Of a stretch of DNA of 64,000 nucleotides, positions 1-64,000 are shown piece after piece. Source of the stretch: Verrucomicrobiales bacterium. Lineage in GTDB: Bacteria; Verrucomicrobiota; Verrucomicrobiia; Limisphaerales; UBA9464. The DNA lies in the NCBI GenBank assembly GCA_027488845.1, contig JAIYBC010000052.1:62001-126000 (forward strand). Direction: 5' to 3'. Within the stretch, counting starts at the first letter, position 1. Every line of letters starts with the position of its first letter. The notes beneath the pieces are model-generated. The model was not told the origin of the DNA, did no database searches, and saw nothing but the letters and a program-made list of their open reading frames with translations. The position numbers were made by a program, and so were the translations under genes.

Positions 1-2
1 TG

Positions 3-1454
3 GCGGACTTCCCCAACGACGTGAACTACTCCGGCCGTGAACCGGAGGCCCCTTGGCGCGCGGCGGCGGCCGATCGCATCGAACGTCTGCGGAAGGCCGA
101 CCACGCGGTGGAGGTGCTCGACGCGGATGGCTTCCCGGTGCCCGGCGCCGAGGTCCGCGTGCGGTTGCAGCGCCATGCGTTCCACTGGGGCAGCGCGGTC
201 GATGGCGGCCGTCTTCTGGGATCCTTCGGCACGGTTTCCGACCGCGGGCGGTATCAGGCGGTGATCACGAACTGGTTCAACAAGGTGGTCCTCGAAAACG
301 ACCTGAAGTGGCCTTCGTGGGAATCGACCACGCCCAACGGACGCACCGCGTTGGCGGCTTTGGATTGGCTCCAGGCCCGAGGGATCCCCTGTCGCGGTCA
401 CAACCTCATCTGGCCCGGGACCAACTACCTTCCTTCGCGCGTCCGAAGCTCGTTGGCGTCCCGCAACGCGGCGCTCGTCCGCCAGCAGATCGACCAGCAC
501 TTCACCAACGTGCTCGGGGCGGTGCGCGGGCGGTTGGTGGACTGGGATGTGATGAACGAGATCACCCACGAGCGGGCGGTCCAGGACCTGTTGGGCGACG
601 ACGAGATGGTCCGCTGGATGCAGTTGGCGAGGAACCTCGACCCGGCGGCGAAGCTGTTCGTGAACGAGTACGAGAACCTCGAGGTGGCCGGCACCGGCAG
701 CGCCGCGCCGGGCCGGTTCCTGGACGCGTTGCGGTTCCTGAAGTCGCGTGGGGCACCCATGGACGGGATCGGATTGCAGGGACATTTCGGCGGCTTCCTG
801 CCGGCACCCGAGGACGTGTATGCGCAGTTGGACGCCTTCGCGGAGTTCGGGTTGCCGATCCAGGTGACCGAGTTCGACGTCGCCGTGGGAGACGAGGCGG
901 CCCAGGCGGACTACGTCCGGGATCTGACCACCGTCGCCTTCAGCCATCCGGCGGTGACGGATTTCCTGATGTGGGGCTTCTGGGCCGGGCAACATTGGAA
1001 GCCCGAGGCGGCGTTGTTCCGGTCGGACTGGAGCCTGCGTCCCGCGGGCGTCGTGTGGAGCAACCTGGTGTTCCGCGAATGGACCACGGACCTCGCCGTG
1101 CGGACCGATCGTGCCGGAAGGGCGGCGTTCCGCGGATTCCGCGGACGTTACTCGATCGAGGTGCGTGTCGGGAACGACGTGGTGGGGACGGCGCTGGCCG
1201 AGCCTGTCGAGGGCGTGCTGAGGGTGCCTCGGGTCACCTTGGAACGACCGAGGTTGGAAGCGGTCCGCGCGGCTTCCGGTGGATTGGAATTCACCTGGCC
1301 GGAAGCGCCGTCGGGCTACCGGATCGAAAGCAGCGTGGACTTGGCCGGAGGGCGCTGGGACCCCATCGCGAAGTCGCCGTTCCTGGAAGGCGGCCTCTGG
1401 CGTTTGGAGATTCCTCCGGAGTCGGGCACACGCTTCTACCGTCTGGTGCGGTGA
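3..1454 (+). CDS. GH10 endo-beta-1,4-xylanase, 5' end outside window
   Basis: Glycoside hydrolase family 10 enzyme expected to cut the beta-1,4-xylose backbone of xylan outside the cytoplasm. The frame is already open at base 3 and the N-terminus, including any signal peptide, lies upstream. A GTG at 21 is only the first in-window start codon. Numbering from that GTG, the acid/base glutamate is E180 in WDVMNE and the nucleophile is E284 in QVTEFDV, both in the family's usual settings. The TIM barrel occupies about residues 55-350. A short C-terminal domain at about 415-477 ends in FYRLVR, a tail style common on exported verrucomicrobial proteins. It converges on an exported esterase only 16 bases away, which fits joint attack on decorated xylan. 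The family call is firm; substrate details are inference. Confidence 0.93.
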   Translation, partial: ADFPNDVNYSGREPEAPWRAAAADRIERLRKADHAVEVLDADGFPVPGAEVRVRLQRHAFHWGSAVDGGRLLGSFGTVSDRGRYQAVITNWFNKVVLENDLKWPSWESTTPNGRTALAALDWLQARGIPCRGHNLIWPGTNYLPSRVRSSLASRNAALVRQQIDQHFTNVLGAVRGRLVDWDVMNEITHERAVQDLLGDDEMVRWMQLARNLDPAAKLFVNEYENLEVAGTGSAAPGRFLDALRFLKSRGAPMDGIGLQGHFGGFLPAPEDVYAQLDAFAEFGLPIQVTEFDVAVGDEAAQADYVRDLTTVAFSHPAVTDFLMWGFWAGQHWKPEAALFRSDWSLRPAGVVWSNLVFREWTTDLAVRTDRAGRAAFRGFRGRYSIEVRVGNDVVGTALAEPVEGVLRVPRVTLERPRLEAVRAASGGLEFTWPEAPSGYRIESSVDLAGGRWDPIAKSPFLEGGLWRLEIPPESGTRFYRLVR

Positions 1455-1458
1455 CGGC

Positions 1459-1480
1459 GCGCCGGCCTGGTCACCGGCGC
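1459..1480. terminator. GC hairpin between convergent genes
   Basis: A 7-bp perfect stem, GCGCCGG/CCGGCGC, with an 8-base loop lies between the stop codons of the convergent xylanase and esterase genes. It overlaps the esterase stop. There is no clear T-tract on either side, so termination is plausible but not secure. Confidence 0.35.
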
Positions 1481-2337
1481 AGTTGCTCGTCGTACCAGTC
1501 GGCGAACTGCGCGAGGTCCTTCTCCATGCCGGGCCATCCGTGGTCCTTGCCCGGCAGGCGGACCAGCTTGTAGGTGGCGCCGACCTCGGCGCACTTCTTC
1601 TGGAAGATCTCGGCCTGGTAGATCGGCACCAGACCGTCGGCCTCGCCGTGGATCACGAGCGTCGGCGCCATCTCCCGGGTGACGTAATGGATCGGGGAGA
1701 TCTCGCGGCCGTACGGGATCCGGGTCTCCAGGACATCGGAGCGGGATCCGAAGGCGCCATGGAACTGGCGTCCGACCTTGCCCACGCCGACCTGGGTGTC
1801 CCCCGGCGCGGACCAGTTGGCGAAATCGGTCGGCGGGAAGAAGCAGGCGACGGCCTGGACGCGGCTGCTCTCGCGGTCGACGGGATCCTTGGCGGCGGGG
1901 TCGCCGTCGCGTCCCTGGGTGCCGAGGGTCAGCGAGAGGTGGCCGCCGGCGCTCGAGCCGGTGATGCCGATGCGGTCGGGGCGGATGCCGTAGTCCGCAG
2001 CGTGGTGACGGATCCAGCGGATCGAGCGGTGGATGTCCTCGGCGATCTCCAGGATGGTGAAGCGCGGCTGGGAACCGTGGACGACGGCGAAGACGGTGTA
2101 GCCGCGGTCGAGCAGGGCCTTGCAGTAGGCCGGATTGATCGCGCCGTGGTCGGAGTAGAAGCCGCCGCTGACGACCCAGACCACGGCGAGGCCGTTGGTC
2201 TTCGGGGGTTGGAGGACGTCGAGGGTGAGGGCCGTGCCGAACTTGCGTCCGTAGATGACCTCGGAGCGGCGGATCTCCTCGGCTTGGATGCGGAGGGAGA
2301 GGAAAAGACCAAGAACCAGCAGGGCGAGCGACTTCAT
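1471..2337 (-). CDS. exported alpha/beta-hydrolase (acetyl/feruloyl-esterase-like)
   Basis: A 288-aa alpha/beta-hydrolase of the esterase/lipase (BD-FAE, Abhydrolase_3) type. The ATG at 2337 is chosen because it begins a signal peptide (MKSLALLVLGLFLSLRIQA); the frame runs further upstream without one. The nucleophile serine lies in TGSSAGGH, the acid in GEADGLVP and the histidine in KDHGWPG, giving a complete triad. The usual oxyanion HGG is replaced by VSGG. Paired tail-to-tail with a GH10 xylanase, it probably removes acetyl or feruloyl groups from hemicellulose in the periplasm, but the exact ester is not readable from sequence. Confidence 0.82.
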   Translation of the reverse strand: MKSLALLVLGLFLSLRIQAEEIRRSEVIYGRKFGTALTLDVLQPPKTNGLAVVWVVSGGFYSDHGAINPAYCKALLDRGYTVFAVVHGSQPRFTILEIAEDIHRSIRWIRHHAADYGIRPDRIGITGSSAGGHLSLTLGTQGRDGDPAAKDPVDRESSRVQAVACFFPPTDFANWSAPGDTQVGVGKVGRQFHGAFGSRSDVLETRIPYGREISPIHYVTREMAPTLVIHGEADGLVPIYQAEIFQKKCAEVGATYKLVRLPGKDHGWPGMEKDLAQFADWYDEQLRR

Positions 2338-2466
2338 CGGGAGTCCCCTTGTTTCCGCGTTCGGCTGGTGGCGGGCAAGTGGATTGATGAGCGAAGGTGA
2401 CGGGCGACGGGAAGAGAAGCGGGAAGCGGGGGGCGGCTGGGAACTGGGACCCAGGAAGCCCAAAGG

Positions 2467-2934
2467 CTAGCGGGTGGGAGGCTCGGAGCGGGGCGGGGTG
2501 CCGTGGGAATGATCCGCGGCGCCACCTTCCGATGGCGGGCCCGGCGGGCGGCGACGTTCGCTGAAACGCTTTTCCATCTTCTTCTGGAAGGCGGTGAGCT
2601 TCTCCTTCTGGCCGTCGTCGAGGATGGGGAGCATCCGGCTGTTGCAGCGTTCGAAGGCCTCCTTCATGCGGCGGCCGGACTCGCGGTGGATCTCGGACAT
2701 CTCGCGGTCGGTGTCCTCCATGATCGGGCGGAACTGCTCGACCTGGTTGGTGCCGAGGGCCAGCTCACGGGTGAAGGTCTCGAGCATCCGTTTCGACATC
2801 GGGGTGTTGTCCCGGGGCGGGCGCTGCGGAACCTTGGGGGCGGCGGACCAGGCGGCGAAGCCTCCGGCGACGGCACCGGCGGTGAAGGTCGCGGCGAGGT
2901 AGCCGACGAGGGCGTTGCGGCTCAGCGGGTTCAT
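2467..2934 (-). CDS. Spy/CpxP-like periplasmic protein with N-terminal anchor
   Basis: A 155-aa protein with an N-terminal membrane segment (about residues 8-29, YLAATFTAGAVAGGFAAW) and a charged helical periplasmic part. The helices hold an EQFRPIMEDTDREMSEIH stretch and a KLTAFQKKMEKRF stretch, spaced like the LTxxQ repeats of Spy/CpxP 'heavy-metal sensor' proteins. The tail is Pro/Arg-rich and disordered. It is the last gene of a three-gene operon led by an ECF sigma factor, and its ATG overlaps the previous stop by four bases. A role in sensing envelope stress or acting as a periplasmic chaperone is inferred from fold and context. Confidence 0.6.
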   Translation of the reverse strand: MNPLSRNALVGYLAATFTAGAVAGGFAAWSAAPKVPQRPPRDNTPMSKRMLETFTRELALGTNQVEQFRPIMEDTDREMSEIHRESGRRMKEAFERCNSRMLPILDDGQKEKLTAFQKKMEKRFSERRRPPGPPSEGGAADHSHGTPPRSEPPTR

Positions 2935-3233
2935 TGGAGGGCGAGGTACGTCTCCGGTTCCGGGACCGTGAAGGCCTCCTCGACGGTGACGAGGCGGTTC
3001 TGGGGAGCCATGCCGTCGTTCACGGTGAGGTACACGGAGAAGGCCGCTGTGGCGCCGGCCAGTCCGAGCCCGATGCGCAGGACGCGCAGCAGGGGCAGCG
3101 GATCCGTGGCGCGACGGGCGGCCCGGACGGCGGCCAGCACGCGGTTCTCGAGGCCGCGGTCCAGTTCCGGAACCGGACGGCCCGGGGCGCGCGACGCATC
3201 CGACAGCAGGCGATCGAGTGGTGAGTTCTTCAT
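2931..3233 (-). CDS. small single-pass membrane protein, possible anti-sigma factor
   Basis: A 100-aa protein with a basic, Arg-rich cytoplasmic half and one membrane segment (LRIGLGLAGATAAFSVYLTV, about residues 54-73), then a short periplasmic tail. It has no zinc-binding HxxxCxxC motif. Its ATG overlaps the stop of the ECF sigma gene (bases 3230-3233), and its own stop overlaps the Spy-like gene, so the three are translationally coupled. Position and topology suggest it restrains the sigma factor at the membrane; no sequence motif proves that. Confidence 0.6.
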   Translation of the reverse strand: MKNSPLDRLLSDASRAPGRPVPELDRGLENRVLAAVRAARRATDPLPLLRVLRIGLGLAGATAAFSVYLTVNDGMAPQNRLVTVEEAFTVPEPETYLALQ

Positions 3234-3817
3234 TTCGTCTTCTCCTCCATCAGTGCGGAAAGGTGCTTCCTCATCTTGGCCCGCGCCCGGAACGCCCGGA
3301 CCTTCACCAACGCGGCGCTCCAACCGGTGACCTGCCGGACCTCCTCGACGGATTTCTGTTCCAGGTGGAGCAGCGAGATGACCAGGCGATCCTCCGGATT
3401 GAGGTTCGCCATCAGCTTCTCCACGAGTTCCCGGGACGCTACATTGTCTTCGGTCGGTGTCGAACCCGCCGTCGAGGCCAGGTTCTGCACCACGATCTCC
3501 TCCTCCTCGCTCAGGTCGGCCATCCGCATCTCCGGCCGGATCTTCTCGTGTGCGATCTGGTTGAGGCAGGTGTTCACGGCGACACGGGAGACCCAGTGCT
3601 CGAACGGCACGGCGCCCCGGTACTGTTCGATGCGGGTGAACACCTTCACGAACACCGCCTGGATGAGATCTTCCTCACTGGTTCTCCGCGGCAGGTGCGA
3701 GCGGACTATCTTGACGACCAACGGATGCAGGTGGCGCATGAGGTCGCGGGAAGCGTCCTCATCGCCAGCCCGTGCCCGTTCCACACAGGCGGGCACATCG
3801 AGCATCGGTTCGTCCAT
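3230..3817 (-). CDS. ECF-family RNA polymerase sigma factor
   Basis: A 195-aa sigma-70 family protein of the extracytoplasmic-function class. Region 2 runs from about residue 35 to 105 and includes DLIQAVFVKVFTRIEQYRG and the promoter-melting FEHWVSRVAVNTCLNQI. Region 4 is at about 135-185, with a helix-turn-helix VEEVRQVTGWSAALVKVRAF. The ATG at 3817 is preferred over an in-frame GTG at 3844. The two following genes encode a small membrane protein and a Spy-like protein, forming a probable envelope-stress regulon core. A TGTAACC-N16-GGTCGC promoter-like motif lies just upstream, compatible with autoregulation. Confidence 0.88.
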   Translation of the reverse strand: MDEPMLDVPACVERARAGDEDASRDLMRHLHPLVVKIVRSHLPRRTSEEDLIQAVFVKVFTRIEQYRGAVPFEHWVSRVAVNTCLNQIAHEKIRPEMRMADLSEEEEIVVQNLASTAGSTPTEDNVASRELVEKLMANLNPEDRLVISLLHLEQKSVEEVRQVTGWSAALVKVRAFRARAKMRKHLSALMEEKTK

Positions 3818-3849
3818 GCACAGTACTGCTGGCACCTGTCGCACCCCAC

Positions 3850-3878
3850 GCGACCGGCCCCGTCCCGATATGGTTACA
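3850..3878 (-). promoter_or_regulatory. candidate ECF-type promoter
   Basis: Read on the minus strand, TGTAACC (3878-3872) is followed after 16 bases by GGTCGC (3855-3850), about 33 bases before the sigma-factor ATG. Spacing suits an ECF-recognised promoter, but there is only one instance in this window, so this is a weak call. Confidence 0.25.
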
Positions 3879-3904
3879 GGAAACCCACGTACTGGTCACT
3901 CGCC

Positions 3905-4696
3905 ATGTCCGGCCGCCCCTGTTTGGATCCCGGGGTGTCCTCCGTCGACTTGGATTCCCTGGTGGCCCGGTGTGGGCAGTTCCTGAAGCCCGAGCTGTTC
4001 ATCGATTACGACCGTGCCCACAACGGGTTGCAGGTCGGGAACCGCGGAAGGGTCCACCGCATCGCCGCCGCGGTGGATGCCTCGCTGGCCACCGTCCGGA
4101 TGGCGGTCGAGGCGAAGGCCGACCTGCTTCTGGTCCACCATGGACTTTTCTGGGGTGCCACCGTGCCGTGGACCGGCCGCCGCCTGGAACTGCTCCGACT
4201 GCTTCTCGAAGCCGACATGGCGGTGTACTCGATGCACCTGCCGTTGGACGCGCATCGGACCTTGGGGAACGCGGCGTGCCTGGCGAAGGCCCTGGGCCTC
4301 GGAGGACTGAAGCCGTTCTTCCTGCACAAGGGCCGCGCCGTGGGCTGGAAGTCCGCGACAAGGATCTCCCGTGAGGAATTGGGCCAACGCCTGCGCCGGG
4401 TCCTTGGCGGCAACGTGGTGTTGCTCCCGGGAGGCGCTGGGGAATGCCGCAACATCGGGATCTGCACCGGTGGCGCCGGAGCGGAACTCCAGCAGGCGGC
4501 CCAGGAAGGCGTTGACACGTTCATCACGGGCGAAGGACCGCATTGGACCCATGCGCTGGCGGAAGACGCCGGCATCAACGTGTTCTACGGGGGGCACTAT
4601 GCCACCGAGACGTTCGGGGTGAAGGCGCTCGCCGCCTCGCTGTCGCGTTCCTTCCGGGTGCCTTGGACGTTCCTCGATCACCCGAGCGGGCTGTGA
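3905..4696 (+). CDS. NIF3/YbgI-family dinuclear metal-centre protein
   Basis: A 263-aa member of the widespread NIF3 (GTP cyclohydrolase I type 2/YbgI) family, hexameric proteins with a two-metal site and unsettled function. Metal-ligand segments are LLLVHHGLFWG near residue 78, the SMHLPLDAH segment near residue 115, and GGHYATETFG near residue 237. The order and spacing match the family. The ATG at 3905 gives nine to ten extra residues over a GTG at 3935; neither has a good ribosome site, so the start is uncertain. It is divergent from the sigma-factor operon. Confidence 0.85.
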   Translation: MSGRPCLDPGVSSVDLDSLVARCGQFLKPELFIDYDRAHNGLQVGNRGRVHRIAAAVDASLATVRMAVEAKADLLLVHHGLFWGATVPWTGRRLELLRLLLEADMAVYSMHLPLDAHRTLGNAACLAKALGLGGLKPFFLHKGRAVGWKSATRISREELGQRLRRVLGGNVVLLPGGAGECRNIGICTGGAGAELQQAAQEGVDTFITGEGPHWTHALAEDAGINVFYGGHYATETFGVKALAASLSRSFRVPWTFLDHPSGL

Positions 4697-4834
4697 TCGG
4701 GGTGCGGCCTTCCGGGGTGGAGGCGTGGATCTGGCCGCCGAGGAAGGAATCCGGAGGGGCTTGCCGGGCCCAAGGCGTGGCGTTCCAATCGAAGGACCGG
4801 AGGGGCGCGCAAAGCGGCCTTTCCGGATCGGACG

Positions 4835-5314
4835 ATGAAGAAGGTCAATTCCAACGAGATGGAGGAGTACGCCTGGGCGTCTCCGAAGGGCCGGTTCGCC
4901 GGGTTCAGCAAGCAGCTCTCCGAGGGACTTGGGCGGGAGCGTTTCTCGACCGACCTTCTCAAGAGGCATCCGTTCGACGTGGCGTTGATCCGGATCCCAC
5001 CGGGAAAGGCCAACTTCCCCTACCATTCCCACAGCGCCCAATGGGAGTTCTACCACATCCTCTCGGGCCGCGGCAGGGTGCGGGACGAGTCGGGAGAACA
5101 CGAGGTCGGCCCCGGGGACGCGTTCCTCTACAAGCCTTCCGAGGCGCATCAGTTGATGAACGGCGGCGACGTCGACCTCGTGATGTACGTGGTGGCGGAC
5201 AATCCGGTCGGCGAGTCGTGCCACTATCCCGACAGCGGCAAGTGGCTGGTGCAGTCGCCGGAGCGGCGGGTGATGCGTTCCGGGCCGGTCGAGTACTACG
5301 ACGGGGAGGAGTGA
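4835..5314 (+). CDS. cupin-domain protein
   Basis: A 159-aa cytoplasmic protein with a single cupin barrel. Metal-ligand candidates are the histidines and glutamate in YHSHSAQWEFYHILSG (motif 1, about residues 63-78) and the histidine in YKPSEAHQL (motif 2, about 105-115). PGDAFLY marks the intervening turn. Such proteins bind a small sugar or acid or form regulatory dimers; no substrate can be named. It lies 138 bases after the NIF3-like gene and ends against a bidirectional terminator. Confidence 0.8.
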   Translation: MKKVNSNEMEEYAWASPKGRFAGFSKQLSEGLGRERFSTDLLKRHPFDVALIRIPPGKANFPYHSHSAQWEFYHILSGRGRVRDESGEHEVGPGDAFLYKPSEAHQLMNGGDVDLVMYVVADNPVGESCHYPDSGKWLVQSPERRVMRSGPVEYYDGEE

Positions 5315-5389
5315 GCTCCGTGGCGGAGCTGTCGATGGATGAAGAGCCGGACCGCGGTCCGGCGGGCGCGGCTACCGGGTCGGAAAGGG

Positions 5390-5421
5390 AAGAGGCCGTG
5401 CCCAGTCGAGCACGGCCTCTT
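5390..5421. terminator. strong bidirectional terminator hairpin
   Basis: An 11-bp perfect inverted repeat, AAGAGGCCGTG/CACGGCCTCTT, with a 10-base loop separates the convergent cupin and FliT-like genes. Its A- and T-ended arms serve both strands. Confidence 0.75.
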
Positions 5422-5456
5422 GGACCGACGCAGCCTTCTGCTGCCGTCTGCGGAAG

Positions 5457-5846
5457 TCAGGAGTAGCTGCTCCAGACGCTGGTACGGACAGGGGCGTAGG
5501 AACGCACCCGTTGCAGCTGGCGTCGTGAGCGGTCGAGCTCCGCCTGTTCCGCCTGGGCCAGGCGTCGGACGGTGTCCAGGACCTGGCCGTTGCGGGTCTC
5601 GAGCTGGATCAGCGAAGCCACCTCGCGGCGGAGGTCCTTCTCGATGTCCTCCCAACGGGTCCCGGTGCCGACGGTCTCGGTCCGGGCGTCGTCGGTGAAC
5701 TTCATGATGCGCGGCTGGAGTTCCAGCTTCGCGCGTTGGCAACTGTGGACCTTGGGCCAGTCCGACTGGCGGATGGCGTCGCCTTCCTCCTCGGTCCAGC
5801 GACGCCATTCGGCGTAGGTGTCAAACAGACGGTCTTTGGCGCTCAT
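5457..5846 (-). CDS. FliT/FlgN-like flagellar export chaperone (putative)
   Basis: A 129-aa, highly charged, all-helical protein without signal or membrane segment. A long central helix (about residues 60-110, REVASLIQLETRNGQVLDTV then AQAEQAELDRSRRQLQRV) resembles flagellar export chaperones of the FliT/FlgN sort. It is the last gene after flgM and fliS, the position where fliT usually sits, and it lies 42 bases downstream of fliS. Sequence similarity alone would not settle the identity; the call rests mainly on context and helix pattern. It probably binds a filament or cap subunit before export. Confidence 0.5.
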   Translation of the reverse strand: MSAKDRLFDTYAEWRRWTEEEGDAIRQSDWPKVHSCQRAKLELQPRIMKFTDDARTETVGTGTRWEDIEKDLRREVASLIQLETRNGQVLDTVRRLAQAEQAELDRSRRQLQRVRSYAPVRTSVWSSYS

Positions 5847-5888
5847 GGCAGGAAAGCGACCCGAATCCGCGTTGTGGTTGTGGGCCGT

Positions 5889-6344
5889 TCAGGCCGCGAC
5901 GGCGGCGACCGGGGTCATCCCCCGGGCGGCTTCCGACCCGCGTCCGGCGAGCATCTCGGCCCACGCGTCCCGCAGCGTCGTGATGAGGCGGATGACCAGG
6001 CGGATGCCGTCCGGTTCCTTGCGCAGGTTGCTCTGGCCGAGCTGGTCGTCGAAGAACCGGTAGAGCCGCCGCATGGTCTGGGAGAACTCGCCTCCCACCT
6101 CCATGTTCAGCGAGTGGTCCAGCTCACGGATGATGTCCTGGGCGCGGATCACGTTGTTGCTGACGGTGGAGTTGCACTCCGCCGGGTCATCCAGGTCGAA
6201 ACCGGCCAAGGCGCGGTCGAGGAAGCGGATGGCTCCGTCGAACAGCATCAGGACGAGTTGGCCTGGTGTTGCGGTCTGGGTGGCGACCTGGCGGTAGGAC
6301 TGCCAGGGGTTGACGGCGCGTCTCATGAGGGAATCTGGATTCAT
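5889..6344 (-). CDS. fliS: flagellin export chaperone FliS
   Basis: A 151-aa protein with the FliS signature: WQSYRQVATQTATPGQLVLMLF at the N-terminus, then DGAIRFLDRAL, the NVIRAQDIIRELDHSLNMEVGGEFS segment, and LYRFFDDQL. FliS binds the C-terminal helices of flagellin in the cytoplasm, stops early polymerisation and delivers it to the export gate. It follows flgM by 19 bases. The C-terminal tail after about residue 125 is Ala-rich and variable. Its presence implies that a flagellin gene exists elsewhere in this genome. Confidence 0.92.
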   Translation of the reverse strand: MNPDSLMRRAVNPWQSYRQVATQTATPGQLVLMLFDGAIRFLDRALAGFDLDDPAECNSTVSNNVIRAQDIIRELDHSLNMEVGGEFSQTMRRLYRFFDDQLGQSNLRKEPDGIRLVIRLITTLRDAWAEMLAGRGSEAARGMTPVAAVAA

Positions 6345-6363
6345 TGGAGGTGGGTGGCGTCGC

Positions 6364-6633
6364 TCAGGCCTGGTTGTCCTGGATCTTCAGGGCCAGGAGG
6401 GTGGAGATGCGCTTGATGGTCTCCGCGGGCGGGTATTCCACCTGCGAGACGAGCGTCTTGCCGACGGCGACCACTTCCGAACGGCTGTCCGGAAGTTCGT
6501 CGAGCGCGTCGCGGATCGCGGTCGTGTCCGAGAAGTCGGTACGATCGGTTCCTGCGGGCGTTGACGATTTGCGGGTCCCGCTGGTCCCCAATCGCGACAG
6601 CGGGTCTGTGTTTCCTGTGGGTCTGATGTCCAT
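6364..6633 (-). CDS. flgM: FlgM-like anti-sigma-28 factor
   Basis: An 89-aa protein with an unstructured, Ser/Thr-rich N-terminal half and a C-terminal helical region (SEVVAVGKTLVSQVEYPPAE, then IKRISTLLALKI). This pattern matches the FlgM segment that wraps sigma-28 (FliA). FlgM holds sigma-28 inactive until the hook is finished and the protein is exported. A promoter-like sequence with sigma-28 spacing lies 67 bases upstream, giving the usual feedback loop. It leads the flgM-fliS-fliT-like group. Confidence 0.7.
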   Translation of the reverse strand: MDIRPTGNTDPLSRLGTSGTRKSSTPAGTDRTDFSDTTAIRDALDELPDSRSEVVAVGKTLVSQVEYPPAETIKRISTLLALKIQDNQA

Positions 6634-6699
6634 AGTTCCTTACCTTTCTTGGCAGGTGGGGTCGCCTCCCGTTATCCCCCCGGGACAACCCCGGTGGGA

Positions 6700-6726
6700 G
6701 CATCGGCGACCGTTCGAAAAACTTGA
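6700..6726 (-). promoter_or_regulatory. candidate sigma-28 (FliA) promoter for flgM-fliS-fliT
   Basis: Read on the minus strand, TCAAGTTT, 11 bases, then GCCGATGC. The enterobacterial FliA consensus is TAAAGTTT-N11-GCCGATAA, so 7 of 8 and 6 of 8 positions match with exact spacing. The site faces flgM, whose ATG lies 67 bases downstream. Confidence 0.6.
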
Positions 6727-6755
6727 GTCGGAACGGATACGATTCGGTTTCCTGT

Positions 6756-7427
6756 TCATCGGGCGGGCAGGGTTTCCGACACGGCCTGGGCCGCGTAGCG
6801 GGTGAAACGGGCCGGGGATCGCATGTCGGCCTGCGGGTCTCCCAGCTCGGCCGGCCCGGTGTGGTGCGCACGGAAGTAGTCCCGGGCTGCGCGGGCCACG
6901 TCCGCGTCGCCCGCGTCGAAGGTCTCGTCGGCCGACCAGAGCGTCTGCCCGGTCGAGGTCGTGACCAGGCGGGCGTCCACGCCGATCGACACCGGCGGAT
7001 ACACCCTCAACGAATGGACCCGAACGAACATCACGCCGTCGGCCACGAGGTTCGTGCGGATCCGTGCAAGGAAGTCCGCGGGCAAAGGCTCGCTGGCCGA
7101 GACCTTGTGGCGTCCGATCCAGCGGGTGAGTTCGGTCCGGGTGACGCTCAGGGTTTCGAATCGCCGGGTCTTCCGGAGCTCCTCCTCGAGGATCCGCTGG
7201 ACCTGGTCGAGGTGGGCGGAGTCGGTGAGGTCCTCCCCGTGGGTGGTCAGCGGCAGGATGGCCACACGTCGGAAGTCGGGAGGAAGCTTCTGGACGGCGC
7301 GGTAGATGTTCGCCGGCTTGAAGCGGGGGCCCACTTCCGGAAGCGCGACCTGGGACGTGGAGCAGCCGACGGCGAACCATGCCGACACGGCGAGAAGCAG
7401 CGGGGTTGGGATGCGGGGGCGTCTCAT
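6756..7427 (-). CDS. outer-membrane/periplasmic lipoprotein, LpoB/FlgO-like fold (putative)
   Basis: A 223-aa lipoprotein: signal peptide MRRPRIPTPLLLAVSAWFAV followed by a lipobox with the acylated cysteine at C22 (VGCS). The mature part has alternating strands and helices (VAILPLTT, LEEELRKTRRFETLSVTRTEL, VADGVMFVRVHSLRVYPPV, LWSADETFDAG), like lipoproteins of the LpoB/FlgO/GNA1162 type that recruit partners in the envelope. It begins seven bases after the giant glycosyltransferase stops and precedes flgM. The place suggests a flagellum- or glycan-related envelope role, which is inference. Confidence 0.6.
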   Translation of the reverse strand: MRRPRIPTPLLLAVSAWFAVGCSTSQVALPEVGPRFKPANIYRAVQKLPPDFRRVAILPLTTHGEDLTDSAHLDQVQRILEEELRKTRRFETLSVTRTELTRWIGRHKVSASEPLPADFLARIRTNLVADGVMFVRVHSLRVYPPVSIGVDARLVTTSTGQTLWSADETFDAGDADVARAARDYFRAHHTGPAELGDPQADMRSPARFTRYAAQAVSETLPAR

Positions 7428-7434
7428 GGATGGA

Positions 7435-10400
7435 TCAGGTTCCCGACGGGACCATCGAGTGGGCCACCACGCCCTGGAGCAGCTTGGCGGCGGACGGCAG
7501 GACGTTGCCGAGACGCGCCAGCCCCTCGTTGATCCGCAGGACCGAGGATTCGGCGTTGTGGTCGATGAGTTGGCGGTAGCGTCGGAGGAACTCCTGGCCG
7601 ACGGCGACCTCGGCCGATGGCGGCACCTCGGGCAAGGGCTGTTCCGCGAGCATGCGGCACAGCGTCAGTGCGCCCAGGTTGACCGGATCGGACGCGGGCT
7701 TCTGTTCCGCCCACAGGTCCACCGCCTCGGCCCCGAGCCCCCCGAGCAGAAGGGCCTCGGCCCGTTGACGCCGCAGGATGGGCATATCGGGGAGGTTCCG
7801 CAGCGCCTCGCCCGTCCAGTCGACGGCGAACTCGATGGTCGCAGGCTGGCGCAGGGCGACGATGCCGCCGACCTCCCAGGCCTTGGCATGGCGGGGATTG
7901 AGACCGATCACCTCGTTGAGGAGGGTCAGCGCCTCCACCGTCTTGCCGCGTTGGGCCTCGAGGACCGCGAAGTCCATGCGTGCCCCTTCCGACTGCGGCT
8001 CGTCCTGGAGGGCCTGCCGGTAGGCCTCCGCGGCCGCGTCGTTCTCGCCCAGGTGGCGGAGCGCGTTGCCAAGGCAATGGGTCGGGGCGCCGCGCATCAC
8101 GTCGGCGCGCACCGGCGTGAGGGCGGGACGTCCGCGCAACTGCAGGCATCGGCGCATCGCGTCGGCGCACTCCTTCCAGCGACGGGTCTCCAGGCAGGCC
8201 AAGCCGAGCTGGAACCAGAGCGTCGCCGTCTCATCCGCCGGACGCACGGCGCCGGACGTGAGCAGGTTGACGACGTCGTCGTAGCGCTTCATCTGGAGCA
8301 GGTGGGAGGTGAACTGGGTCATCAGCACCTCGCGCAGCTCTGGGGGCGTCTCCTCGTAGGGGCGTCGAATCATGACCTGGAAGGCCCGGTCGTAGTTCCG
8401 GACCGCCCAGTCCGGCTGGCCGGCCTTCCACAGCTCGAGGCCGAGGTTCATCAGCAGGTTGACGTCGTTCGGGAACTCCTCGTTGGCGAGCTCCAGGAGG
8501 CGGAGGTTCCGGTTCACCTTGTCGCGGCTCTTCACGACCTCGGCCTGGTAGCCGTGGTGGAGTAGACGCGCCTGGCCGAACCGGTTGTCGAGGCCCCACT
8601 GCTGGCGGCGGGTCTCGAGGCTCGCATAGACCTGCTCGTGGACGCGGCTGACGTAGAACAGCGCCGGGGCGTTGCGGAACAGGCGCGGGACCTGACTGAC
8701 CCCCTCGTTCTCGCGTCCGACGTCGGTCAGCGGGAGGCGCCAGGCGATGACGCCGTCCTCGCGGAGGTGGGAACGCAGCGTCTCATGCTGGTCCGGGAGC
8801 AGTTCCTCGTCGGCGTCGAGCACGAGGATCCAGTCGCCGGTGGCGTGGCGGAGGGCCTCGTTGCGGGCGTTGGAGAAGTGGTTGTCCCACGCGCGGAAGT
8901 GGACCTCGGCGCCGTGTTCGCGGGCGATTGCGACCGTGCGGTCGGTGGAGCCGGTGTCGACGAGCACGATCTGGTCGGCCAGGCCGCGGACCGACTCCAG
9001 GCAGCGGCCGAGGAAGCGTTCCTCGTTCTTGGCGATCATGCAGATGGTGAGCCGGGGACGTTCGCCCTCGCGGAACGGGGCCGGGGCGAGGTGGGAGGCC
9101 GGGGTGCCGGGGCGGCCCGGGATGCCGGAGAGGAGCTTCTTCGGCGTCTTCCAGCGGGGGGCGAGGACGGCGGCCTTGCGGGCGCACCGGCGGGCGAGGT
9201 CGAAGTCGCCGGCCTGGACGGCGGCCTCTCCGAGGAACACCCAGGCCTCGGGATGGAAGGGACGGATCCGAAGGGCCTCGATCGCGAGGTTCCAGGCCTC
9301 GGGGATCCTGCCGGCGTTGAGCGCCGCCACGGCGCCATCGAGGCGGCCGAGGTGGGCGACGGCGGGCAGGGTGAAGCCGACCACCGTGGAACGGCGCATC
9401 GCGGCGTCCGCGGCGGCCTCGCGGGCCTTGGTCTCGCGCAGTTCGTGCAGGTGGGCGACCGCGGTGCGCGCGGTCCGCTCCCAGGTCCAGTGGCTCCGGA
9501 CGTGTCGGGCACCCGCGGCGGCGCGTTCCTTCCACGGAGCGGGGTCCGCGGCCACCTCGCGCATCGCGTCGGCGAGCACCCGGGTGTCCGGTTCCAGCAG
9601 CCAGCCACGGTGGTCGAGCTTCATGCCGCTGATCTCGTTGCCGAGCATCACGCGCTGGGAGGGAAGCCGGCGGACGAACTCGTCCGTCGCGAAGTCGTCG
9701 GTCGAGCCGCCGCCGGTGACGATCACCGGCAGGGCGCAGGCCATCGCCTCCAGCACGGGGAGTCCGAAGCCCTCGCCGCGGTAGGGATGCACGAGGCAGT
9801 GGCACGCGGTGTAGAGGCCGGCCATCTCGGCGCCGGACAGCTCGGTGTCGAGATGGAGGATCTCCGGGGCGGCGGGATCGGCCTGCGCGGCGCGGATCCG
9901 GTCGGCGAGGGTCTGCCCGGCGTACACCGAGCCGCCGCCGAAATCCTTGATCACGAGGCAGACGTCGTCCGAGCGGCGGAAGGTCCTGAGGTAGGTGTCC
10001 AGGAGCAGGTCGGCGCCCTTGCGTCCGATGGTGCCGCCGACGAAGAGGAAGCGGAACGACTTGGAGGTCTTGAGCGCGAACGGCGCGGCCTCCGGACGGT
10101 GCAGGGCGGGATCGATGCCCAGCGGGAGGATCCGGAGCCTGGAGTCCGGCACGCCGGCCGCGATGTAGAGGTCGCGGACGTACCGGGTGTAGCACCAGAG
10201 CTGGTCCACGCCGGCGGCGGCCTTGGCCCAGTCGGCCGGGATGGAGCCGAATTCCCAGGGCTGCATCTGGATCCAGGCACCCTGGGCCGGGGCGTCCCAA
10301 CGGGGCGGCCATTCGTGGCGGAGGACGGCCTCGGTCGAGCCCGGGGCGCGGCCTTGGACGTCGCGGGCGAACCGGGCGAGTTCCGGCGGAAGCGAGCGCA

Positions 10401-13400
10401 GGGGTGGGGTCTTCGCGGAAACCGGCGTCGAGCGAACGCCGCCGCAGCGGGCGAGGGCCGTGTGCAGCTCGCGGTTCACGTGGGACAGCGAACCGAAGTC
10501 GAGGAAGGAGCCTTCGATCGCGAGGTTGACCGCCTTGCCGGGATTCGCCGGGGCGGAGCGGTGGAGGTCGACCACCGGGGCGGGCCGAAGCGTCGGCGTA
10601 ACCAGGCGGCGTTCGATCTCCTGCAGGCGGTGGAGGACGATCTCGGCCACGGCCTCGCGGCTGTAGTGGGTGGCCATGTGGACGCGGGCCGCGCGGCCCT
10701 TGGCCCGGGCTTCGTCGCGGTGGGTGAAGACGTGGCGCAGGAGCGTGCGGAGGTGCGGCTCGGACGGGTTGGCCCAACGGTGGCCCTTGTAGTGCCAAAG
10801 CTCGGGCTCCAGTCCGCGGGCCTCGACGATCTCGTAGTCGAGCAGGTAGCCGGTCTGCTCGGACATGAACTCGGTGTTCGCGCTCCAGTTGGTCGCGATC
10901 ACCGGACGCTCCATCAGCATGGCCTCGTGTTGGGGACGTCCCCAGCCTTCGCCGCGGCTCGGCGCGAGGTAGCAGTCGCACGCGAGGTAAAGCGAGGGAA
11001 GCTGCTCGTTGGGCACCTGCTCGGCGATGAGCTCGATGCGGGGCAACGCCTTGTCGCCGAGTCCGAGGGTGGCGGCGAACTCGCGGATGCGCTTCCAGAT
11101 GGCCTCGGCGGGATCGCCGTCGGGCTTGGAGAAGAGGTAGGTGCGGAGCCAGAGGCAGACGTCGTCGGCCGCGGAGAACTCACGCAGGTAGGCGGCGAGC
11201 ATCACGTCCCAGCCCTTCCGCGAGGACCACTCGAAGATGGAGAGGAAGTTGTAGCCGGCCCGGTTCGGCAGCGGATAGGCGGTGTGGAGGGCCGGGTCGA
11301 AGAAGTGGGAATCCACCGCGCCGGGGACGACGACGAGCTTGGAGCGTTCGACCCCGCTGTTGGCGAAGGTCTCCACGTTGAACTGCGACGGGACCCAGAC
11401 CTCGTCCATGCGGTTGCAGGCGGCCACCCACTCGGGGGCGATCCGGTCGGTCTCGAACATCGTGCGTCCGACGCTGCAGTGCGCGTTTTGAAGTCGGACG
11501 AAGCCGCCGGCCGGGTTGTGGGAGATCACGATCCCCTCGTTCAGGGACTCGAACCGGTCGTGCATCCGGAACAGCGATTCCCGTTCGGCCGGCGGGAGGC
11601 CCGCGATGAACTTCTCGGAGCGGACCACCGTGTGGTGCTTGATGCCGAGGTCGATGCGCCTCTCCAACGGCAGGACGAAGTTGATGGCCTCGCTGGCGTA
11701 GCCGGAGGGGTTGAAGATCGGCGCGGCCCAGCGGACCGGCATCCCGAGTTCGACGTCACGGCGACGGATCTGCAGTCCGACGGCGGTCATGACCAGCGTG
11801 TAGCGGCCGTCGTCGTGGGTCGTGGTGCTGTGCCGGTTGAACTTCGGGCGGAAGCCGGCGGCACGCAGGCGCGCGGCGAAGTCGACGTCCTCGCCCTGGT
11901 AGAAGCCGCGGCCGTCGTCCCACTTCACCCGGTCGGCGACGTGGGCCTTCAGCAGGATCAGGCCGCCGGTGACGTACACGTGGTCGTCGTCCTCATCGTA
12001 GTCCAGGAGCACGTGTCCGCGGGGGCCGCCGTGCGTGGCCCAGTCCCAGAACCGGGTGCCGTCGGGGTTGAGGATGCGGACCGCGAGCACCTCCCAGTCG
12101 TCTCCGAAGCGCTGTAGGCCGGCGTGGAAGTCGGCGTGGAAGACGAAGTCGTCGTCGACCACGACGAGGTGGTCGTACTTGGCCGCGGCGGTGAGCACGT
12201 TGCGCATCTCGCCGAGGCGGCCGTTGCGGGCGGCGTCGACGGCCGGGGCCGTGCCGACGCCTTCGGGCAGGTCCGCGGGCGGTTCGCCGCCGACGAGGAT
12301 CTCGAAGGCCGGGATGCCGAGGGCGCGGATCGACTCGATCTCCCGGAGCAGCTTCGCGGGCCGCTTGCCGTTGGTGATGATGAGGAAGGACCAGCCGGGA
12401 AGGCGTTCCTTCGAAGGGGTCCTCACCGTGGCCGGCTGCGGCGCCGGGGCGGGCCGCGGGGTGCCGGAGTCGACCGGAGTCGCGTGGGCGATCCCGAGGG
12501 CGTCCTGGAGCTGGTTCACGATGGCTTCGAGATCGGGGTGGGCGGGGCCGACGGACTGGGCGAGCCGATAGTGCTCGAGGGCGCCGCTGAAGTCGTCCTT
12601 TTCAAGCGCCTGGAGTCCGGCGGCGATGGCCTCTTCCTGGGCGTGCGTCAGCTTCGGGGCGGCGGGCTCGGGCCGGAGCGCGGCGACGCGTTCGGCGATG
12701 ACGGCGTCCTCGGGCAGCCGGCGATGCAGTTCCTCGAAGACCTCCAAGGCGGTGGTCTTGTCGCCGAGCTTCAGCAGGCATTCGCCGAGGACCACGAGCG
12801 CGTCCTCGTTCTCCGGTGCCAGCTTCAGGAGGCGTTCGCAGACCTGGGCGGCCTCGAACCACTGTCCGCGCCGGAACAGCACCTGGGCGAGGAGCGCGAG
12901 GGCGTCCACGCCGTCCGGCTGGACCTCCAGGGCGGCCCGCGCGGCGGCCTCGGCCTTCGCGAGAGGGTCCTCGACCGGCGCCTCCACGGCGCGGCGGTTG
13001 AAGAGCGACGGCGCGAGGGTCTTCGGCTTCGGCGCGGCGGTCGGAGTCGGCTTCGGAGCGGGCAACGGGGCCGGGGCCGGGTTCACCGAGGACGCGGTCC
13101 GGGTGGACGTCTTGGAGGCCTTCGGTGCCACGACCGAAGCGCCGACGCCGGAGGCGGGACGCCAGGTGGCAGCGCCGTCGAGAGCGGTCCGGAACAGCTC
13201 GGCGTAGCGAGCCGCCATGGGTGCCCAGTCGAAGCGTTCGACGACGGCCCGGCGGGCGTTCCGGCCGAGTTCCACGCGGAGTTCCGGATTGTCGCGGAGC
13301 TCGCAGACCGCGTTGAGGAACGAGGGAAGCAGGTACTCGACGAGCTTGGCGTTCCGACCGTCGACCAGGTACTCGGGCACGGTGCCGTTGTCCGTGGTGA

Positions 13401-16400
13401 TGATCGCTCGCTCCATCGCCGCTGCTTCCATCAGGGAGTTGTTGTTGCCCTCCTGGTGGACCGCCGACGAACAGACATAGCAGTCGATCGAGTCGTAGAA
13501 CTTCCGCATGCCCTCGAGGTCGAGGTTCTTGTCGGAGTAGCCGCAGAAGACCAGTTCCACGCCCGGAAGCCGGGTGAGGGGCTGGATGAGGGATTCGAAG
13601 CCCTTGGCCTTGTTGGCGCGGTTGCCGGCCCAGCCGATGCGCAGGCGGCCGTGGCCTGAGATGTCGGCTTTCGTGGACGGACGGAAGAACTCCGTGTCCG
13701 TGCCGTGGGTGACGTAGTGGGTGTTCGGGACGAACGGCTGGAAGAGGCGGGTGAGCCGGTCCGAGACGCAGTGGATCCGCTGGAACTTCGTGTTCAGCAG
13801 CTCCGTGAGGTTGAGGAAGTCCTGGTCGGCCCAGGAACAGACCGAACGGATGCCGGTGATGTACTTCGACGGCGTGCGGATCAGGGCCGGCGCGATCAGG
13901 TTCCACTCCAGCGGATAAAGCAGGTCGTAGTCGTCCTCGTTGTACGGTTGGCCGTGGAACTTGAGGTCGAAGTCGAACTCGTGTCCTAGGCGTTCCTTCA
14001 GGACCTGGCAATGACGGGCGAAGATCCACTTCGGGACGTCCGCCATGAGCATCACGCGCGGCTTCCGGCCGGAGGCCATCCGGCGGGGCGCGACGGAGGC
14101 GGTGGGTGCCGGGGAGACGGAGGCCGGGACGGTCGCGCGGCGGCCGATGTAGACGCGCTTCGGGATGACCTGGGATTCCTCCTGGATCTCCTCAAGACGC
14201 AGGCCGGCGCGCTCGAAGGCGGCGCGGACGTCGGCCTCGGAGAACCGGCTCCGGTACTCGCTCGGACGGCGTTCGGACTCCGGCTTGTTGCGGTCGGCGG
14301 TGTGGTACCGGTTGCCGGGGACCGCGTCGTAGGCGGTGTCGATGATGTCGATGACGAACACGCCGTCCGCGGCGAGCGAAGGCAGGTAGGTCGCGAGGAG
14401 AGCGTCGAGGGAGAAGTTCTCCAGCAGGTGGCACCAGTTCAGCGCCTCGATGACGGCGTAGCGTTCCTTGCCGAGGAGTTTCGGCGCCAACGCGTCGTCG
14501 ACGGCGAGGGTCACCGGGAGCCCGGTCTGGGCGGCGATCTGCTGTCCGGCGGCGATGGCCTTGGGATCGATGTCGGTGCCGTAGAGTCGGGTGAACCCGC
14601 GTTCGGCGAGCCAGAACAGGTTCATGCCCACGCCGGTGCCGATGGACAGGATCGGCCGGTGCGGTGCGACGTTGCGGGCGATCCATTGGCAGGGCTTCAC
14701 GACGTCCCAACGCGAGGCGCGTTCGCGGAAGATGTAGCCGAACCAGGGTTGGGCCCCGTGGTCGGCGATGGCCTTCTCCACAACCGCCGACGGGATCCGG
14801 ATCGCCGGATCGAGGTCGACCTGCGATTCGGCTCTTGCGACACGGCGGGCGACGTAGACGGTGAGGGGAACCGTCTGCTCCCGGGTGTACGTTTCCACGA
14901 TGGAAATCCCCTTTCTCAGGCACGTGGAGCGCACTTCCGCATCGGACATCCTGAATCGAAACTCGGAAGGGCGGCGCTCGGAGACCGGTTTGCCCCAGTC
15001 CGCCGTGTTGTAGGCGTTGTCCGGGTGCTTCGAGTAGGACGCGTCCACCATGTCGAACACGAAGGACCCGCCGGGTTTGAGGCGGCTCAGGTAGGTGTCG
15101 AGGAACACCTCGAAATCCAGTCCCTCGATCAACCGGAGGACGTTGATGCACATCACGACGTCGTAGGTCGCGGATCCGAGATGGATAGGATTCCTGAGGT
15201 CATCCCGCCAAACGCGGACGGAAAGGGAACACGCCCCGATGATCTCGTTCGCGGCGGAAACGGTGGCTGGGTCCGAGTCAAAGCCGTCCAGATTGCGGAA
15301 TCCTTCCTGCTCGAGGAAGAAGAGGTTCATTCCAAGTCCGCAGCCCGGTGACAGGACCGAGGCGGTTGACGGGTGATTGGTGGCGATCCACCGGCCTGTT
15401 GCCATCGCCTCCCAACGTTCACCACGTCGGCGGAACCCTCCCTCCTTGTGCCATGCGTGCAGTCCGTTGCGATCCACTGCGGCGTCCACGACATCCGTTG
15501 GAAGCCGGATCGGCGAGATCTCCGATGGAGCCATGGGCTGACCCGTGGGACGGGTGTTGACTTCGATCGGTGCCGGTGCGGCGGTGGTCCGGGGCGCGGC
15601 GGCGCCGGTCCGGGCCGCGTAGAGGTCGGCGTACTCGGCCATCGTGCAGGCCTTCACGCCACGTCGTTCGGCCAACTCGAAAACCCGGGCCATCATGTCG
15701 AGGTAGCGTTGCACCTCGGCGGCGGTCTGGGGATACGGCGAGGCCCCGGCCAGCAGTTCCACGTTGTGGAACATCATCATCAGCGGGCGGTGGACCCCGT
15801 TCACCGGCGGTTGCGCCAGGACGTGGTCGAGGACGCGGCAAAGCGTGTCGGCGTCGGAGTACCACGGACGGAACCAGATCGGTTCTGCCGGGTTGTTCGA
15901 GGCGACCGTCCCGGTAGGCAGAATCGTCACGGGAACCTCGAGCAGTCCCCCGGTGCCTGGGCAGGAAATGTCCCCCTCGGGTCCCAGGGTGTAGGGCATC
16001 TCCGGGTGCCGTCGGTAGTCCGGACGCTTCTCGCCGCGGCGGCTGGTCCAGCAGATGTGGGGCGTGACCGAGGAATCGATCCGGTAGCCAAGCTCCTGGA
16101 GGATCCGGCCGGTGTGGGGTCCGGCGCCGAAGCGGCCGGCCCGGAAGCTCAGGGGCTGGAAACCGAACTGTTGGCGGAACATCTCGGTCAGCGTCGCCAT
16201 CTTGGCCCGCTCGAGTTCGGCCCCGTATTCCCACTGCATCTCATCCGTCGTGGTGCCGGCGAAGTCCCAGGTCTTGATCTGCGGAACCACGTAATCCCCA
16301 TGGAGATGCGTGGTGAGCTCAACGTCGCGGCAGGCCTTCAGGGCGGCGACGCTCCCGGGGTGCGTCATGACCTCCGGGCTGAGCAGGTAGGTCGGCCGGA

Positions 16401-16548
16401 TGCCGAACCGGGCGAACAGCGGCTGGAGCCGGTCGGGGATGGCCTCGGTCACTCCGCGGAAGGTGAGGGGCGAGGCGGTGCGCCAGGTGGACGACTTGTC
16501 GCACTCGGTGTCGATGGTGACCAGCAGGCGCGGTTCGACGGGGTTCAT
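7435..16548 (-). CDS. giant multidomain deacetylase/methyltransferase/glycosyltransferase, 3037 aa
   Basis: One uninterrupted cytoplasmic-looking protein. Domains from the ATG at 16548: polysaccharide-deacetylase-like NodB fold (1-315; TIDTEC, HLHGD, SFRAGRFG); two tandem class-I methyltransferases (350-570 and 580-805); GT-B glycosyltransferase 1 (830-1125); Pro/Ala linker and TPRs (1195-1350); a GT-A-like domain (1384-1585; VVVDDDFVF); GT-B 2 (1600-1985; PSRGEGWGRPQHEAM); GT-B 3 (2005-2375; YRGEGFGLPVLEAMA); TPR (2385-2465); a GT2 domain (2498-2730; MIAKNEERFLGRCLESV, VDTGSTDRT, LDADEEL); and C-terminal TPRs (2735-2960). A GTG start at 16578 is possible but overlaps the upstream gene. It lies between a second such enzyme and flagellar genes, consistent with building and decorating a glycan on flagellin or another surface structure. 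Confidence 0.85.
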   Translation of the reverse strand: MNPVEPRLLVTIDTECDKSSTWRTASPLTFRGVTEAIPDRLQPLFARFGIRPTYLLSPEVMTHPGSVAALKACRDVELTTHLHGDYVVPQIKTWDFAGTTTDEMQWEYGAELERAKMATLTEMFRQQFGFQPLSFRAGRFGAGPHTGRILQELGYRIDSSVTPHICWTSRRGEKRPDYRRHPEMPYTLGPEGDISCPGTGGLLEVPVTILPTGTVASNNPAEPIWFRPWYSDADTLCRVLDHVLAQPPVNGVHRPLMMMFHNVELLAGASPYPQTAAEVQRYLDMMARVFELAERRGVKACTMAEYADLYAARTGAAAPRTTAAPAPIEVNTRPTGQPMAPSEISPIRLPTDVVDAAVDRNGLHAWHKEGGFRRRGERWEAMATGRWIATNHPSTASVLSPGCGLGMNLFFLEQEGFRNLDGFDSDPATVSAANEIIGACSLSVRVWRDDLRNPIHLGSATYDVVMCINVLRLIEGLDFEVFLDTYLSRLKPGGSFVFDMVDASYSKHPDNAYNTADWGKPVSERRPSEFRFRMSDAEVRSTCLRKGISIVETYTREQTVPLTVYVARRVARAESQVDLDPAIRIPSAVVEKAIADHGAQPWFGYIFRERASRWDVVKPCQWIARNVAPHRPILSIGTGVGMNLFWLAERGFTRLYGTDIDPKAIAAGQQIAAQTGLPVTLAVDDALAPKLLGKERYAVIEALNWCHLLENFSLDALLATYLPSLAADGVFVIDIIDTAYDAVPGNRYHTADRNKPESERRPSEYRSRFSEADVRAAFERAGLRLEEIQEESQVIPKRVYIGRRATVPASVSPAPTASVAPRRMASGRKPRVMLMADVPKWIFARHCQVLKERLGHEFDFDLKFHGQPYNEDDYDLLYPLEWNLIAPALIRTPSKYITGIRSVCSWADQDFLNLTELLNTKFQRIHCVSDRLTRLFQPFVPNTHYVTHGTDTEFFRPSTKADISGHGRLRIGWAGNRANKAKGFESLIQPLTRLPGVELVFCGYSDKNLDLEGMRKFYDSIDCYVCSSAVHQEGNNNSLMEAAAMERAIITTDNGTVPEYLVDGRNAKLVEYLLPSFLNAVCELRDNPELRVELGRNARRAVVERFDWAPMAARYAELFRTALDGAATWRPASGVGASVVAPKASKTSTRTASSVNPAPAPLPAPKPTPTAAPKPKTLAPSLFNRRAVEAPVEDPLAKAEAAARAALEVQPDGVDALALLAQVLFRRGQWFEAAQVCERLLKLAPENEDALVVLGECLLKLGDKTTALEVFEELHRRLPEDAVIAERVAALRPEPAAPKLTHAQEEAIAAGLQALEKDDFSGALEHYRLAQSVGPAHPDLEAIVNQLQDALGIAHATPVDSGTPRPAPAPQPATVRTPSKERLPGWSFLIITNGKRPAKLLREIESIRALGIPAFEILVGGEPPADLPEGVGTAPAVDAARNGRLGEMRNVLTAAAKYDHLVVVDDDFVFHADFHAGLQRFGDDWEVLAVRILNPDGTRFWDWATHGGPRGHVLLDYDEDDDHVYVTGGLILLKAHVADRVKWDDGRGFYQGEDVDFAARLRAAGFRPKFNRHSTTTHDDGRYTLVMTAVGLQIRRRDVELGMPVRWAAPIFNPSGYASEAINFVLPLERRIDLGIKHHTVVRSEKFIAGLPPAERESLFRMHDRFESLNEGIVISHNPAGGFVRLQNAHCSVGRTMFETDRIAPEWVAACNRMDEVWVPSQFNVETFANSGVERSKLVVVPGAVDSHFFDPALHTAYPLPNRAGYNFLSIFEWSSRKGWDVMLAAYLREFSAADDVCLWLRTYLFSKPDGDPAEAIWKRIREFAATLGLGDKALPRIELIAEQVPNEQLPSLYLACDCYLAPSRGEGWGRPQHEAMLMERPVIATNWSANTEFMSEQTGYLLDYEIVEARGLEPELWHYKGHRWANPSEPHLRTLLRHVFTHRDEARAKGRAARVHMATHYSREAVAEIVLHRLQEIERRLVTPTLRPAPVVDLHRSAPANPGKAVNLAIEGSFLDFGSLSHVNRELHTALARCGGVRSTPVSAKTPPLRSLPPELARFARDVQGRAPGSTEAVLRHEWPPRWDAPAQGAWIQMQPWEFGSIPADWAKAAAGVDQLWCYTRYVRDLYIAAGVPDSRLRILPLGIDPALHRPEAAPFALKTSKSFRFLFVGGTIGRKGADLLLDTYLRTFRRSDDVCLVIKDFGGGSVYAGQTLADRIRAAQADPAAPEILHLDTELSGAEMAGLYTACHCLVHPYRGEGFGLPVLEAMACALPVIVTGGGSTDDFATDEFVRRLPSQRVMLGNEISGMKLDHRGWLLEPDTRVLADAMREVAADPAPWKERAAAGARHVRSHWTWERTARTAVAHLHELRETKAREAAADAAMRRSTVVGFTLPAVAHLGRLDGAVAALNAGRIPEAWNLAIEALRIRPFHPEAWVFLGEAAVQAGDFDLARRCARKAAVLAPRWKTPKKLLSGIPGRPGTPASHLAPAPFREGERPRLTICMIAKNEERFLGRCLESVRGLADQIVLVDTGSTDRTVAIAREHGAEVHFRAWDNHFSNARNEALRHATGDWILVLDADEELLPDQHETLRSHLREDGVIAWRLPLTDVGRENEGVSQVPRLFRNAPALFYVSRVHEQVYASLETRRQQWGLDNRFGQARLLHHGYQAEVVKSRDKVNRNLRLLELANEEFPNDVNLLMNLGLELWKAGQPDWAVRNYDRAFQVMIRRPYEETPPELREVLMTQFTSHLLQMKRYDDVVNLLTSGAVRPADETATLWFQLGLACLETRRWKECADAMRRCLQLRGRPALTPVRADVMRGAPTHCLGNALRHLGENDAAAEAYRQALQDEPQSEGARMDFAVLEAQRGKTVEALTLLNEVIGLNPRHAKAWEVGGIVALRQPATIEFAVDWTGEALRNLPDMPILRRQRAEALLLGGLGAEAVDLWAEQKPASDPVNLGALTLCRMLAEQPLPEVPPSAEVAVGQEFLRRYRQLIDHNAESSVLRINEGLARLGNVLPSAAKLLQGVVAHSMVPSGT

Positions 16549-16567
16549 GCTTCGGCTTGAGGTGGGG

Positions 16568-19500
16568 TCAAAGCGCACTGTCCAGACCGTTGGTCTTCAA
16601 CAGGCTGTCCATTGCTGAGCAAAGGGCGCGCCAATTGGCCAGGAAGCGCTCCCGGCCGGGCTGCGGACCCGCCATCTCGGCCAGGAGATCGGCGTCCCGG
16701 TAGGTCTGAACGGCATGGTAGGGAACCCCCATCATGTCGCAGAAGCCGCTGGTCCGGGTGTCCGTGGCGAGGAACGTCGCCGGACGCCCGTAGGCGAGGG
16801 ACAGCATCCCGAAGTGCAGGCGGAAGCCGGCGGTCCGGGTGGCGAGGTGGACGCCCTGGATCATCGGACCGGCGCCCCAGTTGTCGTCGTGCAGGGACTC
16901 GAGTCCGAACTCGCGGACGAGGTCCTCGGCGATCGGCAGGTCGTACGGGCTCTGGAGCAGCAGCACCGGACGGAAGTCCCGGCAAAGCCGCTTCAGGGTC
17001 TCCATCTGCTTGAGGTTCCAATGTTCCTCGACGTGCAGGAGACGGGCCCGGACCGACAGCACGAGGCGTTCGGAGGAAGGCTCGAGGAACTGCGGTTCGC
17101 GGAGGCCGTGGAAGAGCACCGGGCAGCCGGTGAGTTCGACGTTCCGGATGCCGAGGCTGCGGACGAAGTCGAGCGCCACCGGATCGCGGACGGAGCCGAC
17201 GGCGCAGCGTTCATGGATCATCCGCACCGCCTGGACGCCCTCGGGGTTCATCGCCGGCAGGCGTCCGATCGGCGCGCTGGAGCCGACGCCGAGCGGCAGG
17301 ATCGGCACGCGGATCCGGGAGATCACCGCCGGGGTCAGCGGGCAGGAGAAGACGTGCTGGTAGAGGTTCGTGCCGCAGATCACCGCGGCGTCGCAGCCGT
17401 TGATCTCCTCGATCTGGGCCGGCGAGAGCGGCTGGAGCAGCGGAAGCTCATGGAGCCGGTGGCCGCCGAGGATCCGGCGGACGGCGTCCACGATCAGGGC
17501 GTCGCCCGAGTTGTCGCCGTTCACCGCGGCGCTCAGCAGGGCGAGCGTCTTGCGGCGGAAGGCGGGTTTGGCGGTCCGGCCGATGGCCGGTGCGGCTTCC
17601 GTCACCTCGATGCGGGAGGGTGCCGACGCCGACGGGAACTCGACGAGGTAGAGGAACTCCGCACGGCCGAGGTCGGTCTTGGACAGGATCCGACCGCCGT
17701 GGGAGCGGAACAGGTCCTCGAGTCCGGGGAATCCGAGGGGGTTCTCCCAATGTTGGGCGGCGCGCCGGACCGGGTTGGAACAGTCGTTGAACGACATCAC
17801 CAGCCAGCGCACGTGCGAGGCGGCCCAACGGACCAGGCGGTCCGGGTCGGCGAAGTACTCGAACACGCCGAGGAACGTGGCGACCGAGTGCGACTCGGCG
17901 GGCAGTTCCTGGGCGAAGTCCATGATCCGGACGCCCGGAGCGCGGGCGATGCGGTCGATCGGTTCGTAGCGGACCGACGCGGGGAGCAGCGGCTTGAGCG
18001 TCTGGTGTCCGCAGCCCATGTCGACGACGGAAGCGCCGGCGGGCAGGGGCAGGGAGACGACCGCGGCGGCGGCGGCGCGGGCACGGTCGGGCCATTGGCC
18101 GAGGTCGACGCCGAGATTCCGCTCGTGGAAGGCCCCGGCCGGGATCGGCGAGGCGGTCTCCTCCGGCGGCAACGCGCGCCAGGCGGCCCGGAGGGCGCGG
18201 CGCCAATGCGGGGCGACGTCGTCCCAGCGGCGCTCCGTCGCCATGCGGCGGGCGTTGTCGGAGCCGGCCTGGCGGACCTGGTCGACGTTCTGTCGGCACC
18301 ATTGGAAGGCGGCGCCGAATGCGGCCGGATTCCGGTTCACCACGAAGCCGTTCTCCCCGTGGCGGACCAGCTCGGGGACGATCCCGACGTCCACGGCCAC
18401 CGGGAACACGCCCGAGGCCATGCCCTCGACGAGGGTCAGCGGTTCGCCTTCGGCCGTGGAGGCGACGCAGAGGACGTCGATGGAGTTGTAGAAGCGTCCC
18501 ATGGCGGCGGAGTCGAGGTCGCCGCCGGCGAGGACCAGCTCGAAGTCGCGTCCGGCCGCCGGGACGAGGACGTCGTCCACGCCCTTGCAGGCGTCCTTGC
18601 GGTTGCCGGCCCAGCCGATGCGGAGCGGTCCGGTTCGGTTCTCCCGGGCCGAGAAGGTCCCGGTCTCGAAGCCGTTCGGGCACCAGAACACCTCCCGGTG
18701 CGGGGAGAAGGCGTCGCGGAGCCGATGCGAGGTGGCCGTCAACGTGCCGGCGTCGGCGAGGTACTTCGCCGCGGCCTGGGCGGCGTTGAGCCGGCCGTAG
18801 GCATCCTCGTTCTCCCAGCGGTGCGAGCTGATCTCCTTGATCACCCGGCAGGGCTTCACGCCGAACTTGCGATGGTAGTCCTCGCCCCAGAAGAACACAT
18901 AGAGCAGGTCGAACTTCCAGGCGTTGAGATCCGGGTTCTCCCGCACGTACTCAATGCGGAACTCGAACTCGTCGGACAGCCGGCGGGAGATGGCCTGGGC
19001 GGCCGTGTCGTAGGCCCAGCCGCGCTTGTCGACGAGCATCAGCACGCGCGGCTTCTCGCCGTCGGGACGCAGCACCGGCAGGCCGAGCAACGCCGGATCC
19101 ACGGCCGGCTTGCGGGCCGGTGCAGTGACGGACTGGGTCGGCTGGGTCGCCGTGGAGTGTGAGGCGGCCGGGGCGTTGGCGTTGGCGGCGGTGACCGTTG
19201 GGGTCGCGGTCCTGGAAGCCGGACGGAGCTTGCGGGCGACCTCGGGGGCGATGGTCGAGGTGAGCTTGTCCCACCAGCGTTCGAGGGTGTAGTCGCGCAG
19301 GGTGCGCTTCCATCCGGCGGCGGCGATCCGGCGGCGTTCCTCGTCATGGGCGAGGTAGTAGCGGGTCTTGTCGATGCACTCGGCCAGGGTCTCGAAGCCG
19401 ACGACCTCGCGGTCCAGTTCGTAGATCTTCCCGAGGTGCGAGCGGTTGTCGCAGATCTCCAGGACGCCGAACGCCGGGAGCATCGTGGTGCGGGTGTTGC

Positions 19501-21049
19501 AGGGCCCGATGCTGTTGTGGAGGTTCCAGCCGATCTTCGCGCGGCGGTACACCGGCGGGGCCTCGACCGCGCCGCCCGGCCAGCCGGGTCCACGGACGAA
19601 CGCGTTCGGGAACTCCTTCACCAGCGCCTCGATGCGCTGGGCGCGGTCGCTGAGGTTGAAGACGCGTTCGCAGAGGAGGACCACGTCGAGGTCGCGCGGC
19701 CCGTGCAGGATGGAGCTTTCGGTCAGCTCCGGGGCGCACAGTTCGGGACGGACGGGCGTGAAGATCCACTCGACGTTGCGGCAACCCCAGCGGCGGTAGT
19801 CGTCGACGCAGGCGATGTTGATCGGGAACGCGAAGTCGAACGCCGGAGCGGCGGGCTTCGAGAGCACCTCGCTGCTCTCCGGGTCGTCGGCGCACACCCA
19901 GACGTTGAAGGTGGACAGCGTCCGGACGAATTCCGGGTGCAGCATCGGACCGCCGGAGGAGACGAGGACGTCCTTGGAACGCAGCCGTTCCTCCAACTGG
20001 GTGTACATCGCCATCAGGTCGGCCGAGCGGTTCCGCCACTTCTCGTCGAGCTTCGGGAAATGCCACCAGCCGCCGGGACAGGGCAGTCCGATCGCCTCGA
20101 CGTCGTAGCCCATGGCGCGGACGTTCGCCGCGAAGGCTTCCTCCTCCACGCGACGCGCGTCGGAGGTGCACGGATAGACGATGGCGTAGCGGAGCTTCCG
20201 GGTGTCGATCGGCGCGGAATCCGGTGTGGGGGCCGAGGAGACGACGGGAGGCGTCGGCGCGGAGAAGGGCACCGGTGCGGCGGCCCGGGCGGCGGCGAGG
20301 GTGGCGCCGATGTCGAAGCGGGTCGGATGCTGCAGCGCGGCGACCGGGGCCGGGGCGGGCTTGCGGGCCGGGACAGCCTGGGGCTTGCGGAGGACGCCGC
20401 ACCAGGAGTGGCGGAGGTTCACGACCTCCAGGTCGAGCAGTCCCTGGTCGCGCAGGAAGCGCTCCACGCCGCGCATCGAGGCGTCGATCCAGTCGAACCG
20501 GCGCGAGAACTGCGAGAAGTCGTGCCAGACGATGAATCCGCCCGGCGCGATGCGGTCCCAGACCAGCTTCGAGTCGAGGTAGACGTTCTCCTCGTCGTGG
20601 GCGGCGTCGACGAAGACCATCCCGAGTTTCCGGATGTGTGCGGGGATCTCCCAGCGGGCGGTGTTGGCGTAGAGCTGTTCGACGTTCTTCAGGCCCCGTT
20701 CGCGGTAGTAGGAGCCGATGGCGTCCTTGTCGATCAGGTGGGTGACCATCTTGCCGCCCGAGGCGTCGTGCTGTTCCGGCAGGATGTTGACGGTGTGGCA
20801 GACGAGTCCGTGCGACAGGTTGGAGGCCAGCTTGAACGCGCCGCGGCCGTGGGAGGTGCCCAGTTCGAGCACGTTGTGGATGGCGTTCGCGGCGAGGGTG
20901 CAGAGCACCTCGGCGTCCCGGCGCTTGCGGCCGTTCACCTCGGTGTCGTTCTCCACGACGTCCAGGTCCGGCTCGAGCAGTTCGCCGTCGCAGGGCAGAC
21001 CGAAGTGGCGTTTGAGTTCCTCGATGGAGTCGACGACGCGGATCTTCAC
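16568..21049 (-). CDS. multidomain methyltransferase/glycosyltransferase/pyruvyltransferase, 1493 aa
   Basis: Domains in order: a class-I SAM methyltransferase of the cephalosporin-hydroxylase type (about 35-225; LELGTSHGRGAFKLA, WHDFSQFSRR); a CgeB-like glycosyltransferase (285-600); a Pro/Ala/Thr linker (605-660); a GT-B glycosyltransferase (665-960; RIGWAGNRKDACKG, EGEPLTLVEGMASG); a small methyltransferase (975-1140; VVDMGCGHQTLKP); and a polysaccharide pyruvyl transferase domain (1165-1490; NGDNSGDALIVDAVRR, GTNLYQHVFS). The pyruvyl domain adds ketal pyruvate to cell-surface sugars in CsaB/WcaK relatives. It stops 19 bases before the 3037-aa gene. It repeats the GT-B variant IGWAGNR seen there, so the two probably share an acceptor and act as an assembly line. 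Confidence 0.85.
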   Translation of the reverse strand: MKIRVVDSIEELKRHFGLPCDGELLEPDLDVVENDTEVNGRKRRDAEVLCTLAANAIHNVLELGTSHGRGAFKLASNLSHGLVCHTVNILPEQHDASGGKMVTHLIDKDAIGSYYRERGLKNVEQLYANTARWEIPAHIRKLGMVFVDAAHDEENVYLDSKLVWDRIAPGGFIVWHDFSQFSRRFDWIDASMRGVERFLRDQGLLDLEVVNLRHSWCGVLRKPQAVPARKPAPAPVAALQHPTRFDIGATLAAARAAAPVPFSAPTPPVVSSAPTPDSAPIDTRKLRYAIVYPCTSDARRVEEEAFAANVRAMGYDVEAIGLPCPGGWWHFPKLDEKWRNRSADLMAMYTQLEERLRSKDVLVSSGGPMLHPEFVRTLSTFNVWVCADDPESSEVLSKPAAPAFDFAFPINIACVDDYRRWGCRNVEWIFTPVRPELCAPELTESSILHGPRDLDVVLLCERVFNLSDRAQRIEALVKEFPNAFVRGPGWPGGAVEAPPVYRRAKIGWNLHNSIGPCNTRTTMLPAFGVLEICDNRSHLGKIYELDREVVGFETLAECIDKTRYYLAHDEERRRIAAAGWKRTLRDYTLERWWDKLTSTIAPEVARKLRPASRTATPTVTAANANAPAASHSTATQPTQSVTAPARKPAVDPALLGLPVLRPDGEKPRVLMLVDKRGWAYDTAAQAISRRLSDEFEFRIEYVRENPDLNAWKFDLLYVFFWGEDYHRKFGVKPCRVIKEISSHRWENEDAYGRLNAAQAAAKYLADAGTLTATSHRLRDAFSPHREVFWCPNGFETGTFSARENRTGPLRIGWAGNRKDACKGVDDVLVPAAGRDFELVLAGGDLDSAAMGRFYNSIDVLCVASTAEGEPLTLVEGMASGVFPVAVDVGIVPELVRHGENGFVVNRNPAAFGAAFQWCRQNVDQVRQAGSDNARRMATERRWDDVAPHWRRALRAAWRALPPEETASPIPAGAFHERNLGVDLGQWPDRARAAAAAVVSLPLPAGASVVDMGCGHQTLKPLLPASVRYEPIDRIARAPGVRIMDFAQELPAESHSVATFLGVFEYFADPDRLVRWAASHVRWLVMSFNDCSNPVRRAAQHWENPLGFPGLEDLFRSHGGRILSKTDLGRAEFLYLVEFPSASAPSRIEVTEAAPAIGRTAKPAFRRKTLALLSAAVNGDNSGDALIVDAVRRILGGHRLHELPLLQPLSPAQIEEINGCDAAVICGTNLYQHVFSCPLTPAVISRIRVPILPLGVGSSAPIGRLPAMNPEGVQAVRMIHERCAVGSVRDPVALDFVRSLGIRNVELTGCPVLFHGLREPQFLEPSSERLVLSVRARLLHVEEHWNLKQMETLKRLCRDFRPVLLLQSPYDLPIAEDLVREFGLESLHDDNWGAGPMIQGVHLATRTAGFRLHFGMLSLAYGRPATFLATDTRTSGFCDMMGVPYHAVQTYRDADLLAEMAGPQPGRERFLANWRALCSAMDSLLKTNGLDSAL

Positions 21050-21373
21050 GGCTGGTAGGCGTTGGCTGGGGTCGCGTTGGAAGGGGAAAGGGCGTGGCCG
21101 AGCCGACCCGAGGACGCCGTGGGGCTACCGGCTCCGTTGGGGGCGGAGCAGGTCAGGAGGAATCGGCGTCCAAGGGTCGGCATCGGCAGGCGGCCTCCCG
21201 GTCCCGGGGGCGGGACACGGTGGGCCGTCCTGATGGAAGCCAACCGGATGCCAGACCATGAAACCGCTGGGAATCAGCGGGATGCAGGTGCTCCGGGCGG
21301 CCCGCAATGGTCGGGCTGGCAGGAATTGCCGGGAATCCGGCGGGACGAAACTGCCGGGCTGGCGTGTGGGGGA
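21050..21373. other. intergenic region, no gene seen
   Basis: About 320 bases upstream of the minus-strand glycosyltransferase operon. I see no credible gene in either strand. The region must hold the operon's promoter; a GCATCGGC at 21180-21187 resembles a sigma-28 -10 box but lacks the matching -35 at 11 bases, so I do not call it. Confidence 0.4.
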
Positions 21374-21470
21374 GACACGGATTTCACGGATTTTCCCGGA
21401 GGCATGGGACGGGGTTGTGGGTCGCGAAGCGGGAGGCCTTGGCAGCAACTCCCTCCGTGAAATCCGTGTC
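21374..21470. repeat. 97-bp element with ACACGGATTTCACGGA inverted ends, copy 1
   Basis: GACACGGATTTCACGGA (21374-21390) and its exact reverse complement (21454-21470) bound a 97-base segment, 15 bases beyond the stop of the M56/secretin gene. The same termini bound a second element at 54611-54825. It could be a terminator-like palindrome or a small non-autonomous mobile element. Confidence 0.7.
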
Positions 21471-21484
21471 GAACGGATCCCCGG

Positions 21485-24112
21485 TCACTTCTCCGGCGGG
21501 AAGGTGGCCGGATCGAAGGGCAGGTTCTTCGGATCGTTCAAACGACTTCCGGCGGCGTCGATCAGGGTCGGGGTGATGAGAACGAGGCGATGGCGGACTT
21601 CCGTGTGGCTGGCCTCCTTGCGGAACAACCGACCGACCAAAGGAAGGTCGCCGAGGACGGGAACACTGTCCTTCGTGGAGACCTTGTTGGTGACGAGGCC
21701 GAGGCTCAGAACGACGGACTGTCCGTCCCAGAGATGGGCGCGAGCCGTTGCTTGGTTGGTTCGGATGAGAGGTAGCGGTGTCTTCTCCGGGTTGTCCAGA
21801 TAGCCAAGGAACTCGACCACTTCCGCAGCGGCATGGAGTTTGATCGCGTTCGTATCGAATCCATCGACCCAAGCCGTCAGGCGGATCTTCGGGCCGGTGA
21901 GAAGGGAGATGTAGTGTACAGTCTCCGGGACGCCGTCGGTGGCCGGGGATTTCGAGGTGACCACCGTCTTGGCCTCCTGGACGGAGACCTCGGCATCCCG
22001 ACCGGAAAGGGTTGTGACCCGTGGCGCCGTCAGGATTTCGGTACCGACGGCCGACTCGATTCCGCCCAGCAGGTTTCGTGTCTTCTCCGCGGTGAGGATC
22101 GAAGTGGACCCGCTTTCGGCTCCGACTCGGTCAAACTTGGAAAGTTGATCCGGCAGAACATCGATCCACTTCGTGGCCAACTCGATCTGAGCTGGCCGCA
22201 TGTTCAGGACCAGAAGGGCCCGGTCCATGGCATCGCAGACGTCCTGCGTGGCTCGCACGAACAGCTTTCCCTGACCGTTGAGGTACAACACCGGGCGCCT
22301 CTGCTCCGGGGATTCCGTGTTTCCTGCCAATGGCTCGGCGGCAGTGGGAATGGGCAGCCCGAGCCGGTTCAGGTACAACTTCAACCCCGCCACGATTGAG
22401 GCTGTGTCATTCGGTGAGATCTGCCGGCCGAGAGACTCTCCCAGCGCCATGGCCATCGCCCTGGGGTCGACGGAGAAAACGCGGACCCGGAGGGGAACCT
22501 GTTGCTTCGAAGCAAGCTGTTCGGAGGAGACGTCGTCGTTCGTGGAGGATGTGACGGGAGACGCAGGTGTGGCACCCGCCGAGGTCGCTCCTGGATCTAG
22601 CTTCAGCCCGTAGCGGCGGGCCAGGACCGGGTCCATCCGATTGGGTGTGGACGTCGACGCCGGGGTGGCGGTGGGAACATCGGTCTCAGCTCGCGATTGG
22701 AAGTTTCCTTCCTGCCACTCGGATGCCTTCTGCATCAGGTCGTCGTCGGTCTCCGATGGCTCAGACGCTTCTCTCGCTGATCCTAGCCAAAGCTGGTAGG
22801 TCTTCCGAAGCTGTTCGCGGACCTTCGGATGGCTGTCCTTGTAGCGTTTCCGGAGCTTCAGGAGTGCTGTGAACTCCTTGTTGAAGGCGGCGCCGCTGTC
22901 GCTCCGGCTGATGGGAGAGATCCCGTTGACCAGGACCTGGGGTTTCAGGTCTTGCCCAAGCGCACGCCAGTCCACCGCCTCGGCGGAGTCGAGTCCACGA
23001 TCGGTGCCGTTCACCGAGGTGGGCTCCGTCGAACTGTTGGCGCGTCTGCTTTCGACCCGCCGCGCGAAGCCCATTGGGACGAAGAGGGCGCCGGCGAGGA
23101 CCACGGCGATCCATCCGGTCCAACCCATCCGGGCGCTGCGCGGCAATGGCTGCTCCACCAACCGGCGCACGCGTTTCTCCAGCCGGCTCCGCGACTCTAG
23201 GATCGAGAGCAGGGCCAGCGAGAGTCCGGACGGCGTCGCGCAATGGCGGGCCACGGCAACCAACGTGGACGGGTAGGACTCCGAGTCGGGTTCCAGCATG
23301 ACCGCTTCGTCCACGACCTCCTCGCGCAACGCACGGATCCGGGCGTTCACGAATCCGACCAGCGGGTTCCACCACCAGAGTGCCTGGACCGCGACCTGGA
23401 ATCCGTGGAACCACAGGTCCCGTCGGGCCAGGTGGACCAGCTCATGCCGCAGGACTTGGCGGAGCGCCTCCGGCCCGATTCGGTCGGGGAGTTCCCGGGG
23501 AAGGAGGATCACGGGACGGAAGAACCCGAAGAGTGCCGGACTGTGCGCGATCCGGGTCACGCGGATCGATGGCAACCTGTCGATGTGGAGTCGCTCGGCG
23601 GCTTCCTCCAGCAGTCGCACAAGCGTCTCCGGGGCCGATTCGGATTCCCGGACGAGCGCCTGGATCCGCCGGTTCCGGACGAGGACAGCCGTCGTCCAGA
23701 CGCCGATGCCGGCCAGCCAGACCAGCGCGAGGATCCCTGGAAGCTGCAGGGAGACCGGAGCCGGGGTGAAGCCGGCGGTGAGCGCTCCAACCGGGATTTC
23801 GGTCGACGATGCTGCGAACGGGCCGACGGTGGGGCTTCCCGTGAACGAGACGACCCGGATCGGTTCGGCGAAGCGGGGCGCGATCCAGTAGGCCAGGGAC
23901 GTCGGAGACAGGAAGCCGGGTGGCAGGACGAACTTGAGCAGGACCAGCATCCAGAGTCCGTGGCGCAACGCGGCGCGGATGCGGTGGCGGAGCAGGCGGT
24001 CCACCACCAGGAGCACACCCACCAGGACGGCGGCCTGGAAGGTGATCCAGAGGGCGGCGAGGCCGGCTTCGGCGCCGACGGCGTTGAGGAAGGAGAGGAC
24101 GTGGTCGTTCAT
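21485..24112 (-). CDS. BlaR1-type M56 peptidase fused to a secretin-like domain
   Basis: An 875-aa membrane protein. Residues 1-350 are an M56 (BlaR1/MecR1) module: membrane segments at about 14-40, 52-70, 124-145 and 325-345, with the zinc motif HELVH at 223-227. A low-complexity Ser/Thr linker (350-545) follows. The C-terminal 320 residues resemble a secretin/GspD core (LNMRPAQIELATKWIDV, ILTAPRVTTLSGRDAEV, VPVLGDLPLVGRLFRK, VLITPTLID). BlaR1 proteins sense an external signal and cleave a cytoplasmic repressor. Here the penicillin-binding sensor is replaced by a secretin-type domain, so the ligand is unlikely to be a beta-lactam. It sits 22 bases after the blaI-like gene on the same strand. 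Confidence 0.8.
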   Translation of the reverse strand: MNDHVLSFLNAVGAEAGLAALWITFQAAVLVGVLLVVDRLLRHRIRAALRHGLWMLVLLKFVLPPGFLSPTSLAYWIAPRFAEPIRVVSFTGSPTVGPFAASSTEIPVGALTAGFTPAPVSLQLPGILALVWLAGIGVWTTAVLVRNRRIQALVRESESAPETLVRLLEEAAERLHIDRLPSIRVTRIAHSPALFGFFRPVILLPRELPDRIGPEALRQVLRHELVHLARRDLWFHGFQVAVQALWWWNPLVGFVNARIRALREEVVDEAVMLEPDSESYPSTLVAVARHCATPSGLSLALLSILESRSRLEKRVRRLVEQPLPRSARMGWTGWIAVVLAGALFVPMGFARRVESRRANSSTEPTSVNGTDRGLDSAEAVDWRALGQDLKPQVLVNGISPISRSDSGAAFNKEFTALLKLRKRYKDSHPKVREQLRKTYQLWLGSAREASEPSETDDDLMQKASEWQEGNFQSRAETDVPTATPASTSTPNRMDPVLARRYGLKLDPGATSAGATPASPVTSSTNDDVSSEQLASKQQVPLRVRVFSVDPRAMAMALGESLGRQISPNDTASIVAGLKLYLNRLGLPIPTAAEPLAGNTESPEQRRPVLYLNGQGKLFVRATQDVCDAMDRALLVLNMRPAQIELATKWIDVLPDQLSKFDRVGAESGSTSILTAEKTRNLLGGIESAVGTEILTAPRVTTLSGRDAEVSVQEAKTVVTSKSPATDGVPETVHYISLLTGPKIRLTAWVDGFDTNAIKLHAAAEVVEFLGYLDNPEKTPLPLIRTNQATARAHLWDGQSVVLSLGLVTNKVSTKDSVPVLGDLPLVGRLFRKEASHTEVRHRLVLITPTLIDAAGSRLNDPKNLPFDPATFPPEK

Positions 24113-24134
24113 GGCCGGGCTCCGGGGAATCGGT

Positions 24135-24545
24135 TCAGGGCTTCTGGTTGGCCTTCTTCGCCGGTCCCGTCCGGCGCTTGGCGGCGATGAGCGCCTCCAG
24201 TTGGTCGAGCTGGGCGGTGTCCAGGCGCTCCGAATCGAGGAGGCACTGGACCATCGGTGCGAGGGCGCCGTCGAAGGCGTTGCGCAGCGCGTAGCGCAGC
24301 TCTCCGAGCTGGGCCTGCTGCCGCGAGACGGCCGAGCGGTAGAGGGTGAGGTTGCGGAGCTTCTCGGAGGTGAGCAGCCCCTTGGCGGCCATCCGTTCCA
24401 TCAGCGTCCGGACCGTGGACACGGACCAGTCCCGGCTTCCGGCGAGGTGTTCCTGGACCGTTGGAGCGGGGCAGGGCTCGAGTTCCCAGACCGCCTTGAT
24501 GACGGCCCATTCCGATTCGGTGAGTTCCGGCAGTGGAGGAGTCAT
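24135..24545 (-). CDS. BlaI/MecI-family repressor
   Basis: A 136-aa winged-helix repressor. The N-terminal domain (LTESEWAVIKAVWELEPCPA, TVQEHLAG, WSVSTVRTLMERMAAKGLL) is the Penicillinase_R fold; the C-terminal helices dimerise. The ATG at 24545 is preferred because the family begins with this MTPPLPELTESEW-type start. It represses the operon with the M56 peptidase that follows, and is probably inactivated by that peptidase. A GACAACTGTA site 23 bases upstream fits the BlaI operator core TACANNTGTA. Confidence 0.88.
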   Translation of the reverse strand: MTPPLPELTESEWAVIKAVWELEPCPAPTVQEHLAGSRDWSVSTVRTLMERMAAKGLLTSEKLRNLTLYRSAVSRQQAQLGELRYALRNAFDGALAPMVQCLLDSERLDTAQLDQLEALIAAKRRTGPAKKANQKP

Positions 24546-24567
24546 GCGACGGAAGTCAGCATGCAGC

Positions 24568-24577
24568 GACAACTGTA
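24568..24577. promoter_or_regulatory. candidate BlaI operator
   Basis: GACAACTGTA differs from the BlaI/MecI operator core TACANNTGTA at one position. It lies in the divergent region between the blaI-like gene and the exported phosphatase-superfamily gene, so it could control both. Confidence 0.4.
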
Positions 24578-24709
24578 GCGAAGGCAAGACCGAAGTCGCG
24601 TCCTGTTTGGGAGGTGGCGGAACGCGTGGGCGTCCGGCTGTGTCGGGCCTCGGGTTGCGCGGTTTCGAAACTTGTGGTCCCTATCCGTGTGTTCGTCGGG
24701 GATCCAGCC

Positions 24710-25906
24710 ATGAAAGACGTCGCAAGACTTTCCCGTCGGGAGTTCGTCACCGGTTCCGCCCTGGCCGCCGCGGGGTTGGGTTGCCTGCCCATCCTGGGGG
24801 CGGAGCCGCGGGACTACCGTGGGCCGAATGTCGTCCTGATCCGATTCGGCGGAGGCGCCCGGCGTCGCGAGACGCTGGATCCGAAGCACACCCACACGCC
24901 GTTCCTGCTCCGCGACCTCGTCCCGCGCGGCGTGCTGTATCCGCGGATGGAGATCGACCAGTTCCGCGATCTCCAGACCAGCCATGGCGAGGGGACGCTG
25001 CACCTGCTGACCGGGGTCTTCGACCGCTACCGGGACGTGGCGGAGACGCGGCCGGACACGGAGCACAAGTTCCTCGGCGCCCGGTTCGAGGCGAGGGTGC
25101 CGACCCTGTTCGAGTACCTGCGCGAGGCCTACGCCGTACCCGACCACCAGGCGTTGCTGATCAACGGCGAGGACCGTGGCGACGAGGAGTTCTACAACTT
25201 CAGCAACCACCACCAGTTCGGCGTGCGTTACCGCTCCCAGACGTTGAGCCTGCGCCGGTTCAAGACCTGGCTGCTGGCGCGCCAGCTGGCGACGGGTGCG
25301 GTGCCGGAGAAGGAGCGGGCGAAGAAGGAGAAGGACCTGCGGGAGCTGCGCTCGCTGGACTACCGCGCCGATCCCGAGGCGGGCCAGGGCGTGGCGATCG
25401 AGTCCTTCTGGGAACGGTGGCGCGAACACTACGGCGAGACGGGGCTGGTCAATCCGCGGGGCGACCGGCTGCTCACCGAGTTGGCGCTCCGTGCGGTGAA
25501 GGAACTCCGGCCGCGCCTGATGATGATCAACTACCAGGACTGCGACTACGTGCACTGGGGCTACCTCGACCACTACACGCGGGCCCTGGCCATCATGGAC
25601 CACGAGATCCAGCGGTTGGTCACCCTGATCGAGGCCGATCCCGCCTACCGCGACAACACGGTGTTCGTGGTGGTGCCGGACTGCGGGCGCGACGACAACC
25701 CGTACAACCCGGTTCCCTGCCAGCACCACTTCAACTCCCGCTCCTCCCACGAGATCTTCGCCCTCGTCTTCGGCACCGGGATCCCGCGCGGCAAGGTCGT
25801 CGACCGGACCGTCAGCCAGATCCAGGTCGCCGCCACGATCGGGCGGCTGATGCGGTTCCCGACCCTCCACGCGGAAGGCCAGGTCCTGGAGGAGGTGTTC
25901 GCATGA
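24710..25906 (+). CDS. Tat-exported alkaline-phosphatase-superfamily protein
   Basis: A 398-aa protein with a Tat signal (RLSRREFVTGSALAAAGLGC, about residues 6-25) starting at the ATG at 24710. The mature part has an alkaline-phosphatase/sulfatase superfamily layout: VVLIRFGGGARRRETLD near the N-terminus, LLINGED, MINYQDCDYVHWGYLDHYTRA, and a late metal-binding segment VVPDCGRDDNPYNP with FNSRSSHE. A conventional sulfatase CxPSR motif is absent, so a phosphatase, phosphonatase or DUF1501-like role is more likely. It overlaps the next gene by four bases (ATGA) and is divergent from the blaI operon. Confidence 0.65.
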   Translation: MKDVARLSRREFVTGSALAAAGLGCLPILGAEPRDYRGPNVVLIRFGGGARRRETLDPKHTHTPFLLRDLVPRGVLYPRMEIDQFRDLQTSHGEGTLHLLTGVFDRYRDVAETRPDTEHKFLGARFEARVPTLFEYLREAYAVPDHQALLINGEDRGDEEFYNFSNHHQFGVRYRSQTLSLRRFKTWLLARQLATGAVPEKERAKKEKDLRELRSLDYRADPEAGQGVAIESFWERWREHYGETGLVNPRGDRLLTELALRAVKELRPRLMMINYQDCDYVHWGYLDHYTRALAIMDHEIQRLVTLIEADPAYRDNTVFVVVPDCGRDDNPYNPVPCQHHFNSRSSHEIFALVFGTGIPRGKVVDRTVSQIQVAATIGRLMRFPTLHAEGQVLEEVFA

Positions 25907-27186
25907 ATCCGGTTTCCCAGGCGGAAGCCACCTCGGCGCCGATTTTGGAACCCAGGCCGGCGCGTTTCCCGACGCTGATCCGGTGGGCCCGCCGCGTCTG
26001 GCATCTCCTGATGGGCGCGTTGCTGGTCCAGACCCTTCCGGGCGCCCTCGTGGTGCTGGGATGGACCCAGAAGGTGGTCCGGCGTTCCGTGCTCCATGCC
26101 TGGTGGCGTCGACGTCCCTCCTCGCACGAATCCCTCGGCTTCGAGCGGTTCTGCGCCGAGGACTCCGCCACCGCGGACCTGGTCCGTTCGCCGAACTGGA
26201 TCCTTGGCCGTCGGGTGGAAGAGTCCGTCGGAATGTGGGCCATTCCGCGGCGGCTCCTCGGCGGACTCGCCTCCAACCTGTTCTCCGGCGTGATGGCTGC
26301 CGTCGGGATGTTCCTGTTGGTCGGGCCCGGTGAACTGCTCTGGTCGGTTTCGTGGTATGCGGGTTGGCAGAATTCGTTCAACAAAGGCTACGAGAACGCG
26401 ATCTTCGGTCCGTCCGTCTTCGTCCTCGGGCTGTTGCTGTTCTCGCTCGGCATGTTGGTCCTGCCGTTGGCGGTGACCCGATTGGCGGTGACCGGCCGCT
26501 TCCGGACCGTGCTGCAATGGCGACGGCTGTGGAGATGGGGCGCGCGTCGATGGGCGGCTTCCACGGCGTTGGCCCTGATGATCACCGCGGCGGGCGGAGT
26601 GGCCCTGGTTGCGAAGACCCTTCCCGGGTTCTTCCCGCAGATGGCGGAGTCCCGGATCCTGAAGCTGGAGAAGGCCGGTGAACCGGTTCCCGCCGAGCTG
26701 CGCGAATCGGCCTCGCCTTCGCGGGAACAGGCGTTGGAGGTGCTGCGCCGCTACCATTTCCGATGGGCGCTCGTGCTGTTTCCGGTGTTCGTCGGGGTGC
26801 GCATCCTTGCCGGACGCCTCTACGCCGGGACCATCCTGGAAGGGGTCCGCAGCGGCGCGATCGGCGAGGAGGACCTCGAGGAATCCGAGTGGCAGGCCCT
26901 GCGACGCCTGGACCTGATCACCCCGCGTCCGGTCGTTGAACGCCCGCGTTGGCGCCGCGCCGCAGCGTGGTTGGGAACCCGATCCGGCCGCTTCACCGCG
27001 CGGACCCTGACCTACGGCGTCTGGATGCTGCTCGGCGTGATGATCGTCGTCTCCGAGTTCCTCCGGTACTCGGGCGGCGGAGGCGGGCCGCCCGGACGCG
27101 GTTGGTGGAACCAGCCGATGATCCAGGTTCCGTGGATGAACTGGACGCCGGGTCACCTCCGCGAGAAGGAACCGTCCGAACCCTGA
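25903..27186 (+). CDS. polytopic membrane protein of unknown function
   Basis: A 427-aa inner-membrane protein that I do not recognise. Hydrophobic segments occur at about residues 34-55 (LLMGALLVQTLPGALVVLGW), 122-150, 170-195, 222-240, 285-305 and 370-390. A basic N-terminal stretch and a Gly-rich tail (SGGGGGPPGRG) are visible. A clear ribosome site (GGAGGAGG) lies inside the end of the previous gene, and the start overlaps its stop (ATGA), so it is co-translated with the exported phosphatase-like protein. It may anchor or serve that enzyme. Confidence 0.75.
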   Translation: MNPVSQAEATSAPILEPRPARFPTLIRWARRVWHLLMGALLVQTLPGALVVLGWTQKVVRRSVLHAWWRRRPSSHESLGFERFCAEDSATADLVRSPNWILGRRVEESVGMWAIPRRLLGGLASNLFSGVMAAVGMFLLVGPGELLWSVSWYAGWQNSFNKGYENAIFGPSVFVLGLLLFSLGMLVLPLAVTRLAVTGRFRTVLQWRRLWRWGARRWAASTALALMITAAGGVALVAKTLPGFFPQMAESRILKLEKAGEPVPAELRESASPSREQALEVLRRYHFRWALVLFPVFVGVRILAGRLYAGTILEGVRSGAIGEEDLEESEWQALRRLDLITPRPVVERPRWRRAAAWLGTRSGRFTARTLTYGVWMLLGVMIVVSEFLRYSGGGGGPPGRGWWNQPMIQVPWMNWTPGHLREKEPSEP

Positions 27187-27210
27187 CGGGCTCCCCGCCG
27201 ATTCGAAATC

Positions 27211-28086
27211 GTGGCCAAGGACGTGGAACCGTCGCAGTCTGACCCGGTGAACGTCGTCAGCCGTTGCTTCCAGATCGGTCGGGAATCCGCGCTCGGACTC
27301 GGACCGCCTCCGGCCGGCAACCTCGCCGTTCCGGTGTTCCGTCATGGCTCGCTGGAGGTGGAGCTCTACCAACCGCGCGGCCGCGATCCCCAGCAACCAC
27401 ATCGGCGCGACGAATCCTACGTCGTGGTCCGTGGCACGGGGCTCTTCTTCGACGGAAGCGGCTCGTGGCCGGTCGGTCCGGGCGACTTCCTCTTCGTTCC
27501 CGCCGGACATGTCCACCGGTTCGAGGACTTCAGCGACGACTTCGCGGTTTGGGTGCTCTTCCACGGGCCGGAAGGCGGGGAACGGACGGTGGAATCCCGC
27601 GGGCCGGACCCGGTGGCGTCCGTGGTCGCCGCGGCCGCGGAGCGCCGGTTCCGTCTGGTTGCCTGCGATGTGGCCGGGAATCCGGTGGAACCGTTGGGAA
27701 CGCTTCCCGAGGACATCGCGGGCGGCTGCCAGGCCGGGGCGGGACTCTATTGGAAGAAGGGCTTCCGTCCGCCGTGGGTGGGATACGTGGCGATGGATGG
27801 GGACGTTCCGGTCGGGCTCGGCGGCTTCACCGGACCGCCGATGGATGGAGCCGTCGAATTGGCCTACTACACGCGGCCGGAGTTCGAAGGGCGGGGCCAC
27901 GCCGGCCGCACCGCTGCGCTGCTGGCGGACATCGCCCGGCGCACGGATCCGGCACTCGAGGTCGTGGCCCACACGCTGCCGGCGGAAGGGCCCTCTCCCC
28001 GGATCCTGCGGAGACTCGGCTTCGAGTGGCTCGGCAGCGTCGACCACCCGGAAGACGGCCGTGTGTGGCGGTGGAGGCTGGGTTGA
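27211..28086 (+). CDS. cupin-GNAT acetyltransferase fusion
   Basis: A 291-aa two-domain protein. Residues 1-120 form a cupin barrel (QQPHRRDESYVVVRGTG, GPGDFLFVPAGHVHRFEDF, with the expected His/Glu ligands). Residues 130-290 form a GNAT fold: WVGYVAMDGDVPVGLGGF, the acetyl-CoA loop around RPEFEGRGHAGRTAALL, and a final RILRRLGFEWLGSV. It probably acetylates a small molecule, with the cupin binding substrate or effector. The start is uncertain: GTG at 27211, 27223 or 27247 are all possible and no ATG is available. Confidence 0.75.
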   Translation: MAKDVEPSQSDPVNVVSRCFQIGRESALGLGPPPAGNLAVPVFRHGSLEVELYQPRGRDPQQPHRRDESYVVVRGTGLFFDGSGSWPVGPGDFLFVPAGHVHRFEDFSDDFAVWVLFHGPEGGERTVESRGPDPVASVVAAAAERRFRLVACDVAGNPVEPLGTLPEDIAGGCQAGAGLYWKKGFRPPWVGYVAMDGDVPVGLGGFTGPPMDGAVELAYYTRPEFEGRGHAGRTAALLADIARRTDPALEVVAHTLPAEGPSPRILRRLGFEWLGSVDHPEDGRVWRWRLG

Positions 28087-28272
28087 TCCAACCGGAGCGA
28101 GGGGACTCACGCCAAGACGCCAAGGCGCCAATGGGGAAGGGGATCGGGAGCTGAAATGGCTACCATCTCCCTGCAATCGGCTTCGCTTCGCGGAACCGGA
28201 GTCTCCCCCTTTTCCGCTCACGGACTCACGGCTTTCCGACTTCACGTGAGGGGCCTTGTGGCCGGAGTTCGG
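28087..28272. other. intergenic stretch with CGCCAAGACGCCAAGGCGCC motif
   Basis: No gene is seen. The segment contains CGCCAAGACGCCAAGGCGCC near 28109-28130, a short internally repeated motif of the kind found between genes in such genomes, followed by a pyrimidine-rich tract. Confidence 0.35.
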
Positions 28273-28413
28273 CTAACCGCGGGGAAGGACCGTGACGCGG
28301 CGCTTCCGGGCCGCCTCCCGCAAGGGAACGTCCTTGCTTGCGAGTGGCAGCTTCAGTCGCAAGGCGAGCTCAACATAGGCCGCGTCGTAGACACTCAGTC
28401 CAAGGTCTGAGTC
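28273..28413 (-). pseudogene. VapC/PIN toxin remnant (C-terminal 45 residues)
   Basis: This frame encodes a good PIN-domain C-terminus: SVYDAAYVELALRLKLPLAS, with the conserved aspartate of the nuclease site, then KDVPLREAARKRRVTVLP. About 85-90 residues of a normal PIN toxin, including the first acidic residues, are missing. The frame above 28413 is the antitoxin gene read in another phase, not PIN sequence. The toxin is therefore truncated and should be inactive. Confidence 0.7.
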
Positions 28414-28651
28414 AGGCAGTCCTGGAGCGGCGGCCTTCCTCAATGGCGGAACGGACCTCCAGGTCAGAAAGCACAGCGTGGCCATGGGAAGCTAGCCCCG
28501 TCCTGAGTTGCAGGCTGATCAGGGCGTCCACCGCTTTGCGGGCCTGCTCCCGGCGTTCGCTTCCAACCGGCACGATCTCCTCAACACGCCCCACCGGCTT
28601 TGGAAGGTCTTCAAACCGAGGCTTGGCTTCGAATGAAGTGGCGGTGTCCAT
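28412..28651 (-). CDS. antitoxin-like protein paired with the PIN remnant
   Basis: A 79-aa acidic/basic helical protein (KAVDALISLQLRTGLASHGH, then LSDLEVRSAIEEGRRSRTA). The IEEGRR-type end and its position immediately before a PIN remnant are typical of type II antitoxins. There is no obvious DNA-binding ribbon at the N-terminus, so the specific family is unclear. Its stop abuts the truncated toxin. The ATG at 28651 is chosen over one at 28714, which would add residues unlike the family. Confidence 0.45.
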   Translation of the reverse strand: MDTATSFEAKPRFEDLPKPVGRVEEIVPVGSERREQARKAVDALISLQLRTGLASHGHAVLSDLEVRSAIEEGRRSRTA

Positions 28652-28839
28652 GATCGTGGTTCCTACCTTCGACTGGTTGCTGCTGAGAGTTCTTCGTGTG
28701 GCCTTGCATGGCAAACGCTACTCGGGCGAGGCAAAGCAAACCGCTTTGCTTAACGCCACTCCGGCTTGCCCCCGACGGACCCCGAAGGAGCAGCAGACCC
28801 TAGCGCGGCTTTACACTTTTCACCGATTCCCAGTTCCCC

Positions 28840-28879
28840 CTTTCAACCTTTCAACCTTTCAACCTTTCAACCTTTCAAC
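28840..28879. repeat. five tandem CTTTCAAC units, array 1
   Basis: Five exact, head-to-tail copies of the 8-mer CTTTCAAC lie upstream of the sugar-isomerase-like gene. An equivalent array of five occurs at 36527-36566. Confidence 0.9.
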
Positions 28880-28935
28880 CACCCCACCCCTCCTCCCCGC
28901 TTGGAATCCGTGCGGCCGGGCGGTTGGATGGGGCC

Positions 28936-29871
28936 ATGCAGCCGTACTCCCGACGTCAGTTCCTCCAGCGGACCACCGCCACCGTCCCGGCCGTTGCTTT
29001 GATTCCGTCCCTCTTCCTCGGCGGTTCGATGACCGCCACCGCCGCGGATCCCGTCCCGGCCGCGCCGACGCGCATCGGCAGCCAGCTCTACGGCTGGGGG
29101 CAGTACTACGACCGCGAGAAGAAGGACCTCGGTGCGCACCTCGACGAGGTGTTCTCCGCGTTGCGGGACATGGGTTGCGACTACGCCGAGGGTTCGGTGG
29201 ACACTTCGAATCCGGACGCCAATGCGGCGTTCGGGGAGCGTCTGAAGTCGAAGGGCCTGCGTCCGGTGAGCCTCTACACCGGCGGCGCGTTCCACGATGA
29301 TCGGTCCGGGGCCACGGTGGACGCGCTCGTGCGGGCTGGAGAGGTCTGCGCCAAGGCCGGCTTCGAGGTGATCGTCTGCAACCCCGATCCGATCGGCCGC
29401 GACAAGACCGCGGCGGAGTTGGTCACCCAGGGACGCGCCCTGGCGCGATTGGGCAAGGAACTGGGGGCGCTGGGACTCCGCCTCGGCCTGCACCACCACA
29501 CCCCGGAACTGCGGAACGAAGCGCGCGAGTTCCATCACAACTTCGCCATGACCGAGGCGGGACAGGTGGACTTCTGCATCGACACCCACTGGATGTACCG
29601 CGGCGGCGTGGCCCCGATGGACGCCCTCCGGCAATACGGCGGCCGGGTCGTGTCGTGGCATCTGCGCCAGAGCCGGGAAGGGGTCTGGTGGGAGGATCTC
29701 GACAGCGGTGACATCGACTACGGCGAGATCGCCCGATTCGCCCGCGAGCGGGGGATTCCGCGGCGCTTCTCCGTCGAGTTGGCGTTGGAACAGGGAACGC
29801 GGATCACCCGCGGCGCGGTGGAGAACCACCGTCGGTCCGTCGAGTACCTCCGGCGCGTCTTCGCGGCCTGA
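28936..29871 (+). CDS. Tat-exported sugar phosphate isomerase/epimerase-like TIM barrel
   Basis: A 311-aa protein with a Tat signal (SRRQFLQRTTATVPAVALIP) and a xylose-isomerase-like TIM barrel. Metal-site segments include LGLHHHTPEL, DFCIDTHWMYRGG, VVSWHLRQSREG and FSVELAL, in the order seen for AP_endonuc_2 family isomerases/epimerases. The ATG at 28936 begins the twin-arginine leader; a TTG 12 bases upstream would only add four residues. Exported members of this family are abundant in Verrucomicrobiota/Planctomycetes and probably act on oligo- or keto-sugars. The exact substrate is not readable. Confidence 0.82.
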   Translation: MQPYSRRQFLQRTTATVPAVALIPSLFLGGSMTATAADPVPAAPTRIGSQLYGWGQYYDREKKDLGAHLDEVFSALRDMGCDYAEGSVDTSNPDANAAFGERLKSKGLRPVSLYTGGAFHDDRSGATVDALVRAGEVCAKAGFEVIVCNPDPIGRDKTAAELVTQGRALARLGKELGALGLRLGLHHHTPELRNEAREFHHNFAMTEAGQVDFCIDTHWMYRGGVAPMDALRQYGGRVVSWHLRQSREGVWWEDLDSGDIDYGEIARFARERGIPRRFSVELALEQGTRITRGAVENHRRSVEYLRRVFAA

Positions 29872-29898
29872 GGTCGATCCCGCTTCCGCGAGACGTCC

Positions 29899-31314
29899 AT
29901 GTCCCCGCGCGCCCCCTTCATCCGGCTCGGGCACCGCCTGAGCCTGTGGTACGCGACGATCTTCGCCGTCTCGGTGGCGGTGCTCTTCGGGGTGGCCTAC
30001 CTGCTCCTGTCGCGGGCGCTGGCGGAGAAGGACGCGGAGATCCTCGCCTCGCGGCTGAAGGAGTATGGGACGCTCTACCAGGCGGGTGGTGTCCGTGCGC
30101 TCCAGTCCGCGGTGGAGCGGGAGAAGGGGAGTTCCGGCGGAACGCCGCTGTTCCTGCGGCTGCTGGGGCGCGGGAACGTCGTCTCGTTCGCGTCGGTCCC
30201 GGACGCCTGGGTGGAGATCCGCGGCTATGAGCGGGACTGGATGGGCTTCACGCGTCCGGTGGAGGTGGTCCGGATCCCGAAGGGTGCGGAGGAGGAGATC
30301 GCCATCGCTTCGGCGATGCAGCCGGACGGGACGCTGCTCCAGGTCGGACGCGTGACCAACAACCGCGAGACGGTCCTCGCGCCGTTCCGGAAGAGCTTCC
30401 TCGTGGCCGGAGCGGGCATGGTGGTGGCGTCGTTGGCGGTGGGATCCTTCCTCGCCGACCGCGCCCTGCGGCCGGTCCGGGAAATGGCGGAGACGGCCCG
30501 GCGCATCATCGCCACGGGCGACCTCGACGCACGGGTTCCGGTCCGTGGAAAGGAGGACGACCTCGAGGCGCTGGCCGGCCTCTTCAACTCGGTGTTGGAG
30601 CGGAACGCCGCACTGATCCGGGCGATGCGGGAGTCGTTGGACAACGCCGCGCACGACCTCCGGACGCCGCTGACGCGCATGCGGGGCGCGGCGGAGATCG
30701 CGTTGCTCGGGGCGGATCCCGCCGCGGCCCGCGAGGCGCTCGCCGACTGCGTTGAGGAGAGCGAACGGGTGTTGCAGCTGTTGAACGCGCTGCTCGACGT
30801 GACCGAGGCCGAGGCCGGCCTGATGCGCCTGCAGCGGCGCCCGACCGACATCGCGCGCATGGCTACGGAGCTGGCCGACGCCTACACGATGACGGCCGAG
30901 GAGAAGGCGATCGCGTTGCGGGTCGAGGCGTCGGAGCCGGTGGTGGCCGAGGTCGATCCGGTACGCCTGCGGCAGGTCGTGGCCAACCTGCTCGACAACG
31001 CCATCAAGTACACGCCGCAGGGCGGTCGGGTGTGGGTCGAGGTCCGGAAGGACGGCAACGTCCCGGTGGTCCAGGTTCGGGATTCGGGACCCGGGGTTCC
31101 GGTGGAGGAGCAGGCGAAGGTCTGGACGCGCCTCTACCGTGGCGACCGCAGCCGGGGTCAACGGGGACTCGGTCTCGGCCTGAGCGTCGTGAAGGCGGTG
31201 GTCGAGGCGCACGGCGGTAGCGTCTCGGTGTCCGACAATCCCGGCGGTGGGGCGTTGTTCGAGGTGCGGCTTCCGGCGGGGCGCCCCGGGGTTGCCGCCC
31301 CCATAACCGCTTGA
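29899..31314 (+). CDS. sensor histidine kinase, orphan
   Basis: A 471-aa inner-membrane kinase. Membrane segments at about residues 15-37 and 167-187 bracket a 125-residue periplasmic sensor. A HAMP domain (188-240, [14 protein letters not shown]) precedes the HisKA domain with the phospho-histidine H252 in [17 protein letters not shown]-binding boxes are [10 protein letters not shown] (about 366), DSGPGV (about 395) and [10 protein letters not shown] (about 420). The domain order fits heavy-metal or envelope-sensing kinases. No response regulator lies beside it; the next gene, 32 bases on, is an exported protein. Its partner must be elsewhere. Confidence 0.9.
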
Positions 31315-31346
31315 ACATCGTGTCACGCCCAGCGTCGGTTCGTCCC

Positions 31347-34064
31347 ATGTCCCGACTCCTCCGACCGACTGCCCGGCTCTTCCGGTCGTGGATACCCTGC
31401 GTCTTCGCCCTGCTGCTCGGAGCCCACGCCGCGCTGCCGGACCTCGGGCTTCGGGACGTCCCCGCGGGAGGCCGTTGGACGGCGCTCCATGACGCGACGG
31501 TGCAGCCCACGCCGGAAGGACTGGTGGTGCGTTCCTCGGGAGAGGATCCGTACATCCAGGGACCGGTGGTCGAGTTCGGGACCAACGGTCCCTTGTGGCT
31601 GCGGCTCCGGCTGAAGTCCACGCGGGTAGGCTGGGCCCAGGTGTTCTGGTTCGAGCGGGGCGCCTCGGAGGCGGACTCGATCCGCTTCCTGGTACCGAAT
31701 ACGAACGTCTTCGAGGCCCGGGTCCCGATCCCGGCCGTTTCCGGAAAGCTTCGCCTGCGGTTCGATCCGCCGGGTGGGGCCGGGGACACGACGGTTTTTG
31801 AGCGGCTGTGGTTCGAGGAGCGTCGGCTGATGCCGGAACCCGACTGGCCGCAGTTCCGGGCTCCGGAAATTTCAACCCGGGTCGCCACCGTTTCCGGCCC
31901 GGGCCTGCGGTTCCTCCAGGACCGCGACCGTTTCGCGGTGTTCTCGGTGGAGGTCCAGGGCCGGCCGTTCGCGGTATCGGGACCCGACATCCCGGTGGGC
32001 TACCTCCTCGATGGACGGCAGGTGTGGTTTCGTCCTGGCACCGGCGCTCCGCTGTTCTCCGCGCAGGGTGCTTCGCTGCGGTTCGAGACGGTCGACACCG
32101 ATCCCGACGGAGCGCACTGGCGTTGGACGCGACGCGTCGAACCCGCGGGGTCGGGGCTGCGGATCCGAACCGCGGTTTGGGTCGACCGGCCGCGCGACCT
32201 GGTCTTCCTGCCGGGAACCGTGCTGCTGGCCGGGATCGGTTCCTACGGCACCAACAAGCACCAGGCCCTGTTGCCGGGCCTGGAATACCTGGAGAACGAG
32301 GAGTCGAGTTCGGAACGGGATCTGATTGGCCCGGCGGCACTCCGACGGGTGCCGGACACGGCGAAGCTGACCCAGCCGATGATGGCGCTTTCGGCAGACG
32401 GCCGCTGGCTCTCCCTCGACTGGAGTCCGTCGGCGGACGTGGCGGCACTTTTCGACACACCCGACCGGGTCTTCCGGTCCGGCGGCCACCTGCTCGGCAT
32501 CATCGCGCCGGGCAGCGACGGCATCTCCCGGCCGGACGGAGCGCTGATGCCGTACGGTCCGTTGCGGATGGAGCCGGGGCGGCCGATGGAATTCGTGGCC
32601 GTGCTGCGGGGCGGACCCGGCACCAACGTCGTTCCTGCGATCCAGGGTTGGGTCGGGGCCAAGGCGTTGCCGCCGGCGCCGGAGACGGGGATCGAACGCG
32701 AGGCGTTCCTGCGTCTGCAGGCAGCGGGATGGCTCGACTCGGGAATCCGCGACGGAGCGCGTTTCCGTCATGCGATCGGACCGGGCTTCGGCGCCTCGCC
32801 GGCGGTGGACGCGGCGTTGTGGATGGACTGGCTGGCCCCGTGGGTCGGCGACGTGACGTGGAGCAACCGTCTTGAGCGCGCGGCCGCGGAAGCCTACGCG
32901 GAAGTCCGTCCGGACTCCCCGGGCCAGCAGGTGGGACACGTGCGGTGGCTGTTGCCGGCACTGGTCCGTGGGGACGTGTCCGGGCAGCTCCGTGCCATTC
33001 GGGAACAGGCGGTGGGGATCGTGCGGCGTGCGGGAACGGAAGGGCGTTTCCCGTATGTGGCGCCTGCGGGAGGAACCGACCTCGGTCGGACCCATTGGGA
33101 ACGGGAGGCCAACGGATTGGCGGGCGAACCGACGCTGCAGGTGTTGCGGGCCGCGGCGCTCACCGGCGACATCGGCCTGCGGGCCGACGGCCTGCGGCTG
33201 TTGGCCGGGCTCCGTCGTTGGAGCGGCGGAGTTCCGCGCGGCGCACAGACCTGGGAGGTGCCATTACATACGCCTGACATCCTCGCCAGCGCCCAGCTCT
33301 GCGAGGCCTACCTGTTGGCCTACGAGCTGACCGGAGACCGTTCGCATCTCGACGACGCACGGCATTGGGCGTGGACCGGTGTTCCCTTCGTGTACCTCGT
33401 CCGACCGGTCCCAGGGCCGGTGGGACTGTACGCCACGATCCCCGTCTTCGGGGCCACCCAGTTCGTCGCCCCCAACTGGATCGGCCTGCCGGTGCAGTGG
33501 TGCGGGCTGGTCTATGCGGAGGCGCTCCGACATCTCGCACGATACGACGATCCGTCCTTGTGGAACCGGCTTGCGGACGGCATCGCGGCGTCGGGCATCC
33601 AGCAGGTGCATCCGGCGAGCGAGCCGGCGAACCAGGGGCTGCTGCCGGACAGCTTCGACCTCCGTGCCCGTTTCCGGAATCCGGTGCCGATCAATCCCGG
33701 CACCCTGTTGCCCGGGGCCATCCGGCACTATGGCGGTCCGCCGGTGCAGCTGTCGGTGCCACGTCCGGGATTCGACGGATTCATCCATGCGCCCGGCGTG
33801 GTGGCCGACGTGGCGGAGAAGGCGCGCGGAGGCGAGGGAAGGGACGGCAAGGACGCGGTCTTGAGGTTCCGTGTGGCGCTGTGGCCGCGGGGCGGAGGAC
33901 AGGTGTTGGTGACCGGGTTCCGCGACCTGGGGAATGCCCGGAAGCGGCTGAAGGTGCTGTTCGACGGCAAGTCGGCGAAGGGCGACTCCTGGAGCCTGGA
34001 CGAGGCCGAAGGCCGGCTCCTGCTGAGACCCGGCGAGGCGCAGTCGGTCGAGATCCGTTGGTGA
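31347..34064 (+). CDS. large exported protein of unknown function, 905 aa
   Basis: Not recognised. The ATG at 31347 starts a signal peptide (RSWIPCVFALLLGAHAALP, with cleavage near residue 30). The N-terminal third looks beta-rich and like a carbohydrate-binding or jelly-roll module (VVEFGTNGPLWLRLRLKS, KLRLRFDPPGG). The middle and C-terminal parts contain helical pairs rich in Trp and Gly (AALWMDWLAPWVGD, LAGLRRWSGG, LCEAYLLAYELTGDRSHLDDA, HWAWTGVPFVYL) like the alpha/alpha toroids of heparinase- and glucanase-type enzymes. A polysaccharide-related role is possible but unproven. It follows the histidine kinase. Confidence 0.7.
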   Translation: MSRLLRPTARLFRSWIPCVFALLLGAHAALPDLGLRDVPAGGRWTALHDATVQPTPEGLVVRSSGEDPYIQGPVVEFGTNGPLWLRLRLKSTRVGWAQVFWFERGASEADSIRFLVPNTNVFEARVPIPAVSGKLRLRFDPPGGAGDTTVFERLWFEERRLMPEPDWPQFRAPEISTRVATVSGPGLRFLQDRDRFAVFSVEVQGRPFAVSGPDIPVGYLLDGRQVWFRPGTGAPLFSAQGASLRFETVDTDPDGAHWRWTRRVEPAGSGLRIRTAVWVDRPRDLVFLPGTVLLAGIGSYGTNKHQALLPGLEYLENEESSSERDLIGPAALRRVPDTAKLTQPMMALSADGRWLSLDWSPSADVAALFDTPDRVFRSGGHLLGIIAPGSDGISRPDGALMPYGPLRMEPGRPMEFVAVLRGGPGTNVVPAIQGWVGAKALPPAPETGIEREAFLRLQAAGWLDSGIRDGARFRHAIGPGFGASPAVDAALWMDWLAPWVGDVTWSNRLERAAAEAYAEVRPDSPGQQVGHVRWLLPALVRGDVSGQLRAIREQAVGIVRRAGTEGRFPYVAPAGGTDLGRTHWEREANGLAGEPTLQVLRAAALTGDIGLRADGLRLLAGLRRWSGGVPRGAQTWEVPLHTPDILASAQLCEAYLLAYELTGDRSHLDDARHWAWTGVPFVYLVRPVPGPVGLYATIPVFGATQFVAPNWIGLPVQWCGLVYAEALRHLARYDDPSLWNRLADGIAASGIQQVHPASEPANQGLLPDSFDLRARFRNPVPINPGTLLPGAIRHYGGPPVQLSVPRPGFDGFIHAPGVVADVAEKARGGEGRDGKDAVLRFRVALWPRGGGQVLVTGFRDLGNARKRLKVLFDGKSAKGDSWSLDEAEGRLLLRPGEAQSVEIRW

Positions 34065-34149
34065 GGTCCGTTCGTCGCGGAGCCGGGACCGGGTGGCGGT
34101 CCGGATGTTGACGCTTCCGTGACCCCGGACGACGGGGCATGCTCGCTCC

Positions 34150-34518
34150 ATGCAACACGCACCGGGATTCCTCGCCCTTGTCGACGACGCCAAGTCACGG
34201 ATCCGGGAGGTCACCCTCGAGGACCTCCGGGCCCGATTGGCGGCCAATCCGAAGCTGGTCCTGATCGACGTCCGCGAGGAGAGCGAATGGGCGGCGGGAC
34301 ATGCGGTCGAGGCCGCCCACCTGGGGAAGGGCATCCTGGAGCGGGACCTGGAAGGCCGTTATCCGGACAAGGACGCGGAGATCGTGATGTACTGCGGCGG
34401 CGGCTTCCGCAGCGCGCTCACCTGCGATGCGGCGCAGAAGATGGGCTACACGAACGTCCGGTCGCTCATCGGCGGATACAAGGCCCTGGCCGCGGCGGGA
34501 TGGCCGATGGCGAAGTGA
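34150..34518 (+). CDS. rhodanese-domain sulfurtransferase
   Basis: A 122-aa single rhodanese domain. The active-site cysteine is C82 in MYCGGGFRSAL, followed by the usual loop, and the N-terminal LVLIDVREESEWAAGH is typical. The enzyme transfers sulfane sulfur through a persulfide. Nothing nearby points to a partner, so the acceptor is unknown. It stands alone on the plus strand. Confidence 0.9.
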   Translation: MQHAPGFLALVDDAKSRIREVTLEDLRARLAANPKLVLIDVREESEWAAGHAVEAAHLGKGILERDLEGRYPDKDAEIVMYCGGGFRSALTCDAAQKMGYTNVRSLIGGYKALAAAGWPMAK

Positions 34519-34529
34519 GGCGAGGTGGG

Positions 34530-34562
34530 GATTCTTGATTCTCGATTCGCGATTCCTGATTT
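34530..34562. repeat. GATTC-rich imperfect repeat, copy 1
   Basis: A run of degenerate GATTCTTGATTC/GATTCGCGATTC units directly after the rhodanese gene. Similar runs follow genes at 36426-36453 and 54575-54606. Confidence 0.6.
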
Positions 34563-34584
34563 GGAGGTCGGCTTGGCGGTGGGT

Positions 34585-34610
34585 GTGAGACTCGTGACCT
34601 CGTCTCCTAC
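34585..34610. repeat. 26-bp GTGAGACTCGTG repeat, copy 1
   Basis: Twenty-six bases beginning GTGAGACTCGTGACCTCGTC are identical to 56434-56459. The similarity continues more loosely for about 30 further bases (CTGG/GGAG..GGTGC..CTG.GTTGGGA), so both are copies of a longer, decayed element. Confidence 0.75.
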
Positions 34611-34691
34611 GGCGTGCTGGAGCGGTGCCTGACTGTGTTGGGATGTGTTTGGTCTCGCCGGGGCGGGGGCGGTTGAACACCGTCTGTCCCA

Positions 34692-36419
34692 GTGAATCGG
34701 GGTCGACATGACTTGAACGCCTGGACGGTGCTCTTCCTCGGGGCGCTTGCGGTCTATTTCGCCGCGTTCCTCCTCTATCCCGTGGGATTCATGCTCCGCC
34801 GCGCCTTCGGCGCCGACGGCGAGTTCACGCTGCGCTACTTCTCGCTGCTGCTCGCCAATCCCATGTCGCGGCAGTCGATCCTGACGTCCTTCGCCCTGGC
34901 CACGATCACCACGGCGCTCGCTTCCTGCCTGGTCCTGCCCTTGGCGTACGGAATGACCCGATGGCGATTCGCTGGACGCGGTATCCTCGCCACGCTGCTG
35001 TTGGTTCCCATGATCCTCCCGCCTTTCGTGGGGGCAATCGGTCTCAAGCAGCTGCTCGCCCGTTTCGGTTCGCTCAACTCGGTCCTGGTCGAACTCGGCT
35101 GGATGGATCCGGCGCGTCCCGTGGACTGGCTGGGCGCCGGCGGCTTCTGGGGCATCGTGGTGCTCCAGGTGCTCGGGCTCTATCCGATACTCTACCTCAA
35201 CGTCTCGGCCGCAATGGCCAACGTCGACCCGAGCCTCCGGGAATCCGCGAACAACCTCGGGGCGACCGGATGGCGCCTCTTCCGCACGGTCACGCTGCCG
35301 CTCATCCTGCCCGGCTGGTTCGCCGGGGCGATCATCGTGTGGATCTGGTCCTTCACCGACCTCGGCACCCCGCTGATCTTCGGCTATTCGCGGCTGGTGC
35401 CGGTGCAGATCTGGGATTCGGTGAACGACCTGAACACCAATCCGCAGGGCTACACCCTGGTGATGTTCGTCCTGCTGCTGACGGTGGTCCTGTTCGCCCT
35501 CGGCAAACGCGGCCTGGGCGGACGCCGTCACGAGATGATGGCCCGGGGACATTCCGCGGGTGCCGAAGTCCCGGCTGGGCCGTGGCTCACGGCGGCGATC
35601 TGGGCCGGGGCCGGCGTGGTCGTCGCCGCGGCGCTGCTGCCGCACCTGACCATCGTGGCGCAGTCCTTGGCCGGACGCTGGTTCATGTCGGCCTTGCCGG
35701 ACTTCTGGACCACGGGGCATTTCGGCGAGGTCTTCGGCCATGGCCTCACCGGGTCCAGCATCCGCAACAGCCTGTTCTACGCGAGCCTCAGCGCGCTGAT
35801 CGACCTCGTCCTGGGCGTGCTCATCGCCTGGCTGGTCACCCGTCGCCGGATCCCGTTCGCCGGGGTGCTCGACGCCCTGGCGATGCTGCCGTTGGCCCTG
35901 CCTGGGTTGGTGTTGGCCTTCGGCCTGTACGCCGGATTCAACGTCGACGAGCGGGCGAATCCGCGGCTCGACGCGTTCCTGGATCCGAGGACCAATCCGA
36001 CGTTCCTCCTGATCGTGAGCTACAGCGTCCGCCGCCTGCCGTACATCGTCCGGTCGGCGCATGCCGGGTTCCAGCAGGTGAGCGTCACGCTGGAGGAGGC
36101 CAGCGCCAACCTGGGCCAGAAGCCGTTGGGAACGCTTTGGAAGATCACGGTGCCGCTGGTGGCGGCGAACCTGGTGGCGGGGACGATCCTGACCTTCTCG
36201 TTCGCGATGCTGGAGGTGAGCGACAGCCTGATCCTGGCGCAGCGGGAGCAGCATTTCCCGATCACGAAGATGATCTACCAGCTCATGGGCCGCATCGATC
36301 CGTCCTCGCCCAGCGTGGCCTCGGCGCTCGGCGTGGTGGGCATGTTGATCCTGTTGGGCAGCCTCGCGGTGGCCGGCAAGCTGATGGGCAAGCGGCTGGG
36401 ACAGCTCTTCAGGGCGTAA
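34692..36419 (+). CDS. ABC transporter permease, two fused BPD_transp_1 domains
   Basis: A 575-aa inner-membrane protein with two fused permease units, the arrangement of iron(III) (FbpB) and thiamine (ThiP) importers. Each has an EAA loop: RESANNLGATGWRLFRTVTL and EASANLGQKPLGTLWKITVP. About twelve membrane segments are visible. A GTG at 34692 is used because no in-frame ATG occurs before the first membrane segment. No ATP-binding or solute-binding gene lies alongside, so the substrate cannot be named and partner subunits must be elsewhere. The family call is secure. Confidence 0.88.
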   Translation: MNRGRHDLNAWTVLFLGALAVYFAAFLLYPVGFMLRRAFGADGEFTLRYFSLLLANPMSRQSILTSFALATITTALASCLVLPLAYGMTRWRFAGRGILATLLLVPMILPPFVGAIGLKQLLARFGSLNSVLVELGWMDPARPVDWLGAGGFWGIVVLQVLGLYPILYLNVSAAMANVDPSLRESANNLGATGWRLFRTVTLPLILPGWFAGAIIVWIWSFTDLGTPLIFGYSRLVPVQIWDSVNDLNTNPQGYTLVMFVLLLTVVLFALGKRGLGGRRHEMMARGHSAGAEVPAGPWLTAAIWAGAGVVVAAALLPHLTIVAQSLAGRWFMSALPDFWTTGHFGEVFGHGLTGSSIRNSLFYASLSALIDLVLGVLIAWLVTRRRIPFAGVLDALAMLPLALPGLVLAFGLYAGFNVDERANPRLDAFLDPRTNPTFLLIVSYSVRRLPYIVRSAHAGFQQVSVTLEEASANLGQKPLGTLWKITVPLVAANLVAGTILTFSFAMLEVSDSLILAQREQHFPITKMIYQLMGRIDPSSPSVASALGVVGMLILLGSLAVAGKLMGKRLGQLFRA

Positions 36420-36425
36420 GGAAGG

Positions 36426-36453
36426 TTGATTCGGGATTCTTGAATCCGGATTC
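36426..36453. repeat. GATTC-rich imperfect repeat, copy 2
   Basis: TTGATTCGGGATTCTTGAAT and neighbours, six bases beyond the permease stop; same type as 34530-34562. Confidence 0.5.
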
Positions 36454-36526
36454 AACGGGGCCTCCCGCGGAGCCGCAAAGCCGCGAGGCAAAGGGACTCA
36501 GAACAGAACGCTCCCAGCGCTTCCGC

Positions 36527-36566
36527 CTTTCAACCTTTCAACCTTTCAACCTTTCAACCTTTCAAC
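36527..36566. repeat. five tandem CTTTCAAC units, array 2
   Basis: Five exact CTTTCAAC units, plus a partial sixth. The array overlaps the last codons and stop of the minus-strand phosphoesterase gene, so the final ERLKG of that protein is repeat-encoded. Confidence 0.9.
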
Positions 36567-37360
36567 CTTTCATCGCTTCCACCCTTCGTTGCCCCCTTCA
36601 GCTCCGGCGTCTTCTTCCTCTGGCTGTCCTCGTTGAGGAAGCGGGCCGAAGCGATGGCCACTTCCATGGGCATGCGGAGAAGGTGGCGTCCGAGACAGGC
36701 GTAGACGGTGTCGAGGTCCGCGGCGCGCACCGCGGGACCGATCAGCGGATGGCGGCCGAGCACGCAGCCGGCCGCCTGGCCGGAGAAGGCGGGCAGGATG
36801 AGATGCCCGGGTCCGGACACGAAGCAGGGGACCTTGGCGGAGGTGGCGACGCCGTCGCCGAGGACCACAGCGGGATGTTCATGTCCCTGGATCCGGCGGC
36901 GGACCGTCGGGGCGGAGGCCGCCGGGACGGTGTCGCCGTGGAAGAGCAGCAGCTCGGAGACCTCGAGGTGCGGGCTGGTCGAGATGGGGAGATTCCATTC
37001 GACGATGCGTTCCTGCACGCGTCGATCATGGTTGCCGAGGACCAGTTCGATGCGGATGGAGGGACCACACGCGGCGACCAGTTCATCCAAGGCTTCCCGG
37101 ACCCCGGAATGGCGGAGCGCCTCGTGGACGAGGTCGCCGAGGATCATGAGGCGTTCGGGCCGGTAGTCGGCGACGAGGGCGCCGAGGCGGGTCGTGGCGT
37201 CGTCGGGCAGGCCCACCGGGACCAGTTGTCCCCGGGAACGCTGGGTCCAGAGCCGGCCGAGATGGAGGTCGGCGACGACCAGTGCGCGGACCTTGGGCAG
37301 CCAGGCGGCGCGTCGGGCGTCGAGCTGGATCAGGTCGTCGATCTGGAGGGTTCCGGGCAT
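36554..37360 (-). CDS. pdeM: PdeM-like metallophosphoesterase
   Basis: A 268-aa calcineurin-like phosphoesterase. All five metal-binding blocks are visible: VVADLHLGRL, GDLVHE, GNHDRR, FHGDT and GHEHP. The layout matches the ligase-associated DNA-repair endonuclease family PdeM. The ATG at 37360 is chosen because the family begins close to LDARRAAWLP. It has an unusual, Lys/Gly-rich C-terminal tail that ends inside a CTTTCAAC tandem repeat, probably an extension produced when the repeat arose at the gene end. The upstream neighbour on this strand is a DUF2851 protein 48 bases away. Confidence 0.8.
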   Translation of the reverse strand: MPGTLQIDDLIQLDARRAAWLPKVRALVVADLHLGRLWTQRSRGQLVPVGLPDDATTRLGALVADYRPERLMILGDLVHEALRHSGVREALDELVAACGPSIRIELVLGNHDRRVQERIVEWNLPISTSPHLEVSELLLFHGDTVPAASAPTVRRRIQGHEHPAVVLGDGVATSAKVPCFVSGPGHLILPAFSGQAAGCVLGRHPLIGPAVRAADLDTVYACLGRHLLRMPMEVAIASARFLNEDSQRKKTPELKGATKGGSDERLKG

Positions 37361-37408
37361 GGGGTCGTCTCGGCCTGACCTGGACACTGGACCGGTTGTG
37401 TCGCCGGT

Positions 37409-38893
37409 TCAATGCGGTCCGTCCGTCCGTGCGGGTGGCAGGGATGGCTCCTCCGGGATGGAGGTTTCCGCGAGGCGCCGGACGATCCCGGGGAAGCGGC
37501 AGGAGCGGCAGAGCGCGTCGCTGTGTCCGCAGAAGTCGCGGGCGATCTGGAGCAGGGCCTGTTGGGTTGCGGCGGTCTTCGGGCCGATGGTGGGCCCGTT
37601 GCCGGCGAGACGCTGCCGGGCGAGGCGGAGGACGGCGTTGTCCTCGCCCTTCGGCCAGCGGTGGTAGCGTTCGCGGACGATGGAGCACAGGGCAGGACGG
37701 CCGGAGGCCGCGGCCTGGGCGTGGAGCCAGGGCAGGAAGATGTTCATCGCGATGTCCGTGAACCGCGGACGTCCAAGCAGCGGTCCGACATTCCCGTTCT
37801 CGGCGGTCCGGAGCGTCCAGTGGCGGTCCCAAAAGCCGTCCGGAACGGGCTTCAGGCTCTCCCAGAGGCGCGAGTCGCAGGAGCGGGCCGGTTCGCCGTC
37901 GGCGATCCAGGACAGGAGGATGTCGGCCAAGGGACGCGAGGCGAGCCATTGGGCGGCGACGATGAGCCGCCGTTCGGGATGGTTCAGCGGGCGCGTGCGT
38001 CCGCTGTGCCATGCGAAGCCGGGCAGGAGTTCCCCGTGGAAGGTGTCGCGGATCCGCCACCACAGGTGCCACAGTTCCCGGACGCGTTCCGATTCGCGGC
38101 GGCGGTTTCCGACCTCGAGGAAGCCGCCCACGCCGAGAAGTCGGACCTCCCATTCGAGCGCGGACCAGGAGCGGCTGGAGCCGTCGATGTCGAGCACCTC
38201 GGCGACACGGCGCATGGGCCAATGGTTGTGTCGGTAGCCGAGCGCGGCGAGGACGCCTTCCCACAGGGCGCGGTTCCATCCGACGACGCCGGCGCGGGCG
38301 GCGAGTTCCTCCGACTTGCGACGGAGACGGACGTCGGCGGCCTGTCCGAGGATGCGGGAGACGACCGTGGGCGGGAGCGCGGCGAGGGGACCGGAGCAAC
38401 GGCCGGTGAGCAGTTGTGGGAGGAGCAGCGGAGCCTCCTCCTCAAGCCATGGCCCGAGCGTCGGCAGGGGGGTGTCGAGGGCGTTCTCCAGTGCCAGGAC
38501 GGGAGGCGAGGGAGGTTCGGTGGCGGCCGCGCCGGGAGCGGACCAGACCACCCGCAGAATCACGTCGCGGAAGGCGGGATTGCGGTCGTGGCCGTGCTGA
38601 CGCCATCCGGCGGTGTCGAGATCGACCTCGATGGCGCCGCGGATGGCCGGCGCTCCGTCGAGGGAGAGGATGGCGTCGAGGAAGTCGGGGCCCGAGCTGC
38701 GGTTCCAGAAGCCGGGATGGAGGACGCGCACACGTCGGCCGTCGGCGGTTCGGAGGCGGCTCCGGTCGAGGCGTTGGTGGCGCCAGGCCTGCTGGAGCCA
38801 GCGTTCGGGCAGCCGGCCAGGGGCGGATTCGGAGAAGTTCGGGGTGGCGTGGTGTTCCCGGCGCCAGAGGAGGTAGGAATCGGCATAGAGCAT
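37409..38893 (-). CDS. DUF2851 family protein
   Basis: A 494-aa cytoplasmic protein with the DUF2851 pattern: SSGPDFLDAIL (about 66-77), GAIEVDLDTAGWRQHGHDRN (about 86-105) and FRDVILRVVW. The GPDF...IEVD motif resembles the acidic core of PD-(D/E)XK nucleases, but activity has not been assigned to the family as far as I know. The rest is helical with several Trp-rich segments. It is divergent from an HtrA-like protease gene across a 170-base gap and followed by the PdeM-like phosphoesterase, hinting at a nucleic-acid role. Confidence 0.85.
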   Translation of the reverse strand: MLYADSYLLWRREHHATPNFSESAPGRLPERWLQQAWRHQRLDRSRLRTADGRRVRVLHPGFWNRSSGPDFLDAILSLDGAPAIRGAIEVDLDTAGWRQHGHDRNPAFRDVILRVVWSAPGAAATEPPSPPVLALENALDTPLPTLGPWLEEEAPLLLPQLLTGRCSGPLAALPPTVVSRILGQAADVRLRRKSEELAARAGVVGWNRALWEGVLAALGYRHNHWPMRRVAEVLDIDGSSRSWSALEWEVRLLGVGGFLEVGNRRRESERVRELWHLWWRIRDTFHGELLPGFAWHSGRTRPLNHPERRLIVAAQWLASRPLADILLSWIADGEPARSCDSRLWESLKPVPDGFWDRHWTLRTAENGNVGPLLGRPRFTDIAMNIFLPWLHAQAAASGRPALCSIVRERYHRWPKGEDNAVLRLARQRLAGNGPTIGPKTAATQQALLQIARDFCGHSDALCRSCRFPGIVRRLAETSIPEEPSLPPARTDGPH

Positions 38894-38949
38894 CGCGCCA
38901 TCGGAACACCAACCCAGGCGGGCCGGTCAACGGGCGTCGGGCACGCGGA

Positions 38950-38977
38950 TTGGCTTCGGACGAATTCCCGCTAGAGT
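38950..38977 (+). promoter_or_regulatory. possible sigma-70 promoter for the HtrA gene
   Basis: TTGGCT and TAGAGT with a 16-base spacer lie about 90 bases before the protease start in the divergent gap. Similarity to TTGACA/TATAAT is moderate. Confidence 0.25.
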
Positions 38978-39063
38978 CCAGCCGTCCGGAGTCCGGTCGG
39001 AAGGCGGTCGGTCCGCGCTGGCGGGCTCCTGGAATCCCTGAGTCGGAAACCCCGTAGCAGAGC

Positions 39064-40464
39064 ATGATGAGGAAGGAACTGAGCGTCGGCCGGTCTTGGA
39101 GGCTCGGCCTTGTCTTGGGCCTGGCCCTGGTCCCGGACGTTGGTGTCCCGTCGATGGTGGCCCAGCAGACCGTGCCATCGGGCGTCGCCCCGGAACCCAC
39201 CGACCTGCGCCGCGATCCCACGGTGCTGGCCGTCGAACGGGTCATGCCGGCGGTGGTGAACGTGGAGGGTTCGGCGGACATCGACCCGAACAACGAGTCG
39301 GACCGCTTCATGTCGGAGTACTTCGGCTGGCGGTTGCGGCAGGTGCAGGAGGCGGTCGTGAGCCGCGGCTCCGGCGTGGTGATCGACGAGGAGGGCTATG
39401 TGCTCACCAACGTCCATGTCGTGGAGGGAGTGAAGCGGGTCTTCGTGAAGTTCAACGACGACTCCAAGCCGATCGAGGCGGAACGGGTGGCGTTGAACGC
39501 GGGCAAGGACGTGGCGTTGCTGCGGCTGAAGGCGCCGGGCCGCCGTTTTCCGGCGGTGAAGTTCGCCAAGGACGACGACCTGCTCCTGGGCGAGACGGTG
39601 ATCGCGCTGGGCAACCCGTTCGGATACTCGGGTTCCGTGAGCCGCGGCATCCTGAGCTCCCGGGCTCGGCGCGGACCGAACGAGCGTCGGGACGGAGCCG
39701 AACTGGACACCCTCGACTGGCTCCAGACCGACGCCGCGATCAACCCCGGGAACTCCGGCGGTCCGCTGGTCAACCTGCGGGGCGAACTCATCGGGATCAG
39801 CGTCGCCACGTTGCGTCCGCAGGTCGGCGCCCAGGGCATCGGCTTCGCCATCCCGATCAAGCGCGTGAACCAGGCGCTGGCCGAGGTGCTCAGCGGCGAG
39901 TCGGTGGACCGCTTCTGGTTCGGGGCGCGGCTGAAGACGGCGACGCGGCCGCTGACGGTCCAGGCCGTGCAGCCGGGAAGTCCGGCGGACAAGGCCGGGC
40001 TGAAGGCCGGGGACGTGATCAGCGCCGTGGACGCCAACCCGCCGAGCGGGATCATCGAGTTCAACCGGGCCCTGGTGAAGGCGGGCGACCGCGGCGACAT
40101 CACCCTCTCCATCCGGCGCGACGGGAAGCATCGGGAATTGCGGCTGCGGTTGGTGGAGGAGGCGGATTTCTTCAACGACGGCCTTGTCGAGTCGCGGCTG
40201 GGGGCGGTGCTGGCGCCGGCGCGGGGCGACGGCTTCGTGGTGAAATCGGTCGAATCCGGCGGACCCGCGGCGAAGGCCGGGTTGAAGCGCGGGATGTTGG
40301 TCCGGGGATTCGATCGGACGGAGTTCCCGGATGTCGTCTCACTTGCCAAGTACCTGCACGCGAAGGGCAAGGGGCAGGAGGTCGAGGCCGGGGTGGTGGT
40401 GGACCAGCGGACACCCCTGGGCGTGTACCGTCAGACCGTCTCGGTTCCGGTCGCGTTGCGATGA
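39064..40464 (+). CDS. HtrA/DegP-like serine protease with two PDZ domains
   Basis: A 466-aa exported, trypsin-like protease. The signal peptide covers residues 1-33 (WRLGLVLGLALVPDVGV). The triad is complete: H118 in TNVHVV, D149 in KDVALL and S231 in PGNSGGP. PDZ1 (about 275-355) and PDZ2 (about 375-455) follow; each contains a G.PA.KAGLK-type segment. It degrades or holds misfolded envelope proteins in the periplasm. It is monocistronic, with its own 170-base upstream region shared with DUF2851. The start has no competing upstream ATG. Confidence 0.93.
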   Translation: MMRKELSVGRSWRLGLVLGLALVPDVGVPSMVAQQTVPSGVAPEPTDLRRDPTVLAVERVMPAVVNVEGSADIDPNNESDRFMSEYFGWRLRQVQEAVVSRGSGVVIDEEGYVLTNVHVVEGVKRVFVKFNDDSKPIEAERVALNAGKDVALLRLKAPGRRFPAVKFAKDDDLLLGETVIALGNPFGYSGSVSRGILSSRARRGPNERRDGAELDTLDWLQTDAAINPGNSGGPLVNLRGELIGISVATLRPQVGAQGIGFAIPIKRVNQALAEVLSGESVDRFWFGARLKTATRPLTVQAVQPGSPADKAGLKAGDVISAVDANPPSGIIEFNRALVKAGDRGDITLSIRRDGKHRELRLRLVEEADFFNDGLVESRLGAVLAPARGDGFVVKSVESGGPAAKAGLKRGMLVRGFDRTEFPDVVSLAKYLHAKGKGQEVEAGVVVDQRTPLGVYRQTVSVPVALR

Positions 40465-40570
40465 GGTCGCGTCCCCGCCGGGCCCCAGCCGATGCGACCC
40501 GTTCCGATGCCGGAGTTTCCGGTTCCTACCGGGCGGTTCCGCGACTAGGTTCCGCCCTCACCGAAAACGG

Positions 40571-41536
40571 ATGTCCGACGAGTCCCCCATGATCGAGGTC
40601 CGAGACCTCACGAAGCGTTACCCCGGCCGCACGGCCGTGGACGGCATCTCGTTCACGGTCGGACGGGGCGAGGTGGTGGGCTTCCTGGGGCCGAACGGGG
40701 CGGGGAAATCCACCACCATGAGGATCCTGTCCTCCTTCATGCCGGCCACGAGCGGGACGGTGAGGATCGCGGGGTTCGACGTCTTCCACGAGCCCGACGA
40801 GGTCCGACGGCGGATCGGCTACATGCCGGAGAACAACCCGCTGCACACCGACATGCGGGTGAGGGACTACCTGAAGTTCCGGGCGCGGCTGAAGGGGCTC
40901 GGGTTCAACCGGAGCCGGGAACGCGTCGACCGGGTGGTGGAGCAGTGCGGCCTGCGCGACGTGCAGAAGCGGATCATCGGCCAGCTCTCGAAGGGCTACC
41001 GTCAGCGGGTGGGCCTGGCCGACGCGTTGGTCCACGAGCCCGACCTGATCATCCTCGACGAGCCGACCATCGGGCTCGATCCGCACCAGATCCGTTCCGT
41101 GCGTGCCTTGATCAAGGACCTGGGCAAACGCCACACGGTGCTGATCTCGACGCACATCCTGTCCGAGGTCGAGATGACCTGTTCGCGGGTGCTGATCCTG
41201 AACCAGGGCCAGATCCTCGCCGCCGACCGGGTCGAGGACCTGGAGAGCCGGTTCAGCCAGGACGGGCGGGTGGTGGCCGAACTGTGCGCGACCGCCGACG
41301 CGGTGCGCGACGCGTTCCGGGATCTTCCGGAGGTCGAGTCCTTCGACATCTCGGCGGCGGCCGGCGACCACGTGCGGCTGTCGTTGTCGCCTCGGAACGG
41401 AACGGATCTCCGTCCGCTGGTGTTCGAGACCGCCCGCCAGAACGGCTGGGCGTTGCGCGAGCTGACCCGGAGCCGGCATTCGCTGGAGGACATCTTCATC
41501 CACCTCACCCGCAGGCAGAAGGGGGAGGGTCGCTGA
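40571..41536 (+). CDS. ABC transporter ATP-binding protein (GldA-like)
   Basis: A 321-aa ABC ATPase. Walker A is GPNGAGKS, the signature is QLSKGYRQRVG (a variant of LSGGQ), Walker B is LIILDEPTIGLD and the switch histidine lies in LISTHIL. An extra C-terminal domain of about 85 residues is typical of the GldA/CcmA group. It drives the permease encoded two bases after its stop. Together with the next genes it forms a GldAFG-like module for which gliding and envelope functions are known in Bacteroidota, though orthologues occur in non-gliding bacteria. Confidence 0.88.
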   Translation: MSDESPMIEVRDLTKRYPGRTAVDGISFTVGRGEVVGFLGPNGAGKSTTMRILSSFMPATSGTVRIAGFDVFHEPDEVRRRIGYMPENNPLHTDMRVRDYLKFRARLKGLGFNRSRERVDRVVEQCGLRDVQKRIIGQLSKGYRQRVGLADALVHEPDLIILDEPTIGLDPHQIRSVRALIKDLGKRHTVLISTHILSEVEMTCSRVLILNQGQILAADRVEDLESRFSQDGRVVAELCATADAVRDAFRDLPEVESFDISAAAGDHVRLSLSPRNGTDLRPLVFETARQNGWALRELTRSRHSLEDIFIHLTRRQKGEGR

Positions 41537-41537
41537 C

Positions 41538-42293
41538 ATGGGCGTCTTCCTGGCATTGGTCCGACGCGAGCTGGGCATCGCGTTCAACGCCCTCACCGGC
41601 TACGTGGTGGTGGCGATCACGCTGCTGCTTGCGGGCTTCGGGCTCACCGGGCTGCTGGACACCCTCAACAGCGACCGTACCGACGCCCCGATCACCGAGA
41701 TGTTCTTCGGCGACGGACTCGTTTTCTGGCTGATCGTCATCGTGATCACGCCGGTGATCACCATGCGCTCGTTCGCGTCGGAGAAGTCGCAGGGGACCTA
41801 CGAGGCGCTGATGACGACGCCGGTCGGGGACTGGCAGGTGGTGTTGGCCAAGTACACCGGCGCGGTGCTGTTCTACCTGGCGAGCTGGGTTCCGATGCTC
41901 TGCGTGCTGGTCGGATTGAGGCAGGTGGCGGGCGTGCCCGAACTGCTGGATCCGCGCGCGATGGCCGGGGCGTTGCTCGGGATCGGCTGCATCGGATCGA
42001 CCTACCTCGCGGCGGGCATCTTCGCCTCGTCGCTCACGCGGAGCCAGATCATCGCGGCGATGACGTCGCTGCTGATCGGCGTCGGCGTCTGGGCGTCGAG
42101 CCTGCGTCCGGCGGGTTCGGACGGTTCGGGCGACACCGTCGGCCGGGTGTTGGACCACCTTTCGGTGACGCTCCAGATGAAGGACTTCGCGCGCGGGGTG
42201 ATCGACGGCCGAGCGTTGGTGTTCCACCTGAGCTTCACGCTGCTGTTCCTGTTCCTGACCCATCGGGTGGTCGAGATGCGGAGGTGGAAATGA
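41538..42293 (+). CDS. ABC-2 type permease (GldF-like)
   Basis: A 251-aa membrane protein with six hydrophobic segments. Its opening, ALVRRELGIAFNALTGYVVV, and the central VITMRSFASEKSQGTYEALM are characteristic of GldF/ABC-2 permeases. It follows the ATPase gene directly and overlaps the next start by four bases (ATGA), so the three subunits are made together. The transported substance is unknown. Confidence 0.87.
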   Translation: MGVFLALVRRELGIAFNALTGYVVVAITLLLAGFGLTGLLDTLNSDRTDAPITEMFFGDGLVFWLIVIVITPVITMRSFASEKSQGTYEALMTTPVGDWQVVLAKYTGAVLFYLASWVPMLCVLVGLRQVAGVPELLDPRAMAGALLGIGCIGSTYLAAGIFASSLTRSQIIAAMTSLLIGVGVWASSLRPAGSDGSGDTVGRVLDHLSVTLQMKDFARGVIDGRALVFHLSFTLLFLFLTHRVVEMRRWK

Positions 42294-43795
42294 TCCACGG
42301 AACCGACCGACCCAGCTACGAGCCGGGCCGCTTCTGGCGGGCGGGCTGCAACATGGCCCTCGGGATCGTGGCCATGGTCGCCATCGTGGCGATGGTGAAC
42401 TACCTGGCGGCGACGCGCCTGCACTGGCGCCGGGACCTGCTGGCGTCGAGGCGTCCACAGCTTTCGCCCCTCACCGTCGGGACCCTCGCCGCGCTGACCA
42501 ACGAGGTGAAGGCGGTGGTCCTCTTCGATCCGGGATCGGACCTCTACCGGCACGTGGAAGGCCTGCTCCGCGAGTACGCGTTGCAGTCGCCGCGGATCCG
42601 CGTCCAGACGGTGGACTACGTGCGGGACGTGGCGTTGGCGACGGCGGTGAAGTCGCAGTACGGGCTGGGGAAGAACATCGGCGACGTGGTGGTCTTCGAC
42701 GCGGGCAACGGCCGGTTCCGGACGGTGGACGACGCGGAGATGTCGACGTACGACGCGGACGTGAAGGGGATGTTGCAGGGGCGTACGAACGACATCCGTC
42801 GCGTCGCGTTCCGGGGCGAGGCCCTGTTCACCTCGGCCTTGGCCGGGCTCTCCGAGGGGACGCGGCAGAGGGCGTATTTCCTCCAGGGCCACGGCGAGTC
42901 GGACCCGGGTTCGGACGACGATGCGCGGGGGCTTTCGCGGATGGTTCGGCTGTTGGCGGAGAAGAACGTCGAGTCGCTGATCCTCACCAACGCCGGCTCG
43001 GGCATCCCCGCGGACGCCTCGGTGCTGCTGGTGATGGGGCCGACCCAGCCGCTGCTTCCCAACGAGGTGGCGGCCTTGGCCACGTACCTCGACAAGGGAG
43101 GGCGGGTCCTGGTGGCGACGGCGATGGAGACCCTGCGTCGGAGGGGCGGGCTGGAGGAGTTGCTGGAGACGTGGGGCGTCTACCTGCCGGCGCAGTTCGC
43201 CTCGGACGAGCAGGCCTCGATGCGGGGATTCGACGTGGTTTCGACGCGGTTCGGGTCGCATCCGGTGACGACCCCGCTGACGCGGGCCTCGGCCTCGGTG
43301 CATTTCCAGGCGCCGCGGGTGGTGGTGCCGATTCCGGAGGACCGGCTTCCGGCGGGAGGGCCGAAGGCGGTCGCCTTGGCGGTGACCGGGCCGGAGGGGC
43401 GGACGATGTCGGAGTTGACCGACAACCGGACGCTGGGGTTTGTCGAAGGGCGTGACCGACGGGGCGAGGTGCCGATGGCGGTGGCCTCGGAGCGGGGCGG
43501 GGTGAGCGGCATCAGCGCCGCCCGCGGGACCTCGCGCCTGATCGTGGTCGGGGATTCGCTGCTCTTCTCAAACAGCCCGATCAACAGCGCGGCCAACCGC
43601 GATTTCGCGGCCCTTTCCGTCAACTGGCTGCTCGACCGTCAGCAGTCCCTCGCCATCGGGCCGAGGGCCGTGGCGGAGTACCGGCTCAACCTGACGGGTC
43701 GCCAGATGCGCCTGGTCCGGATCGCCTTGCTGGGGGCGCTTCCCGGTGGGGCGCTGGCCCTGGGGTTCCTGGTCTGGCTGAGGAGGAGGGCTTGA
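42290..43795 (+). CDS. GldG-like ABC transporter accessory protein
   Basis: A 501-aa protein anchored by membrane segments near residues 22-42 and 470-492. The large periplasmic part contains a GldG/DUF4350-like Rossmann domain: LFDPGSDLYRHVEGLLREYA, RAYFLQGHGES near the middle, and LLVMGPTQPLLPNEVAALAT. The ATG at 42290 overlaps the permease stop; a GTG at 42284 is also in frame. In GldG relatives this protein works with GldA/GldF. It is followed directly by a DUF4340 protein. Confidence 0.85.
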   Translation: MIHGTDRPSYEPGRFWRAGCNMALGIVAMVAIVAMVNYLAATRLHWRRDLLASRRPQLSPLTVGTLAALTNEVKAVVLFDPGSDLYRHVEGLLREYALQSPRIRVQTVDYVRDVALATAVKSQYGLGKNIGDVVVFDAGNGRFRTVDDAEMSTYDADVKGMLQGRTNDIRRVAFRGEALFTSALAGLSEGTRQRAYFLQGHGESDPGSDDDARGLSRMVRLLAEKNVESLILTNAGSGIPADASVLLVMGPTQPLLPNEVAALATYLDKGGRVLVATAMETLRRRGGLEELLETWGVYLPAQFASDEQASMRGFDVVSTRFGSHPVTTPLTRASASVHFQAPRVVVPIPEDRLPAGGPKAVALAVTGPEGRTMSELTDNRTLGFVEGRDRRGEVPMAVASERGGVSGISAARGTSRLIVVGDSLLFSNSPINSAANRDFAALSVNWLLDRQQSLAIGPRAVAEYRLNLTGRQMRLVRIALLGALPGGALALGFLVWLRRRA

Positions 43796-43796
43796 A

Positions 43797-45617
43797 ATGA
43801 GCGGACGTTCCACCCTGATCCTGGTCCTGGCGGCGCTGTTCCTCGGGGGCTGGATCTACACCACCGAGCGTCGCGCACGGACCACCGTGGAGGTCGGCGC
43901 CGGAGGCGTCCGTTTCGAGCGGATCGAACCGCGAGAGGTCCTCTCGGTGGAGATCCTGCGCTCCAACACCGCCATCCGGCTCGAGCGGACGAACTCGGTC
44001 TGGTGGATGCGTGCGCCGGTGGTCTATCCGGCACAGTCCGCGGCGGTGGACGGCCTTCTGGAGGTGCTGGGTTCGCTGACCCCGCGGTCCCATGTCGGCG
44101 CCGCCGAACTCGCCGCCCAACCGGGTGCGTTGGCGGCGTTCGGGCTGGAGACGCCGGACACCCTGACGGTGCGGTCCCGTTCCGGCATGACCATCCTGCG
44201 GCTTGGAGGCCGCACGGCGCTGGGCAACCAGGTCTATTTCCAGCAGGTCGGGAAGGAGGGGGTGTTCACCGCGGACGCCACCCTGCTCGGTTCGCTTCCG
44301 GCCACGCCGGAGGCCTGGCGGGACCGGCGGCTCTTGGCCGGAGAAGGGGAGGGATTCGACCGTGTCGAGGTGCTCGGTCCAACCGTCTTCGAGGCGGAAC
44401 GGCTCACCAACGGGAACTGGACGCTGGTGCGTCCGCTCGCCGCCCGGGCCAACGCCGACCAGATCCACCGCCTGCTGCTCGAGGTGGCCGGACTCAACGT
44501 CTCGGCCTTCGTCACCGACTCCGCGGCGGTGGCCTCCGAGGACTACGGTCTCGCGCGGCCGATGGCGCAGATGATCCTCAAGCGCGGCACGAACGAGTTG
44601 GTGCGCCTCCAGGTCGGCGGCGTGCCCACCAACGCGCCGGGCGAGGTGTTCGTCCGCCGCACCGGGCCCGGCAACATCGTCCGGGTGACCAACTCCGTGG
44701 TCGAACTCCTGCGCCAGCCGCTGGCCGCCTACCGTGAACGCCGGTTGTTGCCCTCGGTGTCCGGCCTGACCCGGTTGGAGATCCAGAACGGGACGAACGC
44801 GTTCACGTTGGAACGGGAGGGCACGAACTGGTTCGTCGGGACGCCACGGCGCTTTCCGGCCGACGCGGTCTGGGTGCGGGAAACGCTGCGGCGTGTGGTC
44901 GGCATGCAGATCGAGTCGTTCGCCGACGACCTGGTCACGGACGCCGCGCGCTACGGCCTCGGCCAGCCGGTGCGGCGCTATGCGTTCTCCGCGGGAGGCG
45001 GCGCAGGGTCGGCGCCGCGCCCCATCGCGACGCTTGAGTTCGGGGCGCCGGCGGCCGGCGGACGCCATGTGTACGTGCGTCGGACCGACGAGCCCGGCGT
45101 CTATGAGGTGCCGATGTCGGACTTCACGCTGCTTCCCGCCTCGGCCGGGCAGTTCCGCGACTGGGTCTTCGATCCGACCAACGCCGTCCGCATCGAGATC
45201 CGGCACCAGGGCCGGACCCGGATCCTCGGCCGCAACGCCGCCGGACGCTGGGAAGGCGGCGTCGCCATCGGTGGGACCCTGGCGGATCCGGCCGTCGACG
45301 AGGCCCTGTACCGCATCGCCCATGCGGCGGGCGGGCGGTTTCCCGCGCCGCAGGAGGCGGCGCTTCGGCAGTTCGCCTTCGACCAGGTGGACCACGCCGT
45401 GACGGTGGTCCTGCGCGAGGGCGGACCCTTCCGAACCCTTCAGCTGCGGTTCGGCGGGCGGCCCAACGCGGTCAACCAGTTCGTGCTGGCCCGGTTCGAC
45501 GACGATTCGGAGGCGGTGCTGACCCAGTTCCCGTTGGTCCTGTACCAGGAGTTCATCGGGCCTTGGCTCGGGGCGACGCCGGCCGCCGAGACGAAGCCCG
45601 GCGCATCGCCCCCGTGA
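43797..45617 (+). CDS. DUF4340 protein with N-terminal anchor
   Basis: A 606-aa protein with an N-terminal membrane segment (TLILVLAALFLGGWIYTT) and a long periplasmic region. It contains repeated DUF4340-type units (for example RLERTNSVWWMRAP and TLEREGTNWFVGTP), each of the pattern hydrophobic-x-Trp near a LxxL helix. DUF4340 proteins typically accompany GldAFG-like transporters, exactly as here. Molecular role unknown. It begins one base after the GldG-like stop, and the next gene starts inside its stop codon. Confidence 0.85.
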   Translation: MSGRSTLILVLAALFLGGWIYTTERRARTTVEVGAGGVRFERIEPREVLSVEILRSNTAIRLERTNSVWWMRAPVVYPAQSAAVDGLLEVLGSLTPRSHVGAAELAAQPGALAAFGLETPDTLTVRSRSGMTILRLGGRTALGNQVYFQQVGKEGVFTADATLLGSLPATPEAWRDRRLLAGEGEGFDRVEVLGPTVFEAERLTNGNWTLVRPLAARANADQIHRLLLEVAGLNVSAFVTDSAAVASEDYGLARPMAQMILKRGTNELVRLQVGGVPTNAPGEVFVRRTGPGNIVRVTNSVVELLRQPLAAYRERRLLPSVSGLTRLEIQNGTNAFTLEREGTNWFVGTPRRFPADAVWVRETLRRVVGMQIESFADDLVTDAARYGLGQPVRRYAFSAGGGAGSAPRPIATLEFGAPAAGGRHVYVRRTDEPGVYEVPMSDFTLLPASAGQFRDWVFDPTNAVRIEIRHQGRTRILGRNAAGRWEGGVAIGGTLADPAVDEALYRIAHAAGGRFPAPQEAALRQFAFDQVDHAVTVVLREGGPFRTLQLRFGGRPNAVNQFVLARFDDDSEAVLTQFPLVLYQEFIGPWLGATPAAETKPGASPP

Positions 45618-48600
45618 AGACGGCACCGGCCAATCCCGATGGCCGGCGTCCCTTCTGGTGCAAGAAGGGACCGGCGCGTCGCACCCTCCGGTGGTGCCGC
45701 CGCGGCGGCTATGTCGCCGGCGCCGTTTTCCTCTACGGCGCCTTCCACCTGAACCAGATCGGCCTGCCCGGCTTCGCGAAGGACTTCCTCGTCGGCCAGC
45801 TGCGGGAACGCGGCCTCGACCTGGAGTTCAGCCGCATGCGGATCCGTTTGGGCCGAGGAATCGTGGCCGAGAACGTCAACGTGGGACGGTCCGAAGGCGG
45901 GATGGAAGACCAGCTGTTCGTGGACCGGATCCAGCTGAAGCTCGACTGGTGGACCGTGCTCCGGTTCCGGCCGGAGATCCGGGCGGTGACCCTCCATGGC
46001 GGCAAGGTGGCGCTGCCGATCCCCGCGACGAACGCCCCCGCGGCCCGGTTCGAGGTGGAGGACATCGAAGGCCTCCTGGTTTTCGCCGCGCCCGAGCACT
46101 GGGTCCTCGAGCATCTCCGCGGCCGTTGCCTCGGGGGCGCCTTCGACGCCTCGGGTTCCTTCACCAACGCCGGGGCCCTGCGCCGGAGGAAGGGAGGTCC
46201 CTCCGAGCCGCCCGGACCTTGGCGACGGGTCCTGCTGCGGACGGTGCAGGAAGCGGAGACCTCGGTGTTCGCGAAGCCGCCGGAACTGAAACTGCGCTTC
46301 GAGGTCGACCTCGCCGACCGGATGCGCTCCTCGGTCGACGCCCGTCTGCATGCGGCCGGGGCCGTGACTTCGTACGGTTCCTTCGAGGACGTGTCGCTCC
46401 ATGCGAGCCTCAACGGCATCCCGGCGACCAACGGTCTCTTCACCGCGGCCCTTCGGCTCGAGTCGGGCAAGGCGGCGGTGCTCGACGGCGTCCTCGACGG
46501 ATTGCGTTGGAACGGGACCCTCCGCATGCCGACGTCGGGTACGGTCCCGGCCGAGGTGGACTGGGCATTGCACGCGGAGAGCCTCGGTTGGCGGGGAAAC
46601 GCCCTGGGCTCGATCGATGCCACCGGGCGTTCGGTCCCGGCGCCCTCGGTTTCGCCGCTCCTGCCGTGGAACCCGGTTCCGGGGACGGCGGTGCCGGCGG
46701 CGCCGACCTTCCGGACCACGATGGGGCTCACGCTGACGGGGCTTTCGGTCACCAACGTCCTCCTCGGCGGTCCGGTGTCGCTCCAGGCGGAGGCGGTCCA
46801 CAGCCGCCACGGTTGGTCCGGGGCCGTGGCCACGCTCACCTCTCCCTCGTTCCTTTCGCCATGGGGCGAATCCGGACCGGTCCGGGCGATGGTCCGCATG
46901 AATCCGGCGGCGGGCCCGGACATCGGCTTGCCCGGCGGAGGCGGATGGCGGTTCCTGCAGTCGGTCGCCGGTGAACTGGAACTGGAGGCGAAGGGCTTCA
47001 AGCGTCCGGACCTCGCCATCGATTCGGCGGCGGCGTCCGTCTCCTGGGGTGGCGGTGTGATCGGGCTGGGGCGTTTGGATGCGCGGCTGTTCGGTGGGGG
47101 GATCCAGGCGACGGGTCGGCTGGATGTGGCCACGCGTCAGGCGGAGCTGGAGTATCGGACCGACGCGGATCCGGCCGGGGCGAAGCCGTTGCTGCGCGAG
47201 GCGGGACGCCGGTGGCTGAACCAGTTCGGCTGGTCCACCAACCGGCCGCCGCAGTTGCAGGGCCGGCTCGCGGTGACGTTCCCGTCCTGGGAGACGCGCG
47301 GCGAGGCGCTCCGGATGGCGCTTCAGGACGCATTGAGGCTGGAGGGGCGTTTCGAGGGCGGTCCGTTCACCTTCCGCGGCATCCCAGGGGAAGGCGCCAC
47401 GGGTTCCTTCCGTTACGTCGACCGAGTGTGGCGTCTGGAGAACCTGCAGGCACGTCGGCCGGAAGGAGTGGTCCGCCTGGACTACGAGGGTGACGAGCGG
47501 ACCAAGGTGTTCCGTTTCGACGTGGCGGGGCGGATCGATCCGATGGCGGCCAGGCCGCTGCTGACCAACGACGCGACGGCCCGGGTGTTCGGCGACTTCG
47601 AGTTCCCGAAGCCCGTGGAGTTGTCCGGCACGATCCGGGGCGTGTGGCTCCAGCCGGAACGGATCGGCTTCAGCGGACGGGTCCTTGCCGAGGACTTCCG
47701 CTACCGGGGCGACCATTTCGACAGCGTGTCGGCCGTCCTCGGCTACACCAACCGATTCCTTTCGGTCGCCGACGCCAAGCTGCGGGATGGCCGGCAGACC
47801 GCGGTGGTGGAGGGTTTCGCGTTCGACGCCGCGGCCGGCCTCATCTCGTTCACCAACGCCGTCTCGTATGTGCATCCGGACCGGGTCACGCGGCTGATCG
47901 GTCCCAAGACCCACGAGATGATGCAGGCCTACCACTTCCCGGAAGTGCCCTCGGCGAAGGTCAACGGCGTCATCGGCGTCTATCGGGACCCGTCCCGGAA
48001 CGACATCCGGTTCGAGATCGTGCATGCGCCTCGGTTCCGCTGGTGGAAGCTGAATGCCGAGGAGGTTTCGGGTACCGTGCATTCCCTCGGGTCGGACCTC
48101 TACGTCACGAATCTCGCCGCCCGCTTCCATGGCGGCCGGCTTTGGGGAAACCTGGAGTTCGACCTTGCGCCCGGCACGCCGGACGGATTCCGGATCGATG
48201 CCAAGGTCGAGGACGCCAACCTGCACACGCTGGTCACGGACCTTTCGGATCCCGGCAGAACGAACCAGCTCGAGGGGGCGGTGTCGGCGACCGTGCGCAT
48301 CACGGAGGGGCTCACCACGGACCAGCGCACCTGGAAGGGATCCGGGGAGGCGCGGCTCAAGGACGGCTACCTCTGGGACCAGCCCCTGTTTGGCGCGCTG
48401 TCCTCGGTCTTGAGCGAGATGTCCAGCGGCCTCGGGAAGACCCGGTTCAACGAGGGTACCGCCCACTACACGATCTCGGACGGCCGCGTGCATACGCGGG
48501 ACCTCCGTTTGCGGGCTCCGTCCATGGGGTTGGCCTTCGTCGGCTCCGTCGGTTTCGAGCGGGACCTGGACATGGTGGTCAACGGATCGCTTTTCCGCTC

Positions 48601-48856
48601 GGTCCCGTTGCTCGGTCCCGTGGCTTCGATCGCCCTTTCCCCCTTCGAGAAGCTGTTCGAGTACAGGGTCACCGGGACCCTGGACAAGCCGAGGACGGAG
48701 CCGGCCCACATCCCCACGCTCTTCATGATCCCGCTGAATCCGATCGGGACCCTGATCGACTTGTTGCCGGAGTCGCGGAAGGCCTCCCCGCCGGTCCTGG
48801 TTCCGACGTCCACCAACGCCCCCGTCATCCCGGGACCGTCTGCACAAACGCCATGA
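45614..48856 (+). CDS. AsmA-like envelope protein, 1080 aa
   Basis: A large protein with a single membrane segment after a basic N-terminus (about residues 35-55, GGYVAGAVFLYGAFHLNQIG) and then a long beta-rich periplasmic domain. The C-terminal part (YLWDQPLFGALSSVLSEMSS, then YTISDGRVHTRDLRLRAPSM and FRSVPLLGPVASIALSPFEK) is AsmA_2/TamB-like. Such proteins form hydrophobic grooves for lipid transfer between membranes. A GTG at 45614 overlaps the DUF4340 stop (GTGA). It closes the transporter operon, suggesting envelope lipid or polysaccharide trafficking as its shared theme. Confidence 0.72.
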   Translation: MKTAPANPDGRRPFWCKKGPARRTLRWCRRGGYVAGAVFLYGAFHLNQIGLPGFAKDFLVGQLRERGLDLEFSRMRIRLGRGIVAENVNVGRSEGGMEDQLFVDRIQLKLDWWTVLRFRPEIRAVTLHGGKVALPIPATNAPAARFEVEDIEGLLVFAAPEHWVLEHLRGRCLGGAFDASGSFTNAGALRRRKGGPSEPPGPWRRVLLRTVQEAETSVFAKPPELKLRFEVDLADRMRSSVDARLHAAGAVTSYGSFEDVSLHASLNGIPATNGLFTAALRLESGKAAVLDGVLDGLRWNGTLRMPTSGTVPAEVDWALHAESLGWRGNALGSIDATGRSVPAPSVSPLLPWNPVPGTAVPAAPTFRTTMGLTLTGLSVTNVLLGGPVSLQAEAVHSRHGWSGAVATLTSPSFLSPWGESGPVRAMVRMNPAAGPDIGLPGGGGWRFLQSVAGELELEAKGFKRPDLAIDSAAASVSWGGGVIGLGRLDARLFGGGIQATGRLDVATRQAELEYRTDADPAGAKPLLREAGRRWLNQFGWSTNRPPQLQGRLAVTFPSWETRGEALRMALQDALRLEGRFEGGPFTFRGIPGEGATGSFRYVDRVWRLENLQARRPEGVVRLDYEGDERTKVFRFDVAGRIDPMAARPLLTNDATARVFGDFEFPKPVELSGTIRGVWLQPERIGFSGRVLAEDFRYRGDHFDSVSAVLGYTNRFLSVADAKLRDGRQTAVVEGFAFDAAAGLISFTNAVSYVHPDRVTRLIGPKTHEMMQAYHFPEVPSAKVNGVIGVYRDPSRNDIRFEIVHAPRFRWWKLNAEEVSGTVHSLGSDLYVTNLAARFHGGRLWGNLEFDLAPGTPDGFRIDAKVEDANLHTLVTDLSDPGRTNQLEGAVSATVRITEGLTTDQRTWKGSGEARLKDGYLWDQPLFGALSSVLSEMSSGLGKTRFNEGTAHYTISDGRVHTRDLRLRAPSMGLAFVGSVGFERDLDMVVNGSLFRSVPLLGPVASIALSPFEKLFEYRVTGTLDKPRTEPAHIPTLFMIPLNPIGTLIDLLPESRKASPPVLVPTSTNAPVIPGPSAQTP

Positions 48857-48907
48857 ATTGTCTTCCCTTGAGCGCGATGTGTTTCCGATCCTGCGGTCTT
48901 CCCTTCC

Positions 48908-49627
48908 ATGTCCTCCCCTGAAATCCTGCCCTTTGCCGACACGGCCGAACTGGTCGGTGCGGTAGCCCAGAACTGGCTCGCGGCCATCCGAGGAGACGTC
49001 GCGAGGGACGGTGCGCATCGCGTGGCACTCCCCGGTGGCCGGGTGGCCGGGCGCTTCATGGGTGCGGCCGCGGTTTCCGCCGCGGAGGCGGGATTTTCGT
49101 GGGATCCGGTCGAGTTCTACTGGGGCGACGAACGCTGCGTTCCCCCCGACCATGCGGACAGCAACTACCGCCTCGCGGCCGAGGCCCTGTTGAATCCGGC
49201 CGGGATCCCGGCCCCGAAACGTCACCGGCTTCGCGGCGAACTGCCACCGGAGGAAGCCGCGCGGCTCGCTTCCAAGGAATTGCGCGAGACCTTGCCGTCG
49301 TCGCCGGACGGGATCCCGATGCTCGACCTCGTTTTCCTCGGCATGGGCGAGGACGGCCATGTGGCCTCGTTGTTCCCCTGCGCCACGGAGGAGGTCCTGC
49401 GGAGCCGGGAACCGGTGTTGGAGGTGATCGGACCCAAGCCGCCGCCCCAGCGGCTCACCTTGGGTTTCCCCGTCCTGGCGGCGGCACGTCAGGTGTGGGT
49501 CCTGGCCTCGGGGGTGGGCAAGGAGGACGCGCTCCGACGTTCCCTCGGACCGGGTCTCCAGACGCCGTTGGCCCGGTTGCTTTCGCTGCGTCCGCAGACC
49601 CGCATCTTCACCGACATCGTGATCTGA
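48908..49627 (+). CDS. pgl: 6-phosphogluconolactonase
   Basis: A 239-aa cytoplasmic enzyme of the SugarP_isomerase family, hydrolysing 6-phosphogluconolactone in the oxidative pentose phosphate pathway. Family blocks are visible: ALPGGRVAGRFM near residue 40, VEFYWGDERCVPPDHADSNY near residue 67, and DLVFLGMGEDGHVASLFP near residue 140. Length is standard. It follows the AsmA-like gene after 51 bases, with no zwf or gnd neighbour in this window. Confidence 0.92.
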   Translation: MSSPEILPFADTAELVGAVAQNWLAAIRGDVARDGAHRVALPGGRVAGRFMGAAAVSAAEAGFSWDPVEFYWGDERCVPPDHADSNYRLAAEALLNPAGIPAPKRHRLRGELPPEEAARLASKELRETLPSSPDGIPMLDLVFLGMGEDGHVASLFPCATEEVLRSREPVLEVIGPKPPPQRLTLGFPVLAAARQVWVLASGVGKEDALRRSLGPGLQTPLARLLSLRPQTRIFTDIVI

Positions 49628-49714
49628 AGCCGCCGGGGTCGTCCGAACAGGCGATGGGGTCCCCGGCTTTCCGGGATTCTCCAAGGCGCCTCCGACCCGG
49701 GAAAGTCCACGCCG

Positions 49715-51184
49715 ATGAGCACGTCCACCTCCATCCGATTCCGGCGGTCTCAGTCGCCATTGGGAGGGCTTGTCACCGTGGTCGCCGCGGCGTTGGCCGG
49801 GGGGCTGGGGTGGGGCATCCGTGGCCAATACGGCCATGAGACCGGGGCCATGATGGCCGGATTGCTCGTCTCGCTGGTGCTGGTGATGCGGTTGGGCTCC
49901 GAGTTGACTCCATGGGCGGCGATCCGAGCCGTGGCGATGGGCACGGTTGCCATGGGCTATGGCGGCAGCGAGACCTACGGCCAAACCCTCGGCCTGACCC
50001 ACGACCAACCGCTGGTCGGCAACTTCGCGGCGCTTCGCTGGGGCTTCCTCGGACTCGCGATCAAGGGCGGGATCTGGATCGGCTTCTTCGGCCTTTTCCT
50101 CGGCATGGGGCTCGGTGGCGTCCGGTACCGCGGACGCGAGATCCTCGCGCTGACCGTTTCGCTTCCGTTGCTGCAATGGGCCGGGGTCCATCTGATCAAC
50201 GAGCCGTTCGACCCGGCGGGCAGGATCCTGCCAGACGTGTATTTCTCGGATTCGTGGCAGTGGGAGCCCGATGCGGATCTGAACCCGCGCCGGGAGATCT
50301 GGGGCGGGCTCCTGTTCGCGCTGGTCGGGGCCACGCTCTGGGCCGGTTGGTGGCGCAAGGACGTTCTCGCCCGGCGCCTTGCCGGTTGGGGTGTGCTCGG
50401 CGGCGCCCTCGGATTTCCGGCCGGCCAATGTCTCCAAGCCTATCACGCGTGGCACCCGTTGCGTTTCCGGGGTGGGATCTGGGACCAGTTGGGGCCGAGC
50501 ATGAACTGGTGGAATTGGATGGAGACCCTCTTCGGCTGCATCCTGGGAGCCGTGGTGGCCTACGGCCTCATCCGCAACCGCCTCCGGATCCATCGCACCA
50601 AATACGTGCCCGCCGAATGCGTTCCCTCAGCGATCGGTTGGAGCCTCCTCGCCGTCCATGTCGTCCTGCTGGTCCTCGAGGAGTTCGGTTCCAACCGCCT
50701 CTTCAATGCCCTCTACGACCCGGGCTTCCACCTGGGCCTGATCCCCATGCTGCTCGCCGCGGCGGGGCATCGTATGGCCGCGATGGTCGCGTTCGTGGTC
50801 ACCGCCGTGCCGATCGCGGGCAAGACCCTTCAACGCCTGGCCGTGGAGGAGCAGGTGCTGCCGCTGCCGGTGGCCATCGTCTGCTTTGCGCTGCTGCCAT
50901 TGCTGTGGACGGGGGGGCTGGTGTGGATGTGGAACTCCGGGATGGAGTCCGACCGGAAGACCCGGGGGCTGGCCGCCATCTCCCTCGGGGCGACGGCGCT
51001 GCTCTATTTCGGTCTCAATTCCGCCTTCTTCCGCTTCCCCTGGCCCTGGCTTCCCTGGACCACACGGACGCCGAACTTCCTCTTCTACACGTTCGCCGTC
51101 GGGGCGCTGTTGCTGTTGGTGAACCGCTCGCTCAGCCGGGGAGGATTCTCTTCGGCGACGAATTCGCGTAATCCCGGCGGGTGA
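49715..51184 (+). CDS. polytopic membrane protein of unknown function, 489 aa
   Basis: Not recognised. About ten to twelve membrane segments, beginning GGLVTVVAAALAGGLGWGI. Notable conserved-looking pieces are GWGIRGQYGHETGAM near residue 32, AMGTVAMGYGGSETYGQTLG near residue 80, and MNWWNWMETLFG near residue 266. Charged and polar residues (His, Glu, Asn) lie within the segments, suggesting a transport or membrane-enzyme role. It stands 87 bases after pgl and 19 before the kinase gene, and may share its transcript. Confidence 0.75.
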   Translation: MSTSTSIRFRRSQSPLGGLVTVVAAALAGGLGWGIRGQYGHETGAMMAGLLVSLVLVMRLGSELTPWAAIRAVAMGTVAMGYGGSETYGQTLGLTHDQPLVGNFAALRWGFLGLAIKGGIWIGFFGLFLGMGLGGVRYRGREILALTVSLPLLQWAGVHLINEPFDPAGRILPDVYFSDSWQWEPDADLNPRREIWGGLLFALVGATLWAGWWRKDVLARRLAGWGVLGGALGFPAGQCLQAYHAWHPLRFRGGIWDQLGPSMNWWNWMETLFGCILGAVVAYGLIRNRLRIHRTKYVPAECVPSAIGWSLLAVHVVLLVLEEFGSNRLFNALYDPGFHLGLIPMLLAAAGHRMAAMVAFVVTAVPIAGKTLQRLAVEEQVLPLPVAIVCFALLPLLWTGGLVWMWNSGMESDRKTRGLAAISLGATALLYFGLNSAFFRFPWPWLPWTTRTPNFLFYTFAVGALLLLVNRSLSRGGFSSATNSRNPGG

Positions 51185-51203
51185 AGGCCTCAGTAAGGGG
51201 TGC

Positions 51204-53837
51204 ATGAATCCGGAAACCGCCGCCACCCCACGCTGCCCGCACTGCCAGTCGCCGATCCCCGACGGGGCACCGGCCGGGCTGTGTCCCCGGTGCGTCCTGG
51301 CCGGCGCCTCGACCCCGACCGACGCCGGTTCCACCACCGGATCGCGTGCGACGCCGCCTTCCTTGGACGAGGTCGCCGCGGCGTTTCCGGACCTTGGGAT
51401 CCTCGGGTTGGTCGGCACCGGCGGCATGGGCTGCGTGTACCGCGTCCGGATGAAGTCCGACGGCCGCGAGGCGGCCCTCAAGCTCCTTCCCAAGTCGTTG
51501 GCCGCGGATCCGGCGTTCATGGAGCGCTTCAACCGGGAAGCCCGCACGCTCTCCCGTCTCAAGCATCCCAACATCGTCGGCGTCTACGGCTACGGACAGT
51601 CCGGCGGGTTCTGCCACCTGACCATGGAGTTCGTGGACGGCGCGAACCTGCGTCAGGCCATGCGTGCGGGGCGGTTCACCGCGGCCCAGGCCCTGGAGAT
51701 CGTCCCGCGGCTCTGCGACGCCCTCCAATACGCCCATTCCCAGGGCGTTCTCCACCGGGACATCAAGCCGGAGAACATCCTTCTCGACGGCCAGGGCCGG
51801 GTGAAGATCGCCGACTTCGGCATCGCGAAGCTGGTCGGCGACGGCACGGGCCATGGGGCGGACATCACGTTGACCCAGACCGGCGCCCGTTTGGGGACGC
51901 CGCACTACATGGCGCCCGAGCAGATCGAGCGGCCCGACGACGTGGACCATCGGGCGGACATCTATTCGCTGGGGGTGGTCTTCTACGAACTGCTCACCGG
52001 CGAGCTGCCGTTGGGCCGGTTCCCGGCGCCGTCGGCGAAGACCTACATCGATGCGCGGGTGGACGAGATCGTGTTCCGGGCGTTGGCCAAGGAACGGGAG
52101 TTGCGCCAGCAGAGCGCGGCCCAGGTGGGTGCGGAGGTCGAGGGGCTCTCGACGCCGGCGCCAAAGCCGAAGGTGGAGCCGTTTGCGGCCGTCCTCCGCC
52201 GCGATGCGTGCTTCATCAGCAACCCGGGCTACCTGAAGACCCTTTGGGCCCAGTTCTACATCTACACCGGCCACGGCCAACTCGAGTTGACCGGGGATCG
52301 CCTGTCCTTCCGCGGCGGGAGTTCCTCCGTCGAGATCCCCCTGCGTGCGATCAGTGGGATTTCCCTCGGCGAATACCCACGTCTCACCAAGCCGACGGGA
52401 TTGAACCACATCGCGGTCCGGTTCCGTCGCGAGGCCGGAGCCAAGGGGGAGGTGCTGCTGTTCACCCCCTTCAAGTCCGCCTGGAACGCAACCTGGACGA
52501 CCAACGCGGTGGTGGACGAATGGCATCGCCTCCTCGTGGAGGCGTGGACGCGGCTGCATGGCCGGCCGCCGGCGGAGGTGCCACCAGGGGAAGGGACGGC
52601 GGCGCCGTCCTCCGGCAGCAATCCGCCTACGGTTTCCTGGATGACGGCCTTGGCTGCAGTCGGCGCCGTCGGTGTCGTGGCTGCGCTCTGGCTTTTCGTG
52701 GTTCCGGGTCGAGGGAACGAGGTGATCAAGGGAGGCTTGTTCGCCACGATGGTCCTGGGGGCGGCGAGCGGGGTGGGGTTGTGCTGGTGGGCGATGGGCC
52801 GGATCCGGAGCGGCCGGAGACTCGGACCGCGATTCTGGATCCCCGTCGTCTTCGCCCTGGCGTTTGCGATCTTTGCCGTAAGCTTGGCGATGCTCCCTCG
52901 GAACAACGCTTTGCCACCCTCGTTTCCGATGCCAGCGAATCAGGTCGTCGCCACGAACCTTGGCGGCAACGTCGGTGCCGCCATGGCGACGGAGCCGCTT
53001 CCCGAAAGGCAGGTGACGGAGGCCGCCCACCTGACCGCAGTCGAGGTGCCGGACCCGCTGGACGCCGGCGCGATTGGGGCGGACTTGACCATTCTGAATT
53101 CGAGTCGGGGAGCCGAGGGACACCGTGACCTCTGGCGGTTGCTGTCTGACCGCCCCGGTACCTGGAGCGTCGAGTTCCGCGGACGGAGCCACGAGTTTGC
53201 CTTGCTCCCGGTAGACGGCATGAGCCCCCACCAAACGGACATCGAATTGAGAGTCACAAGGCGTCCGGATGGAGACGGTGTCTGGTTGGAAGTTGCCACC
53301 GCCGACGGCCTGTTGGTCCACCAGCGGTTCGTCGAGGGCGATCCCGAGAACCTGCTTCGGGAGGCGGACACGATCGGCTCGGGCAGGCCTCTTGCCTTCT
53401 CGCCCGCGTGGCCCTATTCGCTGGCTGAATTGGCGGGAGAGAAGGTTCGCGTCCGGCGTCGGGTCCTGCCGAAGGGAGCGAACGGAACGACTGTGATCGG
53501 ACTGGCCTTGGCGCAGAAGGAGCTGGCGGAACGGCGAAGGAAGGTTCAGGCGGGCGTCTTGGCACCGCAGGGACCCGAGATGCTCGAGGCCGAGTATTCG
53601 ATGGTGCTCGCGGAAGCGGTGGTCCACGGGGATGCCGGTCTCGCGCGGCGGGCGCGGCTCGACTACCGGAAGAGGACGTTGGGACGGATCGAGGCGGAGG
53701 TTGCGGCGGGCAGGACCCCGAGGGAGGAGCTCGAGAAGGCCCGCCTCGAACTCCAAAGCGCACGCGCCGCGGTCCAGGCCTTTGACGAATCCTCCGGCGG
53801 GAACCCGGGTCCGACCGTTCCCAAGCCGCAGCCATGA
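51204..53837 (+). CDS. Ser/Thr protein kinase with N-terminal zinc ribbon
   Basis: An 877-aa membrane protein. A zinc ribbon is formed by Cys11, Cys14, Cys27 and Cys30 (CPHC, CPRC). The Hanks-type kinase domain (about 65-320) has the glycine loop GTGGMG (71-76), K93, catalytic HRD (184-186) and DFG (204-206), so it should be active. A PH-like segment (about 350-450) follows, then two membrane segments (about 480-500 and 515-535) plus a further one near 550, and a C-terminal domain with helical repeats (LAEAVVHGDAGLARRARLDY). Its stop overlaps the following sigma-factor gene. This zinc-ribbon/kinase/sigma pairing is typical of Verrucomicrobiota and Planctomycetes. Confidence 0.9.
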   Translation: MNPETAATPRCPHCQSPIPDGAPAGLCPRCVLAGASTPTDAGSTTGSRATPPSLDEVAAAFPDLGILGLVGTGGMGCVYRVRMKSDGREAALKLLPKSLAADPAFMERFNREARTLSRLKHPNIVGVYGYGQSGGFCHLTMEFVDGANLRQAMRAGRFTAAQALEIVPRLCDALQYAHSQGVLHRDIKPENILLDGQGRVKIADFGIAKLVGDGTGHGADITLTQTGARLGTPHYMAPEQIERPDDVDHRADIYSLGVVFYELLTGELPLGRFPAPSAKTYIDARVDEIVFRALAKERELRQQSAAQVGAEVEGLSTPAPKPKVEPFAAVLRRDACFISNPGYLKTLWAQFYIYTGHGQLELTGDRLSFRGGSSSVEIPLRAISGISLGEYPRLTKPTGLNHIAVRFRREAGAKGEVLLFTPFKSAWNATWTTNAVVDEWHRLLVEAWTRLHGRPPAEVPPGEGTAAPSSGSNPPTVSWMTALAAVGAVGVVAALWLFVVPGRGNEVIKGGLFATMVLGAASGVGLCWWAMGRIRSGRRLGPRFWIPVVFALAFAIFAVSLAMLPRNNALPPSFPMPANQVVATNLGGNVGAAMATEPLPERQVTEAAHLTAVEVPDPLDAGAIGADLTILNSSRGAEGHRDLWRLLSDRPGTWSVEFRGRSHEFALLPVDGMSPHQTDIELRVTRRPDGDGVWLEVATADGLLVHQRFVEGDPENLLREADTIGSGRPLAFSPAWPYSLAELAGEKVRVRRRVLPKGANGTTVIGLALAQKELAERRRKVQAGVLAPQGPEMLEAEYSMVLAEAVVHGDAGLARRARLDYRKRTLGRIEAEVAAGRTPREELEKARLELQSARAAVQAFDESSGGNPGPTVPKPQP

Positions 53838-54583
53838 ACCCGCCGACCACGAACTCCGAACCGCCCGGGAGTGTCTCCGGTCCCGCATGGTTCCGTCCCA
53901 CGCGGTGGAGCCTGGTTCTGCGCTCCCGGGGGCCGGGTGCGGAAGCCCGGGCTGCCTTGTCGGAACTGTGCGCCGCCTACTGGGAGCCGGTCTTCCGGTC
54001 GCTCCGCGGATCGGGCACGGCGGAGGACGTGGCCCGGGAGCAGGCCCAGGAGTTCTTCGCCAAGGTCCTCGCCGGCGACGGGTTTCCCGGCGCGGATCCG
54101 GCCCGAGGTCGGTTCCGCTCCTATCTGCTCGGGGCGCTGCGGCATTTCCTCAACGACCTCCGGGACCGCGAGCGGCGTCAAAAGCGGGGAGGCGGCGTGT
54201 GTCCGGAGTCCTTGGATGCCGAGGGGTTTCCGGAGCCGGAGGATCCGTCGGGCGATGTCCGGGTCCGGGACTTCGACCGGGCGTGGGCCATGGCGGTCAT
54301 GTCCCGGGCCATGGCGGCGGTGGAGAAGGACCTGGCCGGGGCCGGCAAGTCCCCGCAGTTCGCCGCGTTGCGTCCGTGGTTGGCCGGGACGCCCGATGCC
54401 GAGGCGCAGTCACGGGTCCGTTCCGAGTTGGGATTGAGCGACGGCGCGCTGAAGGTGGCGGTGCACCGTTTCCGACGTCACTTCCGCGACGCCGTGCGTG
54501 ACGAGATCCGACAGACCCTGCCCGACGGCGCGCAGGTCGAAGACGAACTGCGCTACCTCGTGGAAGTCGTGGGGAATTCGTGA
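53834..54583 (+). CDS. ECF-like RNA polymerase sigma factor linked to kinase
   Basis: A 249-aa sigma-70 family protein. Region 2 (about 40-115; EDVAREQAQEFFAKVLAGDG, FRSYLLGALRHFLNDLRDRERRQ) and region 4 (about 185-240; RSELGLSDGALKVAVHRFRRHF) are clear. It belongs to the sigma group found next to Ser/Thr kinases, where phosphorylation is thought to control the sigma factor. Its ATG overlaps the kinase stop by four bases. The final codons run into a GATTC-rich repeat that begins at its stop. Confidence 0.85.
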   Translation: MNPPTTNSEPPGSVSGPAWFRPTRWSLVLRSRGPGAEARAALSELCAAYWEPVFRSLRGSGTAEDVAREQAQEFFAKVLAGDGFPGADPARGRFRSYLLGALRHFLNDLRDRERRQKRGGGVCPESLDAEGFPEPEDPSGDVRVRDFDRAWAMAVMSRAMAAVEKDLAGAGKSPQFAALRPWLAGTPDAEAQSRVRSELGLSDGALKVAVHRFRRHFRDAVRDEIRQTLPDGAQVEDELRYLVEVVGNS

Positions 54584-54606
54584 TTCGTGATTCTTGATTC
54601 GAGATT
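54575..54606. repeat. GATTC-rich imperfect repeat, copy 3
   Basis: AATTCGTGATTCGTGATTCT and following units begin within the last codons of the sigma-factor gene. Same family as 34530-34562. Confidence 0.6.
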
Positions 54607-54610
54607 TGTG

Positions 54611-54825
54611 GGACACGGATTTCACGGATTTCTCAGATGGATTGGTCAGTTTCTGGATCTCCCGCTGCCCACTGTCACCGGGGCTTTCCAATACTCTTAC
54701 CCTCAATCTCAATCCTCGTCCCCAATGCGGATACTTCGATTCGATGACCAAGCCCGTTCCACCACTCGGATCCCTCGTTCTCGTTCGAATCTGCGGAATC
54801 CGTGAAAACCGTGAAATCCGTGTCC
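54611..54825. repeat. 215-bp element with ACACGGATTTCACGG inverted ends, copy 2
   Basis: GGACACGGATTTCACGG (54611-54627) and its exact reverse complement (54809-54825) bound 215 bases filling the space between two convergent genes. The termini match the 97-bp element at 21374-21470, while the interiors differ. Confidence 0.7.
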
Positions 54826-54835
54826 AAGCCCAGTC

Positions 54836-56347
54836 CTAGCCTGCCGGACGGAGCATCCGGTCGAGGACGTTTCGGGTGATGCGTTGGACGCGGGCGTCGG
54901 GTCCCTTGGGTTCGGTGTAGACCTTGGGGCGCAGGTAGCCGGGTGGCGCGGAGAGGCCGTCGGCCCACCAGCAGGTCGACGCGTTGAACACGAAGTTGCC
55001 CTTCGGCCCGGGATAGACGGTCGCGGTGTACACGCCGCCGTTGGGCTTGCCGGGGGCGCTTTGGGTGGGGCCCGTGGCGATGATCTCGAGTCCGGGGATC
55101 GGTGCCGGATCACCATGCCACTCCCATCCGATGAGGCCGGGGATGGCGTCGCCGGCCTTCATGCCGGTGCCGGCGTGGATCCAGTGGTCGGGCCTCGTGC
55201 AGATCCAGTCGGCGCCGCCGGTGACCTCGCCGGTGCTGTGTGCGCCGACCAGTTCGTTCGCATAGGGACGTTCGTGGGGCAGGGATTTCATCGCCACGAA
55301 ATCGCGCATGCCGCCGTCGGGACCGGTGACGGCGACCCGCTCGAAGGCCCTGCCCGAGGCGTCGAATCGGACCCGTCCGCAGAGGGCGTTGCCGGAGAAG
55401 AAGGCGAGGTTCACGCCGGCCTTCATCGCGGCCTCGACGTTCCGGTACATCTCCAGGGTCCAGTACTCGTCGTGGCCGACGCTCAGGAATCCCTGGGCCC
55501 TGCGGAGTCCCTTCGGGTCGTGGTGGGTGTCGGAGTTGGAGATGTACGTGACGTCGTCGCCCTCGCGTTCGAGCCAGTGGACGAACGGGAATTCCCAAAG
55601 GAGGAACTCGCCGGAGCCGAGCGACTGCGGCTGGTCGAAGATCTGGCAGTAGAGTCCGTAGGGACGGTTGAAGCCGACCTGGACGCCGCCGCCCCAGTAC
55701 CAGGAGTCCTTGCCGTCGTCGTAGAGCGAGAACTGGGACGGCCAGCGGTTGTAGGCCTGCCAGGTGTGGTCGGAGCACTGGAAGAGGAAGTCGGCGCGGC
55801 GGTCGTCGCGCACGATGAAGGGGATGAAGCTCTGGAGCCCCTCGCCGGATTCGGTGAGTTGGGCGAGGTACACGCCGCTGAGCCAATCGCCGGGGATCCT
55901 CAGCGAGGTGCAGGGCGTCCAGCGGCAGTCGCGGAGGCGTTTGGGGCCGATGTCCGGATCGGGCTGGGCCTTGCCCGGGAAGGGCCCGAGTTCCTTCATG
56001 AGACGTCCGCCGTCACCGCCGTACCAACCCATGCGGAAGATGCGGATCGTGAACGGGGATTCCGGCCGCGTGCTGACGTGGAAGGAGAGCGGCTCACCGG
56101 CGCGGACCGAGGTCCGGGAGGCGTAGCCTTCGATCCAAGGGCACCGGTATCGGGTGGCCGGATCGATCCGGGTCCGGGTGAGCATCCAGTCGCGGGTGCC
56201 GGGCAGGAGGTTCTCCCGTTGGATGCGGTTGGGTCGGCTTCCCGGGCGTGGCGTGGCGGCGGAGGACGTGGTGTTGGCGAGGGTCCATGCGCCGGCGCCG
56301 GCGAGGGCCTTGACCGCGTCGCGGCGGCTGAGTTGGGGCTGGGACAT
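54836..56347 (-). CDS. Tat-exported N,N-dimethylformamidase beta-subunit-like protein
   Basis: A 503-aa protein with a Tat signal (SRRDAVKALAGAGAWTLANT). The mature part matches the N,N-dimethylformamidase beta-subunit family: an N-terminal immunoglobulin-like domain (VRAGEPLSFHVST, FTIRIFRMGWYGGDGGR) and a domain with FLFQCSDHTWQAYNRW, SVGHDEYWTLEMY and NLAFFSGNALCGRVRFD. Many family members are not dimethylformamidases, so the substrate is uncertain; amidase or glycosylamide hydrolysis is a reasonable guess. It converges on the sigma-factor gene across the 215-bp repeat. Confidence 0.8.
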   Translation of the reverse strand: MSQPQLSRRDAVKALAGAGAWTLANTTSSAATPRPGSRPNRIQRENLLPGTRDWMLTRTRIDPATRYRCPWIEGYASRTSVRAGEPLSFHVSTRPESPFTIRIFRMGWYGGDGGRLMKELGPFPGKAQPDPDIGPKRLRDCRWTPCTSLRIPGDWLSGVYLAQLTESGEGLQSFIPFIVRDDRRADFLFQCSDHTWQAYNRWPSQFSLYDDGKDSWYWGGGVQVGFNRPYGLYCQIFDQPQSLGSGEFLLWEFPFVHWLEREGDDVTYISNSDTHHDPKGLRRAQGFLSVGHDEYWTLEMYRNVEAAMKAGVNLAFFSGNALCGRVRFDASGRAFERVAVTGPDGGMRDFVAMKSLPHERPYANELVGAHSTGEVTGGADWICTRPDHWIHAGTGMKAGDAIPGLIGWEWHGDPAPIPGLEIIATGPTQSAPGKPNGGVYTATVYPGPKGNFVFNASTCWWADGLSAPPGYLRPKVYTEPKGPDARVQRITRNVLDRMLRPAG

Positions 56348-56433
56348 TCTGGGGACTCCGTGGAGAGCGTGTCCGGTTGGAGTGGATGGGGACAGAGGAA
56401 TGGACGGTGTCGCCGTCCAAACTCGGAAGAGGC

Positions 56434-56459
56434 GTGAGACTCGTGACCTCGTCTCCTAC
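56434..56459. repeat. 26-bp GTGAGACTCGTG repeat, copy 2
   Basis: Identical to 34585-34610 over 26 bases, with weaker similarity continuing downstream. It lies between the DMFase-like gene and the XRE-type regulator. Confidence 0.75.
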
Positions 56460-56573
56460 GATGTGGAGGGGTGCGCACTGTTGGGAATTTGTCACCGGGC
56501 GATTCGCGCTCGTAGTACGCTGGATACCAGCATCAAGCGACAGCGGAAGGCATTTCCACGGGAAGTAATAACC

Positions 56574-56777
56574 TTGGGCGACCTCCTGCGGAAGAGTCGG
56601 ACCGAGCGAGGTCTGAAACTGCGAGAACTGGCCGCCTTGCTGGGGATTTCCTGCCACAGGTTGTCAGCCTGGGAACGGGACCAGGCGAGGCCACCCCGGG
56701 AGAAAACGACGAAGCTTGCGGAGCTTCTTGGCCTGCCGGTGACAGCAATGGAGACTCACTCCAACAGCGGACTTTGA
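56574..56777 (+). CDS. small XRE-type helix-turn-helix regulator
   Basis: A roughly 67-aa protein that is almost entirely one HTH domain: LRKSRTERGLKLRELAALLG, SCHRLSAWERDQARPPRE and TKLAELLGLPVTAM. The TTG at 56574 is the most family-like start, with GGGAAG nine bases upstream; another in-frame TTG at 56481 lies inside repeat DNA. No ATG is available. It opens the lower-GC segment and could control the neighbouring acquired genes, but its targets are unknown. Confidence 0.6.
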   Translation: MGDLLRKSRTERGLKLRELAALLGISCHRLSAWERDQARPPREKTTKLAELLGLPVTAMETHSNSGL

Positions 56778-56863
56778 TGTTGGGAATTTCCAGCCACCGC
56801 AGTCGGGGTGGAGACACGTCGACCGCAGCGACTCCTCCCTCTTCTGGGTCTGAACCCGACCAG

Positions 56864-57262
56864 TCAGACGACCAGCGGCAGGCTTTTGGGGGTCGTACTG
56901 TCCAGAGCGAGGTGCGAAAGATAGGAGAGCGCCATGGTCTGAACGGCGAAAGCGGTATTCGGATGCAGCCGGTCGATGTGCTTACCGAACGCGCCGTAGG
57001 TCACCGCACCACCGCAGGCGAGGCTATGGAACAGCGCCCTGTGGTTGGGACTCGTGGCTGGTTCCAAAATGTCTGGCAAAGATGCGCACGTGGCCCCTAG
57101 CGCGGCAAAGGAAGCGACCTGGAGGAGGTCCAATCTCTGGAGAAGCTCGCCAAGGTTGGCTGGCGGATCCTCGGATTCCAGAAGCTTTGAAATCTGCCAG
57201 AGCAAGTTTAGCCCAGCCCCGACGCCCGCGCCTACGGCAGCATGCTTTTTGAAGTTTGGCAT
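56864..57262 (-). CDS. YdjM-like membrane-bound metal-dependent hydrolase (putative)
   Basis: A 132-aa protein starting MPNFKKHAAVGAGVGAGLNL, an ATG preceded by GAGGG. The pattern (KHAAVGAGVGAG near residue 5; ASLPDILEPATSPNHRALFHS, residues 65-85; SHLALDSTTPKSLP near the end) resembles the YdjM/DUF457 family. The Asp and His residues of the PDI.P...HR..FHS and HL..D segments are the usual metal ligands. Three to four hydrophobic segments are present. Function is poorly known. Composition is less GC-rich than the genes to the left. Confidence 0.65.
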   Translation of the reverse strand: MPNFKKHAAVGAGVGAGLNLLWQISKLLESEDPPANLGELLQRLDLLQVASFAALGATCASLPDILEPATSPNHRALFHSLACGGAVTYGAFGKHIDRLHPNTAFAVQTMALSYLSHLALDSTTPKSLPLVV

Positions 57263-57769
57263 ACCCTCTTTTGACAGGTGCCGTAAGACAACGGCGGTCT
57301 GACGGCAAAAATTTCCTGCGGGAATTCCATTCCCAAGAATCGTCCGGAAAATTGAGTCGCGCTTGGATGCGCGAGGGCTGACTTCGTGGGCGCAACCATT
57401 CCGCTGCACTTCGCTCGCCCCCGCAACTGGAAGGCGAATTTGCGGTTCGTCGGGCACCAAGATCGAAGATTCCGCAGCGCGGTGATCCTACCCACTCTCG
57501 ACTGCGGCCTGACAAACTCGGACAGAAGATGGCCAATTGGCTGAAGGTGATCGTGTTCTACCCCACCTGCGCTGACAATCCAAGCGCCGATGCTAGCCAA
57601 ATGTAGACTCCCCAGCCGTCTAGCCAATCGGCCCACAGGGGCACCCGCCGAAACTGCGCCACGGGTCGAAATCCAGCCATAAACTACACTATTCCATGTG
57701 CCTGGATTTGAACCCACCACTTTCACCTCCCCCACTGCTGGTTTTGAAATCCGACTCTCGAACCTGGGT
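57263..57769. other. intergenic region, no gene seen
   Basis: About 500 bases between the YdjM-like gene and the IS. Reading all frames I see no recognisable protein. GCTGGTTTTGAAA occurs at 57737-57749 and again at 57771-57783, the second close to the presumed left end of the IS. A tRNA-like TTTGAACCCACCACTTTCACC stretch near 57710 does not fold as a tRNA. Confidence 0.4.
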
Positions 57770-57806
57770 CGCTGGTTTTGAAAGGACAGGTGGCAATTGG
57801 GACCTT

Positions 57807-57858
57807 ATCGGTCACAACGAGATAGGGAGCATATACTATGCATCTCGTTGTAGCCGAT
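57807..57858 (+). promoter_or_regulatory. stem-loop over promoter, upstream of transposase start
   Basis: ATCGG-TC-ACAACGAGAT (57807-57823) pairs with ATCTCGTTGT-AG-CCGAT (57842-57858), 15 pairs broken by one 2-by-2 mismatch. The 18-base loop contains TATACT (57832-57837), a good -10 box. The hairpin ends just before the GAGG ribosome site of the transposase ATG at 57868. Confidence 0.6.
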
Positions 57859-57867
57859 GAGGTTCCA

Positions 57868-58000
57868 ATGAACAAAAACATCAGGTTCCGGATCGCCGAA
57901 CCGCTCTGGGAGCGGTTCAAAAAAGCCCTCGACCGGGTCGGAGCACCAACCTTCGGGATCACCACCCCGACGACGACGAGGGCGTCCGCCGAAGGATGAC
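57868..58000 (+). CDS. IS427-type transposase, first frame (orfA)
   Basis: The N-terminal frame begins MNKNIRFRIAEPLWERFKKA, with the LWxxxxxL start of IS427-type transposases. It ends in TTTRASAEG and a stop within the overlap with the second frame. The expected GRPPKDDRRM motif occurs in the +1 frame, so a shift is needed to make the full protein. An AAAAAAG run at 57919-57925 is the obvious slippage site. Confidence 0.6.
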
Positions 58001-58006
58001 CGACGG

Positions 58007-58663
58007 ATGATCGAGGGCATGCTCTACATCCTCCGGGTCGCTTGCCCTTGGAGGGACCTGCCCGAGTGGTACGGGCCTTGGTCCTCGGTCTATTCAAGAT
58101 GGCGGAGATGGAACCGGTCCGGGCTTTGGGCCCGGATTCTGGAGGTGGTCTCGGAAGTCCCCGAGGGGGCTTTGGTGCATCTCGACGCCACCCACGTGAA
58201 GACCCATCAGGACGCCACCAATCCACGCGGTGGCCAGGCCCGGCAGGCCATCGGGCGCACCCGCGGGGGACTCAACACCAAGGTGACCGCACTGGTGGAC
58301 TCCAAGGGCCGCGCGCTCCAACTCCTTCTGGACTCCGGCAATCAGGCCGACATCCGGTGCGCGGACCGAATCGAGATCCCATCCGGACACCGGTTGGTGG
58401 CCGACAAGGGCTATGACTCGACGGCGTTCCGGGACCGGATCTGGGACGCCGGAGGCTGTCCGTGCATCCCCAACCTGAAGAACCGCAAGAATCCTGCCCG
58501 CTGGCATCGCGGCTACTACCGGCTCCGCCATCGCGTGGAAAACTTCTTCCAGCGCACCAAACGCCAGCGCCGCGTCGGCACCCGCTACGAGAAGCTTTCC
58601 CTCCACTTCCTCGCCTTCGTCCAACTCGCCGCCATCCTCGATTGGCTCAAATCCCCATTTTGA
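58007..58663 (+). CDS. IS427-type transposase, catalytic frame (orfB)
   Basis: A 218-aa DDE transposase body. It opens MIEGMLYILRVACPWRDLPE, the classic IS427 motif, and in the same frame GRPPKDDRR lies directly upstream (57980-58006), outside this ATG. Catalytic residues are D in HLDATHVKTH, D in VADKGYDSTAF and E in RHRVENFFQRTKRQRRVGTR. The triad is complete, so the catalytic part looks intact. Full-length protein needs a +1 (or -2) shift from orfA. Confidence 0.88.
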   Translation: MIEGMLYILRVACPWRDLPEWYGPWSSVYSRWRRWNRSGLWARILEVVSEVPEGALVHLDATHVKTHQDATNPRGGQARQAIGRTRGGLNTKVTALVDSKGRALQLLLDSGNQADIRCADRIEIPSGHRLVADKGYDSTAFRDRIWDAGGCPCIPNLKNRKNPARWHRGYYRLRHRVENFFQRTKRQRRVGTRYEKLSLHFLAFVQLAAILDWLKSPF

Positions 58664-58869
58664 AGACACGCCCTAGGTATTCGCATCGAACTTCGAAGCA
58701 TTTAGCCGTTTGGCTCAGACTGCCAATGTCCAACCAAGGACTCCAAACTCAAGCACATGAATCGGGTAGCGACCGCAAATGATTGGAATTCCCGGAAATC
58801 TGTTTTTGCTTTCCTTGGCCGACAACCCGCGCCAAGTTCATCGTACTCCCAAACCTGATCCGACCCAAC

Positions 58870-61800
58870 ATGACTCATCTGCCACCTCTGTTGACCAGAC
58901 GCCTGACGTTTTTCGTCATTCTACTACTGTTTCGGATCTCGTTCAAAGTATTCGGTCAGGAAACTCCAGCAGGTTCAGAGAGTGTCGCCGACAAGCAGTA
59001 CGTCGAGACACCCGAGATCCGCGTTGTAGAACGTGGAGCACACCACCGAGTGGATGAATACACCAGCACGCACACCAACGAGGACGGCAGTGTGCTGGTC
59101 ACGACTAACCGCTACACCGCTCTCGAAACCGGAATGCACTGGATCGACCAAGGAGAATGGAAGCCCACGCGTGTGGAACTTGATGAGTACGCGGAAGGCT
59201 TCGCGGCACTCGAAGGCCAACACAAAGTAGTTCTGAGCCGTTCCTTACGCGTTCAAGGTGCGGTGGATCTCCAAACCGCTGATGGCACCCGGATGCGGGC
59301 CACGCCACTGCAAATTGTTTATAGTGACCGATCATCAGGACGGGTAACCGTATTAGGAGAGGTAAAGGAATCCTTCGGTAGCAAGACAGCGGCAGGCACA
59401 GTCGTGTGGCCGGATGCGTTTGAAGGCATCCGGGCCGACTACCGAGCGTCCTACCGCGCTGGAAGTTTCGAGTGCGACGTCGTTTTGCGAGAGGCTCCGC
59501 CAACACCGGGTGACCTTGGCCTCGACCCGGCCTCGACCGAACTCCAGGTAATCACCGAATTTTATGACACAGAAGCCTCAGCCGGCCTGATGGTGATTTC
59601 AGAAACTGACCAAGATACGCATGTCGTAATTGGAGAAATGCACCTTGGGCGCGGTTCGGCATTCGGGGAAGACCTTCAAACAGGAAGCACCCAGCGGATC
59701 CCAGTGCGGAAAGAATGGATAGAGGTTGACGGCCGACGGGTGCTGATCGAATCCGTGCCACTCGGTGATGCTAGCAAAGAAGCGGAAGCGTTGCCGAGGG
59801 AAGGAGCGTGGCTACGTCGTCCGAAACAGCGCCCGGGGTACGGCTTGCCAGATCCAATGCTGGCTTCAACCGAGCGCAGGTCTTGGAAGGAAAATACCGC
59901 GTCAATAATTGCATCAGGCACACAGAATACATTGGCGACGCTTTCCCCCCCGGAGCCAGGGTTCGCCATCGATTATGTCCTAGTGGCAAATAGCACCAAC
60001 TTCACCTTCCGCTCGACCAACACTTATTATGTTAGCGGTGCATTTTTGCTCGGTGGAACCGTAACATTTGAGCCGGCAACGGTTATCAAATATGCCTCGA
60101 CCAATTTTTCAGAAATCCGAGTGGATTATACCGCAACCAATATCGTCTGGCTCGGTGAGCCTTATCGGCCAATCTATTGTACTGCGCGTGACGATAACTC
60201 AGTTGGAGCAACTTTGCCTGGATCGACGGGCAATCCGACCAATACCTACGCCGAAGTCGCGCTATACTTTGACCGCACCTACAACAACGGTGTTTCTATC
60301 CGGGACCTGCGGGTTTCCTACGCACACCTCGCGCTGAAACTGATGTACGGCCAGTCCAAGCATCTGATCCGTCACGCCCAGTTCGTCCGCTGCAACAACG
60401 GTGTCAGCGGCTATTCTCAAGCCATCGAGATGCAGAACATCTTGATGGACCGGGTAAAAACCAATTTCTACGACCTGCCCTATGCACCAGTAAATGTCTA
60501 CTTCGGAACCTACGACACCGGCAATCAGATTGCTTTCAATGCAATGTCAGGTGGAGTGACTAACTACGCAGTAATCTGTACGGGGATCACAAACACGTCT
60601 AATGTAACCTTTTTCGGCCCACAGCCGGTCGCGTCGAACTCCGGGGCGTTCGAATCATCCGCCGCGGGCAATCATTATCTCCAGATCAATAGCCCATTCT
60701 TGCAGTTTACCAATACGTGGTATGGGATCGCGCCCACTAACCTTACCGGAGATGCGGCGGCCAGTTTTCTCACTTATCGGCCGCCTGCCGTACTCAGCGG
60801 GGCACTTTCCGGACAAGTTACCTTTTCTGCCGGCGGCACGACCAACCCACCCAGCGCATCCCCCTCGTACCAAACTCCGGGCTACCGATATTGGAGACTG
60901 GACCTCGTCGTTTCAAATGTAACAATTAACGGCGGGGGCACACTCAATATCAATGGACAGTGTCGAAGGGTTGGCCTAGTGGGGACCGCTGTACTTAATG
61001 CCGGCGGCGGCAGCCTCAATATTACAGGCACTCCCACCGATCATATCCGCCTGCTCCGGGTGGCGGCTGTCAACGAAGACCCGACCTTCGGCACATTGTC
61101 GGGTTCGAGCTTCAAACTGTTTTCCGGAAATCAGGTCAACGCGGCGCTCCGGTTTGCTGACGTGGAATTCATCCCAAGCGAAACTTACACTCGCCGCCAA
61201 CTTATCGATTCCAGCACGCCCGTGGACGGTTTGGTCACCTTCAAGGACTGTCTCCTCCGTGCGGTGAACCTTGAACCGTACTACTCTGGATACTCGTCAG
61301 GCTTCACGCTGGTCCTAAACAACAACATTCTCGAATGGAGCCGCGTGTCGGTCGGCCAAGCGCCTAGCGGCGGTAGTCCGCCGTTCCACTTCCAGTTCTA
61401 CAATAATCTCTTCCGCCAGAATTCATTCTCGGGTGGCTACAGGGGGAGCGCCTACGGCAACTGGAACGTGCGGGATAACTTCTTCGAAACCAGTTCAATG
61501 AGCTATTCGGCCGTCTATCCTGCGACCTTCCCTTCCTCCAACAACGGCTTCTACCAGAGCACGGCGCTTCCAGGCTCGGGCAACAAAACCGTTACAGCCC
61601 TCGACTGGGTACCTGGCCCGCTTGGATCCTATTACTACCCGTCCGCGGGCACCTCCGGATCGCTGACCAATCTGCTCAATTTCGGCAGCCGGACGGCGGC
61701 GAGCGCCGGTCTCGCCCAATTTACCTGCATTACCGACATTCAAAACGTCACCAACGGAACGCCTCCGAGCAACTGGATCGAGCAATGGCAGCAAAAAGAT

Positions 61801-64000
61801 TCAGGCACCGTGGACATCGGCTTTCACTACACGGCCGTTTCCAAGGTGGTAGGTGGTACTACGAGCCTCGCGCCCGCCTACCGGAGACCCGTCAGCAATG
61901 ATGGATGGTTCCCATCAGATTCGGACTACACCGTAGGTAGCGGAGGAGACGCCCTCTCGGACTTCGTCGAAGACGTTAACGGGAACGGGATACCGGACGG
62001 AAGCGAGACAAACTGGGCCACGTGGGACTCGGATGGCGACTACTTTTCTGACAGCCTTGAGCCAACCATGGGTACAAGCCCGATTGATTATGACACGGAC
62101 AATGATGGCACTATGGACAGCGAGGAATACTGGAACGGAACCGACCCCCTAATAGCTGGCGATTATCCCCCAAGGACTTTGGAGTCGTTCAGGATGGACA
62201 ATTCGTCCTTTGAAAGCGTGGGAGGTGTCTCGCCGGTCGTGAACACCGCTTTGCTACGCGAATCGTTTGACGGTATGGCTGCCTCATTTACAAATTCAGG
62301 CGAACGACTTGTATATCCCGTTAGCGTTGGAACCGGGACGAATGCGCACAGTATAATCCAGTTCAAGACCGGCTCGGTGAGATTCACCTACATGCCAGAC
62401 GTATTCGCTTCGGCGCAAACCAATCAGCAACCGGTGCGTCTCTTGGAATGCGGCTCGTGGCGGCTAAGTCTGCAACCCACCAACGGCTTCGTTGCCTTCG
62501 AATCGCCCAGTACCAACGGCTCGGTCAAGACCAATTTCACTCTCAATATGGGGCCTATTACTGGACTTTCTGCGCGTCTGACTTGGGAGATTACATTGAG
62601 TTACAGTACCTACAGTTCAGCCATTCGTATCAATTCCACGGGTACTTCTGGCAGCGGAGTAGAGGCCGAGCCATCTGCATCTGAGAAGAACGCTGGATGG
62701 TGTGTAGGCAACGGCATTGGAGCTACCAACCACTGCGGAGGCCGTATCGACAAACTTGAGACATTCAACACTGCCATTTTGCTGGCGAATGCTGGGCGCC
62801 CGACTTCCGTCATTTTTGACGATGCAGTCCGTCGGGCTCAGTTACTCTCGGCTTCCGTCGTATCCAACGGAATCCGACTGGAATTCAACCGAGGCTGGGA
62901 GGGTGACTGGCAAACGAACTCGAGCCTCTATTCCATCGGCCGGCGGACTGCCGGGGAAACAGGAGCATTTTCAACGGTTGCCTCAGGTGTGCGGACGAAC
63001 GCCTGGATAGACACAGCCGCCGTTCTGGGCCGTTACTACGAGTATCGGGTCAACCGCCATTCCACCATTCCTGTCTACGACCACCCCACTATTACCGTCG
63101 GCAGAAATGGCGTAGCTATGGACCGTCGTGGTCGAGCCCTAATTCTTGTAGACAACACCGTCTCGAATTCTATTGCAACGGAGTTGGAGGCGTACAAGGC
63201 CGACCTCATCGCCGACGGCTGGATTGTGACGACCACCAACGCGCCCCGCCACATGGATCCGGCCTATCCCAACCCGTGGACCGGTACCAACTGGTACTCT
63301 TACACAAACCAGGTCAGTAGCGCGATGACGACTAACCGGGTCAACGCCACGGCTCTGAAAAGCTACATCACCAATTGGCACAACCTTTCGCCAAATGATA
63401 CTAATGTTATTGTTATTGTAGGCCATGTAACCGTGCCCTATAGTGGCAGTATAGCAGAAGACGGGCATCCGGAACATCGTGGGGCATGGCCAGCCGACTC
63501 ATGGTATGGCGATTTGACCGGAGCCTGGCTGGACGACCAACTCCTGCTGCCCGACGGAATGACAAATTCGGACGGCACCCTGGTTGGCTTCGTTCCAATT
63601 GCCGTCAATTACCCCAATGACGGACGCTGGAACCAAAATACATTGCCACTGGAGCCAGACGGTTCACCTGGTCGCCTGGAGTTGGCCGTCGGCCGTATCG
63701 ACTTTCGAATGTTGGAAGATTTCATACAGGGAGCCGAGGAAATCAGCAACGTCAGGGATGACACCGAGATCCGCCTGATTCGGCAATACTTCAACAAAAC
63801 CGCAGGATTTCGTAGGGCTCAACTTTTACATAAGGAGGATTTCGTGGCTTTCTTCAAAGATAGCTCCTTCTTGCAGACTGCTAAGACTGTCTTGCGGGTG
63901 CAAAAGAGGGCATGGAATACGGAAATTATGAATCCGGATCGCTATCAAGAAGACCTGTTTTTTTCTGGTCCGAAGAACCTGATGGGCTTTATTGGCAACT
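58870..64000 (+). CDS. giant secreted beta-helix/TSP3/C25-peptidase-like protein, 3' end outside window
   Basis: One frame stays open from 58783 to the right edge with no stop; the ATG at 58870 begins a signal peptide (residues 1-29, RLTFFVILLLFRISFKVFGQ). At least 1710 residues are encoded. An N-terminal beta domain (30-370) is followed by a right-handed parallel beta-helix-like region (about 380-960, rich in short Asn-stacked turns); calcium-binding TSP3/EF-type repeats (about 1035-1094; DVNGNGIPDG, DSDGDYFSD, DTDNDGTMDSEEY); a LamG-like lectin fold (about 1110-1310); an FnIII-like domain (1327-1397); and a C25/caspase-like domain from 1417 (RALILVDNTVSNSI, GHVTVPYSG with H1519, DSWYGDLTG). 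It probably functions outside the cell in adhesion or proteolysis. G+C is about 50-55%. Confidence 0.78.
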   Translation, partial: MTHLPPLLTRRLTFFVILLLFRISFKVFGQETPAGSESVADKQYVETPEIRVVERGAHHRVDEYTSTHTNEDGSVLVTTNRYTALETGMHWIDQGEWKPTRVELDEYAEGFAALEGQHKVVLSRSLRVQGAVDLQTADGTRMRATPLQIVYSDRSSGRVTVLGEVKESFGSKTAAGTVVWPDAFEGIRADYRASYRAGSFECDVVLREAPPTPGDLGLDPASTELQVITEFYDTEASAGLMVISETDQDTHVVIGEMHLGRGSAFGEDLQTGSTQRIPVRKEWIEVDGRRVLIESVPLGDASKEAEALPREGAWLRRPKQRPGYGLPDPMLASTERRSWKENTASIIASGTQNTLATLSPPEPGFAIDYVLVANSTNFTFRSTNTYYVSGAFLLGGTVTFEPATVIKYASTNFSEIRVDYTATNIVWLGEPYRPIYCTARDDNSVGATLPGSTGNPTNTYAEVALYFDRTYNNGVSIRDLRVSYAHLALKLMYGQSKHLIRHAQFVRCNNGVSGYSQAIEMQNILMDRVKTNFYDLPYAPVNVYFGTYDTGNQIAFNAMSGGVTNYAVICTGITNTSNVTFFGPQPVASNSGAFESSAAGNHYLQINSPFLQFTNTWYGIAPTNLTGDAAASFLTYRPPAVLSGALSGQVTFSAGGTTNPPSASPSYQTPGYRYWRLDLVVSNVTINGGGTLNINGQCRRVGLVGTAVLNAGGGSLNITGTPTDHIRLLRVAAVNEDPTFGTLSGSSFKLFSGNQVNAALRFADVEFIPSETYTRRQLIDSSTPVDGLVTFKDCLLRAVNLEPYYSGYSSGFTLVLNNNILEWSRVSVGQAPSGGSPPFHFQFYNNLFRQNSFSGGYRGSAYGNWNVRDNFFETSSMSYSAVYPATFPSSNNGFYQSTALPGSGNKTVTALDWVPGPLGSYYYPSAGTSGSLTNLLNFGSRTAASAGLAQFTCITDIQNVTNGTPPSNWIEQWQQKDSGTVDIGFHYTAVSKVVGGTTSLAPAYRRPVSNDGWFPSDSDYTVGSGGDALSDFVEDVNGNGIPDGSETNWATWDSDGDYFSDSLEPTMGTSPIDYDTDNDGTMDSEEYWNGTDPLIAGDYPPRTLESFRMDNSSFESVGGVSPVVNTALLRESFDGMAASFTNSGERLVYPVSVGTGTNAHSIIQFKTGSVRFTYMPDVFASAQTNQQPVRLLECGSWRLSLQPTNGFVAFESPSTNGSVKTNFTLNMGPITGLSARLTWEITLSYSTYSSAIRINSTGTSGSGVEAEPSASEKNAGWCVGNGIGATNHCGGRIDKLETFNTAILLANAGRPTSVIFDDAVRRAQLLSASVVSNGIRLEFNRGWEGDWQTNSSLYSIGRRTAGETGAFSTVASGVRTNAWIDTAAVLGRYYEYRVNRHSTIPVYDHPTITVGRNGVAMDRRGRALILVDNTVSNSIATELEAYKADLIADGWIVTTTNAPRHMDPAYPNPWTGTNWYSYTNQVSSAMTTNRVNATALKSYITNWHNLSPNDTNVIVIVGHVTVPYSGSIAEDGHPEHRGAWPADSWYGDLTGAWLDDQLLLPDGMTNSDGTLVGFVPIAVNYPNDGRWNQNTLPLEPDGSPGRLELAVGRIDFRMLEDFIQGAEEISNVRDDTEIRLIRQYFNKTAGFRRAQLLHKEDFVAFFKDSSFLQTAKTVLRVQKRAWNTEIMNPDRYQEDLFFSGPKNLMGFIGN

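Follow-up and report, generated by a model that had tools for sequence, protein, structure and literature searches.

A giant multi-module enzyme in a verrucomicrobial flagellar locus, probably acting in flagellin glycosylation, with N-terminal modules exchanged between relatives

The closest described counterparts of the enzyme reported here come from flagellin and O-antigen glycosylation. GmaR of Listeria, a flagellin O-GlcNAc transferase and MogR antirepressor, transfers GlcNAc to flagellin by a GT2 catalytic domain that is followed by a TPR domain proposed to recognise flagellin (PMC9638930). In Clostridioides difficile type B, glycosyltransferases (GTs) encoded beside the flagellin gene act in sequence, adding GlcNAc and then rhamnoses, and one of them, GT2, is fused to a methyltransferase domain (PMC5207246). 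Islands of Enterobacteriaceae and Geobacillus vary in GT, methyltransferase and sugar genes (e.g. FkbM and rfbC) beside flagellar genes (PMC4875605, PMC5109656, PMC7575072), and GT41–methyltransferase fusions are among them (PMC4875605). Polypeptides that combine several GTs with a methyltransferase or terminator are already known for O-antigens (i.e. WbbB and Klebsiella O7 ORF6; PMC11231755).

We analysed a window of 64,000 nucleotides (the whole stretch of DNA studied) from a verrucomicrobial MAG, in which one gene encodes a chain of about 3,000 residues. It differs from each of these systems: (i) GmaR, at 637 residues, has a single GT plus an antirepressor domain, whereas its likeness here is one module of a 3037-residue chain in which an antirepressor domain was not recognised; (ii) the C. 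difficile type B system has three separate GT genes, whereas five GTs, two methyltransferases and a CE4-like domain are joined here; (iii) whole genes vary in the Enterobacteriaceae and Geobacillus islands, but modules within one open reading frame vary here; and (iv) WbbB and Klebsiella O7 ORF6 have fewer modules, serve an O-antigen polymer with an ABC exporter and have no flagellar context. The open-licence papers searched contain no account of flagellin glycosyltransferases of giant size, nor of a single chain that comprises nearly a whole island and exchanges modules within its gene, and in that literature the glycosylation of verrucomicrobial flagellins appears not to have been studied.

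The reading frame and its modules

The gene is one unbroken minus-strand frame, while the plus-strand frame over the same stretch contains several stops. It reads from an ATG to a stop at 7435; an alternative in-frame GTG at 16578 would extend it to 3047 residues (7435–16578). The ATG is favoured over the GTG because the residues that precede MNPV are not conserved in G003 and G018 (loci L036 and L035), and it is clear of the upstream 1493-residue gene, which overlaps the GTG start. Both the uninterrupted frame and the length of 3037 residues given by a first-pass annotation, which did not state the strand, therefore hold, the latter as the length from the ATG.

The annotation had proposed a search for the same architecture elsewhere. 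Six other MAGs of the same genus (loci L031–L038) contain homologues that extend over the whole frame; records of relatives carry the label Verrucomicrobia or Verrucomicrobiales, and one seems to be mislabelled as Akkermansia. Differences between the window and L031 fall mostly on third codon positions (52, 39 and 217 at positions 1, 2 and 3), and dN/dS along the frame is 0.12–0.22. The frame is thus a protein-coding gene under purifying selection. A Megablast search of plasmid sequences gave no match.

The product contains one CE4/NodB-like domain, two methyltransferases, three GT4 modules, two GT-A (GT2-type) modules and three TPR blocks (Table 1). Pfam profiles identify three GT4 stretches (Glyco_trans_1_4/Glycos_transf_1), each with an E-x7-E motif read directly from the sequence, and two class I Rossmann methyltransferases (Methyltransf_23/25), both with an intact glycine-rich SAM motif. 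The GT-A modules match Glycos_transf_2 (residues 2511–2629) and, more weakly and with the segment scanned alone, Glyco_tranf_2_3 (residues 1399–1593; 34.4 bits against a cut-off of 27), and the DxD motif is intact in both. TPR profiles match in three blocks. This agrees with the inventory of the first-pass annotation (two methyltransferases, three GT-B and two GT-A glycosyltransferases, and several TPR blocks), and its reading of the protein as a single-chain enzyme that builds and modifies a glycan is well supported. No transmembrane segment was found in the chain, the highest 19-residue hydropathy being 1.73 (inside GT4c), which agrees with a cytoplasmic enzyme.

Table 1. Features of the giant enzyme gene and its neighbours in the window; residue numbers of modules are counted from the GTG at 16578
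Feature	Residues	Position	Strand	Evidence or remark
Small gene next to FliS, resembling FliT only in its position		5457..5846	-	kept with FliS in relatives
FliS, flagellin export chaperone		5889..6344	-	PF02561 E=5.7e-31; TIGR00208 86 bits (cut-off 53.75)
LipoX, small lipoprotein-like gene		6756..7427	-	adjoins FliS/FliD across the order
Whole giant enzyme, 3037 aa		7435..16548	-	frame, conservation, codon-position differences, dN/dS
C-terminal TPR superhelix	2701–3040	7459..8478	-	
GT2 glycosyltransferase 2	2509–2700	8479..9054	-	DAD motif (residue 2588)
TPR block b (short)	2410–2490	9109..9351	-	
GT4c	2016–2375	9454..10533	-	E-x7-E motif EGFGLPVLE
GT4b	1621–1995	10594..11718	-	E-x7-E motif EGWGRPQHE
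GT-A1 (GT2-type)	1396–1620	11719..12393	-	DDD motif
TPR block a	1205–1355	12514..12966	-	Pro/Ala linkers on both sides
GT4a	838–1145	13144..14067	-	E-x7-E motif EGNNNSLME
Methyltransferase 2 (MT2)	588–815	14134..14817	-	SAM motif GTGVG
Methyltransferase 1 (MT1) and linker	346–582 (MT1 352–582)	14833..15543	-	SAM motif GCGLG
CE4/NodB-like domain (putative)	15–325	15604..16536	-	motifs, low-confidence fold matches
Second modular enzyme, 1493 aa (MT24, GT, GT4, MT23, pyruvyl transferase)		16568..21049	-	

The NodB-type deacetylase at the N-terminus is the weakest of the annotation's assignments. Residues 11–340 matched neither Polysacc_deac_1, the family named for it, nor any other Pfam or NCBIfam model; Polysacc_deac_1 had no match in the whole genome, and a PDB sequence search with the alignment of this region returned noise only. 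Because the profile did not match, the assignment rests on (i) three putative metal or catalytic motifs, TIDTE, THLHGD and FRAGRFG, which are invariant in the alignment of five genomes, and (ii) a low-confidence structure model (pLDDT 49.5) whose first 25 fold matches are nearly all CE4 deacetylases or the related ChbG (best E 8.5e-4). We treat residues 15–325 as a putative domain of probable deacetylase fold.

The flagellar neighbourhood and its distribution

FliS lies two genes downstream of the giant enzyme on the same strand, and the source genome carries flagellin genes and FliD on other contigs. LipoX, which matched no family in a Pfam scan, also occurs at L037:4629–5309, L062:4978–5673, L065:4037–4825, L069:17393–18139 and L074:10215–10970 and is a candidate for an uncharacterised flagellar lipoprotein. 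The upstream modular enzyme varies between relatives, with TylF gained in G013 and the pyruvyl transferase absent in G018.

The flagellar setting recurs. The order in G018 and G003 is FliD, an NAD-dependent epimerase (scanned in G018), a 1209-residue counterpart of the upstream enzyme and the giant enzyme, and G006 has a methyltransferase, a DegT aminotransferase and another methyltransferase upstream, with LipoX and FliS downstream. In another family of the same order (L060), the genes read flagellin, a 2562-residue enzyme, flagellin, FliD, LipoX and FliS; two loci from other families (L065 and L069) have a similar layout with enzymes of 1954 and 1978 residues. Flagellins lie beside the giant gene in L063, L066 and L067, and FliS does so in L062, L071, L086 and G130 (L074). 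Glycosyltransferase and sugar-tailoring genes thus stand beside fliC, fliD or fliS, as in a flagellin glycosylation island. Among the neighbouring genes scanned, there was no match to a flippase, polymerase or ABC exporter.

Elsewhere in the window, a BlaR1-type M56 peptidase and a secretin domain form one 875-residue protein (21485–24112, minus strand), an unusual fusion whose gene adjoins a BlaI-like repressor (24135–24401). Towards the end of the window (56000–64000), G+C falls from about 0.67 to 0.53–0.61 and a transposase-like frame is present (58175–58663); this is probably a mobile or foreign stretch.

We then surveyed 286 genomes of the class. The GT-A1/GT4b core is present in 12 (E≤1e-40) and a near-full-length C-terminal GT2-TPR unit in 23, mostly within frames of 1,850–3,232 residues, while FliS is present in 67. 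FliS accompanies the unit in 21 of 23 genomes, compared to 46 of the 263 others (Fisher p=6e-13, phylogeny ignored), and within the order in 20 of 22, compared to five of the 20 listed genomes that lack the unit (p=2e-5, phylogeny likewise ignored). The distance from the unit to flagellin, FliD or FliS is at most about 20 kb in 13 genomes of the 23, or in 14 if one weak match is counted; three of the 23 units are on contigs shorter than 12 kb. No flagellar gene was found within the ∼20 kb examined in G102, G083, G122, G027, G164 and G236, with few flagellin seeds that divergent flagellins may escape. The two unit-bearing genomes without a FliS match are G113 and G029, the latter with two flagellins near the unit. 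The class also has flagellated members that lack the unit, so it is not general.

Two variants of the architecture were found in the survey. G130 has a 4,432-residue frame (L064:3595–16890, minus strand) that carries GT-A1/GT4b, no fewer than four GT2 domains, several GT4s and extended TPR arrays. Next to it is a 1196-residue frame with GT4c-TPR-GT2-TPR; the pair is either one gene that has been split or a relative of even greater size. Two genomes, G191 and G029 (L088 and L089), encode the GT2-TPR unit by itself, as a gene of 657–680 residues; in G029 this is the copy close to the flagellins. Such genes may represent the state before fusion and suggest a fusion origin for the giants.

Module exchange in the N-terminal half

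The N-terminal modules are exchanged one by one at linkers, while the C-terminal half, to which GT4c belongs, is conserved across the order. G012 is 92–98% identical in the modules covered (about 95%), yet it has no MT1 (residues 346–582), with the break in a Pro/Ala-rich linker. In G013 the NodB-like domain is 99% and the C-terminal half 92–99% identical, MT2 and GT4a drop to 83% and 72%, respectively, MT1 is missing and a DUF268 module (PF03269, E=2.3e-32) is inserted after residue 825. G006 has a glycosyltransferase and an FkbM methyltransferase in place of the NodB-like domain, MT1 and MT2, and in other families the N-terminal half consists of HAD hydrolases, methyltransferases or several GT2 domains. 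The Pro/Ala linkers that the first-pass annotation placed between modules are therefore also where natural gains and losses break.

MT2 is present in G012, G013, G003, G018 and G005, whereas MT1 is absent from all relatives that cover its place. MT1 appears to be a foreign module that was gained recently, because its GC3 is 0.77, compared to a gene median of 0.92, and it shares only ∼40% identity with the MT2 type. A recent copying of MT2 was ruled out by that identity, taken against the relatives' MT2, and by GC3 (0.77 against 0.91). As N-terminal modules are gained, lost and replaced at linkers, even close relatives are expected to carry different flagellar glycans, and strains probably decorate their flagella differently.

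Proposed function and alternative readings

GmaR (22ao_A) is the closest solved protein to the C-terminal GT2 (residues 2505–2700), with E=9.4e-31 as a single sequence and 5.8e-36 as a profile, and the TPR superhelix follows directly downstream. The next-closest solved proteins are the peptide S-glycosyltransferases SunS and ThuS, which share a related GT2 core but act on bacteriocin (glycocin) peptides; membership of the SunS family was rejected, as TIGR04195 scores 66.9 bits, far below its cut-off of 350. GT2-TPR proteins have other roles too. The GmaR likeness fits the flagellar context and points to flagellin as the acceptor, which is no proof of the sugar transferred. Neither this target nor the change of architecture among near-identical relatives figured in the first-pass annotation.

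We consider it highly likely that the giant acts in the cytoplasm as a soluble O-glycosyltransferase of flagellin, uniting in a single polypeptide most of the steps by which a flagellin glycosylation island builds its glycan. Its modules probably assemble a sugar chain on the flagellum and methylate it. From these data we infer the substrate, sugars, reaction order and effect of module swaps as follows. The C-terminal TPR superhelix would bind unfolded flagellin, perhaps as a flagellin–FliS complex, and the adjacent GmaR-like GT2 would attach the first sugar to Ser/Thr. GT4c, GT4b, GT-A1 and GT4a may then extend the chain, and tailoring of its distal end would fall to the CE4-like domain and the methyltransferases at the N-terminus, along with the neighbouring 1493-residue enzyme and its methyl, pyruvyl and further sugar modules; the glycosylated flagellin would be exported afterwards. 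The enzyme would therefore work from C to N, with initiation at the C-terminus, extension in the middle and tailoring at the variable N-terminus. A fixed order of modification, suggested in the first-pass annotation, is likewise an inference. In a different system, Maf-dependent flagellin glycosylation is reported to precede chaperone binding and export (PMC4065374).

Other readings were weighed against this one. An assembly artefact, in which several genes were wrongly joined into one long frame, deserves a thought as the data come from MAGs and some relatives show contig breaks inside the gene, but we give it hardly any credence and rejected it: the same junctions occur in independently assembled MAGs, L037 is a complete relative of 2935 residues, purifying selection extends along the frame, fused relatives occur in many families, and the two contig ends of G013 share an exact 119 bp overlap inside the gene, by which its halves were joined. 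It is also quite improbable that the enzyme works on a lipid carrier, building an O-antigen-like repeat for the envelope or an exopolysaccharide in the manner of the multi-GT polymerases WbbB, chondroitin synthase or Klebsiella O7 ORF6, and stands beside flagellar genes by accident. O-antigen clusters do contain fused GTs with a methyltransferase (PMC11231755), and the GT4 and GT2 families are not substrate specific; against this, the enzyme gene has flagellar neighbours in many other families of the order too, FliS co-occurs with the unit, the solved proteins closest to the C-terminal GT2 glycosylate polypeptides, and neither export or polymerase genes among the neighbours scanned nor a membrane segment in the enzyme was found.

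A separate MptE/Maf-like gene could be the true flagellin initiator, with the giant only extending the chain and its GmaR-like module adding an internal sugar. This would be a sub-variant of the flagellin reading rather than an exclusive alternative. One MptE-like frame, at C65:121429, does exceed the family cut-off, but its 45.6 bits are modest, its position is on a different contig, close to further glycosyltransferase matches, and the GmaR-like unit also exists on its own, in one genome near flagellins. We therefore regard a separate initiator as unlikely.

For the order as a whole, we see about an even chance that its giants are flagellin glycan assembly lines with C-terminal initiation and recombination of linker-bounded N-terminal modules, such that module content sets the flagellar glycotype of a strain. 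Described islands consist of separate genes or two-domain fusions, whereas most of the pathway would here be one chain. Near-identical relatives that differ by one module amount to natural domain-swap experiments, and a comparison of their glycans would show whether module content predicts glycan structure. Giant scaffolds of this kind could also serve glycoengineering. If true, the exchange of modules in these flagellar enzymes would parallel the swapping of modules among polyketide synthases.
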